64,000 nt of DNA from Dysgonomonas sp. 25 (GTDB taxonomy: Bacteria; Bacteroidota; Bacteroidia; Bacteroidales; Dysgonomonadaceae), in the NCBI RefSeq assembly GCF_010501075.1, contig NZ_QVMN01000002.1, positions 248,001 to 312,000 of the forward strand, in the 5' to 3' direction. Under the pieces are notes generated by a model. The model had not been told where the DNA came from and made no database searches. It was given only the letters and a program-made list of their open reading frames with translations. This document shows, piece after piece, positions 1 through 64,000 of the stretch. Position numbers and translations under genes: made by a program. Within the stretch, counting starts at the first letter, position 1, and each line of letters begins with the position of its first letter.

Positions 1-1674
1 ATAGGGCAGTGCCGGATTGAAGTAGCCTAACAATCCTTGTACGGAAGTGACAGGAATCTCCCAGATGCGGAAGAATCCCAGAATATGGTCGATGCGGTAG
101 GCGTCGAAAAAGTCCGCCATCTTCTGAAAGCGTTTCGACCACCAGCTGTATTCGTCCTTTGCTTTTTCCTCCCAGTTATAGGTCGGGAATCCCCAATTCT
201 GCCCGTTTGTAGAAAAGGCATCCGGCGGAGCACCGGCCTGCGCATCGAGATGAAAAAGTTGTGGCTCTACCCACGTATCGACGCTTGTTTTATTCACCCC
301 GATAGGAATATCACCTTTCAGGATGACGCCATTCCGGTGAGCGTATTCTTTCACCCCTTTCAGCTGTTTATCAAGCAAATATTGGGTGAAGTATATAAAC
401 TGGATGGCTTTTGTTGCCTCATTGTCATACGAAATCAGGGCGCTTAGTTTATCCCGGTCATACCCGGCATATTCGTTCCATTGCCAGTATTCGGCCGTAT
501 GGAAAAAGTCGCGCAGATAACAGAAACAGGCATAAGGAAATAACCAGTTTTCATTCTCCCGAAAGAATGTCTGATATTCCTCGCTTTGTAAGATGGCATC
601 GCCTCTCTCTACAAAAAGCTCTTTCAAATAGCTTTGTTTCAGTCGCAAAGCTGCTTCGTAATCGACCACCTTTTGCTTGTTCAGCTCGGAAGCCCACGAT
701 TCGTAGCGGGCATAAGATTCTTTATTATGCAGCGGGTAATCCTTTATACCGAAATATATCGGATGCAGCGCATAGATGGATATAGCGCTGTAAGGGTAGG
801 AGTCTGTCCAGCTATGCGTTACGGTAGTATCATTGATGGGCAATAGCTGTATCACTTTCATCCCTGTGGCGACTGCCCAGTCCACTAACTTCTTCAAATC
901 CAAGAAGTCGCCTATGCCGAAGCTGTCGTGTGTCCGCAGCGAGAATACCGGAATAGCTACACCCGAAGTTTTGGGATAAATGGCGGGATGATGGAACAGG
1001 AATGTATTGACTGTTATCGTATTATTGGGAGAGCGAAAAGGATGTAATATCAACGCTTCCCCTTCCCACCAATAAGTTGTTTTTTGCTCGTTGGTATCGT
1101 ATATCGCGAATTTGTAGGCAGTCTCGTGCTGTATGCAGTTGGCATCCAATGCTATCTGCCATTCGCCTTCGGTGTTGTAGGACAAGGATAGTGCCTTGGA
1201 TTCGTCCCAATTGCCTAAATAATCGGAGCTGCCGGATATAATCAGCTTTTGTCCCCGTGCTACATACGGACATCTGACTTTCAGTAAAACAGCTTGCGGC
1301 GGGTAAGCGTCCGTCGCTTGCGAAGCGTGGCCGTAAAAGCCACTGGTGAAAGCGGAGGAATAGAGATACTTCTGTTCGGGAGTATCGAACCAGCTATCGT
1401 TCACCTGAAAAGTACAGCCTTTTTGTAGGTGTAGGGTATGTTTGAGCGCCCCCTCTTTGCGAAAGGTTCTGTTCTCCTTTTTTACGAGGTAATAGTAGGT
1501 AATGTCGGCTATATTGTCGGGTATTTCTATCGTTACCTGCCAACGGGAAAGCGAAGCGTATTCCATGCGGACGGCTTCTCTTTCGTTGTTATTGCCCAAT
1601 GCAGCTACCGAACCACAGATATATAGTTCTTCGCCCCACTGCGTTTCGTAATCGATAGAAAATAGGATATTCAT
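1..1674 (-). CDS. malQ: 4-alpha-glucanotransferase with tandem CBM20 (3' end cut by window edge)
   Basis: Transfers alpha-1,4-glucan segments in cytoplasmic maltodextrin metabolism. The reading frame stays open from ATG at 1674 to the window edge and gives 558 residues; the C-terminus lies outside. Residues 1-95 and about 125-215 look like two starch-binding CBM20 modules, followed by a GH77 catalytic domain from about 220. Seen in it: VFSLRTHDSFGIGDF, then LLPINDTT, then the FDAYRIDHILGFF block whose Asp529 is the expected nucleophile. Tandem CBM20 before GH77 is the DPE2-like arrangement, which in known members favours maltose and branched glucan as partners. There is no signal peptide. It is the last gene of the minus-strand block and is separated from cysE by a repeat with a hairpin. 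Confidence 0.93.
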   Translation of the reverse strand, partial: MNILFSIDYETQWGEELYICGSVAALGNNNEREAVRMEYASLSRWQVTIEIPDNIADITYYYLVKKENRTFRKEGALKHTLHLQKGCTFQVNDSWFDTPEQKYLYSSAFTSGFYGHASQATDAYPPQAVLLKVRCPYVARGQKLIISGSSDYLGNWDESKALSLSYNTEGEWQIALDANCIQHETAYKFAIYDTNEQKTTYWWEGEALILHPFRSPNNTITVNTFLFHHPAIYPKTSGVAIPVFSLRTHDSFGIGDFLDLKKLVDWAVATGMKVIQLLPINDTTVTHSWTDSYPYSAISIYALHPIYFGIKDYPLHNKESYARYESWASELNKQKVVDYEAALRLKQSYLKELFVERGDAILQSEEYQTFFRENENWLFPYACFCYLRDFFHTAEYWQWNEYAGYDRDKLSALISYDNEATKAIQFIYFTQYLLDKQLKGVKEYAHRNGVILKGDIPIGVNKTSVDTWVEPQLFHLDAQAGAPPDAFSTNGQNWGFPTYNWEEKAKDEYSWWSKRFQKMADFFDAYRIDHILGFFRIWEIPVTSVQGLLGYFNPALPY

Positions 1675-1695
1675 ATTATATGATTTTACTTGTCA

Positions 1696-1783
1696 ACTTG
1701 TAACTGTCCGTAGGACGAAGAAATAACATTGGCTCCGCCGATTTTCCAATTCGCCGAAGCGAAGGCGAGGCAAACTTGTAACT
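1696..1783. repeat. Intergenic repeat abutting the cysE stop codon
   Basis: The unit is bounded at both ends by ACTTGTAACT and encloses GACGAAGAAATAACATT and CGCCGAAGCGAAGGCGAGGC. The second block can fold as a TCGCC/GGCGA hairpin. It shares nearly all of this with 5594-5662 but carries about 20 extra bases (1731-1750). Its last bases run into the cysE stop codon at 1782-1784. Confidence 0.75.
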
Positions 1784-2597
1784 AAATATAAAATTCAATC
1801 GGGTCGTTATTGTCTAACATACTCCTTATGCGAACTTCGGATTTCTGCTGGACGAGCGAATAAGGCACTACGCTCCGTGTAATCCAGGCGTTACCGCCGA
1901 TAATGGAATCGTGCCCGATGACCGTATTTCCGCCCAGAATGGTCGCCCCGGCATAGATGACGACGTTGTCCTCTATTGTCGGGTGGCGCTTGGTATTACT
2001 AAGTTCCTTTGTGACGAACAAAGCTCCTATGGTAACCCCCTGATATATTGTCACATTGTTTCCTATAATGGTCGATTCACCTATGACGATGCCCGTACCG
2101 TGGTCGATGTAGAACGAATCGCCTATCTGTGCGCCCGGATTGATGTCTATACCGACCTTGGAGTGCGCATATTCCGAGAAAAGACGCGGGATAATAGGCA
2201 CATTTATGTTGTAAAACTCATGCGCTATGCGATACACTGTCAGGGCGAAAAATCCCGGATAGGTGATAATGACTTCTTCCACCGAGTTGGCTGCAGGGTC
2301 GTTCCGGCTGAATACCTCGGCTTCCTTGTGGAGTTGCCGTTGTATTTGCGGGAGCTTGCTCATAAAGTCGTCCATGACTTTATGCGCTTGCTTCTTCTCT
2401 ATCAAAGCCGATATATTTTCAACCATCGTTGTATAGAAAAAGTTCAAAGCTTTCTCTACCGGCGTTTCGGTCGAACAAATCGGAAACAGGACATTATTGA
2501 TAAGCACGTCGAGTGCATATTCCAACTGAGGCTTGTCTATGGACAAACATTTCGCATTGGGAATCAATTGTTTCGATATGTCGGAGAAATCGGTCAT
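1782..2597 (-). CDS. cysE: Serine O-acetyltransferase
   Basis: Acetylates L-serine with acetyl-CoA, the first step of cysteine synthesis. An N-terminal helical region (about 1-130) is followed by a left-handed beta-helix of hexapeptide repeats. The active-site segment IDHGTGIVIGE has Asp165-His166, and His145 lies in SEYAHSKVG; these are the residues used by the family. I place the start at the ATG at 2597 (271 residues). An upstream in-frame ATG at 2630 exists, but the extra 11 codons contain a TACATTTG -7 element and sit right after a terminator hairpin. Next to metY, so sulfur amino acid genes are clustered, though the hairpin suggests separate transcription. Confidence 0.9.
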   Translation of the reverse strand: MTDFSDISKQLIPNAKCLSIDKPQLEYALDVLINNVLFPICSTETPVEKALNFFYTTMVENISALIEKKQAHKVMDDFMSKLPQIQRQLHKEAEVFSRNDPAANSVEEVIITYPGFFALTVYRIAHEFYNINVPIIPRLFSEYAHSKVGIDINPGAQIGDSFYIDHGTGIVIGESTIIGNNVTIYQGVTIGALFVTKELSNTKRHPTIEDNVVIYAGATILGGNTVIGHDSIIGGNAWITRSVVPYSLVQQKSEVRIRSMLDNNDPIEFYI

Positions 2598-2605
2598 AAC
2601 AGATA

Positions 2606-2613
2606 CAAATGTA
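2606..2613 (-). promoter_or_regulatory. Putative -7 element of cysE
   Basis: On the minus strand this reads TACATTTG, a full match to the Bacteroidota TAnnTTTG element. A clear -33 TTTG is missing at the usual distance. Transcription would start only a few bases before the ATG at 2597, so the mRNA would be nearly leaderless. Confidence 0.5.
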
Positions 2614-2643
2614 GCAATTCTTTTCTGCAATATAACAATAAAG

Positions 2644-2667
2644 AGGGACGAACCTTGGCCCGTCCCT
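2644..2667 (-). terminator. Intrinsic terminator downstream of metY
   Basis: On the minus strand AGGGACG pairs with CGTCCCT around a 10-base loop, followed by the T-rich CTCTTTATTG. It lies 25 bases past the metY stop codon and ends the metY transcript before cysE. Confidence 0.7.
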
Positions 2668-2691
2668 TAGGATAATATTCCTAATGAATGA

Positions 2692-3978
2692 TTACTTCAT
2701 TTTAGCCAATGCCTGCTCTATATCGGCAATGATGTCACCGGCATTCTCGATACCCACCGATAGGCGTATCAGGTCGGGAGCGACACCTGCGGCAATCAAT
2801 TGCTCGTCGCTTAATTGGCGGTGCGTATGGCTTGCCGGATGCAGCACACAGGTGCGGGCGTCGGCCACGTGCGTAACGATGGAAATGAAATCGAGGCTGT
2901 CCATAAATTTGACAGACTGGTTGCGCCCTCCTTTCAGTCCGAAGGTCATAACGCCACAAGTACCGTGAGGCATATATTTTTGCGCTAAATCGTAATATTT
3001 GTTGCCCTTCAATCCCGGATAATTCACCCAAGCGATTTCGGGACGGCTTTGCAGGTATTCGGCTACCTTTTGCGCATTCTCGCAATGACGGGGCATACGC
3101 AGGTGCAATGTTTCCAGTCCTATGTTGAGTAAGAAGGCGTTTTGTGGCGATTGTGCCGAACCTAAGTCGCGCATCAACTGAACAACCGCTTTCGTTAGGA
3201 ATGCACTTTGTCCGAACGCTTTGGTATAAGTCAGCCCGTGATATGAATCGTCCGGCTGCGTCAATCCCGGGAATTTATCGGCATGAGCATCCCAGTCGAA
3301 TTTTCCTCCGTCGACGATAGCTCCGCCGAGACTTACGGCATGACCGTCCATATACTTAGTCGTGGAATGGATAATAATATCGGCACCCCACTCGAATGGG
3401 TGGCAGTTGATTGGGGTAGGGAAGGTATTGTCTACAATAAGCGGCACACCTTCGCTATGAGCGATACGGGCGAATTTTTCAATGTCCAGTACATTCAGCG
3501 CCGGATTGGAGATGCTTTCTGCAAAGAGGGCTTTCGTATTTGGACGGAAGGCTTTGCGTATTTCCTCTTCCGATGCATCCTGATTGATGAACGTGAACTC
3601 GATGCCGAGTTTCTTCATCGTGACGGCAAACAGGTTGAATGTTCCGCCATAAATGGCCGAAGCGCTTACAATATGGTCGCCTGCACCGGCTATATTGAAT
3701 ATGGCATAGAACGTGGCCGCCTGCCCCGATGAGGTCAGCATAGCTCCCACGCCGCCTTCCAAAGCGGCTATCTTAGCAGCTACGGCGTCGTTTGTGGGGT
3801 TCTGCAAGCGGGTATAGAAATAGCCCGATTCTTCCAGGTCGAAGAGTTTGGCCATTTGTTCGCTCGTCTCATATTTGAAGGTTGTACTTTGATATATCGG
3901 CAGCACGCGTGGCTCGCCTTTCTTAGGTTGCCAGCCGCCTTGCACACAGATTGTTTCGGGGTTTTGTTTCTTTTTCAT
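2692..3978 (-). CDS. metY: O-acetylhomoserine aminocarboxypropyltransferase (sulfhydrylase)
   Basis: A PLP enzyme that replaces the acetyl group of O-acetylhomoserine with sulfide to make homocysteine, in methionine synthesis. The 428-residue length is normal for the MetY branch of the Cys/Met-metabolism family. Visible features are the YTRLQNPT substrate-binding loop, SSGQAA near residue 84 for phosphate contact, VDNTF with Asp183 for the PLP ring nitrogen, and HSTTKYMDGH with Lys208 as the Schiff-base lysine. It has no signal peptide and is cytoplasmic. The ATG at 3978 is preceded only by a weak -7-like TATATTTA on the minus strand. Cystathionine gamma-synthase is a less likely alternative given the length and the N-terminal block. 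Confidence 0.92.
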   Translation of the reverse strand: MKKKQNPETICVQGGWQPKKGEPRVLPIYQSTTFKYETSEQMAKLFDLEESGYFYTRLQNPTNDAVAAKIAALEGGVGAMLTSSGQAATFYAIFNIAGAGDHIVSASAIYGGTFNLFAVTMKKLGIEFTFINQDASEEEIRKAFRPNTKALFAESISNPALNVLDIEKFARIAHSEGVPLIVDNTFPTPINCHPFEWGADIIIHSTTKYMDGHAVSLGGAIVDGGKFDWDAHADKFPGLTQPDDSYHGLTYTKAFGQSAFLTKAVVQLMRDLGSAQSPQNAFLLNIGLETLHLRMPRHCENAQKVAEYLQSRPEIAWVNYPGLKGNKYYDLAQKYMPHGTCGVMTFGLKGGRNQSVKFMDSLDFISIVTHVADARTCVLHPASHTHRQLSDEQLIAAGVAPDLIRLSVGIENAGDIIADIEQALAKMK

Positions 3979-4014
3979 TGCCTCAGTATATTATTAATCA
4001 TAAATATAGTAATT

Positions 4015-4031
4015 CTTGTAACTTGTAACTG
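4015..4031. repeat. Short ACTTGTAACT tandem repeat next to the focA stop codon
   Basis: Two overlapping copies of CTTGTAACT end three bases before the focA stop codon. The same word bounds the longer repeats at 1696-1783 and 5594-5662, so this looks like a stripped-down copy of them. Confidence 0.55.
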
Positions 4032-4034
4032 TTT

Positions 4035-4820
4035 TTATTCTTTCAAATGAAGATACCAATAGACACATCCTACAAAAATAGCTCCGCCTGCCAGATTGCC
4101 CAACGTTGCGGGGAGCAGGTTTTGTATCAGAAAATCGCTCCATAGAATATCAGCACCCGAATAGATAGCCGCCGGAATAAAGAACATATTGGCTATGGAG
4201 TGTTCGTAGCCGAGGGTGACGAATATCATCACGGGTATCCAGATGCCGACGAATTTGCCTACCATATCTTTCGAGGCGTAGCCCATAAACATGCCTAAGC
4301 ATACGAGCCAGTTGGCGCCGATACCTTTGACGAATACTTTCAGGAAGTCCTGATTGACTTTAGCCTCGGCGTAATGATGGAGGTAATCCTGCCATGGATT
4401 GATGTCGAAGAAACCCAGATTGGCAGAGAGCAGGTAAGCAATGAATTGCGCTCCTACAAAGTTGAAAACAAAGGAGAGGATTAATAGTTTGACGTAGCCG
4501 CCTGTTTTTATCTTCTTTTGCAGCAAAGGGATTGTAAATGCGGTACAATCGCTGGTGAACAGGTCAGCCCCTGTAACAGAAACCATAATCAGCCCGACAG
4601 GAAAGAGCGCTCCGGCAAGGAATTTTACGATGCCCGGATTTTCGGCTCCTATGCCCGGAATCCCGCCGGCAACCATGACCGATAACAACCCGCCGAGAGC
4701 GATAAATGCCCCGCCGAGGATAGCAATGATGCAGAATTTATGAATGGGTAGTTTACTTTTGTAGATGCCCGAATGGGCAAATAGCTCGGTTGTTTCGCGA
4801 GGGTCTCTGTAGTTTGTCAT
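4035..4820 (-). CDS. focA: Formate/nitrite transporter family channel
   Basis: An inner-membrane FNT channel of 261 residues, expected to pass formate made by pyruvate formate-lyase. About six hydrophobic segments are visible, with the family-type GGAFIALGGLL in helix 1 and GYEHSIANM in the later half containing the pore-type His. Its ATG lies one base after the pflA stop codon, so the two are almost certainly cotranslated. The pfl context supports formate over nitrite as the substrate. Nitrite or hydrosulfide channels of the same family cannot be excluded from sequence alone. Confidence 0.88.
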   Translation of the reverse strand: MTNYRDPRETTELFAHSGIYKSKLPIHKFCIIAILGGAFIALGGLLSVMVAGGIPGIGAENPGIVKFLAGALFPVGLIMVSVTGADLFTSDCTAFTIPLLQKKIKTGGYVKLLILSFVFNFVGAQFIAYLLSANLGFFDINPWQDYLHHYAEAKVNQDFLKVFVKGIGANWLVCLGMFMGYASKDMVGKFVGIWIPVMIFVTLGYEHSIANMFFIPAAIYSGADILWSDFLIQNLLPATLGNLAGGAIFVGCVYWYLHLKE

Positions 4821-4821
4821 A

Positions 4822-5538
4822 CTAAAATTTCAATCCGTATTCTTTAAATATGTTTTCTGTTTTCTCTATTTCTTCCTGTGTGGGTGGTTCTACGTTTTCC
4901 AACTTATAATCCGCTCCTATCTTTTGCCATTTATGGATGCCCATCTGATGGAAGGGCAGGATGTCGACACGCGCTACATTCGGATATTGCGAAACATGCT
5001 TCGCCCAATCGTGCAAATCTTTCTCATCGTCCGAATAGCCCGGAACTAAGACGTAGCGCAGCCAAACGGGCTTATTTATATCCCGCAGGTAGTCGAAAAA
5101 ACGCAAAGTCGGTTCGAGGGGTTTGCTCGTCAGTGTTTTGTATTTATTGGGGTTGATATGCTTGATGTCCAGCAAAACCAAATCGGTGTATTCCAATACC
5201 TGTTTCACCTTATCATTCAGGATAAAGCCGGAGGTATCCAATGCCGTATGCATTCCCGCTTGTTGGCATAGTTTGAACAATTCCAACACGAAATCGGCCT
5301 GTAAGAGCGGTTCGCCTCCCGATACGGTCACGCCCCCTTTGACAAAGCCTTTTACCTTCTCTACCTCCCTGAAAGCCTCTTCGGGAGTGAGTTCATATAC
5401 ATAATCGTTCATCCCCCACGTATCGGGATTGTGGCAGTAGAGGCAACGCAGCGGACAGCCTTGCATAAAAAATACAAAGCGTATTCCCGGCCCGTCTTTG
5501 GTGCCGAACGATTCGAATGAGTGTATCAGTCCTTTCAT
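4822..5538 (-). CDS. pflA: Pyruvate formate-lyase activating enzyme
   Basis: A radical SAM enzyme of 238 residues that abstracts hydrogen from the glycine of PflB to make the glycyl radical. Cys28, Cys32 and Cys35 in GCPLRCLYC form the CxxxCxxC cluster site. TVSGGEPLLQ gives the SAM-binding GGE motif. The N-terminal HSFESFGTKDGPGIR is typical of the family. It is cytoplasmic. It is followed at one base by focA. Its partner pflB is not adjacent: a sulfatase gene and a terminator-like hairpin lie between them. That hairpin ends only about 9 bases before the start codon. Confidence 0.94.
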   Translation of the reverse strand: MKGLIHSFESFGTKDGPGIRFVFFMQGCPLRCLYCHNPDTWGMNDYVYELTPEEAFREVEKVKGFVKGGVTVSGGEPLLQADFVLELFKLCQQAGMHTALDTSGFILNDKVKQVLEYTDLVLLDIKHINPNKYKTLTSKPLEPTLRFFDYLRDINKPVWLRYVLVPGYSDDEKDLHDWAKHVSQYPNVARVDILPFHQMGIHKWQKIGADYKLENVEPPTQEEIEKTENIFKEYGLKF

Positions 5539-5547
5539 ATATTAAAA

Positions 5548-5568
5548 GGAGAGAAACGTGTTCTCTCC
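5548..5568 (-). terminator. Terminator-like hairpin between the sulfatase gene and pflA
   Basis: GGAGAGAA pairs with TTCTCTCC around a five-base loop. On the minus strand the stem is followed by TTTTAATAT. It would end the sulfatase transcript, yet pflA begins about 9 bases later. Either pflA depends on read-through or it has a promoter overlapping the hairpin. Confidence 0.65.
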
Positions 5569-5593
5569 AAATTATATTGGTATTACTTTAGTA

Positions 5594-5662
5594 ACTCGTA
5601 ACTGCCCGCAGGGCGAAGAAATAACATTCGCCGAAGCGAAGGCGAGGCAAACTCGTAACTGT
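5594..5662. repeat. Intergenic repeat abutting the sulfatase stop codon
   Basis: Bounded by ACTCGTAACTG on both sides and sharing GCGAAGAAATAACATT and CGCCGAAGCGAAGGCGAGGC with 1696-1783. It ends exactly at the sulfatase stop codon (5663-5665), in the same relative position as the copy after cysE. Confidence 0.75.
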
Positions 5663-7264
5663 TTAATATTCGTCAACTTTCAGTTTCTGGCGATAATTAT
5701 CGAGCCTTTTCTGCAAGTCTGCCGTTATCTCTTCATATCCCGCTTTGCCATATAAATTGTTCAACTCGTTCGGATCGCTTTGCAGGTCATATAACTCGTT
5801 GCAGTTCAACTTATATTCTCCCGCTTTATCCTTGTCGTAGAAATGAATCAACTTATATCTTTCCGTCCTAACGCCATCGTGCCTGTTCACCTGATGGATA
5901 GCTGGATAATCGTAGTAATGATAGTACAAGTCCGTTCTCCAATCCTGTGGCTTTTCCCCGTCGAATAATGGTTCGAGCGAAGTTCCGCTCATCGCTTCGG
6001 GCTTCTCTACTCCCGCCAATGAAAGGAAAGTAGGAGCATAGTCGATATTCTGCACCAAAGCATTGGTTCTCGTCCCTGCTTTTATCGCTTTCGGATAGCG
6101 CATAACCAGCGGCGTACGGAACGATTCTTCGTACATAAAGCGTTTATCGAACCAGCCATGTTCGCCCATATAAAAGCCCTGATCGGAAGTGTATACGATG
6201 ATGGTATTGTCCAGTAATCCCTGCTCTTCCAGACAGGCTATAAGACGTCCTATTTCGTCGTCTATGGATTTGATACACCGCAGATAGTCTTTCATGTAGC
6301 GTTGGAATTTCCAGTCTACAAGTTCTTCGTGAGACATGTTCTTGATATTGTTTACCAATTCCATGTTTTTGGCGTGATATGCCGCTTCCCAATTTTCGCG
6401 TTGTTGAGGCGTCATCCGGTCGAGGTCTTTTATCAACGTCTTCCAGTTCCATTCCTTATCGTATGGTGGCGTGCTTGTCAATTCGTGTACTTTGAGGTCG
6501 TAGATAAGCGTCATTGTCTTATCCACAGTCATATCCTGCGTATGTGCCGGCGAGCAGCGCGTAGCATAATCGTCGTAGAAAGTGGATGGCTTCGGAAACT
6601 CAACATCTTCGTATAGGTCGAGATATTTTTCTTCCGGCATCCAGTTGCGATGTGGCGCTTTATGATGTACTAACAAGCAGAAAGGCTTGTCTTTATCCCT
6701 GTTTTCAATGAACTCTATCGATTTGGTCGTAATCAGGTTAGTTGCATAACCTTCCTCCTGAACATATTGTCCCTTAGTCTCTTTTGTTTTGAAGGCCGGA
6801 TTGTAATAATCGCCCTGATCGTATACCACCGAATAATAGTCGAATCCTTTCGGTTCGCATTGCATATGCCATTTCCCTACGACTGCCGTCTGATAATTAT
6901 GTTGTTGCAGCAATTCGGAGAAAAATGTTTTGGTCGAATCTATCCCTGCCCCTAAGCGCCGTTGTCCGTTCTGGTGGCTGTACAAGCCTGTCATCAGGCA
7001 CGCACGGCTGGGTGTGGATAATGAGTTTTCGACAAAAGCTTGCTCGAATAACATCCCTTCGTTTGCCAGACGGTCGATGTTGGGCGTAGGCGCCAGTTTG
7101 GATATCGGATGCCCGTATGCACTTATCGTCTGGAACGAGTGATCGTCCGTCATGATGTAGACGATATTCGGCTGTGCATCCGTTGGATTATCTTGTGTAG
7201 CGTTGCAACTACACAACAAACTTGTAGGAATAATTGCTAAAGAGAATTTGTTTATATGCTTCAT
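5663..7264 (-). CDS. Lipoprotein sulfatase, family S1, Ser-type
   Basis: Expected to remove sulfate esters from glycans in the periplasm or at the cell surface. It has 533 residues with an N-terminal signal and a probable lipobox ending at Cys20. The activation motif is S83-T-P-S-R, so the residue converted to formylglycine is serine and an anaerobic sulfatase-maturating enzyme is needed; none is encoded here. Asp40-Asp41 in IMTDDHS and YTSDQGFYMGEHGWFDKR near residue 360 supply metal-binding and active-site residues. Substrate is not predictable from the sequence alone. It sits between pflB and pflA, which is not its usual company, and has its own -7 element at 7294-7301. Confidence 0.9.
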   Translation of the reverse strand: MKHINKFSLAIIPTSLLCSCNATQDNPTDAQPNIVYIMTDDHSFQTISAYGHPISKLAPTPNIDRLANEGMLFEQAFVENSLSTPSRACLMTGLYSHQNGQRRLGAGIDSTKTFFSELLQQHNYQTAVVGKWHMQCEPKGFDYYSVVYDQGDYYNPAFKTKETKGQYVQEEGYATNLITTKSIEFIENRDKDKPFCLLVHHKAPHRNWMPEEKYLDLYEDVEFPKPSTFYDDYATRCSPAHTQDMTVDKTMTLIYDLKVHELTSTPPYDKEWNWKTLIKDLDRMTPQQRENWEAAYHAKNMELVNNIKNMSHEELVDWKFQRYMKDYLRCIKSIDDEIGRLIACLEEQGLLDNTIIVYTSDQGFYMGEHGWFDKRFMYEESFRTPLVMRYPKAIKAGTRTNALVQNIDYAPTFLSLAGVEKPEAMSGTSLEPLFDGEKPQDWRTDLYYHYYDYPAIHQVNRHDGVRTERYKLIHFYDKDKAGEYKLNCNELYDLQSDPNELNNLYGKAGYEEITADLQKRLDNYRQKLKVDEY

Positions 7265-7293
7265 AGTTATTCAAAAAAAAGATTGACAATCAG

Positions 7294-7301
7294 CAAATAT
7301 A
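7294..7301 (-). promoter_or_regulatory. Putative -7 element of the sulfatase gene
   Basis: TATATTTG on the minus strand, a full match to TAnnTTTG, 29 bases before the ATG. No TTTG is present at the standard upstream spacing. It suggests the sulfatase is transcribed independently of pflB. Confidence 0.5.
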
Positions 7302-7344
7302 AACAATTCTACTTTAGATTATTCCTACAAATTGAATTATCTGG

Positions 7345-9576
7345 TTAAATGGTTGTTGTTATCGTTCTGTTGATAACGTCCAACTGTTGTTCTTTCGTCA
7401 GTTTAATGAAGTTTACGGCATATCCCGAAACGCGGATTGTCAACTGCGGATAGTTCTCAGGATTCTCCATTGCATCTATCAACAAGTCGCGGTTGAACAC
7501 ATTCACGTTCAAATGGTGGCCTGTCTGGTTGAAATATCCGTCCATCAATCCGGCAAGGTTGGCTATCTTTTCGCTGTCGTCTTTACCCAATGTATTCGGG
7601 GTGATAGCGAATGTATATGATATACCGTCGTTGGCATGTTCGAACGGAAGTTTGGCAACCGAAGACAAGGATGCTACCGCACCGCGTGTGTCGCGTCCGT
7701 GCATCGGGTTGGCTCCCGGTGCGAAAGGTGTTCCTCCGCGGCGTCCGTCAGGTGTATTTCCGGTCTTTTTACCATAAACCACGTTAGACGTAATAGTGAG
7801 TACCGATTGCGTAGGGATGGCATTTTTGTACATCTTACGCTTACGGATTTTGTTCATAAACTTCTCAACGATTTGAACCGCAAACTTGTCGGTGTTGTCG
7901 TCGTTGTTTCCGAACGGAATATAGTCTTTTTCGACGATGTAGTCTATTGCGTCGCCGTCTTCGTCTCTCACTACGCGCACTTTTCCGTATTTGATGGCGG
8001 CAAACGAGTCGGCAATAATAGACAGACCCGATACACCGAATGCCTGTGTGCGGACGATGTCTACATCGTGCAAAGCCATTTCTAATGCTTCGTACGAGTA
8101 TTTGTCGTGCATATAGTGAATGATATTCAATGCTTTCACGTATGTTTCGGCTACCCAGTCGAGTGTGCGGTCAAATTTTTCCCATACCTCGTCGAAGTCT
8201 AAATATTCGCCCGAAACTTTTTCTACCCAGTGTTTAGGTAATACCTGAAGTTTCGATTTTTCGTCTTTACCACCATTAATGGTATAAAGCAATGCTTTCG
8301 GTAGGTTTGCCCTTGCGCCGAAGAATTGCATCTGCTGACCGATACGCATAGGCGATACGCAGCAGGCAATACCGTAGTCGTCGCCCAATTGAGGACGCAT
8401 CAAATCGTCGTTCTCGTATTGTAGCGATGAGGTATCTATCGATACTTTAGCGCAATATTTCTTCCAGTTTTCCGGCAAACGGTCGCTCCATAGAACAGTC
8501 AGGTTCGGTTCGGGTGCAGGCCCTAAGTTGTATAGGGTGTGCAACATGCGGTAGCTGTTCTTTGAAACCATCGATTTGCCCTGATTGGTCATACCACCCA
8601 ACGATTCGGTCACCCATACAGGATCGCCCGAGAATAACTGGTCGTACTCCGGTGTGCGAAGGAAGCGGACGATGCGCAGCTTCATCACGAAGTGGTCGAT
8701 AAACTCTTGTGCCTGCTCTTCGGTGATGATACCGTTTTTCAGATCGCGTTCGATATAGATGTCGAGGAATGTTGTCACACGTCCCAAGCTCATTGCCGCA
8801 CCGTTTTGGTCTTTGATAGCTCCCAGATAGGCGAAATATGTCCATTGAATAGCCTCTTGTGCAGATGTTGCAGGCTTAGATATATCGAATCCATAAGCGG
8901 CAGCCATATGCTTCAATGCTTTCAATGCTTCTATCTGCATGCTTAACTCTTCGCGCAGGCGGATTAGTTCGTCTGTCATCACGATAGGGTCGCACTCTTG
9001 AAATCTTTTCTGGCGTTCTTCTATCAGGCGGTCAACTCCATACAAGGCAACGCGGCGATAGTCGCCGATAATACGCCCACGTCCGTAAGCATCAGGCAGA
9101 CCTGTCAAAAGGCCGCTGCTACGGGCACGACGGATACTGTCGGTGTAGGCCGCGAATACGCCTTCGTTGTGTGTACGGCGATATTTAGTAAAGATTTCCT
9201 CTGTCCGCGGATCTATTTCGTAGCCGTATTCGGCAAGGCTTTGCTTCACCATACGAAGTCCACCATTCGGGAAGATAGCTCTTTTCAGCGGTTTGTCGGT
9301 TTGTACGCCGACTATTTTTTCGAGGTTTTTGTCGATATAGCCTGCTCCGTAAGCATCTATCTGAGAAGGGAGAGAAGTTTCGGCATCGTAAACACCTTTA
9401 GCCTTTTCTTCTTTAAACATTTCGCTCAGTTGAGCCCATAATTGCTTTGTTGCTTCGGTAGGACCGGCTAAGAATTCGTCAGAACCTGTATATTCCGTGT
9501 AATTCTCGAGAATAAAGTTATTGACGTCAATTTTTTCCTGCCACTTTGTACCTTTGAAATCTTTATATGCTTCCAT
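7345..9576 (-). CDS. pflB: Formate C-acetyltransferase (pyruvate formate-lyase)
   Basis: Converts pyruvate and CoA to acetyl-CoA and formate under anaerobic conditions. The length, 743 residues, is normal. The catalytic Cys405-Cys406 pair lies in [12 protein letters not shown], and the glycyl-radical Gly718 lies in RVSGYAVNF near the C-terminus. The segment [22 protein letters not shown] is also typical of true PFL rather than glycerol dehydratase-type relatives. It is cytoplasmic. Its partners pflA and focA lie downstream on the same strand, beyond the sulfatase. The start at 9576 is supported by the [13 protein letters not shown] opening. Confidence 0.96.
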
Positions 9577-9677
9577 GTACTTATAATGTATATAAATTTA
9601 ATAAACAATAAATTCTGTGTTTGTTTTTGATGGTATAGGTAAGTAACATGAAGAATATCCATTCTTTATTGATGCTG

Positions 9678-9685
9678 CAAAGGAA
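9678..9685 (-). promoter_or_regulatory. Possible -7 element of pflB
   Basis: TTCCTTTG followed by CAGC on the minus strand, one base off TAnnTTTG, about 100 bases before the start codon. The 9577-9926 gap otherwise holds only A/T-rich sequence and the promoter of the next gene; I see no RNA gene in it. Confidence 0.35.
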
Positions 9686-9829
9686 GTAAAAAAAGTCCAT
9701 ATACAATTATATTTTAACAATAAAAAGAAGCTGTTTCGATTTCTTCCGTTTCATTGATAATTGTTGATGTTTTTATTGCATATTTTTAAGATCTTTGGGT
9801 ACTTTAAAGGTGCAGATTGCGTCCGGCGA

Positions 9830-9861
9830 TTTGCAGGACATTATTTTTTCACTATATTTGC
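9830..9861 (+). promoter_or_regulatory. Promoter of the glutaminase-A-like gene
   Basis: TTTG at 9830-9833 and TATATTTG at 9854-9861 are separated by 20 bases. This is a good match to the Bacteroidota -33/-7 promoter and predicts a leader of about 60 bases before the ATG at 9927. Confidence 0.65.
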
Positions 9862-9926
9862 AGCGAATGTTTATGTTGGGTCATGAAAGTTTGAGATAAA
9901 TTTAGTAATAACCCAAAAAAAATCTT

Positions 9927-12419
9927 ATGCAAAAGAATTTGATGATTCTGCTATTGGCTTGCATTGCTTTTTGCAGTTGCGACGAGGCAGATGTTTCTAA
10001 AAGTGTGGTAAAGAGCGATCTTCGTCCACCAGCTTACCCTTTAATTACAATTGATCCGTATACCAGCGGATGGTCGTTTACTGATAACCTGTACGATGGT
10101 TCGGTAAGACACTGGACAGGTAAAAAATTCCCATTGATTGGTGCTGTTAAAGTAGACGGAGAAGTTTTCCGCTTTATGGGGACGGAGGATATTCCTTTGG
10201 TAACGGTTGCGCCGACTTCGGAGCAAGGCAACTGGAAAGGCAAATACACAACATCTAAACCGTCAGGCGACTGGATGAAGATGAACTTCAACGATGCGGC
10301 ATGGAAAGAAGCTCCGGCAGCATTCGGTACAACTCACAACGAGCCTACTTCCAAAACGCATTGGGAGCAGGAGTTTATCTGGGTGAGACGTATCATCGAC
10401 ATCAATGAAGACCTGACAGGCAAAAAAGTATATCTCGAGTATTCGCACGACGACGATGCTATTATCTACATCAACGGCATCGAGGTGGTGAATACCGGCA
10501 ATTCTTGCAAGAAGAACGTATTGGTTCCGCTTTCGGATGAAGTTATCGCTTCCTTGAAGCAAGGAAAGAATATCATAGCCGGATATTGCCACAACAGAGG
10601 CGCTAACGGATTGTTAGACTTCGGTCTGGTAAGAGACAAGGAGAACAAGCAAATCCTGAAACAAACGGCTGTGCAGAAGTCGGTAGATGTACAGGCGACG
10701 CAGACACACTACGTGTTTGAGTGTGGAAACGTTAATCTGAACCTGACATTTACTGCGCCATTGTTGATGGATGATTTGAAGTTGACTTCGCGTCCTATCA
10801 ATTACCTTTCTTATGACGTATCATCGAACGACGGCAAAGAGCACGAAGTGGAACTTTACTTCGAAGCTGCTCCGGCATGGGCTTTGGACAAGGATTTGCA
10901 AATGGCTCAAAGCGAAGGCTTCGAGGATGGAAACCTTGTGTTCGTGAAAACGGGTAGCACAGAGCAGAATATCCTTGTTAAGTTCGGTGACAATGTACGC
11001 ATCGACTGGGGCTATTTCTATATGGCTGCCGATAAATCGAACTCTATCTGCAATGTAGGCGACAGCGAAGTGCTGAGGAATGCCTTTGTCAACGGTTTGA
11101 AAGAGGCGTCGGCTGAGAAGCGTGAAAGCGCAACGGACAAACTGGCTATTACTACTACGGTAGGCAAGGTGAATGCGACTGTCAGCGGTAAGTTGATGAT
11201 AGGATACGACGACATCTATTCTATTCAGTACTTTGGCGAAAATCTGCGTCCATATTGGAATGCAGATGGGAATGACAACATTATGAACCAGTTCCGCAAA
11301 GCAGATGATGAGTACAAAGACCTGATGAATAAATGCTATGCTTTCGACAAAGGCCTGATGGAAACAGCAACTGCTGCCGGAGGTAAAGAATATGCCGAGT
11401 TGTGTGCCTTGGCTTACCGCCAGTCTATTTCGGCACATAAGATAGTACAAGCTCCGAACGGAGATATACTCTTCTTGTCGAAAGAGAACTTCAGCAATGG
11501 TTCTATCGGTACGGTGGATGTTACTTACCCGTCGGCGCCATTGTTCCTCTACTATAACCCCGAACTGGCAAAAGGACTGCTCAATCATATCTTCTATTAC
11601 AGCGAAAGCGGAAAGTGGACTAAACCTTTCCCATCGCATGATGTAGGTACTTACCCATTGGCTAACGGTCAGACTTATGGTGGCGATATGCCGGTGGAGG
11701 AAGCCGGTAATATGCTCGTGCTGACGGCTGCTATTGCTGCAGTGGAAGGGAATGCCAAGTATGCCGAAAAGCACTGGGATGTATTGACGACATGGACTGA
11801 CTATCTGGCAGAGCACGGCCTCGATCCTGATAACCAATTGTGTACCGACGACTTTGCCGGACACTTTGCGCACAATGTCAACCTTTCGGTGAAAGCCATT
11901 ATGGGGGTTGCTTCTTATGGTTATCTGGCTGATATGCTGGGCAAAAAGGATGTTGCCGAGAAATACACTGCCAAAGCCAGAGAGATGGCTCAGGAGTGGA
12001 TGAAAATGGCTGACGATGGCGATCACTATCGCCTGACATTCGACAAGCCGGGCACTTGGAGCCAGAAGTATAATCTGGTATGGGATAAGCTATTGAAAAC
12101 AAATATCTTCCCGAAAGAAGTGGCGCAAAAAGAAATAGCTTACTACCTCACTAAGCAGAACAAATACGGTTTGCCGTTGGATAACCGCGAAACATATACC
12201 AAAACCGACTGGATTATGTGGACAGCTACTTTGGCTGACGATCAGGCTACATTCCAGACCTTTATTGCGCCGGTATACAACTTTATGAACGAAACGACGG
12301 ATCGTGTGCCGATGTCGGACTGGGTATGGACGGAAACGCCAACTCAGCGCGGATTCCAGGCGCGTTCGGTTGTTGGTGGTTATTACATCAAAATGCTTGA
12401 AGAGAAATTAGATAAATAA
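9927..12419 (+). CDS. Glutaminase-A-like lipoprotein (DUF4965/DUF1793 type)
   Basis: An 830-residue exported protein with a lipobox-like AFCSC (Cys18). The order is RPPAYPLITIDPYTSGWSF opening (from about 33), an inserted jelly-roll like that of GH2 sugar-binding domains (about 95-235), the central DUF4965 region, and a C-terminal alpha/alpha six-hairpin domain with DDFAGHFAHNVNLSVKA (about 630) and WTETPTQRGFQARSVVGG near the end. Fungal relatives were described as glutaminase A, but in Bacteroidales these proteins usually sit among glycan-degrading genes, so the real activity is unclear. The inserted jelly-roll favours a carbohydrate-linked role. It is monocistronic, with its own promoter and a terminator at 12445-12479. 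Confidence 0.8.
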   Translation: MQKNLMILLLACIAFCSCDEADVSKSVVKSDLRPPAYPLITIDPYTSGWSFTDNLYDGSVRHWTGKKFPLIGAVKVDGEVFRFMGTEDIPLVTVAPTSEQGNWKGKYTTSKPSGDWMKMNFNDAAWKEAPAAFGTTHNEPTSKTHWEQEFIWVRRIIDINEDLTGKKVYLEYSHDDDAIIYINGIEVVNTGNSCKKNVLVPLSDEVIASLKQGKNIIAGYCHNRGANGLLDFGLVRDKENKQILKQTAVQKSVDVQATQTHYVFECGNVNLNLTFTAPLLMDDLKLTSRPINYLSYDVSSNDGKEHEVELYFEAAPAWALDKDLQMAQSEGFEDGNLVFVKTGSTEQNILVKFGDNVRIDWGYFYMAADKSNSICNVGDSEVLRNAFVNGLKEASAEKRESATDKLAITTTVGKVNATVSGKLMIGYDDIYSIQYFGENLRPYWNADGNDNIMNQFRKADDEYKDLMNKCYAFDKGLMETATAAGGKEYAELCALAYRQSISAHKIVQAPNGDILFLSKENFSNGSIGTVDVTYPSAPLFLYYNPELAKGLLNHIFYYSESGKWTKPFPSHDVGTYPLANGQTYGGDMPVEEAGNMLVLTAAIAAVEGNAKYAEKHWDVLTTWTDYLAEHGLDPDNQLCTDDFAGHFAHNVNLSVKAIMGVASYGYLADMLGKKDVAEKYTAKAREMAQEWMKMADDGDHYRLTFDKPGTWSQKYNLVWDKLLKTNIFPKEVAQKEIAYYLTKQNKYGLPLDNRETYTKTDWIMWTATLADDQATFQTFIAPVYNFMNETTDRVPMSDWVWTETPTQRGFQARSVVGGYYIKMLEEKLDK

Positions 12420-12444
12420 TTACTTCCCGAGAATCCTTACTAAG

Positions 12445-12479
12445 AAGAAAGCATGTATCGTTATGGTACATGTTTTCTT
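12445..12479 (+). terminator. Intrinsic terminator after the glutaminase-A-like gene
   Basis: AAGAAAGCATGTA pairs with TACATGTTTTCTT, with one G-T wobble, around a nine-base loop. It is followed by TTGTTTTTACC. Confidence 0.8.
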
Positions 12480-12550
12480 TGTTTTTACCGGGTTATTTTC
12501 ACTATTTAACCACTAAAGTCGCAAAGCATTTCTTTACAGGCCTGATATGG

Positions 12551-12625
12551 CTGTCAAGTTCTGTCAAAAACCTTACTTTTTTGATAATCAATTGAAATTT
12601 AGTTAAAACTTGACACTCTTGACAG
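12551..12625. repeat. Imperfect inverted repeat in the 12420-12920 gap
   Basis: CTGTCAAGTTCTGTCAA (12551-12567) is mirrored by TTGACACTCTTGACAG (12610-12625) with few mismatches, separated by an A/T-rich stretch. Function unknown. The 500-base gap holds no gene that I can see. Confidence 0.4.
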
Positions 12626-12665
12626 ATTTGACGCGATACAGTGTTTTTTTGTCTTGTCATTTTTT

Positions 12666-12740
12666 TGTCATGCTGAGGTTTATCCGAGGCTTCTTGTCAC
12701 GCTATCAGCAAGAGAGCCCTTGCATCCGCCCAGGATGACA
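12666..12740. repeat. 75-bp element with TGTCATxCTG inverted ends
   Basis: It begins TGTCATGCTGAG and ends CAGGATGACA, so the termini are inverted repeats matching at 9 of 10 bases. The ends resemble the TGTCATCCTGAG words that bound small intergenic repeats in many Bacteroidota. It encodes nothing visible and may be a small non-autonomous or relic element. Confidence 0.45.
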
Positions 12741-12780
12741 AGAGAATGGAACTGTATACCTGTTTCACGTAAACGCTTTT

Positions 12781-12797
12781 ACTTGCAACCTGTAACT
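12781..12797. repeat. Degenerate ACTTGTAACT pair
   Basis: ACTTGCAACC followed by TGTAACT resembles the boundary words of the repeats at 1696-1783 and 5594-5662. Here it is not next to a stop codon. Confidence 0.35.
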
Positions 12798-12849
12798 AAC
12801 CATTGATAAACTTGCGCCCAAATAATAACCGCTGATTCACATTATTTAC

Positions 12850-12857
12850 TATTTTTG
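12850..12857 (+). promoter_or_regulatory. Possible -7 element of the SARP-output regulator
   Basis: TATTTTTG followed by TATTGCA matches TAnnTTTG. There is no TTTG at the expected -33 position. The element lies 64 bases before the ATG at 12921. Confidence 0.4.
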
Positions 12858-12920
12858 TATTGCACCATGGGGAAAATACATATTGTTCGGTTTAACCCGG
12901 GAACGTTATACTGATAAATA

Positions 12921-15458
12921 ATGATTTGCAAGATGCCAGTTATGCTTCGATATTTGATGTTTACCATTCTTTTTTGTTCCGTATCGCCGTTGCTTTATTC
13001 GCAGGGACTCAGGATAAAAGGGAATGACCACCTGATTGATGAGCGCACTTCCTATTCGGTATTCGAAACCAAGCATCCTGTTTTTTCTGATAAACTGGAC
13101 ATTTCTTTCGAGATGGCGATGCCTGTCCCTTCCACTGTGGGGTATATCTTCAGAATAAAAAACGAAGAAGATAAGTATATATACAATCTTCTGATAAATG
13201 ATCAGGGAAGCTCTATCCGCTTCAAATTCAGCCACGAAGGGTATGATGTAAAAATAGATGCTTTGCCCGATCCGCAGAAAATACAAGAACAGCAGTGGAT
13301 TAAGGTCTACCTCTCTTTCGACCTGAAAAAAGACTCCCTGATGCTGCAAATCAATGATGACCGTTACTACACCGGCGATCTCAAGTTGAAAGATAAGTGG
13401 AAACCGCAGATTCTTTTCGGGCGCAGCGATTATGTTATCGACATACCGCCTTTTATCATGAGAAACTTAGTCATAAGCGACAACAAACAGCGCTATCATT
13501 TCCCTTTAGATGAGAGTTCCGGCGAATCGGTACATAATGACAAGAAAGAAGTGATAGGGAATGTAACCAACCCCGAATGGATAATAAACGATGCATACCA
13601 TTGGAAAATGGTGGATTCTTACTCTTCGAGAACGGTATCGGGAACCAATTTTAACCCGGAAACGCAGGAAATATATTATTTCAATACAGACTCTATTGTC
13701 TTTCATAATGTGCGCACAGGCACATCCCACACAATGCAATATGCCAATGATTGCCCGATGACGTTGCGGTTGGGGACGAACTTTATTGATTCTGCCCGAA
13801 AGCGGCTGTATGTATATGAAGTTTTCGATTTGCTCGCCGGAAATGTTTCGATGGCATACCTTGACCTCGAGACATTGGAGTGGACGAAGCAAAGTTCGGA
13901 AATACTTCCTACCCAGTTGCATCATCATGGCAACTATTTCGACGCTGAAAACCGTCGCTATATAATCTTCGGCGGGTTTGGGAATCTGATGTATAATAAG
14001 TATTTCTTCAGCTATAATCTGGATCGGGATAAATGGGAAACGCTGGAACTGACCGGCGATACTATCAGCCCCCGTTATTTCACGTCTATGGGTTATGACC
14101 GCTATGCCGATTGTCTGTACGTTTTCGGTGGAATGGGGAATAACTCGGGAGATCATACAGTAGGACGCCGCTACTTTTACGACCTTTACAAAATCGATTT
14201 GCGGGTTAATCATATAACAAAGCTATGGGAAATACCGTGGCGGGACGAAAACGTAGTGCCTGTCCGTAATTTGGTTGTGGCGGACGATTCTACGTTCTAT
14301 ACGCTTTGCTATCCCGAACATTTTTCTAATTCGGAACTGCGTTTGTACCGCTTTTCGATAAAAGACGGAGCACATCAGGTTGTTGGCGACTCTGTGCCTA
14401 TCCGCTCCGAGAAGATAACGACTAATGCCAATCTCTACTATAATGAGGCATTCAGTACCCTTTTTGATATACAGCAGGAGTTCGAAGATGACGATATTGC
14501 CTCCACAACGAGGGTTAACAGGCTCTTATTTCCGCCTGTCACCTTAGAGCAATTGAGCGTTTATTCCGCTTCGAACGGGCAGGATAACAGGATGCTTATC
14601 GGAATAATTCTTGCCGTAGCAGCAATATTATCCTTTTTCGGACTGCTCATCCTCAGACGCAAGCGGAAGAAGCAACAAACCGTAGTGCAGGAAGGTTATC
14701 CTGTTAAAGAAAGCGGGAAGCCGGTTCGGTTAGATACGACAACCCGTGCCAATGCTGTTTATCTATTTGGAGAATTTGCCGTATACGATCGCTACAATAA
14801 AGATATTACATACCTGTTCAGTGCAAAGTTGAAGCAGGCTTTCCTCCTGATTTTGCAATATTCGTTCGACAATGGAATTTCTTCGCAGCAATTCAGCGAG
14901 TTTTTATGGCCTGATAAATCATCCGAAAAGGATAAGCTCAAAAATCTGAGAGGGGTGACACTTAATCACTTGCGTAAGATATTGAAAGAGCTGGACGATA
15001 TAAACCTTGTACACGAAAATGGTATGTTCAAGCTCCTTTTCAAGGGAAGCAGCTATTGCGATTATGTTTGTTTGTACGAAATAATGTCATCGGTGAACGA
15101 GAATAAAGACTGGGACGAGGTCGCACGGATTATATCCCGCGGCAAATTCCTTCAAACCTTTGACGAACCGATGTTCGACCACTTCAGGGATATTGTCGAC
15201 AGGAAAATAGATCCGTTCTTGTCGAACCGTATCAAAGCAGAATTTGAAACCGAGAATTACCCGATGGTTATCGTCTTGGTCGAAGCCTTCTTCAATATAG
15301 ACCCTATCAATGAAGATGCTTTGCACTACTTACTTATTTCCTTGTCCAAAACGGGACGCGAAGATCTGGCGAAGAATTACTATGCCAGATTCATATCGGA
15401 ATATAAGGTGATGATAGGCGAAGATTATCCGAGATCCTATTCCGACATCCTTTCGTAA
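12921..15458 (+). CDS. Membrane-spanning regulator: laminin-G-like/Kelch-like sensor with SARP-type output
   Basis: A one-piece sensor and transcription factor of 845 residues. An N-terminal signal or anchor segment (about 9-27) precedes a laminin-G/concanavalin-like domain (about 30-190). A beta-propeller-like region (about 225-540) carries Kelch-style FGG motifs at IIFGGFGN and YVFGGMGN. One membrane helix spans about 557-579, followed by a basic RRKRKKQQ stop-transfer. The cytoplasmic part has a winged-helix DNA-binding domain (about 612-710, containing FLWPDKSSE and NLRGVTLNHLRKILKEL) and a bacterial transcriptional activator domain (about 715-845), the SARP layout. No kinase or phosphoacceptor is present. 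A start at the third ATG (12942) is possible. The GH92 gene follows, preceded by tandem TTAACC repeats that may be its target. Confidence 0.82.
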   Translation: MICKMPVMLRYLMFTILFCSVSPLLYSQGLRIKGNDHLIDERTSYSVFETKHPVFSDKLDISFEMAMPVPSTVGYIFRIKNEEDKYIYNLLINDQGSSIRFKFSHEGYDVKIDALPDPQKIQEQQWIKVYLSFDLKKDSLMLQINDDRYYTGDLKLKDKWKPQILFGRSDYVIDIPPFIMRNLVISDNKQRYHFPLDESSGESVHNDKKEVIGNVTNPEWIINDAYHWKMVDSYSSRTVSGTNFNPETQEIYYFNTDSIVFHNVRTGTSHTMQYANDCPMTLRLGTNFIDSARKRLYVYEVFDLLAGNVSMAYLDLETLEWTKQSSEILPTQLHHHGNYFDAENRRYIIFGGFGNLMYNKYFFSYNLDRDKWETLELTGDTISPRYFTSMGYDRYADCLYVFGGMGNNSGDHTVGRRYFYDLYKIDLRVNHITKLWEIPWRDENVVPVRNLVVADDSTFYTLCYPEHFSNSELRLYRFSIKDGAHQVVGDSVPIRSEKITTNANLYYNEAFSTLFDIQQEFEDDDIASTTRVNRLLFPPVTLEQLSVYSASNGQDNRMLIGIILAVAAILSFFGLLILRRKRKKQQTVVQEGYPVKESGKPVRLDTTTRANAVYLFGEFAVYDRYNKDITYLFSAKLKQAFLLILQYSFDNGISSQQFSEFLWPDKSSEKDKLKNLRGVTLNHLRKILKELDDINLVHENGMFKLLFKGSSYCDYVCLYEIMSSVNENKDWDEVARIISRGKFLQTFDEPMFDHFRDIVDRKIDPFLSNRIKAEFETENYPMVIVLVEAFFNIDPINEDALHYLLISLSKTGREDLAKNYYARFISEYKVMIGEDYPRSYSDILS

Positions 15459-15555
15459 AATCTCTTTCGCTTTATGGGGAATACCTGCAAATTCTTTATC
15501 CTTTGATAGGGAAAAATGCTGTGGGTTAATAAAAAAGTTTCTTCGGATTCCTTTT

Positions 15556-15598
15556 TTAATCTCTTTTTAACCTCTTTCTTAACCCTTTTGTTAACCTC
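15556..15598 (+). promoter_or_regulatory. Four tandem TTAAYC repeats, 11-12 bp period (candidate SARP operator)
   Basis: TTAATC at 15556, then TTAACC at 15567, 15579 and 15591, each inside a TTAAYCYY context. The steps are 11, 12 and 12 bases, so the copies lie on one face of the helix. A near -7 element, TTCATTTG, follows at 15606-15613. Known SARP proteins bind tandem direct repeats with about 11-bp spacing just upstream of a promoter; that this one binds here is inference. Confidence 0.55.
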
Positions 15599-15670
15599 TT
15601 TCTCATTCATTTGTATTGTTTATAATAAGCGCAAAAAAAGATACTAATACCAAATCAAATTACATCAATC

Positions 15671-17950
15671 ATGCGAAAATTATCAATTCTATTGATTCTC
15701 TCCCTGCTTTTCTCGGTAGCTAAAGCAAGTGACGAGACAACTCCTGTCGATTATGTTAGCATTCTTGTCGGTACACAGAGCAAGCACTCTCTGTCTACAG
15801 GTAATACCTATCCGGCGATAGCCCTCCCGTGGGGAATGAATTTCTGGACACCCCAGACCGGAAAAATAGGCGACGGATGGGCATATACTTATGATTCCGA
15901 TAAGATAAGAGGCTTCAAGCAAACGCATCAGCCAAGTCCGTGGATGAATGATTACGGCCAGTTTGCTATCATGCCTACAACAGGAAAAAGAATATTTGAT
16001 CAGGACGAAAGGGCGAGCTGGTTTTCGCATAAAGCAGAAATCGCTAAGCCTTACTACTATAAAGTTTATCTGGCCGATCACGATGTGGTAACAGAAATTG
16101 CCCCGACTGAACGTGCGGCTATGTTTCGCTTCACTTTCCCCGATAATGAATCGTCTTCGGTTGTTATCGATGCATTCGATAATGGCTCGTATGTAAAGGT
16201 TATTCCATCGGAGAACAAGATAATAGGCTATACAACTAAAAATAACGGTGGTGTACCGGATAACTTCAAGAATTATTTTGTAATTGTCTTTGACAAACCG
16301 TTTACATACACGGCTGCGGTGGCAGATAACAGCATCAAGACAACAGCGCTGGAAGCGGATGCAAACCATGCAGGAGCTATTATAGGCTTTTCTACCAAAA
16401 AGGGTGAAATCGTTCATGCACGCGTAGCTTCTTCTTTCATCAGCTACGAACAAGCAGAACTGAACCTGAAAGAATTGGGTAATTCCTCTTTCGACGAAGT
16501 GGCAGCGAAAGGCAAAGATACATGGAATGAAGTATTAGGTAAAATTACCGTTGAAGATAATAATATAGATAACCTGCGTACTTTCTATTCTTGCCTTTAT
16601 CGCTCGGTACTTTTCCCTCGCAGCTTCTACGAGATTGATGCCAAAGGAGAGGTAGTACACTACAGCCCTTACAACGGACAGGTATTACCCGGCTATATGT
16701 TTACCGATACAGGATTCTGGGACACATTCCGTTGTCTTTTCCCATTCCTCAATCTGGTATATCCGTCGATGAATGTAAAAATGCAGGAAGGCTTGGTAAA
16801 TACATACAAGGAGAGCGGATTCCTGCCTGAATGGGCGAGCCCGGGACATCGTGGCTGCATGGTTGGAAACAACTCCGCTTCGGTAGTAGCAGATGCCTAT
16901 CTCAAAGGCCTTCGTGGCTATGATGCCGAAACATTGTGGAAAGCTGTCGTTCATGGAGCGAATGCTGTACACCCTGAGGTTTCGTCTACCGGACGTTTAG
17001 GATATGACTATTACAACAAACTGGGTTATGTACCTTACAACGTAGGCATCCACGAGAATGCTGCCCGTACGCTCGAATATGCGTATGACGACTGGTGTAT
17101 CTATCAGTTCGGTAAGAAACTGGGCAAGAAGAAAAAAGAAATAGACATATATGCTAAGCGCGCGATGAATTACAAAAACCTCTTTGACCCTGAGCATAAA
17201 TTGATGCGAGGTAAAAACGAAGACGGTAAATTCCAGTCGCCGTTCAACCCGTTGAAGTGGGGTGATGCCTTCACCGAAGGAAATAGCTGGCACTACACTT
17301 GGTCGGTATTCCACGATCCGCAAGGCTTAATCGACCTCATGGGCGGAAAAGACGGCTTCAACCAGATGATGGATTCGGTATTTAATGTGCCGCCATTGTT
17401 CGACGATAGCTACTATGGCTTTGTTATTCACGAAATCAGAGAGATGCAGATAATGAATATGGGTAACTATGCTCATGGCAACCAGCCTATTCAGCACATG
17501 ATATATTTGTATAACTATTCCGGCCAACCTTGGAAAGCGCAATACTGGACACGCGAAGTGATGGATAAACTCTATACTCCTGCTCCTGATGGCTATTGCG
17601 GCGACGAGGACAACGGGCAGACATCGGCATGGTATGTTTTCTCGGCTATGGGATTCTATCCTGTTTGTCCGGGAACGGATGAATATATCTTAAGTTCTCC
17701 ACTATTCAAGTCGGTTACGCTGAATCTGGAAAACGGTAAACAGGTGAAAATAACGGCGCCGAATAATGCCAAATCCAACCGCTATGTGAACTCGATGACT
17801 GTCAACGGAGCATCGCATACCAAAAATTATGTGACGCATGATGTGTTGATGAACGGCGCAAAAATCAATTTCGATATGTCGCCTACTCCGAACAAGAACA
17901 GAGGAACGAGCGAAAGCGATCTACCATACTCTTTCTCGAGAGAAAAATAG
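15671..17950 (+). CDS. GH92 alpha-mannosidase, exported
   Basis: A calcium-dependent inverting exo-alpha-mannosidase of 759 residues with a cleavable signal peptide (about 1-20), expected in the periplasm and likely to act on mannan or N-glycan mannose. The family N-terminal domain (about 25-290) contains the GNTYPAIALPWGMNFWTPQTG region. The (alpha/alpha)6 domain contains TEGNSWHYTW with Glu536 as the candidate general acid, and GYCGDEDNGQTSAWYVFSAMG with Asp645 and Asp647 as candidate base residues. His587-Glu588 in VIHEIREM match the pair seen in some alpha-1,2-specific members, which hints at but does not prove linkage. It lies downstream of the SARP-output regulator and its candidate operator. 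Confidence 0.95.
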   Translation: MRKLSILLILSLLFSVAKASDETTPVDYVSILVGTQSKHSLSTGNTYPAIALPWGMNFWTPQTGKIGDGWAYTYDSDKIRGFKQTHQPSPWMNDYGQFAIMPTTGKRIFDQDERASWFSHKAEIAKPYYYKVYLADHDVVTEIAPTERAAMFRFTFPDNESSSVVIDAFDNGSYVKVIPSENKIIGYTTKNNGGVPDNFKNYFVIVFDKPFTYTAAVADNSIKTTALEADANHAGAIIGFSTKKGEIVHARVASSFISYEQAELNLKELGNSSFDEVAAKGKDTWNEVLGKITVEDNNIDNLRTFYSCLYRSVLFPRSFYEIDAKGEVVHYSPYNGQVLPGYMFTDTGFWDTFRCLFPFLNLVYPSMNVKMQEGLVNTYKESGFLPEWASPGHRGCMVGNNSASVVADAYLKGLRGYDAETLWKAVVHGANAVHPEVSSTGRLGYDYYNKLGYVPYNVGIHENAARTLEYAYDDWCIYQFGKKLGKKKKEIDIYAKRAMNYKNLFDPEHKLMRGKNEDGKFQSPFNPLKWGDAFTEGNSWHYTWSVFHDPQGLIDLMGGKDGFNQMMDSVFNVPPLFDDSYYGFVIHEIREMQIMNMGNYAHGNQPIQHMIYLYNYSGQPWKAQYWTREVMDKLYTPAPDGYCGDEDNGQTSAWYVFSAMGFYPVCPGTDEYILSSPLFKSVTLNLENGKQVKITAPNNAKSNRYVNSMTVNGASHTKNYVTHDVLMNGAKINFDMSPTPNKNRGTSESDLPYSFSREK

Positions 17951-18020
17951 ATTTTAAGATATTCCCAATATAAACATTCACTTTTTAATTCCGATTGCTA
18001 ACTATCTAATTGGAAGTAAT

Positions 18021-18068
18021 ATGAAAAAAAGATCAGGCCTCCTATTCACTTTTTATCCGGAGGTCTGA
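18021..18068 (+). other. 15-residue ORF overlapping a hairpin between GH92 and the TIM-barrel gene
   Basis: An ATG-to-TGA reading frame for MKKRSGLLFTFYPEV lies in the 308-base gap. Its codons cover both arms of the hairpin at 18032-18069. It may be a leader peptide or chance; there is no independent support for translation. Confidence 0.2.
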
Positions 18069-18069
18069 T
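18032..18069. terminator. Hairpin with 11-bp stem downstream of GH92
   Basis: ATCAGGCCTCC pairs with GGAGGTCTGAT (one G-T wobble) around a 16-base loop. An A-run precedes it, so a strong T-run follows only on the minus strand. On the plus strand it may act as a weak terminator or an mRNA 3'-end stabiliser for the GH92 transcript. Confidence 0.5.
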
Positions 18070-18106
18070 TGAAATCTATACCTGACTAAAAAAAACAATT
18101 ATTTGA

Positions 18107-18124
18107 TTAACCTTTTTTTTGACC
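18107..18124 (+). promoter_or_regulatory. TTAACC/TTGACC pair, 12 bp apart
   Basis: TTAACC at 18107 and TTGACC at 18119, the same word and step as upstream of GH92. It is distal to the second pair at 18170. Confidence 0.35.
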
Positions 18125-18169
18125 TATGATGAATCTTTGAGGGACACATCAATCAGCCCTATCGACCTT

Positions 18170-18187
18170 TTAACCTCGGGCATAACC
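18170..18187 (+). promoter_or_regulatory. TTAACC/ATAACC pair, 12 bp apart (candidate SARP operator)
   Basis: TTAACC at 18170 and ATAACC at 18182. The last copy starts 77 bases before the ATG at 18259; in front of GH92 the last copy starts 80 bases before the ATG. The shared word, step and position suggest one regulator for both genes. Confidence 0.45.
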
Positions 18188-18258
18188 GGTAGATTTTGAA
18201 TTGTCCTTATTTGGTAGGAATACTAAACAATAAAACAACCTAACCTTAAAAAATAACG

Positions 18259-20463
18259 ATGAAGAATATTATCAGTATTATTCCTGTATTATTCTTGTTT
18301 ACAACCTTTAGCTGTAAGAATGGAACAAATAGTGCAGAATCGGAAAATGAGAAAACCGTATTTCAAACGTCACGCGAATGGCGTCCGACAATCGACAACC
18401 GCGCAGATGTTGCTATTGTATATGGAGTAGGGGGCAACCCTTCGGATAAATCGGAGCGTATACCATTTGAAGAACGGGTAAAATCCTGGCGCGAGAGAGG
18501 ATATACTGTCCATTTTATGACGGGTATCGCTTGGGGCGAATATCAGGACTACTTCACCGGAGAATGGGATGGAAAACCGCATCTGGATGAGGGACAGGTA
18601 CAGCTCAGTGGAGATACTATCTGGCACGGGCATATGGTTCCTTACATTGTTCCTTCTGATAATTTTCTTAAATATCTGAAAGAGAGACACGTCAAGCGTG
18701 TTGTCGATGCAGGTATCGATGCCATTTTTATGGAAGAACCCGAATTCTGGGCACGCGCAGGATATAGCGAAGCATTCAAAAAGGAATGGAAAGAATATTA
18801 CGGCTTCGACTGGCGTCCGCAACACGAATCGCCGGAGAATACCTATCTGGCTAATAAACTGAAATACCATCTCTACTACAAAGCCATTAAAGATGTCTTT
18901 ACTTATGCCAAGGAATACGGAAAGAGCAAGGGCATGAATGTCCGTTGCTATGTTCCTACCCATTCGCTTGTCAATTATTCGCAATGGCAGATTGTGAGCC
19001 CCGAAGCGAGTTTGGCTTCGTTGGATTGCGTCGATGGCTATATTGCACAGGTATGGACGGGAACTTCCCGCGAACCGAACTATTACAACGGAATTAGAAA
19101 AGAACGTGTTTTCGAAAATGCTTTCTTGGAATACGGCTCAATGGAGTCGATGACTGCTCCTACAGGACGCAAAATGTTCTTCCTCACCGACCCAATAGAA
19201 GACTGGCCCCGCGACTGGGTAGACTATAAAAGAAATTATGAAGCGACCTTTACCGCGCAACTATTGTATCCGAATATTGCCGACTACGAAGTGATGCCTT
19301 GGCCTGAGCGCATCTATGAAGGATTGTACCGCACCAGTGCCGATAGCGATGTGAAAGATCGCATACCGAAGCATTATTCGACTCAGATGCAGGTAATGAT
19401 AAATACGCTGAACAGCATGCCGCTTTCGGATAACAAAGTATCGGGAAGTAGCGGTATCAGTGTTTTGATGGCCAATTCGCTGATGTTCCAGCGATTCCCT
19501 ACGCATGCAAGTTACGAAGATCCTCAACTTTCCAACTTTTACGGACAAGCGCTACCGTTTCTTAAACGGGGAATTCCGGTAAGTACGACGCATATAGAAA
19601 ATGTGTCGTATGCCGGAACTTTCAAAAACACTAAAATCCTCTTGATGACCTATTCCAATATGAAACCTTCTTCGGCGGAAGAACACGAACATATAGCCAA
19701 TTGGGTGAAAAACGGAGGAATCCTTGTATATAGCGGTTCGGATACCGATCCGTTCCAGACGGTGCAGGAATGGTGGAATACAAAAGGCAACAACTATAAA
19801 GCGCCGGCAGATCACTTATTCGAGAAAATGAATATCGCGGCGTCGCCCACAGAAGGGGAATATAGTTATGGCAGTGGAACAGTCTACGTTATCCGCACCG
19901 ATCCTAAAGACTTTGTAATGAAGGAAGATTTGGATCAAAAACTGGTAGATGTTGTGAAATCTTTGTACGAAGAGAAAGCAGGAGCCGGAGAACTTGAATT
20001 TAAGAACAACTTCTATCTGGAAAGAGGCCCGTACCACTTGATCGCTGTAATGGACGAAAGCGTTAGCGAAGAACCCTATATAGCGAAAGGATTGTATATA
20101 GACCTCTTCAACCCCGAGCTTCCTGTGCTTAGGCAGAAGATTGTTCACCCCGGTCAACAGGCGCTTCTGTATAATGTAGAATCTGTTGCCGATAAGAGCG
20201 AACCACAGGTTTTAGCTTCTGCATGTAGGATATACGATGAAGAAATCAAAGGAAAATCATATTCCTTTGTTGCCAAAAGTCCTATCGATACAAAGAATTA
20301 TATGCGCATATTGCTGCCATCTAAACCATCGGATTGTGAGATGAAGAAAGCGGATGGAACAGTGTTGTGTGATACAGAATGTCTCTGGGATGAGTTCAGC
20401 AAAACATGCCTGTTCGTCTTCGATAACGATCCGGATGGCGTATATGTATCTTTAAAGTGGTAA
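18259..20463 (+). CDS. Unassigned lipoprotein, TIM-barrel glycosidase-like with a Rossmann-like middle domain
   Basis: A 734-residue exported lipoprotein (lipobox TTFSCK, Cys19). Residues about 45-330 read like a TIM barrel: VAIVYGVGGNP, then RERGYTVHFMTG, then GIDAIFMEEPEFWARAGYSEAFK with Glu159, Glu160 and Glu162 at a strand end, then FLEYGSMESM with Glu291 and Glu296. The spacing of these acidic clusters fits the acid/base and nucleophile of a retaining clan GH-A enzyme. Residues about 385-560 look like the Rossmann/GATase-like domain seen in GH42-type enzymes (KILLMTYSNMKPSSAEEHEHIANWVKNGG). GH164 beta-mannosidase is a family to test, but I cannot confirm it. It lies behind GH92 with the same repeats upstream, which supports a mannose-glycan role. 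Confidence 0.6.
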   Translation: MKNIISIIPVLFLFTTFSCKNGTNSAESENEKTVFQTSREWRPTIDNRADVAIVYGVGGNPSDKSERIPFEERVKSWRERGYTVHFMTGIAWGEYQDYFTGEWDGKPHLDEGQVQLSGDTIWHGHMVPYIVPSDNFLKYLKERHVKRVVDAGIDAIFMEEPEFWARAGYSEAFKKEWKEYYGFDWRPQHESPENTYLANKLKYHLYYKAIKDVFTYAKEYGKSKGMNVRCYVPTHSLVNYSQWQIVSPEASLASLDCVDGYIAQVWTGTSREPNYYNGIRKERVFENAFLEYGSMESMTAPTGRKMFFLTDPIEDWPRDWVDYKRNYEATFTAQLLYPNIADYEVMPWPERIYEGLYRTSADSDVKDRIPKHYSTQMQVMINTLNSMPLSDNKVSGSSGISVLMANSLMFQRFPTHASYEDPQLSNFYGQALPFLKRGIPVSTTHIENVSYAGTFKNTKILLMTYSNMKPSSAEEHEHIANWVKNGGILVYSGSDTDPFQTVQEWWNTKGNNYKAPADHLFEKMNIAASPTEGEYSYGSGTVYVIRTDPKDFVMKEDLDQKLVDVVKSLYEEKAGAGELEFKNNFYLERGPYHLIAVMDESVSEEPYIAKGLYIDLFNPELPVLRQKIVHPGQQALLYNVESVADKSEPQVLASACRIYDEEIKGKSYSFVAKSPIDTKNYMRILLPSKPSDCEMKKADGTVLCDTECLWDEFSKTCLFVFDNDPDGVYVSLKW

Positions 20464-20534
20464 GAATATTCTGACGGAAAACGTTGTGGTTACATGCTTG
20501 TAATCCATCGTATACATAGATGATTTGGTTGGTT

Positions 20535-20571
20535 GACAAGGGGCTGTCGTTTCAGGACACAGCCCTTTGTC
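20535..20571 (+). terminator. Intrinsic terminator after the TIM-barrel lipoprotein gene
   Basis: GACAAGGGGCTGT pairs with ACAGCCCTTTGTC (one wobble) around an 11-base loop, then TGTTTATTCTTG. It lies between two convergent genes, but the T-rich tail is present only in the plus direction. Confidence 0.75.
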
Positions 20572-20621
20572 TGTTTATTCTTGCTACAGGGGTGCTTTGC
20601 TGTTTATTTTCTTCCAATAAT

Positions 20622-21008
20622 TTATGCTGTTATTTCGACATAATTTCCTTCGGGATCTAATACCGCACTTTCATAATATCCGTCACCCGATGTCCTTGGT
20701 TCGCTCGCAATAGTATAGCCGTCTTTACGCAGTATTTCGGTAAGCCTGTTTACCTTTTCTTTTTCTCCGAGCGAGATCGCAATGTGCGCCAGTCCTTTCA
20801 AATTTCCTCTGCTTGCAGGACTTGCCATATCGGGGATATTCATCAGTTCGATACGTGTCTTGTCATCTCCGAAAGACAAAAAATATGAAGTGAAATTTCT
20901 CTTCGGATTCACATATTTTTCTCCGCAACCGAGATTAAAATACTTCATATAAAATTCGCGAAGTAATTCAATGTCTTCGGCATAAATAGCGATATGTTCT
21001 ATTCTCAT
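20622..21008 (-). CDS. VOC (glyoxalase/bleomycin-resistance) family protein
   Basis: A small cytoplasmic metal-binding-fold protein of 128 residues. MRIEHIAIYAEDIE opens the first beta-alpha-beta-beta-beta unit; LKGLAHIAISLG opens the second; SAVLDPEGNYVEITA ends it. The two His residues and the terminal Glu occupy the metal-ligand positions of the superfamily. I start at the ATG at 21008, because an ATG six codons upstream would overlap the DUF1349 stop codon. The substrate cannot be predicted; lactoylglutathione lyase, methylmalonyl-CoA epimerase and unknown enzymes all share this fold. It is in an operon with the DUF1349 gene. Confidence 0.8.
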   Translation of the reverse strand: MRIEHIAIYAEDIELLREFYMKYFNLGCGEKYVNPKRNFTSYFLSFGDDKTRIELMNIPDMASPASRGNLKGLAHIAISLGEKEKVNRLTEILRKDGYTIASEPRTSGDGYYESAVLDPEGNYVEITA

Positions 21009-21015
21009 TTTGATA

Positions 21016-21675
21016 TTACTCCGCATTGTTTTTCAGCCAGTTCAACCTGCGTTGATCGGGCAGGTGCTTTACCGAAAAATTTTCAAACTTGGCTGCAAAT
21101 CCGTTACCGTCGGGACAGGCTCCCATCAGCCCGACCATAACTGGGCGGTTATCCTGCAACCATGCGTTGCGCATCATCACATAATTCTTGTCATCGAAAG
21201 AATAAAATACTTCTACGGCATCTAATCGTCTTACGGCCTTTATCCATACAAACGGCACGGGTTTGTCCAGAGCGATAACACTCCAGTCGCTTGTCTGGTG
21301 AGTGACGACCGTACTTAAATTATATTTGCCGTCTACATACTCGATCCCGGCTTTTATATAATTTTCGTGATCTATGCGCAACATCAGTCCCGACTGGTCG
21401 AATCTTACTTTGTAATCTCCTGATATTTTCACCTTTACTTCAAATTCTCCTCCGTAGGTCGCATAATAAAAAGGCGCATCATCCACCGTAAACCCGTAAT
21501 GAGAAATACGCCAATAGTCGCTTTGTGGCGTTACGTACATAGAAAGGGAATTATTTTTAATCTCCCATTTTTCCGGCTCATTAAACCATTGCATTTTTTC
21601 CAGGTTTTGAGCCATTGTCCCTGTTGTCGTCAAAATCAGTATGCAAAAAATCAAAAACTTATTTATACGTGACAT
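21016..21675 (-). CDS. DUF1349 domain protein, exported
   Basis: A 219-residue protein with a signal peptide cut near MAQ (about residue 22). The remainder is a concanavalin-like beta-sandwich of the DUF1349 type: MQWFNEPEKWEIKNNSLSM, YYATYGGEFEVKVKISGDY, FDQSGLMLRIDHENYIKAG and VGLMGACPDGNGFAAKFENF. Family members are linked to carbohydrate binding, but no activity is assigned with confidence. The VOC gene begins seven bases after its stop codon, so they form an operon. A -7 element (TATCTTTG, minus strand) lies at 21739-21746. Confidence 0.8.
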   Translation of the reverse strand: MSRINKFLIFCILILTTTGTMAQNLEKMQWFNEPEKWEIKNNSLSMYVTPQSDYWRISHYGFTVDDAPFYYATYGGEFEVKVKISGDYKVRFDQSGLMLRIDHENYIKAGIEYVDGKYNLSTVVTHQTSDWSVIALDKPVPFVWIKAVRRLDAVEVFYSFDDKNYVMMRNAWLQDNRPVMVGLMGACPDGNGFAAKFENFSVKHLPDQRRLNWLKNNAE

Positions 21676-21730
21676 ATTAAAAGGTTTTATTTATTAGTAA
21701 ATATTTAAAAGAAATAACCATATAAAAAAC

Positions 21731-21746
21731 TATCTTTACAAAGATA
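21731..21746. promoter_or_regulatory. Palindromic divergent promoter region
   Basis: TATCTTTACAAAGATA is a near-perfect inverted repeat. The minus strand reads TATCTTTG, a full -7 match for the DUF1349-VOC operon. The plus strand reads TATCTTTA, one base off, facing the LuxR-type gene. Confidence 0.4.
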
Positions 21747-21798
21747 AAGGGCTGTAAAATAATAGGCAATACTTATTAATAACCATTTTTTTCTGAAG

Positions 21799-22563
21799 AT
21801 GAATATCGTATCTGCATTGAATGAAGAACTTTTGAAGCAACCGTTTTCCAAAGACAAAGGAGAAACCGATTTACTTGCGCAATATCAACAAGTTGCATAC
21901 AGCTATTCCCGGCTGGAGAACTCAATGGCTGTCCTTAGCGATTTGAAAGAAAATAAGAGCTATATATACAATGGCGGCGTTGCCCAAGCATTGGGTATCG
22001 GAGACAAGGGCAGTGTAAAAAATATAAATTCGATATGGGAAGAAGACATTTTTGACAGAATCCATCCCGAAGATCTCATGAAGAAGCATACTCTTGAACT
22101 TCAATTTTTTCATTTACTGAAATCCATGCCCGTAGATGAACGTCCCGATTACTATGTCAGAAGCGAAATGCGAATGAAAAATAAAGACGGAAAGTATGTA
22201 AACATACAACACCGGATGTTTTATGTCAGTGGTTGCATCGTCGGAAACTTATGGCTGTCGCTTTGCCTCTACAATTTTTCGGAGGCGAGAGCCGAACATG
22301 GACTCTCCGATGGGGTAATCATTAATTCGGCGACAGGAGAAGTCCTTCAACCCGACAGGAATAAATGTAGTAATATCTTGACAAAGAGGGAGAAAGAAAT
22401 ATTATCCTTGATTGAAAAAGGAAAGATGAGTAAAGACATTGCCGATATATTGTCGATCAGCATTTACACAATCAGCAGGCATCGCCAGAATATACTGGAA
22501 AAACTCCGGGTTAAAAATTCGCTTGAAGCATGCCGGGTAGCTAATTTGATGGGGTTGCTGTAA
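21799..22563 (+). CDS. LuxR-type transcriptional regulator with PAS-like N-terminus
   Basis: A cytoplasmic DNA-binding protein of 254 residues. The N-terminal part (about 30-185) looks PAS-like: SYIYNGGVAQALG, then IHPEDLMKKHTLELQFFHL, a layout common in Bacteroidota LuxR proteins. The C-terminal HTH (about 194-254) starts LTKREKEILSLIEKGKMSKDIAD and continues ISIYTISRHRQNILEKL, the GerE signature. No receiver domain is seen. It is divergent from the DUF1349-VOC operon and upstream of the HTCS gene of the galactan locus; either could be its target. The signal is unknown. Confidence 0.82.
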   Translation: MNIVSALNEELLKQPFSKDKGETDLLAQYQQVAYSYSRLENSMAVLSDLKENKSYIYNGGVAQALGIGDKGSVKNINSIWEEDIFDRIHPEDLMKKHTLELQFFHLLKSMPVDERPDYYVRSEMRMKNKDGKYVNIQHRMFYVSGCIVGNLWLSLCLYNFSEARAEHGLSDGVIINSATGEVLQPDRNKCSNILTKREKEILSLIEKGKMSKDIADILSISIYTISRHRQNILEKLRVKNSLEACRVANLMGLL

Positions 22564-22675
22564 GAGTTTAGTCACCAGTATGATATAAACGCGGTATTTG
22601 CCTCGTCGATGGCTGGAATTTATTAATATAAAACTAAAGGAATTCACCGGATATTAATTCTACATAAAAATGGAT

Positions 22676-22683
22676 TATATTTG
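22676..22683 (+). promoter_or_regulatory. Putative -7 element of the first HTCS gene
   Basis: TATATTTG, a full match to TAnnTTTG, 24 bases before the ATG at 22708. No TTTG at the standard upstream distance. Confidence 0.5.
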
Positions 22684-22707
22684 TATTACTATGATATAAC
22701 CGGCTAA

Positions 22708-25700
22708 ATGTATAAAAATTTACTATACATAATTACTCTCCTTTTGTTTAGCCCCCATTTGTGGGGTCAAGCCTCAAATTATCAAATATTTACAAATATC
22801 ATTCCCAGTACCGAAGCCTCTACTATCAATTGCTTTGCGCAAGATACTCAAGGGCTTATCTGGATTGGTACTAACAGAGGGCTGTTTAGCTATGACGGAT
22901 ATTCCGCCCAGCAACATTTTACTTTTGGCGAGAAGAACAATACACTTATACACTCCATGTTAGTGTATGAGGATTCTAAATTGCTGTTGGCTACTGATAA
23001 TGGCTTGCTGATATATGATTATAAGACCGACCGGTACGAAGAGGATGGTACGGATTTTCCTTCAGATGTAAGGGCTATAGCCAAGCGTGACAATATCCTT
23101 TGGATTGGCTCTCTCAACGGGTTATTCAGATATAATTTAGAGACAAAAGAGATAGAGCATATCCGTAAGGGTATCTATTCAGGCCTTCCGCATAATACTA
23201 TCTATTCCATAGTGACAACGCTGGATAATGCGCTATATATCGGGACATACAATGGGCTTTGTAAGTATATCCCCGAATCTGATAGCTTTGAAATAATCGC
23301 CCTGCCTGTTGACAATAAAAGGAGCAACCAATTTATAAACTCATTGCTGGAGGACACAAATACCCGGGATATATGGATAGGCACAGAAGGTGCATTATAC
23401 AAGTATTCACCCGATAAAAACGAGATAGAAGAAATCAATTTCTTCCACAACAACTCCATAAAATCACTGGCTATCGACGGCGACAATAATTTAGTGTTGG
23501 CAACGGATAATGGCTTGTATACCTATAATCACGCCGATAAGAGTACTGCCCATTTTGTGCACGACTCCCGAAACAGCCGATCGCTGAGTAATAATATTAT
23601 TTGGGGAGCATTCGCTGATAAGGAAAAAAACATCTGGCTGGGTACCGATTATGGTATCTCTTTGTCGCGCAACAATAAGTCTTTACAATCGATACCTATC
23701 TCACAAGTTACCGGCATTGGCGATGGCAACCGATTCCATTCCATTTTTAAAGATTCGCGAGGTAACTATTGGTTTGGAGGGACAAACGGCCTGATATTTT
23801 CCCCATCGTTAACCGAACGTACCGATAATGCAATCTGGTACAGGATGGGCGATTCGAAATATCCCATATCGCACAACCGCATCAGGCACATATATGAAGA
23901 TAAGGACAACAACTTGTGGGTAGCCACAGATGGTAGTATCAACAGATATGATTATCAGCGAAAACAATTTGTGCATTACACGATAGTTGATAGTACGAAT
24001 ACGCTGAACTCGAACTGGGCATATCATATCTTCGAAGACGATAAAGGCCAGTTGTGGATAGCTACCTGCCTTGGTGGTATATTCGTAGTCAATAGAGATC
24101 GGCTGTTAAATTCGTCAGGCACTTATGTCGCCGAGATGAATTATTCTACCGGGAATGGGTTGTCGGGCAATTTTATCAACCAGATTATACCCGATCATTC
24201 GGGTAATGTATGGGTATTGCTCTACAATAACGGAATCAATAAAATAAACACGAATACCCACACTGTTGAAAAATTTCCAATAAAACAAGGGACAACTGAT
24301 GAGAATCCCAACTATGTGATATGCGATGACGAAGGCTTCCTTTGGGGTGGCTATCGTGGCGGAATAGTGCGCATAAATACCAAGACTGATAGTTCTGATT
24401 TCATAAAGCTCGACAATTTCAGCAGCAGTGAAATCCTTTCATTGATTGAGGTCGGTAATAATATATGGATTTCAACGACGGAAGGCCTTTGGGTACTGGA
24501 TAAGAAAACAAATGGCGTAAAAAGGCTGAATATCACGAATAAATCTTTTACATGCTTTTTCTTCGATAAAGACGTAAACAAAATATACATGGGCGGAGTC
24601 GATGAGTTCACCGTTTTGTCGCCGGATATACAATATGAGAATTTTACAGGCTCACAACTCGTACTCACCGCTCTTTACATTAACGATAACTTATTCCAGC
24701 CAGCGACCGCTCAAGAGGGTAATGGCATCCGCTATCTGGATGAAATAGAACTGAACCACAATCAAAATAACTTAGCTTTCGAATTCTCGGATCTAATCTA
24801 TTCGGAAGAGGAGGCGGGGAAATTTGTTTATAAACTGGAAGGTGTTGACACAGATTGGAATATAATCAGACAAAATATTAATCGTATAAACTATACGAAT
24901 CTGGAATATGGAAACTACAAGCTGATAATAAGCCGTCTCGATTCTTCGGGGAAACCATCGGATATTTCACGTACCTTTTTCATACGCATAAATCCGCCGT
25001 GGTATTATACGTTATGGGCAAGATGTATCTATGCAATCTTGCTGTTAGCTCTTATCGTGTGGATTATCAATTTCTTCCGTGTACGGCACAACTTGAGGAT
25101 TGAACGGATAGAGAAGGAAAAGACTGTTGAACTGACAAATCTCAAGATTGATTTCTTCACCAATGTTTCGCACGAATTTAAGACACCTCTGAGCCTTATT
25201 ATAGCGCCAGTCAGCAAATTGCTATTGGAGACAAAAGACGCTTCGAAGAAACGGCTATTGGAAAATGTGCAGCATAATGCCCTGAAATTAAATTCTCTTA
25301 TACGGCAAGTCCTGGAGTTTAACCGGACTGACAGCGTATCCAATACCAGCCTGATGTTGTCGAGAGTAGAGTTTGTCGAATTTGCCGGAAGTCTCTATTC
25401 TATTTATCAGGAAGGATATAAAGATAAGAACCTGAACTTTTCTTTCCATACTAACCACGAGAGGATATTCGTAAATATTGATGTACTGAAAATAGAGTCG
25501 GTATTGAATAACCTGCTATCCAATGCCTGCAAATACACGAAAGAAGGTGGCCGTATAGATTTTGTGCTAAATTATAAAGATGATGAAAAGGTGCTGGACA
25601 TTATCCTTTCCGATCAGGGAATCGGTATACCCGCAAATGAAATGCCTTATATCTTCGAGCGTTATTACCAGACCACTAAAACCGCAGGAAACAAAGAAGG

Positions 25701-26622
25701 TACAGGTATCGGGCTCTATCTGGCCAAAACTTATACGGAACAGCATGAGGGCAAAATACATATAGCGTCGGAGGAAGATAAAGGAACCACTATCACCATC
25801 TCTTTGCCTGTTTCTGTAGAAGAGAACGATATTAGCGATGAGCAAGTGGAGACTTCTGCCGATGACAGCAGTCCGTTAATATTGATTGTGGATGATAACC
25901 CCGAGATTGCCGATTTTATCGGTCAGACATTATCCCGCAGATACAGATGTATGATTGCCCACAACGGCAAAATGGGATTGGAGATGGCAACAGGCAATAG
26001 TCCCGATCTGATAGTGGCCGATATAATGATGCCTGTAATGGACGGCCTCGAGATGAGCCGGAGAATCAGACAAAATATGCCGACATCGACTATTCCTATC
26101 ATTTTGCTGACCGCCAAAGATGACAAAAGCACGGAGTTGGAAAGCATAAACCTGAATGTGGATGCATTTATCCCCAAACCATTTGACCCGGAACTATTGC
26201 TTTCGCGTGTAAACCAGCTGCTGAAAAGCAAACAGCAGATAGAAACGAAGTTAAGGATAGAATCGATAGATACCCCTAAAGCAATAGAAGCCACTTCTCC
26301 GGACGAGAGGCTTCTTTCCCAGATTATTCAGATAATTGAGAATAAGATAGCCGATCCCGATCTGAATGTAAACTCGCTTAGTACGATTTCGGGGATTGGT
26401 TCCAAACAAATTTATCGTAAAATAAAGCAACTTACTGGTTTGTCTCCCGTGGAATATATAAGATCGATACGGTTGAAAAAGGCAGCTATGCTCCTGTCGC
26501 AAAATAAATTTACGGTAGCCGAAGTCATGTATATGGTTGGTTTCTCTAATCACTCATATTTTTCCAAATGTTTCCAGTCGGAGTTTGGTAAAACACCAAG
26601 ACAATTTATGGAAAATACTTAA
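22708..26622 (+). CDS. Hybrid two-component system regulator of the galactan locus (HTCS1)
   Basis: A 1304-residue membrane sensor, kinase and transcription factor in one chain. After a signal segment (1-20) come two seven-bladed-propeller-type halves of repeated motifs such as GLIWIGTNRGLFSYD and NIWLGTDYGIS (about 30-680), then a Y_Y_Y domain (about 690-755) and a membrane helix (about 766-790). The kinase core has His822 in VSHEFKTPL and ATP-binding GTGIGLYLAKTY. The receiver domain has Asp1105 in VADIMMPVMDG. An AraC-type HTH ends the protein (about 1205-1304). HTCS proteins bind an oligosaccharide in the periplasm and activate the linked PUL. The galactan enzymes downstream suggest a beta-galacto-oligosaccharide signal. 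Confidence 0.95.
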   Translation: MYKNLLYIITLLLFSPHLWGQASNYQIFTNIIPSTEASTINCFAQDTQGLIWIGTNRGLFSYDGYSAQQHFTFGEKNNTLIHSMLVYEDSKLLLATDNGLLIYDYKTDRYEEDGTDFPSDVRAIAKRDNILWIGSLNGLFRYNLETKEIEHIRKGIYSGLPHNTIYSIVTTLDNALYIGTYNGLCKYIPESDSFEIIALPVDNKRSNQFINSLLEDTNTRDIWIGTEGALYKYSPDKNEIEEINFFHNNSIKSLAIDGDNNLVLATDNGLYTYNHADKSTAHFVHDSRNSRSLSNNIIWGAFADKEKNIWLGTDYGISLSRNNKSLQSIPISQVTGIGDGNRFHSIFKDSRGNYWFGGTNGLIFSPSLTERTDNAIWYRMGDSKYPISHNRIRHIYEDKDNNLWVATDGSINRYDYQRKQFVHYTIVDSTNTLNSNWAYHIFEDDKGQLWIATCLGGIFVVNRDRLLNSSGTYVAEMNYSTGNGLSGNFINQIIPDHSGNVWVLLYNNGINKINTNTHTVEKFPIKQGTTDENPNYVICDDEGFLWGGYRGGIVRINTKTDSSDFIKLDNFSSSEILSLIEVGNNIWISTTEGLWVLDKKTNGVKRLNITNKSFTCFFFDKDVNKIYMGGVDEFTVLSPDIQYENFTGSQLVLTALYINDNLFQPATAQEGNGIRYLDEIELNHNQNNLAFEFSDLIYSEEEAGKFVYKLEGVDTDWNIIRQNINRINYTNLEYGNYKLIISRLDSSGKPSDISRTFFIRINPPWYYTLWARCIYAILLLALIVWIINFFRVRHNLRIERIEKEKTVELTNLKIDFFTNVSHEFKTPLSLIIAPVSKLLLETKDASKKRLLENVQHNALKLNSLIRQVLEFNRTDSVSNTSLMLSRVEFVEFAGSLYSIYQEGYKDKNLNFSFHTNHERIFVNIDVLKIESVLNNLLSNACKYTKEGGRIDFVLNYKDDEKVLDIILSDQGIGIPANEMPYIFERYYQTTKTAGNKEGTGIGLYLAKTYTEQHEGKIHIASEEDKGTTITISLPVSVEENDISDEQVETSADDSSPLILIVDDNPEIADFIGQTLSRRYRCMIAHNGKMGLEMATGNSPDLIVADIMMPVMDGLEMSRRIRQNMPTSTIPIILLTAKDDKSTELESINLNVDAFIPKPFDPELLLSRVNQLLKSKQQIETKLRIESIDTPKAIEATSPDERLLSQIIQIIENKIADPDLNVNSLSTISGIGSKQIYRKIKQLTGLSPVEYIRSIRLKKAAMLLSQNKFTVAEVMYMVGFSNHSYFSKCFQSEFGKTPRQFMENT

Positions 26623-26654
26623 ATATTACTGAAAAACAGTATTTTAAGTATATC

Positions 26655-26686
26655 GATGTCCGATTAGTTAAACTTTTCGGATGTCC
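26655..26686 (+). promoter_or_regulatory. GATGTCC direct repeat, candidate HTCS1 site
   Basis: GATGTCC occurs at 26655-26661 and 26680-26686, 25 bases apart, in the 173-base gap before the GH5-like gene. HTCS output domains are AraC-type and commonly recognise direct repeats, but binding here is inference. Confidence 0.3.
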
Positions 26687-26740
26687 TTTTTCTGTTCATA
26701 TCTGTCTAATTTGTGCAGTATATCTACCCCATTAATCGGC

Positions 26741-26748
26741 TAATTTTG
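26741..26748 (+). promoter_or_regulatory. Putative -7 element of the galactan operon
   Basis: TAATTTTG matches TAnnTTTG and lies 47 bases before the ATG at 26796. There is no -33 TTTG at normal spacing, consistent with an activator-dependent promoter. Confidence 0.4.
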
Positions 26749-26795
26749 ACTTATCCTTAAATAATCGGGAAAATCTAAATTAGATCGAATCTGCC

Positions 26796-29360
26796 ATGAA
26801 AGTTTTTATTACGACATTATGCTGTCTGATGTTCACCTGTTCTTTGTGGGCACAAAAGGCGCAAAATATTCCTACTGTTTACGTTGATAAATCAGGTGTA
26901 ATGCGCTGGTCGGATACCCGTCAGGAGGCGTCTTTTTATGGTGTAAACTATACGTTGCCGTTTGCACATGCCTACCGAGCAATGAATTATCAGGGAAAGA
27001 GCCATAAAGAAGCCATAGACAAAGATGTATACCATATGGCTCGCTTGGGTTTCAATGCTTACCGTATTCATGTGTGGGATGTAGAAATTTCGGATGGCAA
27101 AGGAAATTTAATAGCCAACGACCACCTCGATTTATTGGACTACCTCATTGCAAAACTGAAAGAACGCAATATAAGGATACTGATAACCACCATGACGAAT
27201 TTTGGCAATGGTTATCCCGAAAGGAATCAGGATACGGGTGCATTTTCGTACCTGTATGATAAATGCAAAGTACATAGCGATGAGGATGCCATCGTGGCAC
27301 AGGAAAATTATATTTCGCAGTTTGTGAAACATGTTAATCCTTACACCAAACAGTCTTATAAAGATGATCCATATATTGTCGGCTTCGAAATCAATAACGA
27401 GCCTTGCCATGCCGATGCACCTCAACAAACAGAAGCTTACATCAATAGGATGCTCGCAGCATTAAAGAAAGCCGGAAACTCTAAACCTGTATTTTATAAT
27501 GTGAGCCACAACATGGAGCATGTGCAGGCCTATTACAACACATCGATACAAGGCACAACGTATCAATGGTATCCTATCGGCTTGGTTGCCGGACATACAC
27601 GTAAAGGTAATTTTCTGCCATATGTGGACAACTACGATATCTCATTCTCCAATGTGAAAGGTTTCGCTAAAAAGGCGAAAGCTGTCTACGAATTCGATCC
27701 TGCCGACATCACATATTCCTATATGTATCCGGCTATGGCACGTACTTTCCGCTCAAATGGCTTTCAGTGGATTACGCAATTTGCTTATGATCCGATTGAT
27801 ATAGCCTGGGCAAATACCGAATACCAGACGCACTTCCTGAATCTGGCTTATACACCGAACAAGGCCATCAGTATGAAAATAGCGGCGGAAGCAGCCTACT
27901 CCGTACCAATGAAGAAGCAATATCCTGCATATCCGAACGATACTATATTTGATAGTTTCCGGGTTAGTTACACGCAGGATTTGAGCGAACTGAATATCCC
28001 AGAGAAATTTTATTATTCGAATAATACATCAACCATTCCTGTGAATACCGGAAAACTACAATCTGTTGCAGGTTGCGGCAGTTCGCCTATTGTTTCTTAC
28101 GAAGGCACAGGAGCTTATTTTATCGACAGGTTAGAATCCGGATTATGGCGGCTGGAGGTAATGCCGGATGCAGTACAGATAAACGATCCGTTTGCAAAAC
28201 CATCCTTAAATAAAGAAGTAGTAACTATCGCTTGGAATGAATGGAATATGAAGATTAGCCTTCCCGGTTTAGGTGAAGATTTTATAATTAGAACTATCAA
28301 TAGTGGAAACAGTCATAATGGGTTATCAAAAGGTATTGGCTTTTCTATAAAACCGGGAGTCTATCTTCTTTGTAATAAAGATTATCAACCGAACAAGGAT
28401 TGGAATGCATCTACCAAATGGGGGAATATAACCTTGGGTGAATATGTTGCTCCCGAAGCTCATGCCAAAACATTCTCGGTGGTTCATAATCCGGCGAAAA
28501 TAGCTGAAGATAAGCAACCTCTGCAAATCGAAGCACAGATTGTCGGACCTTCTTTTCCCGATTCTGTAATCATTTACACGGATAAAATATCTTTTTGGTC
28601 ACCAAGCAATCCATATATAAAAATGGAGAGAGTGCATGGCTACACATACAGAGCCGGCATTCCTGCAGATATGATAAAAGATAATAATCTGAAATACAAC
28701 ATCATTGTATGCAAGGATGATAAAAGCTTTACATATCCTGCCGGGACAGAGGGAAATCCGCTGGATTGGGATTTTTACGAGAACAAATACTATGAAACCA
28801 GAATCGTTAATACCGAAGCTCCTGTCGAACTGGTGAAGATTACTGACGGATATAGCAATATTGAAACCTATGGCATACCCGAAAGCTCTTATATAATAGG
28901 CAAACTGACAGGGAATGATTTGACAGAAACGAACAGGATAAAATACTCTTTCTCCGTTAAGGATACAGAATCCCGTTTCTACTGGCGCAAATATATTAAA
29001 GATGAAGTTTCCGCTCGAAAAGCAGTATTGCAGAACACCAAGTCTCTATACTTGAATGTAAGCAATGCAAAAGGCATAGATAGGCTTAAAGTTGGATTGG
29101 TGACTTCCGACGGTTTCACCTACACATCTGTTCTGAACCTCGATGCCGGAACCGGCTTATATAAAATATCTTTAGAAAGCCTGCAACAAGACAAAACCGT
29201 GTTGCTCCCTGCTCCATACCCCATATTCCTCGAACGTTACTTTACACCCGCGACAAAGCTCCCGTTCGATATAGAAAAAATAGAAATGCTTATACTCTCT
29301 ACCATGGATAACATAGATGAAAAGTCATCGGTTGAATTGGGGGATATGTGGCTGCAATAA
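26796..29360 (+). CDS. GH5-like (clan GH-A) glycosidase, exported, 854 residues
   Basis: A signal peptide (about 1-19, cut after LWAQ) is followed by a TIM-barrel domain (about 45-390). GFNAYRIHVWD, then VGFEINNEP with Glu202 as candidate acid/base, then AVYEFDPADI with Glu299 as candidate nucleophile give the clan GH-A pattern. The remaining 450 or so residues are beta-rich and unassigned: a segment around 400-530 resembles a GH C-terminal sandwich, and the rest may be binding domains. The precise family or GH5 subfamily is not clear to me. As first gene of the galactan operon it may attack a galactan side chain or backbone. The chain is long for GH5, which usually has 300-500 residues. Confidence 0.65.
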   Translation: MKVFITTLCCLMFTCSLWAQKAQNIPTVYVDKSGVMRWSDTRQEASFYGVNYTLPFAHAYRAMNYQGKSHKEAIDKDVYHMARLGFNAYRIHVWDVEISDGKGNLIANDHLDLLDYLIAKLKERNIRILITTMTNFGNGYPERNQDTGAFSYLYDKCKVHSDEDAIVAQENYISQFVKHVNPYTKQSYKDDPYIVGFEINNEPCHADAPQQTEAYINRMLAALKKAGNSKPVFYNVSHNMEHVQAYYNTSIQGTTYQWYPIGLVAGHTRKGNFLPYVDNYDISFSNVKGFAKKAKAVYEFDPADITYSYMYPAMARTFRSNGFQWITQFAYDPIDIAWANTEYQTHFLNLAYTPNKAISMKIAAEAAYSVPMKKQYPAYPNDTIFDSFRVSYTQDLSELNIPEKFYYSNNTSTIPVNTGKLQSVAGCGSSPIVSYEGTGAYFIDRLESGLWRLEVMPDAVQINDPFAKPSLNKEVVTIAWNEWNMKISLPGLGEDFIIRTINSGNSHNGLSKGIGFSIKPGVYLLCNKDYQPNKDWNASTKWGNITLGEYVAPEAHAKTFSVVHNPAKIAEDKQPLQIEAQIVGPSFPDSVIIYTDKISFWSPSNPYIKMERVHGYTYRAGIPADMIKDNNLKYNIIVCKDDKSFTYPAGTEGNPLDWDFYENKYYETRIVNTEAPVELVKITDGYSNIETYGIPESSYIIGKLTGNDLTETNRIKYSFSVKDTESRFYWRKYIKDEVSARKAVLQNTKSLYLNVSNAKGIDRLKVGLVTSDGFTYTSVLNLDAGTGLYKISLESLQQDKTVLLPAPYPIFLERYFTPATKLPFDIEKIEMLILSTMDNIDEKSSVELGDMWLQ

Positions 29361-29415
29361 TGTCAATGCCAATATTATACAAAAATAAATACCTTAATTT
29401 AAATAATTTATAGAC

Positions 29416-32364
29416 ATGGAAAAATACAAAAAAAATGTTCGATTCCCATTACTTTTGCTGTTCCTCATAGTGCCGCTGTTAGCAAATGCACAGAACAGAA
29501 ATGTAACAGGAATTGTAACGGACGAAACGGATGAGCCTATAATTGGTGCGGTAGTTAAAGTTCCCGACACAACTGTAGGCGTAATCACCGATTATGACGG
29601 AAGGTACACAATAGAAGTGCCGGCCGGTATGAACCAACTCGAATTCTCATTTCTGGGCTACGAGCCACAGCTTATTACAATTACCAACAATAACCTCCAT
29701 GTGAAATTGTTGCCAAAATCGATGGAACTGACAGATGTTGTTGTCATCGGTTACGGTACTCAGCGCAAAAGTGACCTTACAGGCTCGATAAGTAGTGTAA
29801 GCAGCAAAGATTTCAATGATGGGCTTATCAGTTCTCCTGAACAGCTTATAAATGGTAAGGTATCAGGGGTTCAGATAATGTCAAACAGCGGTTCGCCTAC
29901 AAGCGGAAGTACAATCCGCATCCGTGGAGGTGCATCTCTGAATGCCAGCAACGATCCGCTCATCGTCCTCGACGGTGTGCCATTGGAAAGTGGAGGAATA
30001 AGTGGCAACACAGGCAACTTCCTCAGCCTTATCAACCCTTCGGATATCGAGAGCATGACAGTGCTGAAAGATGCCTCATCTACTGCTATTTACGGTTCCC
30101 GTGCTTCGAATGGAGTAATCATTATAACCACAAAGAAAGGAACAGGTAGCGGCATAAAAGTAACATTCAATACGACCAGTTCTGTGCAGACACGTACAAA
30201 GATGGTGGATATGTTAAGCCGGAGCGAATTTGTAGATGTAATAAACTCAAAGGGTACAAATTCACAAAAGGCATTATTGGGGACTGCATCTACCGATTGG
30301 AATGATGAGGTATTTCACACCGCTTTTGGCACCGACAACAATCTCAGCGTAGCAGGCCGTATAGCCGAAAACTGGCCTATCCGTGTATCTGTCGGCTATT
30401 ATAATCAGGATGGTTTGGTTCGTACCGATAATGCCGAACGTTTTACGGGTAGTTTTTCCCTGACGCCATCATTCTTTAATGATCATCTCAAAGTTAGCGT
30501 TAACGCAAAAGGCTCACTCAACAATAACCGGTTTGCCAATACAAGTGCTATATGGGCAGCCTCAACTTTTAATCCTACTTCGCCGGTGTATTCGGGCAAT
30601 AACGAATATGGCGGCTATTGGGAGGCTATCGACAGTAATGGAAAACCGGCAAATGGTGCCGTTATAAATCCACGGGGGCTGATAGACCAGAACAAATCTA
30701 CCAGTAAGGTACAGCGTTTTATTGGAAATGCTGATGTAGATTATAAAATGCATTTCTTGCCCGAATTGAGATACCACCTGACTTTAGGATATGACTATGC
30801 CGAAGGAAAAGGCTCTGTATATATCCCTGCCGAGGCGGCGGAATACTATAATACAGCCGGTAAAGATTATAATTATGGACCACAGAAGAATATCAATCGC
30901 TTGCTGACAACATACCTGAATTATAATAAAGATCTCGATAATATAAAGAGTGTTGTGGATGCAACGCTGGGTTACGACCATCAATTCTGGAAAAGTACAA
31001 GTCCGGCTTATGTCGAAACTAACACCAAAGGCGAGATACAATCGTCGATCGCTGCCACCGATCAGCGACATGCTTTGATTTCCTATTATGCACGTCTGAA
31101 CTATACATTCGATTCGCGCTATATGTTGACGGCAACAGTCAGAGGAGACGGAACATCGCGCTTCCACAAAGACAATCGTTGGGGTACATTCCCTTCTGTT
31201 GCTCTCGCCTGGAGAATTAATGAAGAATCGTTTCTGAAAAATAACCGTACCATCAGTAATCTTAAACTACGGGCAAGTTATGGTATTACCGGGCAACAAG
31301 ATGGCATCGGGAATTATAACTATATGCCGGTTTATACGTTGAGCCAGAATGGAGCACAAGTGCAATTTGGCGACCAATGGTATTATTCGTATCGCCCCGA
31401 AGCCTATGTCGAAGACCTTAAATGGGAAACCACTACATCATGGAACTTCGGACTCGATTTTGGATTTCTGAAAGACAGAATCAGCGGTTCGGTCGACTTC
31501 TATACACGCCAGACCAAAGATTTGTTAGCAACAGTTCCATCGCCGGCCGGCTCTAATTTCAATAAAAATATTCTTACGAATGTAGGGAATGTAGATAGCC
31601 ACGGTATCGAGTTTTCGTTAAACGCAACGCCTATAGACACCGAAGACTTTACCTGGAATGTGAGTTACAATATGACGTGGCAAAAGATGAAAGTAAAAAA
31701 CCTCTCACTGATAGATGGCGGAGCTGCAACCAATACATTAGTAGGCCCTACGATAGATAGCTACCAGTTCCAAGTGCTTTCCGAAGGCTATGAACCATAT
31801 ATGTTCTATGTGTATCATCAGCTTTACGACGAAAATACAGGGATGCCTGTGGAAGGAGCATATGCCGACTTGAACAATGATGGTGAAATCAATTCTTCCG
31901 ACTTGTATCGCTATCACTCTCCGGCGCCCGATTTTATTTTCGGTCTCAGCACTTCGCTCCGCTACAAGAAATGGAATCTTGGAATGAGCTTCCGCGCCAA
32001 TGTGGGCAACTACGTATACAATGGTATGGCTATGAACACAGGTGCGTGGAGTACAGTGAGCTATAACGATGCTCAAATCAACAATCTGAACAAGAGTTAT
32101 CTTAAAACAAGATTCCAAAACCGTCAGTATCTATCCGACTACTATGTAGAGAATGCCTCGTTCCTCAAAATGGACAATATTTCCTTGGGATATAATTTCG
32201 GACGTATCAACGATTGGTTTAGCCTCAATGTGAGCGCCATGGTACAGAATGTATTTTGTATAACCAAATACAAAGGCGTAGATCCGGAGGTGCCAAATGG
32301 GATGGACTTATCATTCTATCCGCGCCCACGCATCTTCTCCATTAGTTTAGGGTTCGATTTTTAA
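29416..32364 (+). CDS. SusC-type TonB-dependent transporter, galactan locus
   Basis: An outer-membrane importer of 982 residues that should take up galacto-oligosaccharides with its SusD partner. Signal peptide (about 1-25, ANAQN), carboxypeptidase-like domain starting NVTGIVTDETDEPIIGA (about 30-105), TonB-box region near ELTDVVVIGYG, plug domain with IRGGASLNASNDPLIVLDGVP and DASSTAIYGSRASNGVIIITTKKG, then a 22-strand barrel ending in GFDF. It lies 55 bases after the GH5-like gene and 20 bases before susD. Confidence 0.96.
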   Translation: MEKYKKNVRFPLLLLFLIVPLLANAQNRNVTGIVTDETDEPIIGAVVKVPDTTVGVITDYDGRYTIEVPAGMNQLEFSFLGYEPQLITITNNNLHVKLLPKSMELTDVVVIGYGTQRKSDLTGSISSVSSKDFNDGLISSPEQLINGKVSGVQIMSNSGSPTSGSTIRIRGGASLNASNDPLIVLDGVPLESGGISGNTGNFLSLINPSDIESMTVLKDASSTAIYGSRASNGVIIITTKKGTGSGIKVTFNTTSSVQTRTKMVDMLSRSEFVDVINSKGTNSQKALLGTASTDWNDEVFHTAFGTDNNLSVAGRIAENWPIRVSVGYYNQDGLVRTDNAERFTGSFSLTPSFFNDHLKVSVNAKGSLNNNRFANTSAIWAASTFNPTSPVYSGNNEYGGYWEAIDSNGKPANGAVINPRGLIDQNKSTSKVQRFIGNADVDYKMHFLPELRYHLTLGYDYAEGKGSVYIPAEAAEYYNTAGKDYNYGPQKNINRLLTTYLNYNKDLDNIKSVVDATLGYDHQFWKSTSPAYVETNTKGEIQSSIAATDQRHALISYYARLNYTFDSRYMLTATVRGDGTSRFHKDNRWGTFPSVALAWRINEESFLKNNRTISNLKLRASYGITGQQDGIGNYNYMPVYTLSQNGAQVQFGDQWYYSYRPEAYVEDLKWETTTSWNFGLDFGFLKDRISGSVDFYTRQTKDLLATVPSPAGSNFNKNILTNVGNVDSHGIEFSLNATPIDTEDFTWNVSYNMTWQKMKVKNLSLIDGGAATNTLVGPTIDSYQFQVLSEGYEPYMFYVYHQLYDENTGMPVEGAYADLNNDGEINSSDLYRYHSPAPDFIFGLSTSLRYKKWNLGMSFRANVGNYVYNGMAMNTGAWSTVSYNDAQINNLNKSYLKTRFQNRQYLSDYYVENASFLKMDNISLGYNFGRINDWFSLNVSAMVQNVFCITKYKGVDPEVPNGMDLSFYPRPRIFSISLGFDF

Positions 32365-32384
32365 TTTCTTTAAACAAAACAGCA

Positions 32385-33968
32385 ATGAAAAAAACAATAT
32401 ATATACTATTATTTGCAGGCCTTGTGGCTATGAGTTCCTGCCTGGACGATCTTGACCAAACACCTCATATCGAGGATACTACCGAAAATGTATATAGTTC
32501 CGCTGCTAATTACAAATCCGTGCTGGCCAAACTCTATGCCGCCTTTTATACTGCAGGACAGGAAAAGGGAGGAAATAAGCCCGATCTGGATAGCAATAGC
32601 GGACAAGACTATATGCGCTGCTATTTCAATTTGCAGGAATGCGGCACCGATGAAATTGCTTCTACCTGGCTCGAAGGCGATAAAGTCTCCGATCTCACCT
32701 ATCTATCGTGGGATGCAAACGACCCGTGGGTATCGGATATGTATTATCGCATATTTTATAATATCTCGCTATGCAACGAATTTCTTCGCAATGCCGGGGA
32801 TGAACAAATAGCTAAGTTTACGGAAAGCGAACAGGCCGATATACGCCATTATCGTGCCGAAGCCCGTTTCCTGCGGGCATTAGCATACTATCATGCAATG
32901 GATCTCTTCCGCAATATCCCCTTTGTGACCGAAAACGATCCGGTAGGGACATTCATTCCGCCACGTTACGAAGCGAAGCAGGTATTTGAATTTATTGAAG
33001 CAGAGTTGACTCAGATTGATACTGATTTACTTTCCAGAGGTGACTGTGAATACGGGCGCGCACCTAAATCGGCTGCTTATGCATTATTAGCAAAAATGTT
33101 GCTGAATGCAAAAGTATATATCAATGAAGAGCGCTATACAGATTGTATTACGAATTGCAAAAAAGTGATTGCCGAAGGTTATACTCTCGAACCCGAATAC
33201 CAGAAACTATTTAATGCAGATAACCATAAACGCACGAATGAAATCATCTTTGCCTATGCTGTGGATGCGGAAAAGGCTGTTACATGGGGATCTACCACTT
33301 ACATCATATGTGGTGCTGTCGGCAACAGTTCCGATTATCAGAATCCGGGAGATTATGGTGTAACCAGCGGATGGGGCTCGTTCCGCGTGCGTGGCGATAT
33401 ACCTAAGCTTTTCAAGGCTGGAGACGAACGCGCTTTGTTTTTCACTACAGGGCAGACTCTTGAAGTAGATATCGTTGATGATCAAAGCAACGGCTATTTT
33501 GTAACCAAGTGGACTAACCTGACTGATGCGGGAGAGCAAGCTTCGAATACGGCTGAAGGAGGTGTAAATACCGATTTCCCTGTCTTTCGTCTGGCGGATA
33601 TATATCTGATGCTGGCTGAATCAGTAGCCCGCGGAGGTTCAGGAAGCTCTACAAGCGAAGCCTTGGGATATGTAAATGACCTACGCCAACGTGCTTTTGG
33701 AAGCGCATACGCAACTGTCGGCAAAGTGACTGAAAGCGAAATGTTGTTGCCCAATTTTTTCCTCAATGAACGGGCAATGGAATTATATTGGGAGTGTACC
33801 CGCCGTACCGACCTTATACGCTTCGGAAGCTTTACATCCTCAACATATCGCTGGGAATGGAAAGGTGGTGTGAGAAATGGTAAAGCTGTAGATGAGAAAT
33901 ATAATATCTACCCGATTCCAGCAACTGACCTTACGGCAAATCCGAATCTATACAATGAAAATTATTAA
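32385..33968 (+). CDS. SusD-type glycan-binding lipoprotein, galactan locus
   Basis: A surface lipoprotein of 527 residues that caps the SusC transporter and binds glycan. The lipobox is MSSC (Cys19), followed by acidic LDDLDQ. The alpha-helical TPR core carries RAEARFLRALAYYHAMDLFRNIPF (in pieces, around 155-180), and the C-terminal half has FRLADIYLMLAESVARGG and ERAMELYWECTRRTDLIRF, all typical of the RagB/SusD family. It is tightly linked to susC upstream and to the SusE-like gene downstream. Confidence 0.95.
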   Translation: MKKTIYILLFAGLVAMSSCLDDLDQTPHIEDTTENVYSSAANYKSVLAKLYAAFYTAGQEKGGNKPDLDSNSGQDYMRCYFNLQECGTDEIASTWLEGDKVSDLTYLSWDANDPWVSDMYYRIFYNISLCNEFLRNAGDEQIAKFTESEQADIRHYRAEARFLRALAYYHAMDLFRNIPFVTENDPVGTFIPPRYEAKQVFEFIEAELTQIDTDLLSRGDCEYGRAPKSAAYALLAKMLLNAKVYINEERYTDCITNCKKVIAEGYTLEPEYQKLFNADNHKRTNEIIFAYAVDAEKAVTWGSTTYIICGAVGNSSDYQNPGDYGVTSGWGSFRVRGDIPKLFKAGDERALFFTTGQTLEVDIVDDQSNGYFVTKWTNLTDAGEQASNTAEGGVNTDFPVFRLADIYLMLAESVARGGSGSSTSEALGYVNDLRQRAFGSAYATVGKVTESEMLLPNFFLNERAMELYWECTRRTDLIRFGSFTSSTYRWEWKGGVRNGKAVDEKYNIYPIPATDLTANPNLYNENY

Positions 33969-33989
33969 TTGACAAATAACTGTTTGCAT

Positions 33990-35714
33990 ATGAAAACAAT
34001 AAACAATATATATAAAACATTCTCGTGGCTGTTGGTCATGCTGATACTGATGACGGCCTGTAAAAATGATGGCGACACGATATATCTTTCCAGCACCGAA
34101 AGTAGCGATTTTGTTATTACCGAAAGTAATGTGAGACTATCAAAGGAAAATTCTACAGCTATTGTCCTTTCTTTAGCTTGGACTAAAAATTCATTTTTGG
34201 CTGTAAGCGATCCTTCAATGTCAACTACGGCAACTGTTTCTTATTATATCCAGATATCAACGACGAGCGATTTCAGCTCGAACATTATTGAAACTCTGGA
34301 CAATAATTTCTCGAAGGCATATACCGGAGCCGAACTTAATACAATCGCAAAAAATCTGGGAATAGAGCCGGACAATGAGACGCCTGTCTATTTCCGTATA
34401 AAGTCCGTTACCGGGGTAAATATGGATGGGCCTTACAGCGATGTGGAAACCGTGAATATAACCTCTTACCTGATAGATATGTCAGTCGGGTATGTACTCG
34501 ATACCGATAAAGTGGAAACAGGCACAACGCTTCATTCTCCGTCGATAGACGGTATATACACCGGCTTTATGGGAGCTTCGGGGTGGTCTAACTTCTATTT
34601 ACTCGAAGGGGATGGTACTATCTGGGGCAATGATGCTGTGAGTGGTACACCTTTCATTATGTCATCCGAAAATGATAATAACAAACGCTGGAATTTCTGG
34701 TTCCCTGGTGTTACAGGATGTTATTATACCGAAGTGAATACAAATATGAAACAATGGTCGGCTCTGTTGCTTCCTTCATTGACTGCAAGTGGAGATATCA
34801 ATGCCGAAATGACTTTCGACCGTCCTAATGTAAGATGGACTACCACTTTTAACGCAACAGTGGCTGCAACATTGAATGTGAAATTGAATACTGTTGGCAA
34901 ACAATATGATTATTCAACAGGAACAGATGATAATGCAGCAAAAATTACCCCGGTTGCCTTTGCACAGGAGGGACAAAATATAGTATTTGCACCTCAAGCC
35001 GGAGATATAACAGTGACAGTGCCCGAAGCAGGGACTTATACACTGGTAGTAGACCTGAAGCAGCCGGGAGCATGGACATGTACAGTTGTAAGTGGATCGG
35101 AAGAGCCTGATCCTGTGATTCAAAACCTCTATCTGCCGGGAATAGATGATGGTATAAGCGGAAGTTGGACTTTCGATAATTACATGAAGCTCTACGATGA
35201 AGATGAACTGAATTATGCAGGTGTATTCAATGTCAACTCGCTATGGGGATATAGTATCAATATAGAAGAAGATAATTGGGACGATAAATATACAATGGTA
35301 GAAGGTGGAACAGCATATGCAGGCTCATTAGAATTCAAGGGGCAGAACAACGTTGCAGCTCCTACAGCCGGACTATATTTGATAGAAGCCTCTTTGATTC
35401 AGTTTACCTATAACCTTACAGCAGTGGGAAATCAGGTTTATGTAGTAGGATTGCATGACGTATGGGATTTCAATACTCCATTAGCTGCAACATCTACACC
35501 GGGAGTATATGAAGGGCAAGTTGCAATCAACAGCGCCTCGTCGTGGGGTTTTGCCATCCATCTGGTAAACGGCGACTGGGATCGTAAATTTGGCGGTTCG
35601 GAAGGCAAGTTGTATTACCGCGGAGATAATATAAAAGACGATGCCTCACTTTCCGCAGGTACCTACTTGGTGAAGGTAGACCTTATCAATGAAACATATA
35701 GTATCACTCAATAA
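33990..35714 (+). CDS. SusE-like surface glycan-binding lipoprotein, galactan locus
   Basis: A binding protein without catalytic signature, 574 residues. I start at the ATG at 33990, where MKTINNIYK leads into a lipobox LMTAC (Cys24); an upstream TTG in frame overlaps nothing useful. The N-terminal part (about 35-165) is a SusE-type fibronectin-like domain (ESNVRLSKENSTAIVLSLAW). The C-terminal repeats (about 375-574) resemble the SusF/SusE starch-binding modules, with two similar units starting NLYLPGIDDGISGSW and QVYVVGLHDVWDFNT. By position it corresponds to the SGBP of known galactan loci. Ligand presumed beta-1,4-galactan. Confidence 0.85.
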   Translation: MKTINNIYKTFSWLLVMLILMTACKNDGDTIYLSSTESSDFVITESNVRLSKENSTAIVLSLAWTKNSFLAVSDPSMSTTATVSYYIQISTTSDFSSNIIETLDNNFSKAYTGAELNTIAKNLGIEPDNETPVYFRIKSVTGVNMDGPYSDVETVNITSYLIDMSVGYVLDTDKVETGTTLHSPSIDGIYTGFMGASGWSNFYLLEGDGTIWGNDAVSGTPFIMSSENDNNKRWNFWFPGVTGCYYTEVNTNMKQWSALLLPSLTASGDINAEMTFDRPNVRWTTTFNATVAATLNVKLNTVGKQYDYSTGTDDNAAKITPVAFAQEGQNIVFAPQAGDITVTVPEAGTYTLVVDLKQPGAWTCTVVSGSEEPDPVIQNLYLPGIDDGISGSWTFDNYMKLYDEDELNYAGVFNVNSLWGYSINIEEDNWDDKYTMVEGGTAYAGSLEFKGQNNVAAPTAGLYLIEASLIQFTYNLTAVGNQVYVVGLHDVWDFNTPLAATSTPGVYEGQVAINSASSWGFAIHLVNGDWDRKFGGSEGKLYYRGDNIKDDASLSAGTYLVKVDLINETYSITQ

Positions 35715-35718
35715 CAGA

Positions 35719-36765
35719 ATGGCCATGAAACTGAAAAATAGTATATTAGCAATAGTAATAGCTTTATTTGCATTTACATCGTGTAGTGATGATGACAAGC
35801 CTACATTTCCCGATCCACCTGTGGTTGAATACGATATGACCGGTTTTGCAAAAGGCGCGGATGTGAGCTGGCTCACCGAAATGGAGAAAGCCGGCAAGAA
35901 ATTCTATAATTCTGATAATGAAGAAATGGAATGCCTGACTTTGTTGCGCGATCTTGGATTTAACTCCGTACGCTTACGCGTATGGGTTGATCCGGCTGAT
36001 GGTTGGTGCAATACCAGCGATATGCTTGTAAAAGCATGGAGGGCAAAAAATCTGGGTATGCGTGTTATGGTTGACTTCCATTATAGTGATAGCTGGGCCG
36101 ATCCGGGGCAACAAACCAAACCTGCGGCATGGGCAGACCTTAGCTTTGAAGACTTGAAAAAAGCGTTGGCAGATCATACAACAGAAGTGCTCGCAGCATT
36201 GAAAGGGATAGGTGTTACTCCCGAGTGGGTACAAATAGGTAACGAAACCATGAACGGTATGCTTTGGGAAGATGGCAGCTTGCTGGCGAATGTGAGGAAT
36301 TATGCGGAGTTGAACAATGCCGGATATGATGCCACCAAAGCTATCTTTCCGGATGCTAAGGTAATCATTCACCTCGACCGCGGACATCGGAATGACATGT
36401 ACCGTCCGCGTTTCGATGCCCTGAAAAATAATAATGCCAAGTGGGATGTAATCGGCATGTCGCTTTACCCGACCGAGAATAATTGGGAAACGCTCGTAAA
36501 CGATTGCTATAATAATATGCTGGATATGGTAGAACGCTACGGTTCGGATGTAATGATATGCGAAATAGGAATGGACTGGGATCAGGCCGAAGCTTCTAAA
36601 TCGATGCTCACTGCATTGATCGGGAAAACCAAGGCTGTGCCCGACGGAAAAGGCTTGGGCGTTTTCTATTGGGAGCCGCAATCGTATGGCAGTTGGAATG
36701 GTTATACCAAAGGAGCCTTTGACGAATCGGGAAAACCGACTGTAGCTCTCGATGCTTTCAAATAA
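35719..36765 (+). CDS. GH53 endo-beta-1,4-galactanase, surface lipoprotein
   Basis: Cuts beta-1,4-galactan, the side chains of rhamnogalacturonan I. It has 348 residues with a lipobox FTSC (Cys22) followed by SDDDK, a strong surface-export signal in Bacteroidota. The TIM barrel shows FAKGADVSW, NSVRLRVWVDP, VQIGNETMNGML with Glu176 as acid/base, and MICEIGMDWD with Glu282 as nucleophile. The start is the ATG at 35719, four bases after the SusE-like stop; an ATG at 35725 is equally possible. An earlier in-frame start would overlap the previous gene. Surface location makes it the first cutting enzyme of the locus. Confidence 0.95.
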   Translation: MAMKLKNSILAIVIALFAFTSCSDDDKPTFPDPPVVEYDMTGFAKGADVSWLTEMEKAGKKFYNSDNEEMECLTLLRDLGFNSVRLRVWVDPADGWCNTSDMLVKAWRAKNLGMRVMVDFHYSDSWADPGQQTKPAAWADLSFEDLKKALADHTTEVLAALKGIGVTPEWVQIGNETMNGMLWEDGSLLANVRNYAELNNAGYDATKAIFPDAKVIIHLDRGHRNDMYRPRFDALKNNNAKWDVIGMSLYPTENNWETLVNDCYNNMLDMVERYGSDVMICEIGMDWDQAEASKSMLTALIGKTKAVPDGKGLGVFYWEPQSYGSWNGYTKGAFDESGKPTVALDAFK

Positions 36766-36928
36766 CATTTATCAGTAATTGCAGGGGCTATTTGCTTATC
36801 AGCAGTAAAAAGAAACTAAATAAGGCGACACGGGAAAAGACGGAAAAGTGTTACTTTTACATACGCTTCGCTCCTGTGATTGTTAATTGTCACTTTTTCT
36901 TCTCTGTAGAATAATTAAATAATTATAT

Positions 36929-39385
36929 ATGAAATATTTAAGATATATATTCTTTTTGACGACTTTTTTCTGTTTTGCTACAACTTACTCCCAATCTGTC
37001 AGAGATGAATTTCTGATAGAGAAGAATTGGAAATTCAGTAAAGGAGATTTTCCGGATGCAAAAAATAATCATTACAATGACACAAACTGGGAAACAGTCA
37101 CGGTCCCTCACGATTGGGCTATATATGGACCTTTCGACAGGAAATATGATTTGCAGGAAGTCGCTGTTACACAGAACGGAGAGACAGTAGCAACGGTTAA
37201 AACCGGACGTACGGGGGGACTGCCTTACATAGGCATCGGCTGGTACAGGAATACATTTGATGTAAGTAACTTCTCGAAGGCAAATAACCGGGTGACGCTT
37301 CTGTTCGATGGGGCGATGAGCGAAGCACGGGTATATGTGAACGGTAAGGAAGCCGTTTTCTGGCCTTTCGGTTATAATTCTTTCCATTGCGATGTGACGG
37401 ATTTGCTGAATGCCGATGGAAAAGCTAACACGCTTGCCGTACGGCTCGAAAATAAACCTGAATCTTCGCGTTGGTATCCGGGGGCAGGGCTCTACAGGAA
37501 TGTACATGTCGTTGTAACAAAAGATATCCATGTCCCGGTTTGGGGAACATATATTACAACACCCTTTGTCTCCAAAGAGTATGCTTCGGTTAATCTGAAG
37601 ACAGAAATTGAAAATAGTAATGGGGCGGATGTGAGAATAGTGACCGAAATTCGCGATGCGGATAATAAAGTAGTATCAACAAAGGATAATACACAGAAGA
37701 TAAATCACGGAAAACCTTTCGAACAAAACTTTATTGTAGACAATCCTCAATTATGGTCGCCGGAAAGCCCTTATCTATATCATGCCGTTTCAAGCATATA
37801 TATCAAAGATCAGCTGGTCGATGAATATACTACCCGTTTTGGTATCAGGGATATAAAACTGATCGCCGATAAAGGCTTCTTTCTGAACGGAGAGCGCCGG
37901 AAATTTCAGGGAGTGTGTAACCATCATGATTTAGGGCCTTTGGGCGCTGCTATCAATGTTGCGGCATTGCGCCGTCAACTTACCATGCTTAAAGACATGG
38001 GGTGCGATGCCATCCGCACGGCACATAATATGCCGGCTCCCGAACTGGTAGAGTTGTGCGACGAAATGGGTTTTATGATGATGGTAGAGCCTTTCGATGA
38101 ATGGGATATTGCTAAATGTAAGAATGGTTATCATCGCTTTTTTGGTGAGTGGGCAGAGAAAGATATGGTAAATATGCTTCGCAACTATCGCAACAATGCC
38201 AGTGTAGTGATGTGGAGCATCGGCAACGAAGTTCCTACCCAATGTAGCGATGAGGGATATAAGGTTGCTTCATTCCTGCAGGACATTTGTCACCGGGAAG
38301 ATCCTACCCGTCCTGTGACCTGCGGCATGGATCAGGTTACATGCGTATTGAATAACGGCTTTGCTGCAATGATTGATGTGCCGGGCTTAAATTACCGGGC
38401 GCACCGCTATCAGGAAACATATGAGAAATTACCTCAAAATCTGGTATTAGGCTCCGAAACTTCATCTACCGTTAGTTCGCGTGGTGTATATAAATTCCCT
38501 GTGGAGAAGAAAGCCGATGCTGTATATGATGACCATCAATCGTCGTCGTACGACCTCGAATATTGTTCCTGGTCTAATATCCCTGACGAAGATTTTGCGT
38601 TGGCTGACGATTATAACTGGACAATGGGGCAATTCGTCTGGACAGGATTTGATTATCTGGGAGAGCCATCTCCTTACGATACCGATTCATGGCCAAACCA
38701 TAGTTCTATGTTTGGAATTATCGACTTGGCAAGTATTCCCAAAGACCGGTATTACTTGTACAGAAGTGTATGGAATAAAAATGAAAATACATTACATATC
38801 CTTCCTCACTGGAACTGGAAAGGCCGTGAGGGACAAAAGACACCAGTTTTTGTTTATACCAATTATCCTTCGGCCGAGCTTTTCATCAATGGAAAAAGTT
38901 ATGGCAAGCAGACTAAGAATAATTCAACATTACTCAACCGCTATCGCTTGATGTGGATGGATGCTATATATGAGCCGGGCGAAGTAAAGGTAGTTGCATA
39001 TAACGAGCAGGGAGTAGCTGTGATGGAAAAAACGGTTCGCACAGCAGGCAAACCTCATCATATCGAATTAGTGGCGGATCGCACACAGCTATCGGCTGAT
39101 GGAAAGGATTTGGCATACATCAACGTGCGTGTTGTGGATAAGGATGGAAATCTTTGTCCCGATGATCAGCGTATGATTACTTTCTCTGTAAAGGGTAACG
39201 GTAAATATAGAGCTTCGGCAAACGGAGATGCTACAAGCCTCGATTTGTTCCATCTGCCGCAAATGCCTGTTTTCAACGGACAGCTGACGTCGATAGTACA
39301 AGCAGGGGAAAATGGTGGCAAAATTGTTTTTGAGGCAAAGGCTAAAGGCCTTAAAGCCGGAGTAATTGCGATAGAGGTAAAATAA
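36929..39385 (+). CDS. GH2 beta-galactosidase, exported
   Basis: Removes terminal beta-galactose from oligosaccharides in the periplasm. It has 818 residues with a signal peptide (about 1-21, TYSQS). Domain order: sugar-binding jelly roll (about 25-200), Ig-like (about 205-305), TIM barrel (about 310-610) with MWSIGNEVPT (Glu434, acid/base) and LGSETSSTVS (Glu510, nucleophile), then DUF4982-like and Glyco_hydro2_C5-like C-terminal domains (HHIELVADRTQLSADGKD). A 163-base gap separates it from GH53, longer than others in the operon, so a second promoter or processing site is possible there. It is the counterpart of the GH2 in the Bacteroides galactan locus. Confidence 0.93.
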   Translation: MKYLRYIFFLTTFFCFATTYSQSVRDEFLIEKNWKFSKGDFPDAKNNHYNDTNWETVTVPHDWAIYGPFDRKYDLQEVAVTQNGETVATVKTGRTGGLPYIGIGWYRNTFDVSNFSKANNRVTLLFDGAMSEARVYVNGKEAVFWPFGYNSFHCDVTDLLNADGKANTLAVRLENKPESSRWYPGAGLYRNVHVVVTKDIHVPVWGTYITTPFVSKEYASVNLKTEIENSNGADVRIVTEIRDADNKVVSTKDNTQKINHGKPFEQNFIVDNPQLWSPESPYLYHAVSSIYIKDQLVDEYTTRFGIRDIKLIADKGFFLNGERRKFQGVCNHHDLGPLGAAINVAALRRQLTMLKDMGCDAIRTAHNMPAPELVELCDEMGFMMMVEPFDEWDIAKCKNGYHRFFGEWAEKDMVNMLRNYRNNASVVMWSIGNEVPTQCSDEGYKVASFLQDICHREDPTRPVTCGMDQVTCVLNNGFAAMIDVPGLNYRAHRYQETYEKLPQNLVLGSETSSTVSSRGVYKFPVEKKADAVYDDHQSSSYDLEYCSWSNIPDEDFALADDYNWTMGQFVWTGFDYLGEPSPYDTDSWPNHSSMFGIIDLASIPKDRYYLYRSVWNKNENTLHILPHWNWKGREGQKTPVFVYTNYPSAELFINGKSYGKQTKNNSTLLNRYRLMWMDAIYEPGEVKVVAYNEQGVAVMEKTVRTAGKPHHIELVADRTQLSADGKDLAYINVRVVDKDGNLCPDDQRMITFSVKGNGKYRASANGDATSLDLFHLPQMPVFNGQLTSIVQAGENGGKIVFEAKAKGLKAGVIAIEVK

Positions 39386-39397
39386 TGAGATTATTAT

Positions 39398-41728
39398 ATG
39401 AAAAAACTAATATTTCTAATTTGCATTATATTTATATTCCTTTCCGGCTGCGAATCCAAAGGAACATTCGAAGCCGGTGATAAAGCCTTCTTGCTGAACG
39501 GCGAACCCTTTGTCGTTAAGGCTGCTGAACTCCATTACCCCCGTATCCCCAAAGAATATTGGGAACATCGGATACAAGCCGCAAAAGCATTGGGCATGAA
39601 TACCATCTGCCTGTATGTATTCTGGAACTATCACGAACCCGAAGAAGGCAAGTATGATTTCTCGGGACAGAAAGATATAGCCGCCTTCTGCAAACTGGCA
39701 CAAAAACACGATATGTATGTCATTGTCCGTCCCGGACCGTATGTATGCGCCGAATGGGAAATGGGCGGCCTGCCTTGGTGGCTGTTGAAGAAGAAAGATA
39801 TAAAACTTCGTGAGCAAGACCCATATTATATGGAACGCACCAAACTGTTTATGAACGAGGTTGGTAAGCAGCTTGCAGACTTGCAGATAACCAAGGGTGG
39901 GAACATCATTATGGTGCAGGTGGAAAATGAATATGGCTCTTTCGGCACAGACAAACCGTATGTTGCTGCCATTCGCGATATAGTAAAAGAAGCCGGATTC
40001 ACGGATGTGCCTTTATTCCAATGCGATTGGAACTCGAACTTTGAAAATAATGCACTGGAAGATTTAGTGTGGACTATCAACTTTGGGACAGGAGCCAATA
40101 TCGATGACCAGTTCAGCCGGTTACAGGAACTTCGCCCCAATACTCCGCTCATGTGCAGTGAATTTTGGTCGGGATGGTTCGACCATTGGGGGGCAAAACA
40201 CGAAACACGCAGTGCCGAGGCCTTGGTGGGCGGCATGAAAGAAATGCTTGACCGCAATATCTCTTTCAGCCTGTATATGACGCACGGAGGAACCAGCTTC
40301 GGGCATTGGGGTGGTGCCAATTTTCCTAACTTTTCACCGACCTGTACATCTTACGATTATGATGCGCCGATAGGTGAATCGGGAAACATTACACCCAAAT
40401 ATCACGAAGTACGCAATCTATTAAAAAATTACTTGCCGGAAGGGCAAACCTTGCCGGAAATCCCGGATTCGATACCGACAATAGCCATCCCGGCTTTCGA
40501 ACTGACCGAAATCGCTCCATTGTTTGACAATTTGCCTGATGCCAAGGAAAGCGAAACAATCCAATCGATGGAATTTTTCGATCAGGGTTGGGGTAGTATC
40601 CTCTACCGGACAAAGCTCGAAGCTTCTGATGAAGAACAAACCCTGATAATAACCGAAGCCCACGACTGGACACAGGTATTCCTGAATGGCGAACGGATAG
40701 CTACTCTCAGCCGCCTGAAAGGTGAGGGAACAGTAAAACTACCTCCGGTAAAAGACGGGGCGCAACTCGACATTCTGGTGGAAGCTATGGGACGTATGAA
40801 CTTCGGAAAAGGTATCTATGACTGGAAAGGGATTACAGAAAAAGTGGAGGTACAAACAAGAACCGAGACAACCGAATTGAAGAACTGGCAGGTATATAAT
40901 ATCCCTGTGGATTATGAATTTGCCAAGAATAAGCAATACAAGAGAGAACCGAATATCGCAAAGTTTCCGGCATATTACAGAGGCACATTTACGCTCGACA
41001 AGGTTGGAGATACATTCTTCGACATGACTAATTGGTCTAAAGGTCTGGTTTGGGTAAATGGTTATGCCATCGGGCGTTTCTGGGAGATAGGTCCACAACA
41101 GACATTGTATATGCCGGGGTGCTGGCTCAAGAAAGGAGAGAATGAGATAATCATACTTGATATGATTTCTCCTGAAAAGCCGAAAACGGAAGGATTGAGG
41201 AAACCAATACTCGACGTATTAAGAGGCAATGGGGCGTATGCGCATCGTAAGTTGGGAGAAAACCTAAATCTGACAGGCGAAACACCAGTATATAAAGGAG
41301 CATTCAAGCCGGGCAACGGCTGGCAACATATCAAGTTTGGTAAAACTGTCGATACCCGTTTCTTCTGTATCGAAGCATTGAACTCGCACGGAGGGGATGA
41401 TTACGCATCGATGGCTGAACTGGAACTGTTAGGTGAAGATGGTAAACCTATATCGCGCCAGCATTGGAAAGTGGTTTATGCCGATAGCGAAGAGTTGGAT
41501 GAGGCTAATAATATAGCAACCAATGTATTCGACTTACAGGAATCCACTTTCTGGCATACCAATTATTCGACCACAAAAGCTAAATATCCTCATCAATTGG
41601 TCATCGATTTGGGGGAAGACAAGAAAATCACAGGATTCTCTTATCTGCCACGGGCAGAAGCAAACAAGCCGGGAATGATTAAGGATTTTAAGGTATATGT
41701 TAAGATGTCATCATTTAAAGTCAAATGA
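39398..41728 (+). CDS. GH35 beta-galactosidase lipoprotein with discoidin-like C-terminus
   Basis: A second exo-beta-galactosidase, 776 residues, lipobox LSGC (Cys18). The TIM barrel (about 25-340) shows ELHYPRIPKEYWEHRI, VRPGPYVCAEWEMGGLPWWL, VQVENEYGSFG (Glu178, acid/base) and LMCSEFWSGWFDHWG (Glu255, nucleophile). Beta-galactosidase jelly-roll domains follow (about 390-610). The C-terminal part (about 635-770) resembles an F5/8 type C or NPCBM module and may bind galactose. It lies 12 bases after GH2 and closes the galactan operon at a strong terminator. Having both GH2 and GH35 suggests different linkages or positions in the substrate. Confidence 0.94.
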   Translation: MKKLIFLICIIFIFLSGCESKGTFEAGDKAFLLNGEPFVVKAAELHYPRIPKEYWEHRIQAAKALGMNTICLYVFWNYHEPEEGKYDFSGQKDIAAFCKLAQKHDMYVIVRPGPYVCAEWEMGGLPWWLLKKKDIKLREQDPYYMERTKLFMNEVGKQLADLQITKGGNIIMVQVENEYGSFGTDKPYVAAIRDIVKEAGFTDVPLFQCDWNSNFENNALEDLVWTINFGTGANIDDQFSRLQELRPNTPLMCSEFWSGWFDHWGAKHETRSAEALVGGMKEMLDRNISFSLYMTHGGTSFGHWGGANFPNFSPTCTSYDYDAPIGESGNITPKYHEVRNLLKNYLPEGQTLPEIPDSIPTIAIPAFELTEIAPLFDNLPDAKESETIQSMEFFDQGWGSILYRTKLEASDEEQTLIITEAHDWTQVFLNGERIATLSRLKGEGTVKLPPVKDGAQLDILVEAMGRMNFGKGIYDWKGITEKVEVQTRTETTELKNWQVYNIPVDYEFAKNKQYKREPNIAKFPAYYRGTFTLDKVGDTFFDMTNWSKGLVWVNGYAIGRFWEIGPQQTLYMPGCWLKKGENEIIILDMISPEKPKTEGLRKPILDVLRGNGAYAHRKLGENLNLTGETPVYKGAFKPGNGWQHIKFGKTVDTRFFCIEALNSHGGDDYASMAELELLGEDGKPISRQHWKVVYADSEELDEANNIATNVFDLQESTFWHTNYSTTKAKYPHQLVIDLGEDKKITGFSYLPRAEANKPGMIKDFKVYVKMSSFKVK

Positions 41729-41766
41729 TATGTCTTAACGAAGTCTCCTTTGAAATACGAGACAAT

Positions 41767-41803
41767 AAAAAAGTCTTCTAAATAATGTTTAGAAGACTTT
41801 TTT
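41767..41803. terminator. Bidirectional intrinsic terminator between GH35 and HTCS2
   Basis: A perfect 16-bp stem (AAAAAAGTCTTCTAAA and its complement) around TAATG. The A-run and T-run make it work in both directions, which fits the two convergent genes that flank it (GH35 ends at 41728, HTCS2 at 41898). Confidence 0.92.
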
Positions 41804-41897
41804 GTGTCTTTTAGAAGGGTCTTTTTAATTCTGTTCCTCAAGTGAACCTCCTGCAACTGTTCTCGAACCAATTTATAGAGGATATGAGTAAATTATA

Positions 41898-44800
41898 TCA
41901 TGATTCTCTTTTCTTATATATTGATGGAAGTTCTCCATAAACGTCCTTGAAATATTTGGCAAATTGTTTTGGTGATAACCCAATTTTATATGCAATCTCG
42001 GAGACACTAAGCTGGCTCTTCTCAAGCAATTGTTTTCCTCTTTTAATGCGTATGGTACGGATGAATTCAATTGGGGACTTTCCGGTTATCATCATAAGCT
42101 TTTTGTACAAATGACCTCTGGTCATTCCAATGGCAGAACTAAGGTCTTCAACAGAAAAGTCTACTTTATCAATGTTCTCTTCTACGAGTGTTATTGCTTT
42201 GCTAATTAATTGCTCATCCAAAGAGCTTATCGTAATCTCATTGGGTTCTACCTCTATTGTCTTGAATTTTTGATGGTTATTCTTACCCCATTCCAACAGT
42301 TTTTCGATCCGTAATAATAATATTTCGAGATTGAAAGGTTTGGTAATATAGTCATCAGCACCTTCTTTCAAACCGCTCAATACATGTTCGTCAGCAGTAC
42401 GCGCTGTCAGTAAAATAACCGGAATATGAGAAAAACGAAGGTCCCCTTTAATTTTATTACAAAGCTCAAGTCCATCCATTACGGGCATCATTACATCACT
42501 AATTACCATTCTCACTTGCTGCTGAGCCATTATAGCCAGTGCTTTTTTGCCGTTTGGAGCAGCAATGACAGGATAATGATCTTTTAAACAATCAATAATA
42601 AATTGCCTGAAATCGTCATTGTCTTCCACCACCAGAATTGGATATTCATTGCTGAGGTCTTCAGTACCCTCTGTTTTGCTGTTCTCTTCGTTTTCGATAC
42701 CTATATATTCTTCAACAGTTTCGGTAATTGGCAATGTTACAATGAAAACAGAGCCTTGGGGGGTATTATCTCTCACTTCTATATCACCGCCATGCATATT
42801 GACATATTCTTTTACGATATGTAGACCGATGCCGCTTCCTATATAAGCCGAAGCATTTGTCTCCTGATAAAATCTCTCGAAAATGTGGCTTTTAGTCTCT
42901 TCCCGAATCCCAATCCCAGTATCGGCTACTTGTATTCTTACACTTTCGCCAAGCGTACTTGTAACTTTATCCAGAGTAACAGTTATGCTTCCATTGTCAA
43001 TATTGAACTTGAAGGCATTCGACAGTAAGTTCATAAAAATGCGTCGTATCTTATTCCTGTCAAAATCCATTTCAATAGACGAAGCTTTCGAAATCAGCTT
43101 GATTTGTATCCCTTTCTTATTAGAATATGGTTCAAATGAACTGCATATCTCTTTGATGAATTCCAATAAGTTGCCGTGAGAAAGATTAAGCTCTGCCTTC
43201 CCATTCTCAAGCCTTCTCAGGTCTAATAATTGATTCACTTCACTCATCAGGATCAAGGCATTGCGGTGCATCAATTTCAAGTCCTCTTTAGCTTGATTTT
43301 CGGACACAGGCGATGATATAAGCTTCTCCAAAGGGCTGATGATAAGGGATAATGGCGTGCGCAAATCATGGCTCACATTTGTGAAAAAACGCATCTTGGC
43401 TTCATCCATCTCATGTTGTTGAGCCATTTCCATTTCTAATTTTTGCATCCGTATTTTAAACTTATCTTTTCTGCGCATATATATTATTATGGCAATAATG
43501 ATAACACAGAAGAGAATAACATACAAGATATAAGCTGGTACAGACAGCCAGAAAGGAGGGTTAATATGAATCAGTAATGAAGCGTGTTTATTATCCTGAT
43601 GTCCGTTGTTATTAACTATTTTGACCTGTAGATCATAGGTGCCGGGAGATAGCTCATTGAAATGAATGGTATTTCCACTGAGCCTGATCCATTCGGCTTC
43701 ATCTCCCAAACGGTATGCGAATATTGCCTTATGCAATGACTGATAGTCTAAAGATGAAACATCGAGCGAGAAATTATTATTGGAATAGTCCAGATAAATT
43801 TCGTCAAGGAGCTGAATATTCTTGTGCAATATAATGCCTCCGCCATTTATCGATTCACCAACTTCAATTCTCTTGTTTGCAATATATAATGCTGTAAATT
43901 CTACCTTGGCTCTATAGAGATTGTTGGGTATAGATTCGGGAAATGCTTCGATATAACCACCAATTCCTCCCATAAGTATCTCGCCGTTTTTGCTGCACCA
44001 GAGCGAATGGTTGTTAAAGGCAATATCACCCAGTCCATCTTCTTCGTAATAACGATAGCACCTGAAGGTAGGCATAGGCGACATCGGATCATTTATAACC
44101 ACAACGTGTGTAACGCCCAGATCGGTTGTAATCCATATATTCTTATTGTGGTCTTCGGCAATCGCTTTGATAAAGTTGTGAGACAATCCATTATCGGTAT
44201 TCAAATAGATAATCGAATCTCTTGCCTCATCAAAGACCGATATTCCTTTTTTACCTCCTATCCACAATAACCCCCTGCTATCCCTGTACAGGCAATTTAT
44301 AAAAGAATCGGCAAGAGATTGCCTTTCATCGGCAGTACCCGATATCTGGGAAATCTGACGGGAATATGTATCCATTACGCAAAGTCCGGCAGAAGTACCT
44401 ATATACAATTTTTGCCCATACTGGCAATATAGGTCTGTAATACTACTCGATTGTAGCGGCGTTCCCTCTACGGTATAACTCGAAAATGTTCCACTCGTAT
44501 CGTAGCAATACAACCCCTTAACGACTGTCCCGATCCAGATATTGCCGGCTTTATCCTCATCGATACTCCGTATATATTTCATTGGGTTCTCTATTCCGTC
44601 CGTTTCATCATAGCTGAGATTCACAAATCTGCCTTTGTCATAGAAACAGACTCCTCCTCCATAAGTGCCAAACCAAATCCTTCCTTTAGAATCCAAGAAA
44701 GAACAAACGATAAGATTCTCGGGAATATCACCATTACGAAAATTAAAATTTATATGCCTCTCGGTAGAAGCTTCTACTTTAGTAATACCTTCGCCATCAG

Positions 44801-45869
44801 AGCCTAACCATAAATTGCCTTCCCGGTCTTCCAATACACAACTGATATCGTCTTGTTCGGATATATTATACCTTCTGAAAAAAGTATTGTCGAGAGATGC
44901 ATAAGCAACACCTCTTTTACTTGTTCCTACCCACATAATGTTTTGTTTGTCGTGATAGAAACACTTTATATGGTTAGACGGTATCGAAAATTGCCTGTTT
45001 TGTTTATAAGTGATTGCCGAATATTGGTTGGTGCTAGTATTATAAACTGTTATACCTGCATTATCTGTTCCAATCCAGATGTTTCCTTTGCTATCGTCTA
45101 TCACGCATGTTACAAAATTATAATCTCGATTATTCCTATCCTTGAAGGTTTTCAGCTTTTTTGCCTTTGGGTTGTAGTATTTCAGCGCATCCTCGGGAGA
45201 ATGCTCGGTATAAAACCATAAATTATACGCATAATCGAGGTACATTCTGTGCCGCGAATAGGTTGACAATGGTATGGAAGTTTCATGCAATATTTTCCCC
45301 GATTCAAAATCAATCTTCTTTACCTGCCCATTTGTAAATAATATATAGGCATGGCCGTCGCGGCATTCTAACCATTTTATGCTTTCATCCACAGATAGTT
45401 GGAATCGGAGTTGCTTTTGTTTTGAATAATCATGGTAAATCAATGTACTTCCATCGGAGCACCACAAATTTTTATCGTGGTCGACAAATAATGTTGCTAT
45501 TTTTTCAGCAATATTTAATTCTTGTAATACCGGGCTGATGTCTTTTTCTATTATATCCTTTTCGCGGTTGTACAGGAAATAGTTTTCACCAGCCTGTATC
45601 CACATATTCTTATTGGCATCCTCACTGATATAATAAGTATCGTTTCCTTGAGGAGCGATTGGATAGTACTTGAAATTATAGCCATCATAACGGCTCAGGC
45701 CATTCGTCGTAATAAACCACATGAAGCCATAATCATCCTGTAATACATCATGTATATAATTGTCATATACCCCGTTTTTCACATCCAGCGTGCTAAAGTT
45801 GACCCCTTCGTAAGGATAAATATATATGCATATGATGCTGAGGCATAAGATTGATATATATCTTTTCAT
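41898..45869 (-). CDS. Hybrid two-component system regulator of the galactomannan locus (HTCS2)
   Basis: A 1323-residue sensor, kinase and transcription factor, divergent from the susC it probably controls. A short signal segment (1-22) precedes propeller repeats such as NIWIGTDNAGITVYN and NLWLGSDGEGITKVE (about 25-690), a Y_Y_Y domain (about 700-765) and a membrane helix (about 775-800). The kinase has His834 in VSHDLRTPL and the G-box GSGIGLHIVKEY. The receiver has Asp1125 in ISDVMMPVMDG. The C-terminus (about 1220-1323) is an AraC-type HTH with ELPSIYKKRES at its end. The signal is presumably a manno-oligosaccharide, inferred from the GH26/GH130 genes it faces. Confidence 0.95.
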   Translation of the reverse strand: MKRYISILCLSIICIYIYPYEGVNFSTLDVKNGVYDNYIHDVLQDDYGFMWFITTNGLSRYDGYNFKYYPIAPQGNDTYYISEDANKNMWIQAGENYFLYNREKDIIEKDISPVLQELNIAEKIATLFVDHDKNLWCSDGSTLIYHDYSKQKQLRFQLSVDESIKWLECRDGHAYILFTNGQVKKIDFESGKILHETSIPLSTYSRHRMYLDYAYNLWFYTEHSPEDALKYYNPKAKKLKTFKDRNNRDYNFVTCVIDDSKGNIWIGTDNAGITVYNTSTNQYSAITYKQNRQFSIPSNHIKCFYHDKQNIMWVGTSKRGVAYASLDNTFFRRYNISEQDDISCVLEDREGNLWLGSDGEGITKVEASTERHINFNFRNGDIPENLIVCSFLDSKGRIWFGTYGGGVCFYDKGRFVNLSYDETDGIENPMKYIRSIDEDKAGNIWIGTVVKGLYCYDTSGTFSSYTVEGTPLQSSSITDLYCQYGQKLYIGTSAGLCVMDTYSRQISQISGTADERQSLADSFINCLYRDSRGLLWIGGKKGISVFDEARDSIIYLNTDNGLSHNFIKAIAEDHNKNIWITTDLGVTHVVVINDPMSPMPTFRCYRYYEEDGLGDIAFNNHSLWCSKNGEILMGGIGGYIEAFPESIPNNLYRAKVEFTALYIANKRIEVGESINGGGIILHKNIQLLDEIYLDYSNNNFSLDVSSLDYQSLHKAIFAYRLGDEAEWIRLSGNTIHFNELSPGTYDLQVKIVNNNGHQDNKHASLLIHINPPFWLSVPAYILYVILFCVIIIAIIIYMRRKDKFKIRMQKLEMEMAQQHEMDEAKMRFFTNVSHDLRTPLSLIISPLEKLISSPVSENQAKEDLKLMHRNALILMSEVNQLLDLRRLENGKAELNLSHGNLLEFIKEICSSFEPYSNKKGIQIKLISKASSIEMDFDRNKIRRIFMNLLSNAFKFNIDNGSITVTLDKVTSTLGESVRIQVADTGIGIREETKSHIFERFYQETNASAYIGSGIGLHIVKEYVNMHGGDIEVRDNTPQGSVFIVTLPITETVEEYIGIENEENSKTEGTEDLSNEYPILVVEDNDDFRQFIIDCLKDHYPVIAAPNGKKALAIMAQQQVRMVISDVMMPVMDGLELCNKIKGDLRFSHIPVILLTARTADEHVLSGLKEGADDYITKPFNLEILLLRIEKLLEWGKNNHQKFKTIEVEPNEITISSLDEQLISKAITLVEENIDKVDFSVEDLSSAIGMTRGHLYKKLMMITGKSPIEFIRTIRIKRGKQLLEKSQLSVSEIAYKIGLSPKQFAKYFKDVYGELPSIYKKRES

Positions 45870-45941
45870 GCGATATTAGTATGTGAATAATTATTACTGC
45901 AAATAAAGATAATATTTTAAAACATGATCAAACTTCCCTTG

Positions 45942-45971
45942 TGTATCAAAATACCTCTTGATTTGTATCAA
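45942..45971. promoter_or_regulatory. TGTATCAA direct repeat, 22 bp apart (candidate HTCS2 site)
   Basis: TGTATCAA occurs at 45942-45949 and again at 45964-45971, an offset of exactly 22 bases, or two helical turns. It lies in the 400-base region between the divergent HTCS2 and susC genes, nearer to HTCS2. Confidence 0.5.
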
Positions 45972-46054
45972 TTGCTTAGAAATATAAAATAAATTAGTAT
46001 ACCCCTGAACTTTTTTTCTACTTTAAATTCATTCAGAATCAAGATATCTCCTTT

Positions 46055-46083
46055 TGTATTCAATAACTATCTCTTTTGTATTC
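46055..46083. promoter_or_regulatory. TGTATTC direct repeat, 22 bp apart (candidate HTCS2 site)
   Basis: CTTTTGTATTC occurs at 46051-46061 and 46073-46083; the TGTATTC cores are 22 bases apart. The core differs from the first pair only at the end (TGTATC versus TGTATT), so four half-sites share one word and one step. Confidence 0.5.
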
Positions 46084-46193
46084 TGAAACATATAGGATAC
46101 TTCTGTAATTCATTTGGGAAGTTAGATATGTGAAAAGTTATTCATATTTGTAATGGAATCATAATACTATGTCGAATCAAGTCTTGTACTTTG

Positions 46194-46205
46194 ATCTTAT
46201 AAGAT
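46194..46205. promoter_or_regulatory. Perfect 12-bp palindrome upstream of susC2
   Basis: ATCTTATAAGAT lies 64 bases before the susC2 ATG, directly after a TTTG (46190-46193). It may be part of the promoter. No clean -7 element follows at the standard distance; CATATTTG at 46143-46150 is the closest match. Confidence 0.3.
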
Positions 46206-46269
46206 AAGTCCGAGTATAGATATGATAGAAGAATAAAAAATTACATTGTTAATAGTTAATATCTACATT

Positions 46270-49200
46270 ATGAACAAAATCCTTTATTTTTTAATCCTGT
46301 TTTGTGCTGTACCTGTCATGATAAATGCACAATCATTGGAAATTACAGGTAAAGTTACAGATGCACTCGACAATTCTCCTTTGCCGGGAGTAACCGTGCA
46401 AGTGCAGAACAAATCTGCAACCCAAACTAATTTGGATGGTACTTATGTCATTAAAGCAGATGCAGGTGACATCATTACCTATTCTTTTCTGGGTATGGCA
46501 TCGCGCTCTGTTACAGTAAAATCCGAGAAAGTTATTAATATAGCTTTGTCGGAAGATAATGTTGCACTGGACGAAGTGGTGGTCGTTGGATATGGTACTG
46601 TAAAGAAAAGAGATCTTTCCGGTTCTGTAAGCCAGATTAAGACATCAGAGATCTTAAAAGGAAATCCATCGCCAAGTATCAATCAGGCTCTGCAAGGGCG
46701 ATTGGCCGGAGTAGTAGTTAGTCAGAATGATGGTGCACCGGGTGCCGGTATCAGTATACAAGTGCGGGGTGTTAACTCTTTCTCTACAAATACGCAGCCT
46801 CTCTATATTGTAGATGGAATACCCTATGACGTAGCATCTATGCCATCGAGCAGTGCTAACGAAAACAACAATCAGACTTCTAATGCATTAGCCGCAATCA
46901 ACCCGAATGATATTGAGTCTATTGAAGTGCTGAAAGATGCCTCTGCGACTGCAATATACGGTTCGCGGGGTGCAAATGGTGTCGTGCTTATCACAACGAA
47001 GAAAGGAGAAAAAGGAAATGATAAAATTGAATTTACCTCCAACTTCAGTGTATCTACGATTGGTAAAAAAGTCAAAATGCTGAATCCTTACACGTATGCC
47101 AACTACATCAACGAGCAAACCGTAAACAGTGCATATTATGAAGGTATTGCCTACTCCAATTTACCATATTCAGGGACATGGAATTATCAAAAAGATAATA
47201 GTGGTGCGATTATAACTTCGACCGGCAAATATAACCCGTCGCCGGACGATTTTAAGAATCCGGGTATCTATACAGATATATATGGAAATCAAACATCGGT
47301 TGAAGGAACAGATTGGCAAGATGAAATCTATCAAACAAGCTTTTCGCAGGAATATAATCTTTCTATCTCGGGAGGAAGTGACAAAGGCTGGCACTCATTT
47401 TCAGGGAACTTTTTAGATCAGCAGGGATTTATCAAAAACTCCGGATATAAACGTTACTCTTTGCGCACGAATATAGGACGCAGGGTTAGGAATTGGGTAG
47501 AGTTAGGCATGAATATCAGCTACACAAATTCGACTACCGACTTTTCCAAATCCAATTCTTATGACTATGGAATTATTCGTTCCGCATTAATATTCCCTCC
47601 GACATACGCATCGAATGTGGGACCGGATGTATCGGACGAATTGAACTGGCTGGCTTCCAATCCTTCTATATATGTAAATACAGCAAAAGACCAATTGAAG
47701 TCGAGCAATATATTCAGCTCTTCCTATGCCGAATTAAAGTTTACCGATTATTTGAAATTCCGTCAGAACCTCGGGCTTGGATATTCAAACAACAATAGAG
47801 GAACCTACTATAACCGGCACACGCAGGAAGGCCGCCCTCCTGTGAATGGCAGAGCGGGACAAAGCGATAGCTGGTGGCAAAGCACAACTGCCGAATCGAT
47901 AGTGACCTTTAGCAAGACTTTCAAAGAAATACATTCAGTAAATGCAGTTGCCGGATTCACTTACGAACAATCGGACTATGGTGGCAAATCCATCACGGCA
48001 TCTAATTTCCCTACAGATATTACACAGGATTTCGACATCTCTCAAGGTTTGTCTCAGGATACCCCTACAAGCAATAGAGGAAGAAGTTCGCTTGTGTCGC
48101 TTCTCGGACGCGTAAACTATTCGTACAAAGGGAAATATATTGCTACAGCATCATTCCGCCGCGATGGTTCAAGCAAGTTCATCACAGGAAACAAATTTGC
48201 CAACTTTGCATCCGGGGCGCTGGCATGGCGTGTATCAGACGAAGAATTTATTAAGAAACTCAATTTCTTCGACAACCTGAAATTACGCTTGAGCTACGGT
48301 CAGACAGGTAATCAAGGTATAAACTCTTACCAAAGTCAGGCTTATCTTGCTACAGCCAATTATCCTTACGGGGGTAGTCTCTCAAGCGGATTTGCAGAAG
48401 TCGATTGGAGGGGAGCATTGAATCCTGACCTGAAATGGGAAACAACCGACCAGTATAACATCGGATTAGATATTTCTATATTGAAAGGGCGCCTCAATTT
48501 TACAGCCGATTATTACTTTAAAAAGACGAATGACTTGCTGCAAAGTGTAAGCATCCCGTCGAGTACAGGGTTTGCCAATATGTGGGCCAATACCGGATGG
48601 GTTAAAAATGAAGGTCTGGAACTTAGTGCAAAATTCTATGCTCTCACCGGGCCAACATTCAAATGGGATATTGATGCCAATATATCGTTCAATAAAAATA
48701 CCATTGGTGGATTAAAAGGAGATCAGTTCGCAGCACGTCTCTGGTATCAGAAGGAAGAGATATTTATCCAGCGAAACGGAAAGCCTATCGGAGCAATGTT
48801 CGGCTTTGTTGAGGATGGAATTTATAATAACGAGGCCGAAGTGATGGCAGATCCGGTGAATAAAGGATTATCCAATCCAACAAGTATGGTCGGCGAAGTT
48901 AAATATCGCGATATAAACGGAGATGGCGAGATAACAAATGCCGACAGGGTAATAATAGGTGATGCCAATCCTGATTATGTTTTTGGGATAACAAATAACT
49001 TCAGCTGGAAAAACTTTACATTGAGTTTCTTCCTTCAGGGAGTTGTGGGTAACGATATATTTAACGGTAACCTGCTCGATGTGACAATGGGTAACATTGG
49101 CAATATCCCGGTGTCGGCTTACAATAGCAGATGGACGCCCGAAAACAAAGCCAACGCTAAATGGCCTAAGGCAATCGCCTCATACAACCGCGTGTGGAGG

Positions 49201-49461
49201 GTATCGGACAGATATGTGGAAGATGGTAGCTATGTGAGACTGAAAAACATAAACATCGGTTATAATTTCAAACCTAAGTTCAAAGGTGTCGATAACCTGT
49301 ATATATATGCCAGCGCAACAAACCTCTTCACAATAACAGACTATAGCTGGTTCGACCCGGATGTAAATGCTTTTGGCGGGGATGCTTCCAGACGAGGTGT
49401 CGATATATATTCGTATCCAAGTAGCCGTACATTCTCTCTTGGATTCAAAGTAGACTTTTAA
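46270..49461 (+). CDS. SusC-type TonB-dependent transporter, galactomannan locus
   Basis: An outer-membrane importer for manno-oligosaccharides, 1063 residues from the ATG at 46270. A TTG 24 bases upstream is in frame, but the signal peptide begins MNKILYFLILFCAVPVMINAQ at the ATG. Carboxypeptidase-like domain from LEITGKVTDALDNSPLPGV, TonB-box-like ALDEVVVVGYGTVKKRD, plug with IQVRGVNSFSTNTQPLYIVDG and LKDASATAIYGSRGANGVVL, then the barrel ending in GFKVDF. It is divergent from HTCS2 and 24 bases before susD. Confidence 0.96.
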   Translation: MNKILYFLILFCAVPVMINAQSLEITGKVTDALDNSPLPGVTVQVQNKSATQTNLDGTYVIKADAGDIITYSFLGMASRSVTVKSEKVINIALSEDNVALDEVVVVGYGTVKKRDLSGSVSQIKTSEILKGNPSPSINQALQGRLAGVVVSQNDGAPGAGISIQVRGVNSFSTNTQPLYIVDGIPYDVASMPSSSANENNNQTSNALAAINPNDIESIEVLKDASATAIYGSRGANGVVLITTKKGEKGNDKIEFTSNFSVSTIGKKVKMLNPYTYANYINEQTVNSAYYEGIAYSNLPYSGTWNYQKDNSGAIITSTGKYNPSPDDFKNPGIYTDIYGNQTSVEGTDWQDEIYQTSFSQEYNLSISGGSDKGWHSFSGNFLDQQGFIKNSGYKRYSLRTNIGRRVRNWVELGMNISYTNSTTDFSKSNSYDYGIIRSALIFPPTYASNVGPDVSDELNWLASNPSIYVNTAKDQLKSSNIFSSSYAELKFTDYLKFRQNLGLGYSNNNRGTYYNRHTQEGRPPVNGRAGQSDSWWQSTTAESIVTFSKTFKEIHSVNAVAGFTYEQSDYGGKSITASNFPTDITQDFDISQGLSQDTPTSNRGRSSLVSLLGRVNYSYKGKYIATASFRRDGSSKFITGNKFANFASGALAWRVSDEEFIKKLNFFDNLKLRLSYGQTGNQGINSYQSQAYLATANYPYGGSLSSGFAEVDWRGALNPDLKWETTDQYNIGLDISILKGRLNFTADYYFKKTNDLLQSVSIPSSTGFANMWANTGWVKNEGLELSAKFYALTGPTFKWDIDANISFNKNTIGGLKGDQFAARLWYQKEEIFIQRNGKPIGAMFGFVEDGIYNNEAEVMADPVNKGLSNPTSMVGEVKYRDINGDGEITNADRVIIGDANPDYVFGITNNFSWKNFTLSFFLQGVVGNDIFNGNLLDVTMGNIGNIPVSAYNSRWTPENKANAKWPKAIASYNRVWRVSDRYVEDGSYVRLKNINIGYNFKPKFKGVDNLYIYASATNLFTITDYSWFDPDVNAFGGDASRRGVDIYSYPSSRTFSLGFKVDF

Positions 49462-49485
49462 TAACCATAGAAATACACATAAACA

Positions 49486-51258
49486 ATGAAAAATAAAATA
49501 ATACATATATTCAAACTATTCTGTATAGCAGGATTGTTTGCCATAGTCTCCACTTCTTGTGAAGATATGATAGAAGAGAAAAAATATGATTTCATTCAGC
49601 CCGAAGATATAGAAGATTCTGACGATGGAGCCAACCAATGGGTGACAGGCGTTTACAGTAAGCTATCAGACGATATTTTCAGATGGTCGGTATTTCCATC
49701 GGTATTGGAATTCGATTGCGATTATATGACAGGTCCCGACTGGTCTTTCGGCTCGTTTGGTGCAGGAAACTTCCAGTCGTCGGAGCATGCAACTACTATG
49801 TGGGAGAAATATTACAACCTTATCCACCGGGCAAATTATGCATTGGAGAACATTGATAAGATGCAGCATGTCTCCGAGAGACATCGGAAAAATGTTGTTG
49901 GTGAATTGTATTTTCTTAAAGCCTATGCATACTTTTCTTTGGTGAGGGCTTATGGTGAAGTTCCTATTCGCAAAGCCTCTATCAATTCGGGGCTCGAAGA
50001 TCCGAATCAGCCTCGCCAATCTATTGAAAATGTTTATACGCACATTATCGAGCTATTGGCAGAAGCCCAGGATATGATGTATAAAAACACAGATGCCGGA
50101 TTTGTGGAAGGGAGAGCTTCAGCCGGTGCTGCTGCATCTTTGCTGGCGAAAGTATATATTACGATTGCATCTGCTTCCAAACCTGCGGGAGAACAAATAA
50201 AAGTACGAGGAGGGACACCTTTCGTAATGAACGCTAATGATAAAGTGTATACTAATCCTGTAACACTAATTGCTACCAAAGAACAGGTAAAGGGTTATGA
50301 AGGTTATGATTCGATGGAATATTTCAGACTCGCACGTGACAAAGCAAATGAAGTAATTACAGGAATATACGGGACATACGATTTATTACCTTTCGATGAC
50401 ATATGGACACAGTCGTCGAAAAATAAAGTGGAGCATATCTGGAGCCTGCAAACCATATCGGGCGATGCTAAATATGGAATGACATACCCGAATGCATATT
50501 GTGGAACAGTGAATGATGCTGGGTTCATCATTAACGGTCTATGGTGGGGATGTCGCGATCATTGGTACAAATTATTCGAGAGCAAAGACTTCCGTATAGA
50601 AAAAGGAGTAATGCACCGTTGGGTAAGAGAAGGTTCGGACAACACTTCCGATTGGAAAGGCGGATCATTCTATCCCGACAATGAAGAATGGCGTAAGAAA
50701 GCGGTTGGGTATACTGATGCATATGGTGTGTTTATACCACCGGTTGCACCATTCAATGATGGCAGAGAATACCGGAGTGATAAAAATGCAAGCTTCCTCG
50801 CATTCCTTACCAAATATTCTTATGTGACAGACAACAAGATAGAAAGAACCGATGCCAACTGGCCATTCCTGCGCTTTGCTGATGTACTACTTATATATGC
50901 TGAGGCTGCAAATGAGGCGAACAATGCCCCTACAAATGATGCTCTTGCCGCTTTGAATAAAGTACGTGTCCGTAGCAATGCTACTCCGAAAGTGTTGAGT
51001 GGAAGCGGGAATATAGGAACTCTTGTAGACTTCAGATCTGCTGTAATAGAAGAGCGGGCAATGGAATTGGCACTTGAGGGAGACAGACGATGGGATTTGA
51101 TCCGCTGGGGAATATATCTGCCCGTTATGAATGCAATCGGTGGTGTAGATGAAGTCAATGTGATGAAGAGCAGGCAAACCAAACACCTGTTATTCCCATT
51201 GCCAAAATCGGAAATGGATGCCAACAGTGCAATTACAGAGAATAATCCGGGATGGTAA
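49486..51258 (+). CDS. SusD-type glycan-binding lipoprotein, galactomannan locus
   Basis: A surface lipoprotein of 590 residues, partner of the adjacent SusC. Lipobox STSC (Cys25) followed by EDMIEEKK. Typical family parts are NVVGELYFLKAYAYFSLVRAYGEVPI (in pieces, near 135-165), the TPR helices with AAASLLAKVYITIASAS, and the C-terminal FLRFADVLLIYAEAANEA and ERAMELALEGDRRWDLIRWG. It should bind galactomannan or its fragments; specificity comes from context. Confidence 0.95.
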   Translation: MKNKIIHIFKLFCIAGLFAIVSTSCEDMIEEKKYDFIQPEDIEDSDDGANQWVTGVYSKLSDDIFRWSVFPSVLEFDCDYMTGPDWSFGSFGAGNFQSSEHATTMWEKYYNLIHRANYALENIDKMQHVSERHRKNVVGELYFLKAYAYFSLVRAYGEVPIRKASINSGLEDPNQPRQSIENVYTHIIELLAEAQDMMYKNTDAGFVEGRASAGAAASLLAKVYITIASASKPAGEQIKVRGGTPFVMNANDKVYTNPVTLIATKEQVKGYEGYDSMEYFRLARDKANEVITGIYGTYDLLPFDDIWTQSSKNKVEHIWSLQTISGDAKYGMTYPNAYCGTVNDAGFIINGLWWGCRDHWYKLFESKDFRIEKGVMHRWVREGSDNTSDWKGGSFYPDNEEWRKKAVGYTDAYGVFIPPVAPFNDGREYRSDKNASFLAFLTKYSYVTDNKIERTDANWPFLRFADVLLIYAEAANEANNAPTNDALAALNKVRVRSNATPKVLSGSGNIGTLVDFRSAVIEERAMELALEGDRRWDLIRWGIYLPVMNAIGGVDEVNVMKSRQTKHLLFPLPKSEMDANSAITENNPGW

Positions 51259-51282
51259 AATTAACCTAAAAACTAAAAACAA

Positions 51283-52440
51283 ATGAAAATCAAGAATATA
51301 ATATATGCATTATCTCTTACAGTTGTTGCTCTATTTGCAACCTCATGTAACGATATCGTAGATTACAATGATAATTGGGACAATCAGCTTTCATCTTATG
51401 GGTCTCCTTCGATAAGGAAAATAGCTACGCCTTACGATACTCTTACTGCTCTTTCTACGGGAGCATTAACCCAAATGATTATTATACAAGGAAATAACCT
51501 CACCGATGTGAAATCTATCTTGTTCAATGATGTAGAGGTCGATTTGTCTACAATCTATGCAATGAGGCATAAGATAACACTGTCTATTCCACGCATTTTA
51601 CCCGAGAATGTAACCAATACCCTCACAGTAGAAACAGAAAAGGGTATAACTACATTTCCTTTCGAGGTAACGATTCCCCCTTTGGTAGTCAAAGGCTTTT
51701 ATAATGAATTTGTTCAACCGGGAGATACGGCGCAGATAGTTGGAGATTTCCTCGACCTGTATGAAATAACAGAAGAACTTGGAACTTTCACCTTGAACGG
51801 CTCGGATGTCAAAGTCTTAGAATTTACAGACAAAAGCTTCAGTATAATCGTACCGGAGGGAACTCCTGATAATTCTGTATTCACATTATCCAGTCCGAAG
51901 CTTGATAATCCAATGAACTTTAAATACCGTGATTTCGGAATTCAAATATTGAACTATGAAGACTTGGGTAGCAATGGTATGTGGGCAGGTGGTGAATACG
52001 TTACTGACGGGACAAAGCCCGGAGACCCGGAACCTTTGGTTGGTAAATACACAAGATTTGCAGGTTCTTTCGGAGCATGGGCATGGACTAATGTATTTGG
52101 AGGTGGCTTCAACCTGAATGAAGCTGATATAGCCAATAACCCTCAGGATTATTATATAAAGTTCGAAATTCTGACAAAACAAGATAAGCCTATCAATGAT
52201 TTCGAAAAAATCATTATGCAGAATTTAGATTGGTATCCGAGTAGCGGCGGTCTGTCTTTCAATACATACGGAAAATGGATGACTATAACGCTGGAAGCTA
52301 CTGATGTATTCAAGGATAACAATGCTCCAACAAAATCGTCACTTGCCATGGGATGGAATGGTTTTGGCATAGTTCACCAGCCAGCTAATGAGGTATCACC
52401 GGATTTCAGTATATGTAACTTTCGTTTTATAAAGAAATAA
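51283..52440 (+). CDS. TIG-domain surface glycan-binding lipoprotein, galactomannan locus
   Basis: A non-catalytic lipoprotein of 385 residues, lipobox FATSC (Cys22) followed by NDIVDYND. One or two IPT/TIG Ig-like domains span about 45-210 (QMIIIQGNNLTDVKSILFNDVEV begins the first, in pieces). The C-terminal half (about 215-385) looks like a jelly-roll binding module rich in Trp: GSNGMWAGGEY, FGAWAWTNVFGGGF and MGWNGFGIVHQ. The position after susD and the layout match surface glycan-binding proteins in mannan loci. It is followed by a strong hairpin that may separate uptake from enzyme expression. Confidence 0.82.
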   Translation: MKIKNIIYALSLTVVALFATSCNDIVDYNDNWDNQLSSYGSPSIRKIATPYDTLTALSTGALTQMIIIQGNNLTDVKSILFNDVEVDLSTIYAMRHKITLSIPRILPENVTNTLTVETEKGITTFPFEVTIPPLVVKGFYNEFVQPGDTAQIVGDFLDLYEITEELGTFTLNGSDVKVLEFTDKSFSIIVPEGTPDNSVFTLSSPKLDNPMNFKYRDFGIQILNYEDLGSNGMWAGGEYVTDGTKPGDPEPLVGKYTRFAGSFGAWAWTNVFGGGFNLNEADIANNPQDYYIKFEILTKQDKPINDFEKIIMQNLDWYPSSGGLSFNTYGKWMTITLEATDVFKDNNAPTKSSLAMGWNGFGIVHQPANEVSPDFSICNFRFIKK

Positions 52441-52455
52441 AGTTTATTGGTTGTC

Positions 52456-52491
52456 ATTATAGCCTCATTCTTTTGAGGATGAGGCTATAAT
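52456..52491 (+). terminator. Terminator-like hairpin inside the galactomannan operon
   Basis: A perfect 13-bp stem, ATTATAGCCTCAT with ATGAGGCTATAAT, around a 10-base loop, followed by TTTATAATT. It lies between the binding-protein gene and the GH26 gene. It could reduce read-through so that susCD transcripts exceed enzyme transcripts. Confidence 0.75.
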
Positions 52492-52508
52492 TTTATAATT
52501 AAAGTATT

Positions 52509-53957
52509 ATGTATAGGCTATTAAAAAAAAGAATTCCCTTCCTTAACAAGTGTTGTATAATAGGCCTGCTGCTGTCGCTATATTCATTTACAGCATGTGG
52601 AGAGAATAACGAGAGTGAAGACGGAGGTGAATTTATACCTGGCGTTTCAGACATTGTAAGATACGAAGCAGAAGAAGCTACTTTATTAAATGGCGCTGCA
52701 ATAGAAAAAAACATTTCCGGATTTTCCGGTTCAGGTTATGTGAATCAAAAAGACGGCGATATTTCATTTACAGTCACTGTTGCCGAGGCAGGCGCATATT
52801 CAATGAATATATCTTATTTCAACGAGAACCAAAGGAAAGAAAACGATTTATATATCAACAATGCCAAGGTAGCAAACCTTACTTTCGAACCTGCTGGTAA
52901 ATGGAATATCTTCTCATTGAACAAAGTGATATTGAACAAGGGTAGTAATACCATCACTATAAAGAAAAACTGGGGATGGACTTATTACGATTATATTGAA
53001 ATCCTCCCACAAGGAGAAGAAACACCGTTCGATATAGCACCCAATCTTGTAACAAACAATGCTTCGCCTCAAGCCATAAAGTTATATGATTTCCTGAAAG
53101 ATAACTTTGGGAAGAAGATTATTTCGGGAAGTATGGAACTTAAAGAAGCCGACTGGATATTCGGGCAAACGGGAAAGCAGACAGCCCTCATCGGATTAGA
53201 TTTCATGAATTATACCCGTAACTGGAATTGGGTAGATTACACCGAAGTGGTAAATACATCAAATAGCTGGTGGAGCAATAATGGCATAGTCACAATCATG
53301 TGGCACTGGAGAGACCCGTCGCTTACGACAGACGAGTTTTATACAGAAAAAACGGCATTTGACGTATCGAAGATAAATAATCCTGATTCGGAGGAATACA
53401 AAGCCATGATAAGGGATATCGATATAGTTGCCGGCTACCTGAAACAACTGAAAGACGCAAACATCCCTGTGTTGTGGCGCCCGTTGCACGAAGCTTCGGG
53501 AGAATGGTTCTGGTGGGGAGCCAAAGGAGCCGAACCTTGCAAAAAAATATGGATGCTTCTATACGACCGCTTAACAAATTATCACGGATTAAATAACTTA
53601 ATCTGGATTTGGACAAGCGACTCTGCAAACGATGCCTTAGAATGGTATCCGGGCGACAATTATGTAGACATCATAGGTATGGATATTTATCCGGGTGAAA
53701 ATCAGCATGGTTCGCAATATATATCCTTCAACAAAGTAAAAGAACTATTTGGTGGAAAAAAACTCATTGCATTGACAGAATGTGGTTCTACTCCCGAAAT
53801 AGAAAAAATGTTCGAATATGGTGACACGTGGTCGTGGTTTATGCCTTGGGGAGGAGAATACACCCGTTCGGACAAACACAACGGAGCTAATTATTTGAGG
53901 AAAATAATGCAAAACAGCAATGTTGTAACCCGCGATCAAATGCCGGACTTGAAGTAA
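52509..53957 (+). CDS. GH26 endo-beta-mannanase with N-terminal CBM35-like domain, surface lipoprotein
   Basis: Cuts the beta-1,4-mannan backbone. It has 482 residues with a lipobox FTAC (Cys30) followed by GENNESEDGGE, whose acidic run suggests surface export. A CBM35-like module spans about 50-165 (VRYEAEEATLLNG at its start, WTYYDYIEI at its end) and probably binds mannan or galactomannan. The GH26 domain (about 185-480) has WRPLHEASGEWFWWG with Glu328 as acid/base and LIALTECGSTP with Glu424 as nucleophile. It is the expected counterpart of the surface endo-acting mannanase in the B. ovatus galactomannan locus. Confidence 0.93.
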   Translation: MYRLLKKRIPFLNKCCIIGLLLSLYSFTACGENNESEDGGEFIPGVSDIVRYEAEEATLLNGAAIEKNISGFSGSGYVNQKDGDISFTVTVAEAGAYSMNISYFNENQRKENDLYINNAKVANLTFEPAGKWNIFSLNKVILNKGSNTITIKKNWGWTYYDYIEILPQGEETPFDIAPNLVTNNASPQAIKLYDFLKDNFGKKIISGSMELKEADWIFGQTGKQTALIGLDFMNYTRNWNWVDYTEVVNTSNSWWSNNGIVTIMWHWRDPSLTTDEFYTEKTAFDVSKINNPDSEEYKAMIRDIDIVAGYLKQLKDANIPVLWRPLHEASGEWFWWGAKGAEPCKKIWMLLYDRLTNYHGLNNLIWIWTSDSANDALEWYPGDNYVDIIGMDIYPGENQHGSQYISFNKVKELFGGKKLIALTECGSTPEIEKMFEYGDTWSWFMPWGGEYTRSDKHNGANYLRKIMQNSNVVTRDQMPDLK

Positions 53958-53994
53958 AAACATAAAACATATTACTCAATTAATAAGAACAAAA

Positions 53995-55212
53995 ATGAAG
54001 AATCTTACTTTTTTAATCATATTCCTATCCGTATCATTAAGCACCTTTTCTCAAAAAATTGAAGGGTTAGCTCCAACCCCTCAAATGGGATGGAACAGTT
54101 GGAACAAATTCGGGACAGATATAAATGAGCAGATGGTCAAAGAAATGGCTGATGCCTTAATCGCCACAGGGCTTAAAGATGCCGGATATAACCATATATT
54201 GCTCGATGATGGTTGGATGGCAATGGAACGCGATGCACAAGGCAATCTTGTTCCCCACCCTGAAAAATTCCCCAATGGTATCAAGGTGGTAGCCGATTAT
54301 GTACATTCCAAAGGGCTAAAATTCGGTCTTTATAATTGTGCAGGTTCAAAAACTTGCGCAGGATATCCCGGCAGCCGTGGACATGAATATCAGGATGCGC
54401 TGAAATATGTGGAATGGGGAGTGGACTATCTGAAATATGACTGGTGCAGCACCGGCAAACTCAATGCCGAAGAGGCATATATCACTATGCGTGATGCTAT
54501 TTATAAAGCTGGACGTCCTATTTTACTAAGCATCTGCGAGTGGGGAGAAAACAAGCCTTGGGACTGGGCTCAGCCGATAGGCCACAGCTGGCGTATAACC
54601 GGCGATATATATAATTGCTTCGAATGCGAACACGATCATGGGGGCTATTTTTCATGGGGCGCCATGAATATATTGAATATGCGCGATCAGGAAATGCTTC
54701 GCAAAGTAGCAGGCCCTGACCATTGGAACGATATGGATATGCTCGAAGTGGGTAATGGTGGTTTGACTCCAAACGAAGAAAAAACACATTTTGCATTATG
54801 GGCAATTCTGAACTCCCCTTTGTTGTTGGGCAACGATTTGCGAAATATGTCGAAAGAAACATTGGATATACTTACCAATAAGGAAATAATCGCAGTCAAT
54901 CAGGATGCATTAGGCATTCAGGGATTCAAATACAAAACCGAAGGAACAGTTGAGATATGGGTGAAACCAATGGTAAATAATGAATGGGCTATATGTTTCT
55001 TCAATCGCTCGCAAGACCCGGTAGATTTTATTTTCAACTGGGAAGGTCAAACAATAAAAGACAATGTATTTGACAAGGAAATCACTTTTGATAAGGGTAA
55101 TGTGTATAAAATCAAAGATTTATATCTGCACAAAGAGATTGGAAACACAAAAAAAGCTCTTAAACGAAAATTAGAAAAGAACCAATCATTGGTATTGAAA
55201 ATATATAAATAA
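53995..55212 (+). CDS. GH27 alpha-galactosidase, exported
   Basis: A retaining alpha-galactosidase of 405 residues that should remove galactose side groups from galactomannan oligosaccharides in the periplasm. Signal peptide about 1-19 (LSTFSQ). The barrel begins [22 protein letters not shown] and [20 protein letters not shown] are family blocks; YLKYDWCST contains Asp149 as nucleophile and RITGDI contains Asp204 as acid/base. A short C-terminal beta domain closes the protein. It is cotranscribed with GH26 and GH130. Confidence 0.95.
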
Positions 55213-55235
55213 ACGACATAAAACATACAACGACA

Positions 55236-56405
55236 ATGAACACTCTATTTAGCCAACGCTTAGAAGCCGTAACTGCCGAATACGAAAATCTGATTACATT
55301 AAAGAATGAGCCCGTATTGCCCGGCAACGGCATCTTCGAACGATATAAGAATCCAATATTGACAGCTGCTCACGCACCTGTATTCTGGCGTTATGATATG
55401 AATCCCGAAACAAATCCTTATTTTATGGAACGTTTCGGCATTAACGGGACTTTCAACGCCGGAGCTATCAAATGGAACGGCAGATACATACTTGCTGTAC
55501 GTGTAGAAGGCAACGACCGCAAATCATTCTTTGCCATTACCGAAAGCCCTAACGGAGTAGACAATTTCCGTTTCTGGGATTATCCGGTAACGATGCCCGA
55601 AACAGAAGATCCCGACACAAACGTCTATGATATGCGTCTCACGGCACACGAAGATGGTTGGATTTACGGCATTTTCTGTACGGAAAGGAAAGAGCCGAAT
55701 GCTCCGGCAGGCGATTTATCTTCTGCCGTAGCAGCTGCAGGAATAGCACGTACAAAAGATTTGAAAACATGGGAACGCCTTCCCGACCTGAAATCGAAAA
55801 GCCAGCAACGCAATGTCGTACTGCATCCCGAATTTGTTGATGGAAAATATGCATTCTACACCCGTCCGCAAGATGGCTTTATTGATGCCGGAAGCGGCGG
55901 TGGTATCGGTTGGGGGTTAGTAGACGATATTAACAATGCTGAAATAAAAGATGAAAAAATCATCAACTTCCGCCATTATCATACAATCAAAGAACTGAAA
56001 AACGGCGAAGGCCCGCATCCTATTAAAACATCGAAAGGTTGGTTACACCTGGCACATGGGGTACGTGCTTGTGCTGCGGGACTTCGCTATGTGTTATACG
56101 TTTATCTGACAGATTTGGAAGATCCAACCAAATTGATAGCTGAACCTGCCGGACATATTCTGGCTCCAAGTGGTAAAGAAAGAGTGGGGGATGTGTCCAA
56201 TGTCCTATTTACCAATGGCTGGATAGCTGATGAGGATGGGACGGTCTATCTCTATTATGCTTCTTCTGATACTCGTATGCATGTTGCGGTATCGTCTGTT
56301 GACCGCCTGCTCGATTATTGCCTGAACACAGCACCTGATGCTTATCGTTCGGCAGCTTTGGTGGAAATCTTAACGACTTTGATAAAAAAGAACCTCGAAA
56401 AGTAG
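55236..56405 (+). CDS. GH130 beta-1,4-mannosylglucose phosphorylase
   Basis: A cytoplasmic enzyme of 389 residues without a signal peptide. It should split 4-O-beta-mannosyl-glucose with phosphate into mannose-1-phosphate and glucose. The five-bladed propeller fold shows [19 protein letters not shown], then [18 protein letters not shown] with Asp132 as the candidate general acid, and [19 protein letters not shown] for phosphate contacts. The epimerase and transporter that follow complete the pathway. Mannobiose phosphorylase (GH130_2) is less likely because of the epimerase partner and the similarity of the layout to known mannosylglucose phosphorylases. Confidence 0.92.
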
Positions 56406-56413
56406 GGATAAAA

Positions 56414-56443
56414 GCCGTTGGCTATTAGCTAATAGCTAACGGC
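56414..56443. repeat. 30-bp near-perfect palindrome between GH130 and the transporter gene
   Basis: GCCGTT, CTATTAGCTAATAG and AACGGC form a self-complementary block with a single mismatched pair, which would fold into a long hairpin in mRNA. There is no T-run immediately after it on the plus strand, so it may be a processing or stability element or a copy of a small repeat. Confidence 0.55.
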
Positions 56444-56469
56444 TAAAAGCTTTTTGAATAAATGATACC

Positions 56470-57852
56470 ATGAATACAACAAAAGTCACATTAAAAGAAA
56501 AGGTCGGCTACGGGCTGGGCGATGCAGCCTCTTCGATGTTCTGGAAGCTTTTCGGGATGTACCTGCTTTTCTTCTATACCGATATATTCGGGCTGGAAGC
56601 AGGGATAGTGGGTACTATGTTCCTCGTAACGCGTGTATGGGATTCGCTGTTCGACCCCATTGTCGGAGTACTGGGCGACCGCACAGAAACCAAGTGGGGA
56701 AAGTTCCGTCCCTATCTGCTATGGGTAGCTGTTCCGTTCGGGATATTGGGTGTGCTTACCTTTACCACTCCCGATTTTGGTGCAACAGGTAAGATTATTT
56801 ATGCCTATGTCACCTATTCACTGATGATGATGATTTACTCCCTTATCAATGTGCCGTATGCATCACTGCTTGGGGTTATGTCATCCAATCCGAAGGAACG
56901 GACAGCTCTGTCATCTTACCGCATGATATTCGCTTTCTTGGGGAGCATATTGGCTTTGGTATTGATTGAGCCGTTAGTTAAGTTCTTTGGTAATGAAGGA
57001 AAAAACCTTCAATTCGGCTGGTCTATGTCGGCCATTGTATTTGCCATTATAGCCGTGACCTTCTTTCTGTGTACTTTCTCATGGACGAAGGAACGCATAC
57101 GTCCGATAAAGGAAACCAAAAATCCATTGAAGGATGATGTAAAGGACTTATTCAAGAATAAACCTTGGTGGATATTATTGGGTGCAGGTATTGCAGCTCT
57201 GATATTCAATTCCATCAGAGATGGGGCTGCCGTTTATTATTTCAAATATTATGCAGTTGCCCCTGATACGTTCGATTTGGGTTTTATAGGTTCAGCACTA
57301 TCATTAACAACTATCTATTTGGTTTTGGGGCAAGCTGCTAATATTTTGGGTATCCTGTTTGTAACTCCGGTTTCTAATAAAATAGGAAAGAAAAAGACAT
57401 ATCTGTTCGCTATGGTTTTTGCCACAGTTTTCAGTGTTGCCTTCTATTTTGTTGACAAAAGTAATATCGCAATGATGCTCATTTTGCAAGTGCTTATCAG
57501 TGCTTGTGCCGGAAGTATCTTCCCTTTATTGTGGTCTATGTATGCAGATATTGCCGATTACTCGGAATGGAAAACAGGACGCCGCGCCACAGGCTTGATA
57601 TTTTCATCTTCATCTATGTCTCAGAAATTCGGTTGGTCGATAGGAGGAGCTTTAACAGGCTGGTTACTGGCATTTTTCGGGTTTCAGGCTAATGTGGCAC
57701 AGACAGCAGAAGCACAGGAAGGCATCCGCCTGATGCTTAGTTTCCTCCCAGCGATAGGAACCTTACTATCGGTAATATTCATCTACTTCTATCCATTGAC
57801 AGAAAAGAAACTAAGTGAGATAACCACAGAACTAAACACTAAAAGAGGATAA
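56470..57852 (+). CDS. GPH-family (MFS) sugar:cation symporter
   Basis: An inner-membrane carrier of 460 residues with about 12 membrane helices. The N-terminal LKEKVGYGLGDAASSMFW and the loop GDRTETKWGKFRPYLLW are the signature of the glycoside-pentoside-hexuronide family. SEWKTGRRATGLIFSSSSMSQKFG near residue 355 is the second conserved block. The gene starts four bases before the epimerase gene's ATG region ends, with only four bases between them, so the pair is translationally coupled. Likely cargo is mannobiose from the periplasmic GH26. Confidence 0.93.
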   Translation: MNTTKVTLKEKVGYGLGDAASSMFWKLFGMYLLFFYTDIFGLEAGIVGTMFLVTRVWDSLFDPIVGVLGDRTETKWGKFRPYLLWVAVPFGILGVLTFTTPDFGATGKIIYAYVTYSLMMMIYSLINVPYASLLGVMSSNPKERTALSSYRMIFAFLGSILALVLIEPLVKFFGNEGKNLQFGWSMSAIVFAIIAVTFFLCTFSWTKERIRPIKETKNPLKDDVKDLFKNKPWWILLGAGIAALIFNSIRDGAAVYYFKYYAVAPDTFDLGFIGSALSLTTIYLVLGQAANILGILFVTPVSNKIGKKKTYLFAMVFATVFSVAFYFVDKSNIAMMLILQVLISACAGSIFPLLWSMYADIADYSEWKTGRRATGLIFSSSSMSQKFGWSIGGALTGWLLAFFGFQANVAQTAEAQEGIRLMLSFLPAIGTLLSVIFIYFYPLTEKKLSEITTELNTKRG

Positions 57853-57856
57853 CAAA

Positions 57857-59023
57857 ATGGCTGGATTCAAAAAAGAACTGACCCAGAATATACTTCCTTT
57901 CTGGATGGATAAAATGCAGGATGTTGAAAATGGTGGATTTTATGGGTGTATAGATGGAAATAACGAACTGCATAAAAAAGCAAATAAAGGTTGTGTACTG
58001 AACGCTCGTATCTTGTGGACATTCTCTGCTGCATATCGTATTCTCCAAAAAGAAGAATACCTGACGATGGCAACACGCGCCTATCATTATATTAAGGAAT
58101 ATTTCATCGACTACGATTTCGGTGGTTTATATTGGGAACTCGATTATAAAGGAAACCCTGTAAATACGAAAAAGCAAGTCTATGCACAAGGATTTGCCTT
58201 ATATGGATTCTCTGAATACCATCGGGCGACAGGTGATCGGGAAGCATTGGATTTAGCTATCGGATTATTTCATCTGATAGAAAAATATAAGGATAAAGAA
58301 CATGGCGGCTATTTTGAAGCATTTACCCGCGAATGGCAGACAATAGAAGATATGCGCCTGAGCGACAAAGATGCCAACGAAAAGAAATCAATGAATACCC
58401 ACTTACACATTCTTGAACCTTATACCAATCTGTTGCGCGTATGGGATAACGAGGAATTAAGAACGGCTCAAAGAGAACTGATCGATATTTTCTTGGATAA
58501 CATATTAGACCATAAAACGTACTACCAGAATTTATTCTTTGGTGAAGATTGGACGGCGAAATCATCGGCGATTTCCTATGGGCACGATATAGAGGCATCG
58601 TGGCTCTTGTATGAGGCGGCCGATATATTGGGTGACAGACCGTTATTGAATAAAACAAAAAGCCTGTCTCTGACAATAGCCAATGCAGCAGCGGAAGGAT
58701 TGGAGGCTGATGGCAGCATGATATACGAAAAAGACGGGCAGCATACAGACAAGGAACGCCACTGGTGGGTGCAGGCTGAAGCCGTAGTTGGTTTTATGTA
58801 TGCGTATAAGAATACAAAAAATATAATATATAAAGAAAAAGCTACGAGACTGTGGCAATATATACAAAATCAAATAGTGGACACCGAACATGGAGAGTGG
58901 ATATGGAGCCGGAACGAAGATGGTGCTATTAATCATATCGACGACAAAGCCGGATTTTGGAAGTGTCCTTACCACAACAGCCGTATGTGCATGGAAATGA
59001 TAGAAAATTTTAATCTCAAATAA
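57857..59023 (+). CDS. Cellobiose/mannobiose 2-epimerase (AGE family)
   Basis: A cytoplasmic (alpha/alpha)6-barrel epimerase of 388 residues with no signal peptide. It should convert mannobiose to 4-O-beta-mannosyl-glucose, the substrate of GH130. Family blocks: FWMDKMQDVENGGFYG, HGGYFEAFTREWQ, the metal-free active site with His182 and His184 in MNTHLHILEPYTNLLRVW, His243 in SYGHDIEASWLLYEAA, and His373 in FWKCPYHNSRMCMEM. It sits between the transporter and the second GH26, consistent with a mannobiose role. N-acylglucosamine 2-epimerase activity is a less likely alternative. Confidence 0.92.
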   Translation: MAGFKKELTQNILPFWMDKMQDVENGGFYGCIDGNNELHKKANKGCVLNARILWTFSAAYRILQKEEYLTMATRAYHYIKEYFIDYDFGGLYWELDYKGNPVNTKKQVYAQGFALYGFSEYHRATGDREALDLAIGLFHLIEKYKDKEHGGYFEAFTREWQTIEDMRLSDKDANEKKSMNTHLHILEPYTNLLRVWDNEELRTAQRELIDIFLDNILDHKTYYQNLFFGEDWTAKSSAISYGHDIEASWLLYEAADILGDRPLLNKTKSLSLTIANAAAEGLEADGSMIYEKDGQHTDKERHWWVQAEAVVGFMYAYKNTKNIIYKEKATRLWQYIQNQIVDTEHGEWIWSRNEDGAINHIDDKAGFWKCPYHNSRMCMEMIENFNLK

Positions 59024-59038
59024 GAAATAAGACATAAT

Positions 59039-60160
59039 ATGAAAAGATATTTAATCGCTTTAGCTGCATGCGTAATACTGATATCATGTAATCAGAAAAA
59101 AGAAGAAATGTACCAACATATGCCGATAGATAAAGACGCTACGACAGAAACGGTAAAGCTATATAACCGGTTATTAGATTTAGCGGATAAGGGTATCATG
59201 GTGGGGCATCAGGATGCGTTGGCATATGGACATAGTTGGTATAAAGAGCCGGGACGATCGGACGTGAAAGATGTGGCAGGAGATTATCCTGCGGTCATCG
59301 GCTGGGAACTCGGGCATATCGAAATAGGGGCGGAATTTAACCTCGACTCTATCTATTTTTCGGATATGAAACAATATATAAAAGATACTTACAAAAGAGG
59401 AGGTATTACTACTGCAAGCTGGCATGGAGATAATATAGTAACAGGCAATACCGCTTGGGATTGTGCGCAGGATTCGGTTGTAAGAACAATCTTGCCGAAT
59501 GGTTCGAACCATGAGAAATATCTGACATGGCTCGATCGTGTGGGGGATTTCTTCCTTGACCTGAAAGATGAAGAAGGTAAACTTATCCCGGTAGTGTTCC
59601 GTATGTATCACGAACATACAGGCGCTTGGTTCTGGTGGGGAAGCGAACAATGTACTCCTGAAGAATATCAGCAATTGTGGATAATGACAGTGAATCATCT
59701 TCGCAATGAAAAGAATGTACACAACCTGCTGTATGCCTACTCGCCGTCTGAAACAAAGGATGAAATCGAATTTCTGGAGCGTTATCCCGGAGATGAATAT
59801 GTAGATATCGTAGGCTATGACTGCTATGCAACAGGCAGTGATTCGGTTGCTGTAGCCAATTATAAAACAGCGATGAATCGCAATCTGGAAATCATTACTG
59901 CTTACGCTCAAAAATCAGGCAAACTACCTGTTGTCGGGGAAACAGGAATGGAGGCAATACCTTATCCTACATACTTTACCGAAGCCGTGTATCCTATAAT
60001 AAGCCAATATAAAATTGGTTGGGTATTATTTTGGCGTAATGCATGGGAAACGAATATGCCGAATCATTTTTATGTTCCGTTTGAAGGACACTCTTCTACC
60101 CCTGATTTCAAGGAATTCATAGCAAAGCCGGATATATTGATGAATGCGGATATAAAGTAA
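59039..60160 (+). CDS. GH26 mannanase (probable mannobiose-releasing), lipoprotein
   Basis: A 373-residue lipoprotein (lipobox LISC, Cys17) without a binding module. The catalytic domain has FRMYHEHTGAWFWWG with Glu192 as acid/base and VVGETGMEAIP with Glu301 as nucleophile; IVGYDCYATG lies between them. After the lipid Cys comes NQKKEEM, without the acidic run seen in the first GH26, so a periplasmic place is more likely. By analogy to the paired GH26 enzymes of B. ovatus it probably trims imported oligosaccharides to mannobiose. It is 15 bases after the epimerase gene. Confidence 0.92.
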   Translation: MKRYLIALAACVILISCNQKKEEMYQHMPIDKDATTETVKLYNRLLDLADKGIMVGHQDALAYGHSWYKEPGRSDVKDVAGDYPAVIGWELGHIEIGAEFNLDSIYFSDMKQYIKDTYKRGGITTASWHGDNIVTGNTAWDCAQDSVVRTILPNGSNHEKYLTWLDRVGDFFLDLKDEEGKLIPVVFRMYHEHTGAWFWWGSEQCTPEEYQQLWIMTVNHLRNEKNVHNLLYAYSPSETKDEIEFLERYPGDEYVDIVGYDCYATGSDSVAVANYKTAMNRNLEIITAYAQKSGKLPVVGETGMEAIPYPTYFTEAVYPIISQYKIGWVLFWRNAWETNMPNHFYVPFEGHSSTPDFKEFIAKPDILMNADIK

Positions 60161-60178
60161 AATGTAAATTTGGAATAT

Positions 60179-62188
60179 ATGAAAAATCTATTTAACATAT
60201 TCATTATAACTGTAGTACTTCTTTTCTCTAATCTGGGAGTAAGTGCCTATGCCCAAAAGCAGTTTAAAGTCACTTCTCCCGACGGAAAAATAACGGCCAA
60301 TATATCAGTGGGAGATATGATCGAATATTCAGTGTCGCACAATGGCGATTTGATGTTGGCAAATTCCCCTATATCCATAATGCTCGCGGATGGTTCTTCA
60401 TATGGGAAGAACTCGAAGTTCTCAAGATCATCTACCCAGACAGTGAATCAAACCATTGAGGCCCCTATCTATAAACGTAATACGATTATTGACAACTATA
60501 ATGAATTGACACTTCAATTTAAAGATGGTTTTGACTTGTTGTTCCGCGCTTATGATGATGGAGTAGCCTATCGCTTTATCTCTAAATCGAAGAAACCTTT
60601 CGAAGTGAAAGACGAACAAGCGATATTCAATTTTCCATCCGACCAAAGAATATTTGTAGCGTATGTACAACATCAACGCAACTCACTCGAGGAGCAGTTC
60701 TACAATTCATTTGAGAATACTTACCAACATATCAATCTTTCGCAATGGGACAAAAACCGACTGGCTTTTTCTCCGCTGGTAGCCGAAGGCATAAACGGGA
60801 AGAAAATAGCAATAGTAGAATCCGACTTGATCAACTATCCGGGAATGTACCTCTATAATGGCGACGCTTCAAACAGCCTGAAAGGTGTTTTCGCTCCTTA
60901 TCCAAAAGAAATTAAACAAGGCGGACATAATATGCTTCAGGGAGAAGTACAGAGTCGGGAAAACTACATTGCCAGATATGAAAAAGGAGTTAGTTTTCCT
61001 TGGCGGGCGCTGATTATTTCGGAAAACGATTTTCAATTAGCTGATAATGACATGGTATATAAGTTGGCGGCACCTGCCGATAAAAATACTGATTACAGCT
61101 GGGTAAAACCGGGGAAAGTAGCATGGGACTGGTGGAACGACTGGAATTTGTATGGCGTTGATTTCAAAGCAGGAATCAATAATGAAACATATAAATATTA
61201 TATAGATTTTGCTTCCGAATACGGAATAGAATATGTGATTTTGGACGAAGGATGGGCCGTAAATCTGAAAGCAGATCTCTATCAGGTTATTCCCGAGATA
61301 AATTTGGAAGAACTGGTTTCATATGCCAACAAGAAAAATGTAGGGCTTATCTTATGGGCAGGATATTATGCTTTCAATAAAGACATTGAAGGTATATGCA
61401 AACACTATTCCGAGATGGGGATAAAAGGATTCAAAGTAGATTTTATGGATCGTGACGATCAGCCGATGGTAGATTTCCATTATCGAGCTGCCGGAATTGC
61501 AGCCAAATATAAAATGATGCTCGATTATCATGGATCGTATAAGCCAACAGGGTTGCAACGCACATTTCCTAATGTTATCAACTTTGAAGGGGTACATGGA
61601 TTGGAACAAATGAAGTGGTCGGATAAATCGGTAGATCAGGTGACTTACGATGTTACTTTTCCGTTTATCCGTATGCTGGCAGGGCCTGTCGATTATACTC
61701 AGGGAGCCATGCGCAATGCGACTAAGTGGAATTATCATCCTGTTAATAACGAAGCCATGAGCCAAGGAACGCGTTGTCGGCAATTGTCGGAATATATTAT
61801 TTTTGAATCGCCCCTTAATATGTTGTGCGACAGCCCATCCAATTATATGAATGAAGCCGAATGTGCTGAATTTATAGCAATGGTACCTACAGTCTGGGAC
61901 AATACTATCGCTCTGAATGGAGAAATAGGGAAATATATAACCATTGCCCGTCAGAAAGATGATATATGGTATGTGGGCTCTCTAACAAACTGGGATGGAC
62001 GTACACTGACGTTGGATTTATCATTCTTAGGAGAAGGTAATTTCAAAGCAGAAGTATTTAAGGACGGAATAAATGCGAATAAAGCTGCACGTGATTACAA
62101 AAAAGAAACTATAATAATTCCTGACAATAGACAATTACCAATTTCGATGGCTCAGGGGGGCGGTTTTGTAATGAAGATACACCGATAA
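60179..62188 (+). CDS. GH97 alpha-galactosidase (retaining type), exported
   Basis: A 669-residue exported enzyme from the ATG at 60179; a TTG nine bases upstream is in frame but adds nothing. Signal peptide about 1-25 (VSAYAQ). N-terminal beta-supersandwich (about 28-285), then a TIM barrel (about 310-560) with VAWDWWNDWNLYG, YVILDEGWA, and GFKVDFMDRDDQ whose Asp421 replaces the base Glu of inverting SusB-type members and marks the retaining subgroup. NFEGVHGLEQMKW carries Glu470 and Glu475 near the acid/base position. A C-terminal beta domain ends it. It probably shares galactose removal with GH27. Confidence 0.92.
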   Translation: MKNLFNIFIITVVLLFSNLGVSAYAQKQFKVTSPDGKITANISVGDMIEYSVSHNGDLMLANSPISIMLADGSSYGKNSKFSRSSTQTVNQTIEAPIYKRNTIIDNYNELTLQFKDGFDLLFRAYDDGVAYRFISKSKKPFEVKDEQAIFNFPSDQRIFVAYVQHQRNSLEEQFYNSFENTYQHINLSQWDKNRLAFSPLVAEGINGKKIAIVESDLINYPGMYLYNGDASNSLKGVFAPYPKEIKQGGHNMLQGEVQSRENYIARYEKGVSFPWRALIISENDFQLADNDMVYKLAAPADKNTDYSWVKPGKVAWDWWNDWNLYGVDFKAGINNETYKYYIDFASEYGIEYVILDEGWAVNLKADLYQVIPEINLEELVSYANKKNVGLILWAGYYAFNKDIEGICKHYSEMGIKGFKVDFMDRDDQPMVDFHYRAAGIAAKYKMMLDYHGSYKPTGLQRTFPNVINFEGVHGLEQMKWSDKSVDQVTYDVTFPFIRMLAGPVDYTQGAMRNATKWNYHPVNNEAMSQGTRCRQLSEYIIFESPLNMLCDSPSNYMNEAECAEFIAMVPTVWDNTIALNGEIGKYITIARQKDDIWYVGSLTNWDGRTLTLDLSFLGEGNFKAEVFKDGINANKAARDYKKETIIIPDNRQLPISMAQGGGFVMKIHR

Positions 62189-62203
62189 TCTTTATAATCA
62201 GTT

Positions 62204-63064
62204 ATGTATAATCAAAGGAACGAAATCTTACCGAATGAGGATTGTTTCTATATAGAAGACCGCTATATTGATAAATTTGATGTTCCTATTCGTAGGTACT
62301 TTGACTATGAACTGAATCTTGTAGTCAATGCACCCGGCGCGAACCGGATTGTAGGCTGTTCTGTCGAGGCAATCGGAGATTACGACTTAGTGTTGATTAC
62401 AAATAGAGATTTGGAATATAATTTGGAGCAATACAATAATAATCGGCATATACGCAGAATATCGATACAATTTTCTCCTGATATATTCGGGAACTTATTA
62501 TGCCGAAACGCATTTAGTCCCATACCCAAGATGTTCGACAAAGCTTGCAAAGGGCTTTGTTTCCCTATGAATGCAATCCTGAAAACATATCATCAAATTG
62601 ATTCTTTGACAAAAAAAGAGAAAGATTTTTATTTTGTTATCAATCTCTTTGCTGTTTTGTACGACCTTTCATCTTTCGTTGGGGAAACACAGGAATTATC
62701 GTCATCCGTTAATCTTTCCAAGATAGACAATATTCATTTAAGAAATAGCAGGATACAAAAAATACAGGAATACCTCAGAATATATTATAAAGACAATATA
62801 CGCTTAGAGTATCTGGCAAGTTTAGTTAAAATGACACCTGTTTCGTTAAGCCGGTTTTATAAGCAAAAAACAGGAATAAATATATCAGACTATCTGATAG
62901 ATATCCGGTTAACTCATGCATCACATTTATTGAAAGAGTCTGAACTACCCATACACATTATATGCCGTGATGCAGGATTTAATAATATATCCAATTTTAA
63001 TCGCATATTCAAAAGGAGAATAAATTTATCGCCTAAAGCATTTCGTATGAAATTTCAGGAATAA
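62204..63064 (+). CDS. AraC-family transcriptional regulator
   Basis: A cytoplasmic regulator of 286 residues. The N-terminal half (about 1-170) begins with a cupin-like region (ELNLVVNAPGANRIVG, then GDYDLVLI). The C-terminal half (about 185-286) has two HTH motifs: LEYLASLVKMTPVSLSRFYKQ and IHIICRDAGFNNISNFNRIFKR, with LSPKAFR at the end. It starts 15 bases after GH97, so it is probably expressed with the operon and may give feedback on a sugar such as mannose or galactose. The target is not shown by the sequence. Confidence 0.9.
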   Translation: MYNQRNEILPNEDCFYIEDRYIDKFDVPIRRYFDYELNLVVNAPGANRIVGCSVEAIGDYDLVLITNRDLEYNLEQYNNNRHIRRISIQFSPDIFGNLLCRNAFSPIPKMFDKACKGLCFPMNAILKTYHQIDSLTKKEKDFYFVINLFAVLYDLSSFVGETQELSSSVNLSKIDNIHLRNSRIQKIQEYLRIYYKDNIRLEYLASLVKMTPVSLSRFYKQKTGINISDYLIDIRLTHASHLLKESELPIHIICRDAGFNNISNFNRIFKRRINLSPKAFRMKFQE

Positions 63065-63082
63065 AATTACTCAAATTTTCAG

Positions 63083-63090
63083 TAATTTTG
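63083..63090 (+). promoter_or_regulatory. Putative -7 element of the FUSC gene
   Basis: TAATTTTG followed by CATTC matches TAnnTTTG, 22 bases before the TTG start codon at 63112. There is no TTTG at the -33 position. Confidence 0.4.
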
Positions 63091-63111
63091 CATTCTAAAA
63101 AAATGAGTTAA

Positions 63112-64000
63112 TTGAAAACAAGAAAAAACTTAAAAAAAGATATAGCCAGCATATTTGCTTTCCGCAAATCAGAAAGACACTGGCATATCCCAATTTTAGC
63201 AGGAATCTCGGTGGGGATTCCTCTTTTTGCAGGCTATTTATTCGATAACCTACCCAATGGAATCTTGGCCAGTACATCCGGATTATTGATTCTGTATATC
63301 CGTTATACGGCTATCGTAAATAGAATGATAACATTAATGACATGTTCTTTTATATTCATTCTATCTTATTTTATTGGAGCTATCGGGGCTTTTAACGTTT
63401 GGACTGCTCCATTGGTGCTTTCTGTATATGTATTCTTTCTTAATCTTATCATCCGGTACTTTAAAGTTAGACCTCCCGGCAATTTCTTCTTTATTTTGAT
63501 ATTTTCTTTAGCCATATGCCAAAAGTTCGACCTGTCATCGTTGCCGGAGAGGGTTGGAATAATAACATTGGGAACAATCTCTACATGCGCATTAGCTTTC
63601 ATATATAGTATTTTTACGATTAAGAACTATTCACTGTCAGATGAAGCAATTTTATTTGAAAAAGCAAAACGGATAGATGTTGGAGAGTCTGCCATCTTTG
63701 CTATAACCATAGGAATAGCTTTGTTAGCAGCAACTGTCCTGAAATTGGAGAATCCGTATTGGGTTCCTGTTTCCTGTGCAGCTGTTATGCAGGGTGGCAC
63801 ACGCAGGCATATCTGGGAGAGAGGGATAAACCGGGTTATAGGTACATTTGTAGGAGCCGGATTCGCATGGTTTTTGCTTGGCTTACAAATTTCGGGATTA
63901 GCAATTTGTATTGTAATAATATTGCTCCAGTTTATTGTAGAAGTATTAGTGGTCAGGCAATACGCCATGGCTGTGATTTTCATTACAGCTTTAACTATCT
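63112..64000 (+). CDS. FUSC-family inner-membrane protein (3' end cut by window edge)
   Basis: A reading frame open from a TTG at 63112 to the window edge, 296 codons. It begins LKTRKNLKKDIASIFAFRKS, has about six N-terminal hydrophobic segments, a soluble turn (SDEAILFEKAKRIDVG), and then a second membrane group starting LENPYWVPVSCAAVMQGG and INRVIGTFVGAGFAWFLLG, the FUSC_2 signature also seen in YccS-type proteins and aromatic-acid exporters. No in-frame ATG comes near the start: an ATG nine bases upstream is followed by AGT and a stop. The rest of the protein and its function are not visible. Confidence 0.8.
   Translation, partial: MKTRKNLKKDIASIFAFRKSERHWHIPILAGISVGIPLFAGYLFDNLPNGILASTSGLLILYIRYTAIVNRMITLMTCSFIFILSYFIGAIGAFNVWTAPLVLSVYVFFLNLIIRYFKVRPPGNFFFILIFSLAICQKFDLSSLPERVGIITLGTISTCALAFIYSIFTIKNYSLSDEAILFEKAKRIDVGESAIFAITIGIALLAATVLKLENPYWVPVSCAAVMQGGTRRHIWERGINRVIGTFVGAGFAWFLLGLQISGLAICIVIILLQFIVEVLVVRQYAMAVIFITALTI

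Follow-up and report, generated by a model that had tools for sequence, protein, structure and literature searches.

We have analysed a stretch of 64,000 nucleotides of the gut-type bacterium Dysgonomonas sp. 25, referred to here as the window, in which a gene for a putative membrane-anchored regulator is followed on the same strand by a short array of TTAACC repeats, a gene of the GH92 alpha-mannosidase family and a lipoprotein-like gene (Table 1).

Table 1. Genes, proposed operator elements and doubtful repeat pairs at the locus, in window coordinates.
Feature	Position	Strand	Basis or remark
Regulator gene, 845 aa	12921..15458	+	Translation, Pfam, AlphaFold2
Predicted extracytoplasmic sensor codons (~residues 28-536)	13002..14528	+	AlphaFold2 strands; Foldseek
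Predicted transmembrane helix codons (residues 554-582)	14580..14666	+	AlphaFold2 helix; hydrophobic by eye in 31 aligned rows
SARP output domain codons (residues 611-845)	14751..15455	+	AlphaFold2, Foldseek (predicted)
Inverted TTAACC (GGTTAA on +)	15524..15529	-	32 bp upstream of unit 1; off the canonical 22-23 bp offset
Imperfect inverted half-site GGATTC	15545..15550	-	21-22 bp upstream of the 15567 unit, near the canonical place; weak
Operator unit 1, TTAATC	15556..15561	+	Read from sequence
Operator unit 2, TTAACC	15567..15572	+	Sequence, pattern scan, matrix
Operator unit 3, TTAACC	15579..15584	+	Sequence, pattern scan, matrix
Operator unit 4, TTAACC	15591..15596	+	Sequence, pattern scan, matrix
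Probable -7 promoter box TTCATTTG	15606..15613	+	Starts 9 nt past unit 4; similar in relatives
GH92 alpha-mannosidase family gene, 759 aa	15671..17950	+	Pfam Glyco_hydro_92, E 1.2e-175
Weak pair TTAACC 18107 / TTGACC 18119	18107..18124	+	Doubtful; absent in orthologs
Weak pair TTAACC 18170 / ATAACC 18182	18170..18187	+	Doubtful; absent in orthologs
Lipoprotein-like gene, 734 aa, proposed second target	18259..20463	+	No Pfam family over cut-off

From the N- to the C-terminus the regulator is predicted to incorporate a signal peptide, a LamG-like beta domain, a Kelch-type propeller, one transmembrane helix and a cytoplasmic SARP domain (winged helix and BTAD). Pfam matches the Kelch part with an E-value of 2.4e-15 and the BTAD part with 0.016, the latter under the curated cut-off, and there is no family match behind the LamG label. 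Kelch propellers rank top in a Foldseek search with the sensor part, which, given the signal peptide and the transmembrane helix, would lie on the outer side of the membrane. When the profile of the output domain was compared with PDB sequences, mostly TPR and designed proteins and no SARP entry were returned, and a comparison of folds was therefore needed. AlphaFold2 was run on the full-length regulator and on its C-terminal part (pLDDT 92 for the latter), and all six Foldseek matches of the output domain with E < 0.001 were EmbR and AfsR chains covering nearly the whole length, at TM-scores of only ~0.5 and an rmsd of 6-7. The SARP-type output domain claimed in an earlier sequence-only reading of this DNA is thus recovered as a predicted fold like that of AfsR and EmbR, the sequence support being weak, and the model has the SARP order, with an OmpR-like winged helix first and BTAD helices behind it. 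The predicted topology, in which sensor and DNA-binding domain are joined by a transmembrane helix and no kinase is present, is that of a transmembrane one-component regulator; at E 0.1 Pfam detects no histidine kinase, receiver or AraC output domain in the protein, which sets it apart from the hybrid two-component regulators (HTCS).

The four TTAAYC copies named in the sequence-only reading are all present where it had placed them, with steps of 11, 12 and 12 bp, and 80 bp separate the start of the fourth from the GH92 ATG at 15671, again as described there. Under a matrix built from 22 loci of other genomes, with the window excluded, the array scores 29.6 against 10.5 for the next place in the window (three-unit matrix), and none of 300 single-base shuffles reaches 29.6. 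The Bacteroidetes-type -7 consensus is TAnnTTTG, from which the box of this promoter is one base off, and the -33 word has the consensus TTTG. A genome-wide spacing scan, as that reading had proposed, finds the exact pair TTAACCN{5,6}TTAACC at the GH92 promoter only (two overlapping matches in 3.74 Mb), with four matches for the reversed control pattern. It may be noted that the array marks one gene in its own genome.

In relatives, whose upstream regions that reading had likewise suggested comparing, the array is kept near the regulator. Among 101 genomes of the family a strict triple lies within ~730 bp of 23 of the 26 close regulators (counted by hand). Across the phylum, for the best 80 of 106 relatives, several of them from the same genomes as the family set, a matrix trained without the window gives a score of at least 15 within 700 bp at 51 of 80 regulator loci and of at least 20 at 46, ten loci with less than 700 bp on one side being kept in the denominator; the corresponding nulls are 0/80 at 15 within genes, and 1/80 at 15 and 0 at 20 after shuffling. 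The shuffles used for window scoring, phylum scan, TTTG distance and unbiased repeat scan alike keep only base content. The 51 arrays among these best 80 of 106 relatives comprise 41 that are divergent from the regulator and 10 that lie downstream, with none directed towards it, and their steps are 11,12 in 39, 11,11 in eight and 12,12 in four, the scan having allowed only 11 and 12. In the general layout an inverted half-site lies 22-23 bp upstream, the direct units are set at steps of 11 and then 12 bp, and a -7 box comes 9-10 nt after the last of them; the array before GH92 looks like a conserved operator-promoter of this kind, with its own inverted half-site off the usual offset. Of 48 distinct sites, 26 have a TTTG that starts 13 or 14 nt past the final unit, with 0.48 expected, and 15 have no TTTG within 40 nt. 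Moreover, the strict pattern was searched in 20 genomes chosen from the 51 array-positive loci, where it gave an array at the regulator in 15 and three arrays elsewhere; an off-register pattern (first step 12-13 bp) gave three matches, and the reversed control none. In one of these genomes, the 6 Mb genome of the gut commensal Bacteroides xylanisolvens XB1A, the array at the orthologous regulator (locus L226) is the sole place that fits the strict pattern.

The stretch before GH92 is itself T/C rich and single TTAACC words are common, which would suit a chance pattern or T-rich low-complexity DNA; the window holds 23 of them, rarer than the mean of 36 expected, and, allowing one mismatch, four pairs with a 12-bp step where 2.9 are expected and 30 of 100 shuffles reach four. 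We nevertheless reject such an origin, to which we give next to no probability, on the uniqueness of the array in its genome, the shuffles, the phylum-scan nulls and the reversed controls, and relatives keep the units and their steps while the spacers differ.

The presumed target genes of the arrays mostly fit alpha-mannan use. For 49 of the 51 arrays (L242, with a 69-aa fragment, and L214, where no ORF was found, were dropped) the targets include CarboxypepD_reg proteins (26), GH92 (9), GH76 (7), TonB plug (5) and GH125 (3), and a few arrays precede genes outside alpha-mannan use, namely GH32 (L098), an AraC-type regulator (L254) and a GMC oxidoreductase (L255). The array is kept near related regulators in several orders of Bacteroidota, mostly before genes for the digestion of alpha-mannan.

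At 29 of the 80 regulator loci (best 80 of 106 relatives) no array was found within 700 bp. A scan of these whole loci, run without a null of its own, adds an array at L177 and L178 and a weak one, at 16.6, at L237, leaving 26-27 loci without an array within 3 kb, and an unbiased search for repeats at all 29, which recovered known arrays only in part, gave nothing above its null save a run of N in L207. The array-less clade consists of 19 loci, for which 14 Cytophagales genomes were searched (L173, L176, L183, L197 and L207 were left out). In 10 of these 14 a canonical array stands before a CarboxypepD_reg protein (10/10 by Pfam), in nine of the ten on a contig equal in size to that of the regulator and 12-17 kb away; in the other four genomes searched it is absent. 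TTTG follows at 14-15 nt in only four of 12 Cytophagales arrays, and the count of inverted sites omits L248, a simple tandem repeat. Loss of DNA specificity is not favoured as the cause of the missing arrays, because the recognition-helix region of the Cytophagales regulators is almost unchanged and arrays occur elsewhere in 10 of the 14 genomes. The regulator tree was made by a quick method; the long branch of L241 is an artefact, as this sequence is partly out of frame (it contains 12 stops or N and its length is not divisible by three), and L168, L170 and L222 contain two, two and one stops or N.

The position of the ten Cytophagales arrays, away from the SARP gene, would also fit binding by some other transcription factor for alpha-mannan genes, the SARP regulator being a mere neighbour; as the majority of targets are in keeping with alpha-mannan use, an unrelated regulator of mannan genes might follow them. 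We regard this as quite improbable. The array switches target, between GH92, GH125, GH76, a TonB receptor and a CarboxypepD_reg protein, and yet stays beside the SARP regulator. Where a genus member has no close ortholog of the regulator, none of the 12 GH92 copies examined carries it, against four of 17 in genomes with an ortholog (30 loci taken from many more GH92 matches, L124 being left out). Furthermore, its step and its distance from the -7 box are like those of SARP operators, as far as the available text of PMC10936776 describes them. The TTAACC repeats are very probably the docking site, as predicted, of the adjacent regulator.

The reading of regulator, operator and GH92 target is strongly supported by the conservation of the array with the regulator, its direction, the -7 register, the SARP fold and the Cytophagales search. 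In the sequence-only reading, however, the regulon also included the gene at 18259, and that part is not supported. The pairs at 18107/18119 and 18170/18182 are present at those positions, but one unit in each is off the word, and the distance to TTTG is 11 or 22 nt rather than the usual 13-14. The region ranks second in the window, scoring 10.5 with three units (reached by 1/300 shuffles) and 16.6 with two (0/300; next place 12.4), and the gene lies near the regulator in several relatives, which may be consistent with a second target. Nevertheless, none of 16 ortholog promoters has an array, the best scores being 5.5 with three units and 11.0 with two (four fragments, L146, L147, L149 and L150, were left out), and we consider a regulon of both genes doubtful. 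Two other sites were tried and rejected: autoregulation through this operator, where the region upstream of the regulator scores 3.0 and 0/51 arrays face the regulator, and an operator in front of the GtaA-like gene (9927), which scores 0.3.

We propose that the repeats are the operator through which the regulator encoded directly upstream activates GH92, which we think likely. The regulator would be a one-piece membrane switch, whose outer LamG-like domain and Kelch propeller sense a sugar derived from alpha-mannan and whose inner SARP domain binds DNA. Three or four SARP domains may sit side by side on TTAACC units one helical turn apart, abutting the -7 box and taking the place of a -33 element, and would there recruit RNA polymerase so that the alpha-mannosidase gene is transcribed. 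A last unit ending just 9-10 nt from the -7 box is a place also usable for repression, in which the bound regulator would keep RNA polymerase off the promoter until released by the sugar. However, among 28 sites with TTTG in place only two have a second TTTG at a distance of 12-26 nt on the upstream side of the -7 box (counted without a shuffle control), and a -33 word that is mostly absent, as would be the case if the promoter depends on help, counts against repression. The SARPs used for comparison are also activators, the AfsR site overlapping the -35 element according to the available part of PMC10936776. Repression is accordingly an unlikely reading, and we retain activation.

More broadly, there is a reasonable, though not high, probability that Bacteroidota have here an additional class of regulators for glycan loci, made up of SARP activators that are tethered to the membrane and carry a Kelch/LamG-like sensor. 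Their operator would consist of an inverted half-site and, after ~22 bp, three to four TTAACC units spaced 11-12 bp, with 9-10 nt between the last unit and the -7 box; it would be almost unique within the searched genomes and would mark the alpha-mannan locus in Bacteroidales, Sphingobacteriales and Cytophagales at least. Our literature search did not find a regulator of this kind described in Bacteroidota. The regulator type would have a readable DNA address, so that the sequence allows its targets to be predicted, an approach applied here to Cytophagales. It would also tie a Kelch/LamG-like membrane sensor to the use of alpha-mannan, which as a nutrient comes from fungal and host glycans, and it opens to experiment the question of how a SARP domain tethered to the membrane works at a Bacteroidota -7 box promoter. 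Distant paralogs, at 25-30% identity, with adjacent TTAA-core repeats suggest that there are many such pairs of regulator and word, with different words.

The best fold match of the output domain is EmbR of Mycobacterium tuberculosis (PDB 2fez, 2ff4; E 2.6e-06), which to our knowledge has no membrane part. EmbR also differs in having a C-terminal FHA domain, as stated in the available part of PMC10936776. With Streptomyces AfsR/SARP proteins the regulator shares the predicted winged helix and BTAD fold and the direct repeats one turn apart, and a three-unit operator is known for PimR (available parts of PMC10936776 and PMC5930380). SARP repeats are 11 or 22 bp apart and the last lies 8 bp from the -10 element, according to the same excerpts; the 11-bp step here agrees and the 12-bp step departs, and 9-10 nt separate the last unit from TAnnTTTG, the promoter type being different and the remaining sites not fitting. 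In contrast to the Streptomyces proteins, the regulator here is predicted to be membrane-anchored with a Kelch/LamG-like sensor, belongs to Bacteroidota, and has the word TTAACC, a last step of mostly 12 bp, an extra inverted half-site 22-23 bp upstream, and glycan-use genes rather than, in the excerpts, antibiotics as targets. The likeness suggests a SARP promoter architecture common to two distant phyla. ToxR-type transmembrane regulators similarly have a DNA-binding domain tethered to the inner membrane, and BTAD, SARP and Kelch all go unmentioned in the accessible main text of a survey of them (PMC10269533). The regulators of Bacteroides PULs, HTCS and SusR-like, resemble ours as glycan sensors that adjoin the polysaccharide genes they control and have direct-repeat sites; the accessible text of PMC3878776, which mentions neither Kelch nor SARP, gives two sites averaging 21 bp apart for HTCS and 67/77 bp between centres for SusR, lists three HTCS for alpha-mannan, and describes HTCS, unlike the regulator here, as having an AraC-type output plus a kinase. 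Two HTCS lie elsewhere in the window.

The four tandem TTAAYC copies that the sequence-only reading described before the GH92 gene (15671..17950), which follows the regulator P0001 (12921..15458, forward strand), lie where they had been placed (see table). A genome-wide scan (3.74 Mb, 58 contigs) for the exact pair TTAACCN{5,6}TTAACC located it at the GH92 promoter only, as two overlapping matches, with the reversed control giving 4 matches. Two units combined with TAnnTTTG, a probable Bacteroidetes-type -7 box (own copy 15606..15613), recovered the GH92 array at one mismatch and all remaining matches at three; composite searches gave 3 matches versus 11 in the control, and 9 (two of them the GH92 array) versus 9, so that the reversed controls equal or exceed the pattern's own count.

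Proposed operator elements in the window, and CarboxypepD_reg genes adjoining arrays at other loci (L031, L050, L053)
Feature	Position	Remark
Operator unit 1, TTAATC	15556	before GH92 gene
Operator unit 2, TTAACC	15567	step 11 from unit 1
Operator unit 3, TTAACC	15579	step 12 from unit 2
Operator unit 4, TTAACC	15591	step 12 from unit 3; starts 80 bp before ATG at 15671
Imperfect inverted half-site	15545-15550	canonical place in window
Perfect inverted copy	15524-15529	away from canonical offset
CarboxypepD_reg gene	L050:10885-12699	
CarboxypepD_reg gene	L031:6179-7996	
CarboxypepD_reg gene	L053:3881-5686	

Conservation in relatives is borne out across 101 genomes of the family, in which full-length relatives of P0001 (33-50% identity) occupy 26 loci, including the window's own. 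When the strict pattern TAAYCN{6,7}TAAYCN{6,7}TAAYC was run over these genomes, 23 of the 26 close regulators had a match no more than about 730 bp away, and the three misses (G017, G010:C49 and G093) have two good units nearby. Within the genus, 12 of the 13 genomes with a close ortholog had a match, the exception being G017, as did three of the 12 genomes without one, each with a single match; one of those three is inside a 515-codon frame, and the other two fall in frames of 46 and 34 codons free of stops.

At 23 loci, the window's own and 22 others, the steps are 11,12 in 18, 11,11 in three and 12,12 in two, and we read the three 11,11 loci as having a degenerate fourth unit 12 bp further, which makes the last step again 12. 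In 19/23 loci (counting L048, with TTTG at 0 and 14) the last unit is followed after 13 or 14 nt by the TTTG of the -7 box; the distance is 25 nt where the degenerate unit is present (three loci), and L040 has no TTTG. Among 48 distinct sites, 26 have TTTG at 13 or 14 nt, against 0.48 expected, five have it at 25 nt, and 15 lack it in the 40 nt after the last unit. On the opposite strand, GRTTA starts 22 or 23 nt before the first unit in 34/48 sites and 34 nt before it in five (0.18 per offset in shuffles). It is kept where the array sits downstream of the regulator (L206, L216, L235, L236, L240), and thus appears to be part of the operator rather than of the regulator's promoter; on this sequence pattern, we take the inverted half-site to be a fourth operator element.

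The arrangement extends through the phylum. A profile search of genome contigs with the regulator alignment gave 106 loci, the best 80 of which come from Dysgonomonas, Bacteroides, Alistipes, Prevotella, Maribellus, Draconibacterium, Sphingobacterium, Mucilaginibacter, Cytophagales and others, with some belonging to the same genomes as the family set. Using a matrix trained on 22 other family loci, the window excluded, arrays scoring at least 15 were found within 700 bp in 51 of these best 80 loci, and at least 20 in 46; the within-gene null gave 0/80 at 15, and shuffles 1/80 at 15 and 0/80 at 20. Scanning whole loci added L177 and L178 above 20, and a match of 16.6 some 2.6 kb away in L237 was left out of the count. 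None of the 51 arrays is directed at the regulator: 41 face away from a regulator transcribed divergently, and the remaining 10 are downstream of it and face onward. TAAYCN{5,6}TTAAYCN{5,6}TTAAYC, run on 20 genomes chosen among the array-positive ones, matched in the regulator's neighbourhood in 15 and at three other places (reversed control 0), the arrays of the other five deviating from the strict word; in the genome of Bacteroides xylanisolvens XB1A nothing but the array matched.

In a tree of the 80 plus our own, 19 of the 27 loci labelled array-less fall in one clade, nearly all Cytophagales, the label changing 7 times versus 22.9 in shuffles. In the recognition-helix region 8% of columns differ in the group consensus, compared with 15-27% in other domains, and because this helix is near-identical, whole genomes were searched for arrays in 14 of the clade's 19. 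With the triple-repeat pattern, 11 genomes yielded 13 matches in all (reversed control 2) and the other three searched yielded none; one match (L248) is a simple tandem repeat. Ten genomes have a canonical array (steps 11,12) 94-122 nt before a gene whose product is, by Pfam, a CarboxypepD_reg protein in 10/10, also the most frequent target type of the phylum set, and in 9/10 array and regulator apparently share one contig, 12-17 kb apart. With L248 left out, the inverted GRTTA stands at 22-23 nt in 12/12 arrays. Against this, TTTG lies at 14-15 nt in just 4/12, and two of the three canonical arrays (L245, L254, L255) of Algoriphagus terrigena (G109, regulator in L194) stand before genes for an AraC-type regulator and a GMC oxidoreductase.

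In the family, array-adjoining genes encode GH92 in our own locus, L033 and L044-L046, GH125 in L039 and L042, GH76 in L049, a TonB receptor in L040, and a lipoprotein-like CarboxypepD_reg protein in L031, L032, L050 and L053, followed in L050 by GH76 and TonB receptor genes. The 49 phylum targets include GH92 (9), GH76 (7), GH125 (3), TonB plug (5) and CarboxypepD_reg (26), the last count probably including TonB receptors, since those of L040 and L050 carry this domain. The most frequent target, the lipoprotein-like CarboxypepD_reg protein, has about 600 aa and no known function. Three genomes have a second array before a GH92 gene about 18-20 kb from the regulator, and one of them (G005, L098) has a further array, TAACC/TTAATC, far away from the regulator and in front of a GH32 gene; GH32 does not fit alpha-mannan, and here the word may serve another purpose or another SARP. 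A glutaminase-A six-hairpin gene (DUF4964/DUF5127; 9927-12419), linked to the regulator in some relatives, lacks an array of its own in the window by the matrix.

The sequence-only reading had proposed a regulon of two targets, the second being the lipoprotein-like gene at 18259..20463. Both repeat pairs before it exist, but each is imperfect (TTAACC/TTGACC and TTAACC/ATAACC). The stretch ranks second in the window by the matrix, scoring 10.5 with three units (1/300 shuffles as high) and 16.6 with two (0/300), but 16 ortholog promoters reach at most 5.5 and 11.0, respectively, and contain no array. As a target the gene is unproven and, judged from these promoters, probably not one.

The regulator has 845 aa and a Kelch-type propeller by Pfam, and its BTAD match is weak (E 0.016, below the cut-off). 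AlphaFold2, with 31 input sequences, predicts a signal-peptide-like helix, a beta domain (LamG-like in our reading of the model, without a family match), the propeller and a single TM helix (554-582), joined by a linker of low prediction quality to a compact C-terminal domain. Kelch propellers rank top in Foldseek with the full model. Modelled alone, the C-terminal domain has a pLDDT of 92, and all six Foldseek matches with E below 0.001 are EmbR/AfsR, nearly full length (TM-scores about 0.5, rmsd 6-7); because of these matches the proposed output domain is, by predicted fold, a SARP. The protein would thus be a membrane-tethered SARP, presumably an activator, with three or four SARP domains lined up along one face of the helix, immediately before the -7 box; the -33 word is mostly missing (present in 2/28 sites). 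Such placement would resemble AfsR on afsS, where a SARP dimer overlaps the -35 (PMC10936776). Given the target genes, the ligand may be a piece of alpha-mannan. No description of such SARP/BTAD/Kelch regulators in Bacteroidota or PULs was found among the open-licence papers searched, though one may exist, and the main text of the B. thetaiotaomicron regulatory atlas mentions no SARP, BTAD or Kelch (PMC12596196).

TTAA-core repeats at 11-12 bp also occur in intergenic DNA beside distant paralogs of about 22-29% identity (L095-L097, L027, L028, L030, L036, L037), one example being the triple TAATC-7-TAATC-7-TAATC in L095, which stands before a TonB receptor gene, those of L027-L037 being seen without a null model; L026, beside another, has none. 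The family may therefore comprise many regulator-word pairs. Elsewhere, the window holds ordinary glycan loci, with two AraC-output hybrid two-component regulators (22708-26622 and 41898-45869) and, close to them, SusC-like genes (29416 and 46246) and a SusD gene (32385). A sulfatase gene adjoins one for a glycyl radical enzyme resembling pyruvate formate lyase (5663-7264 and 7345-9576, respectively; reverse strand).
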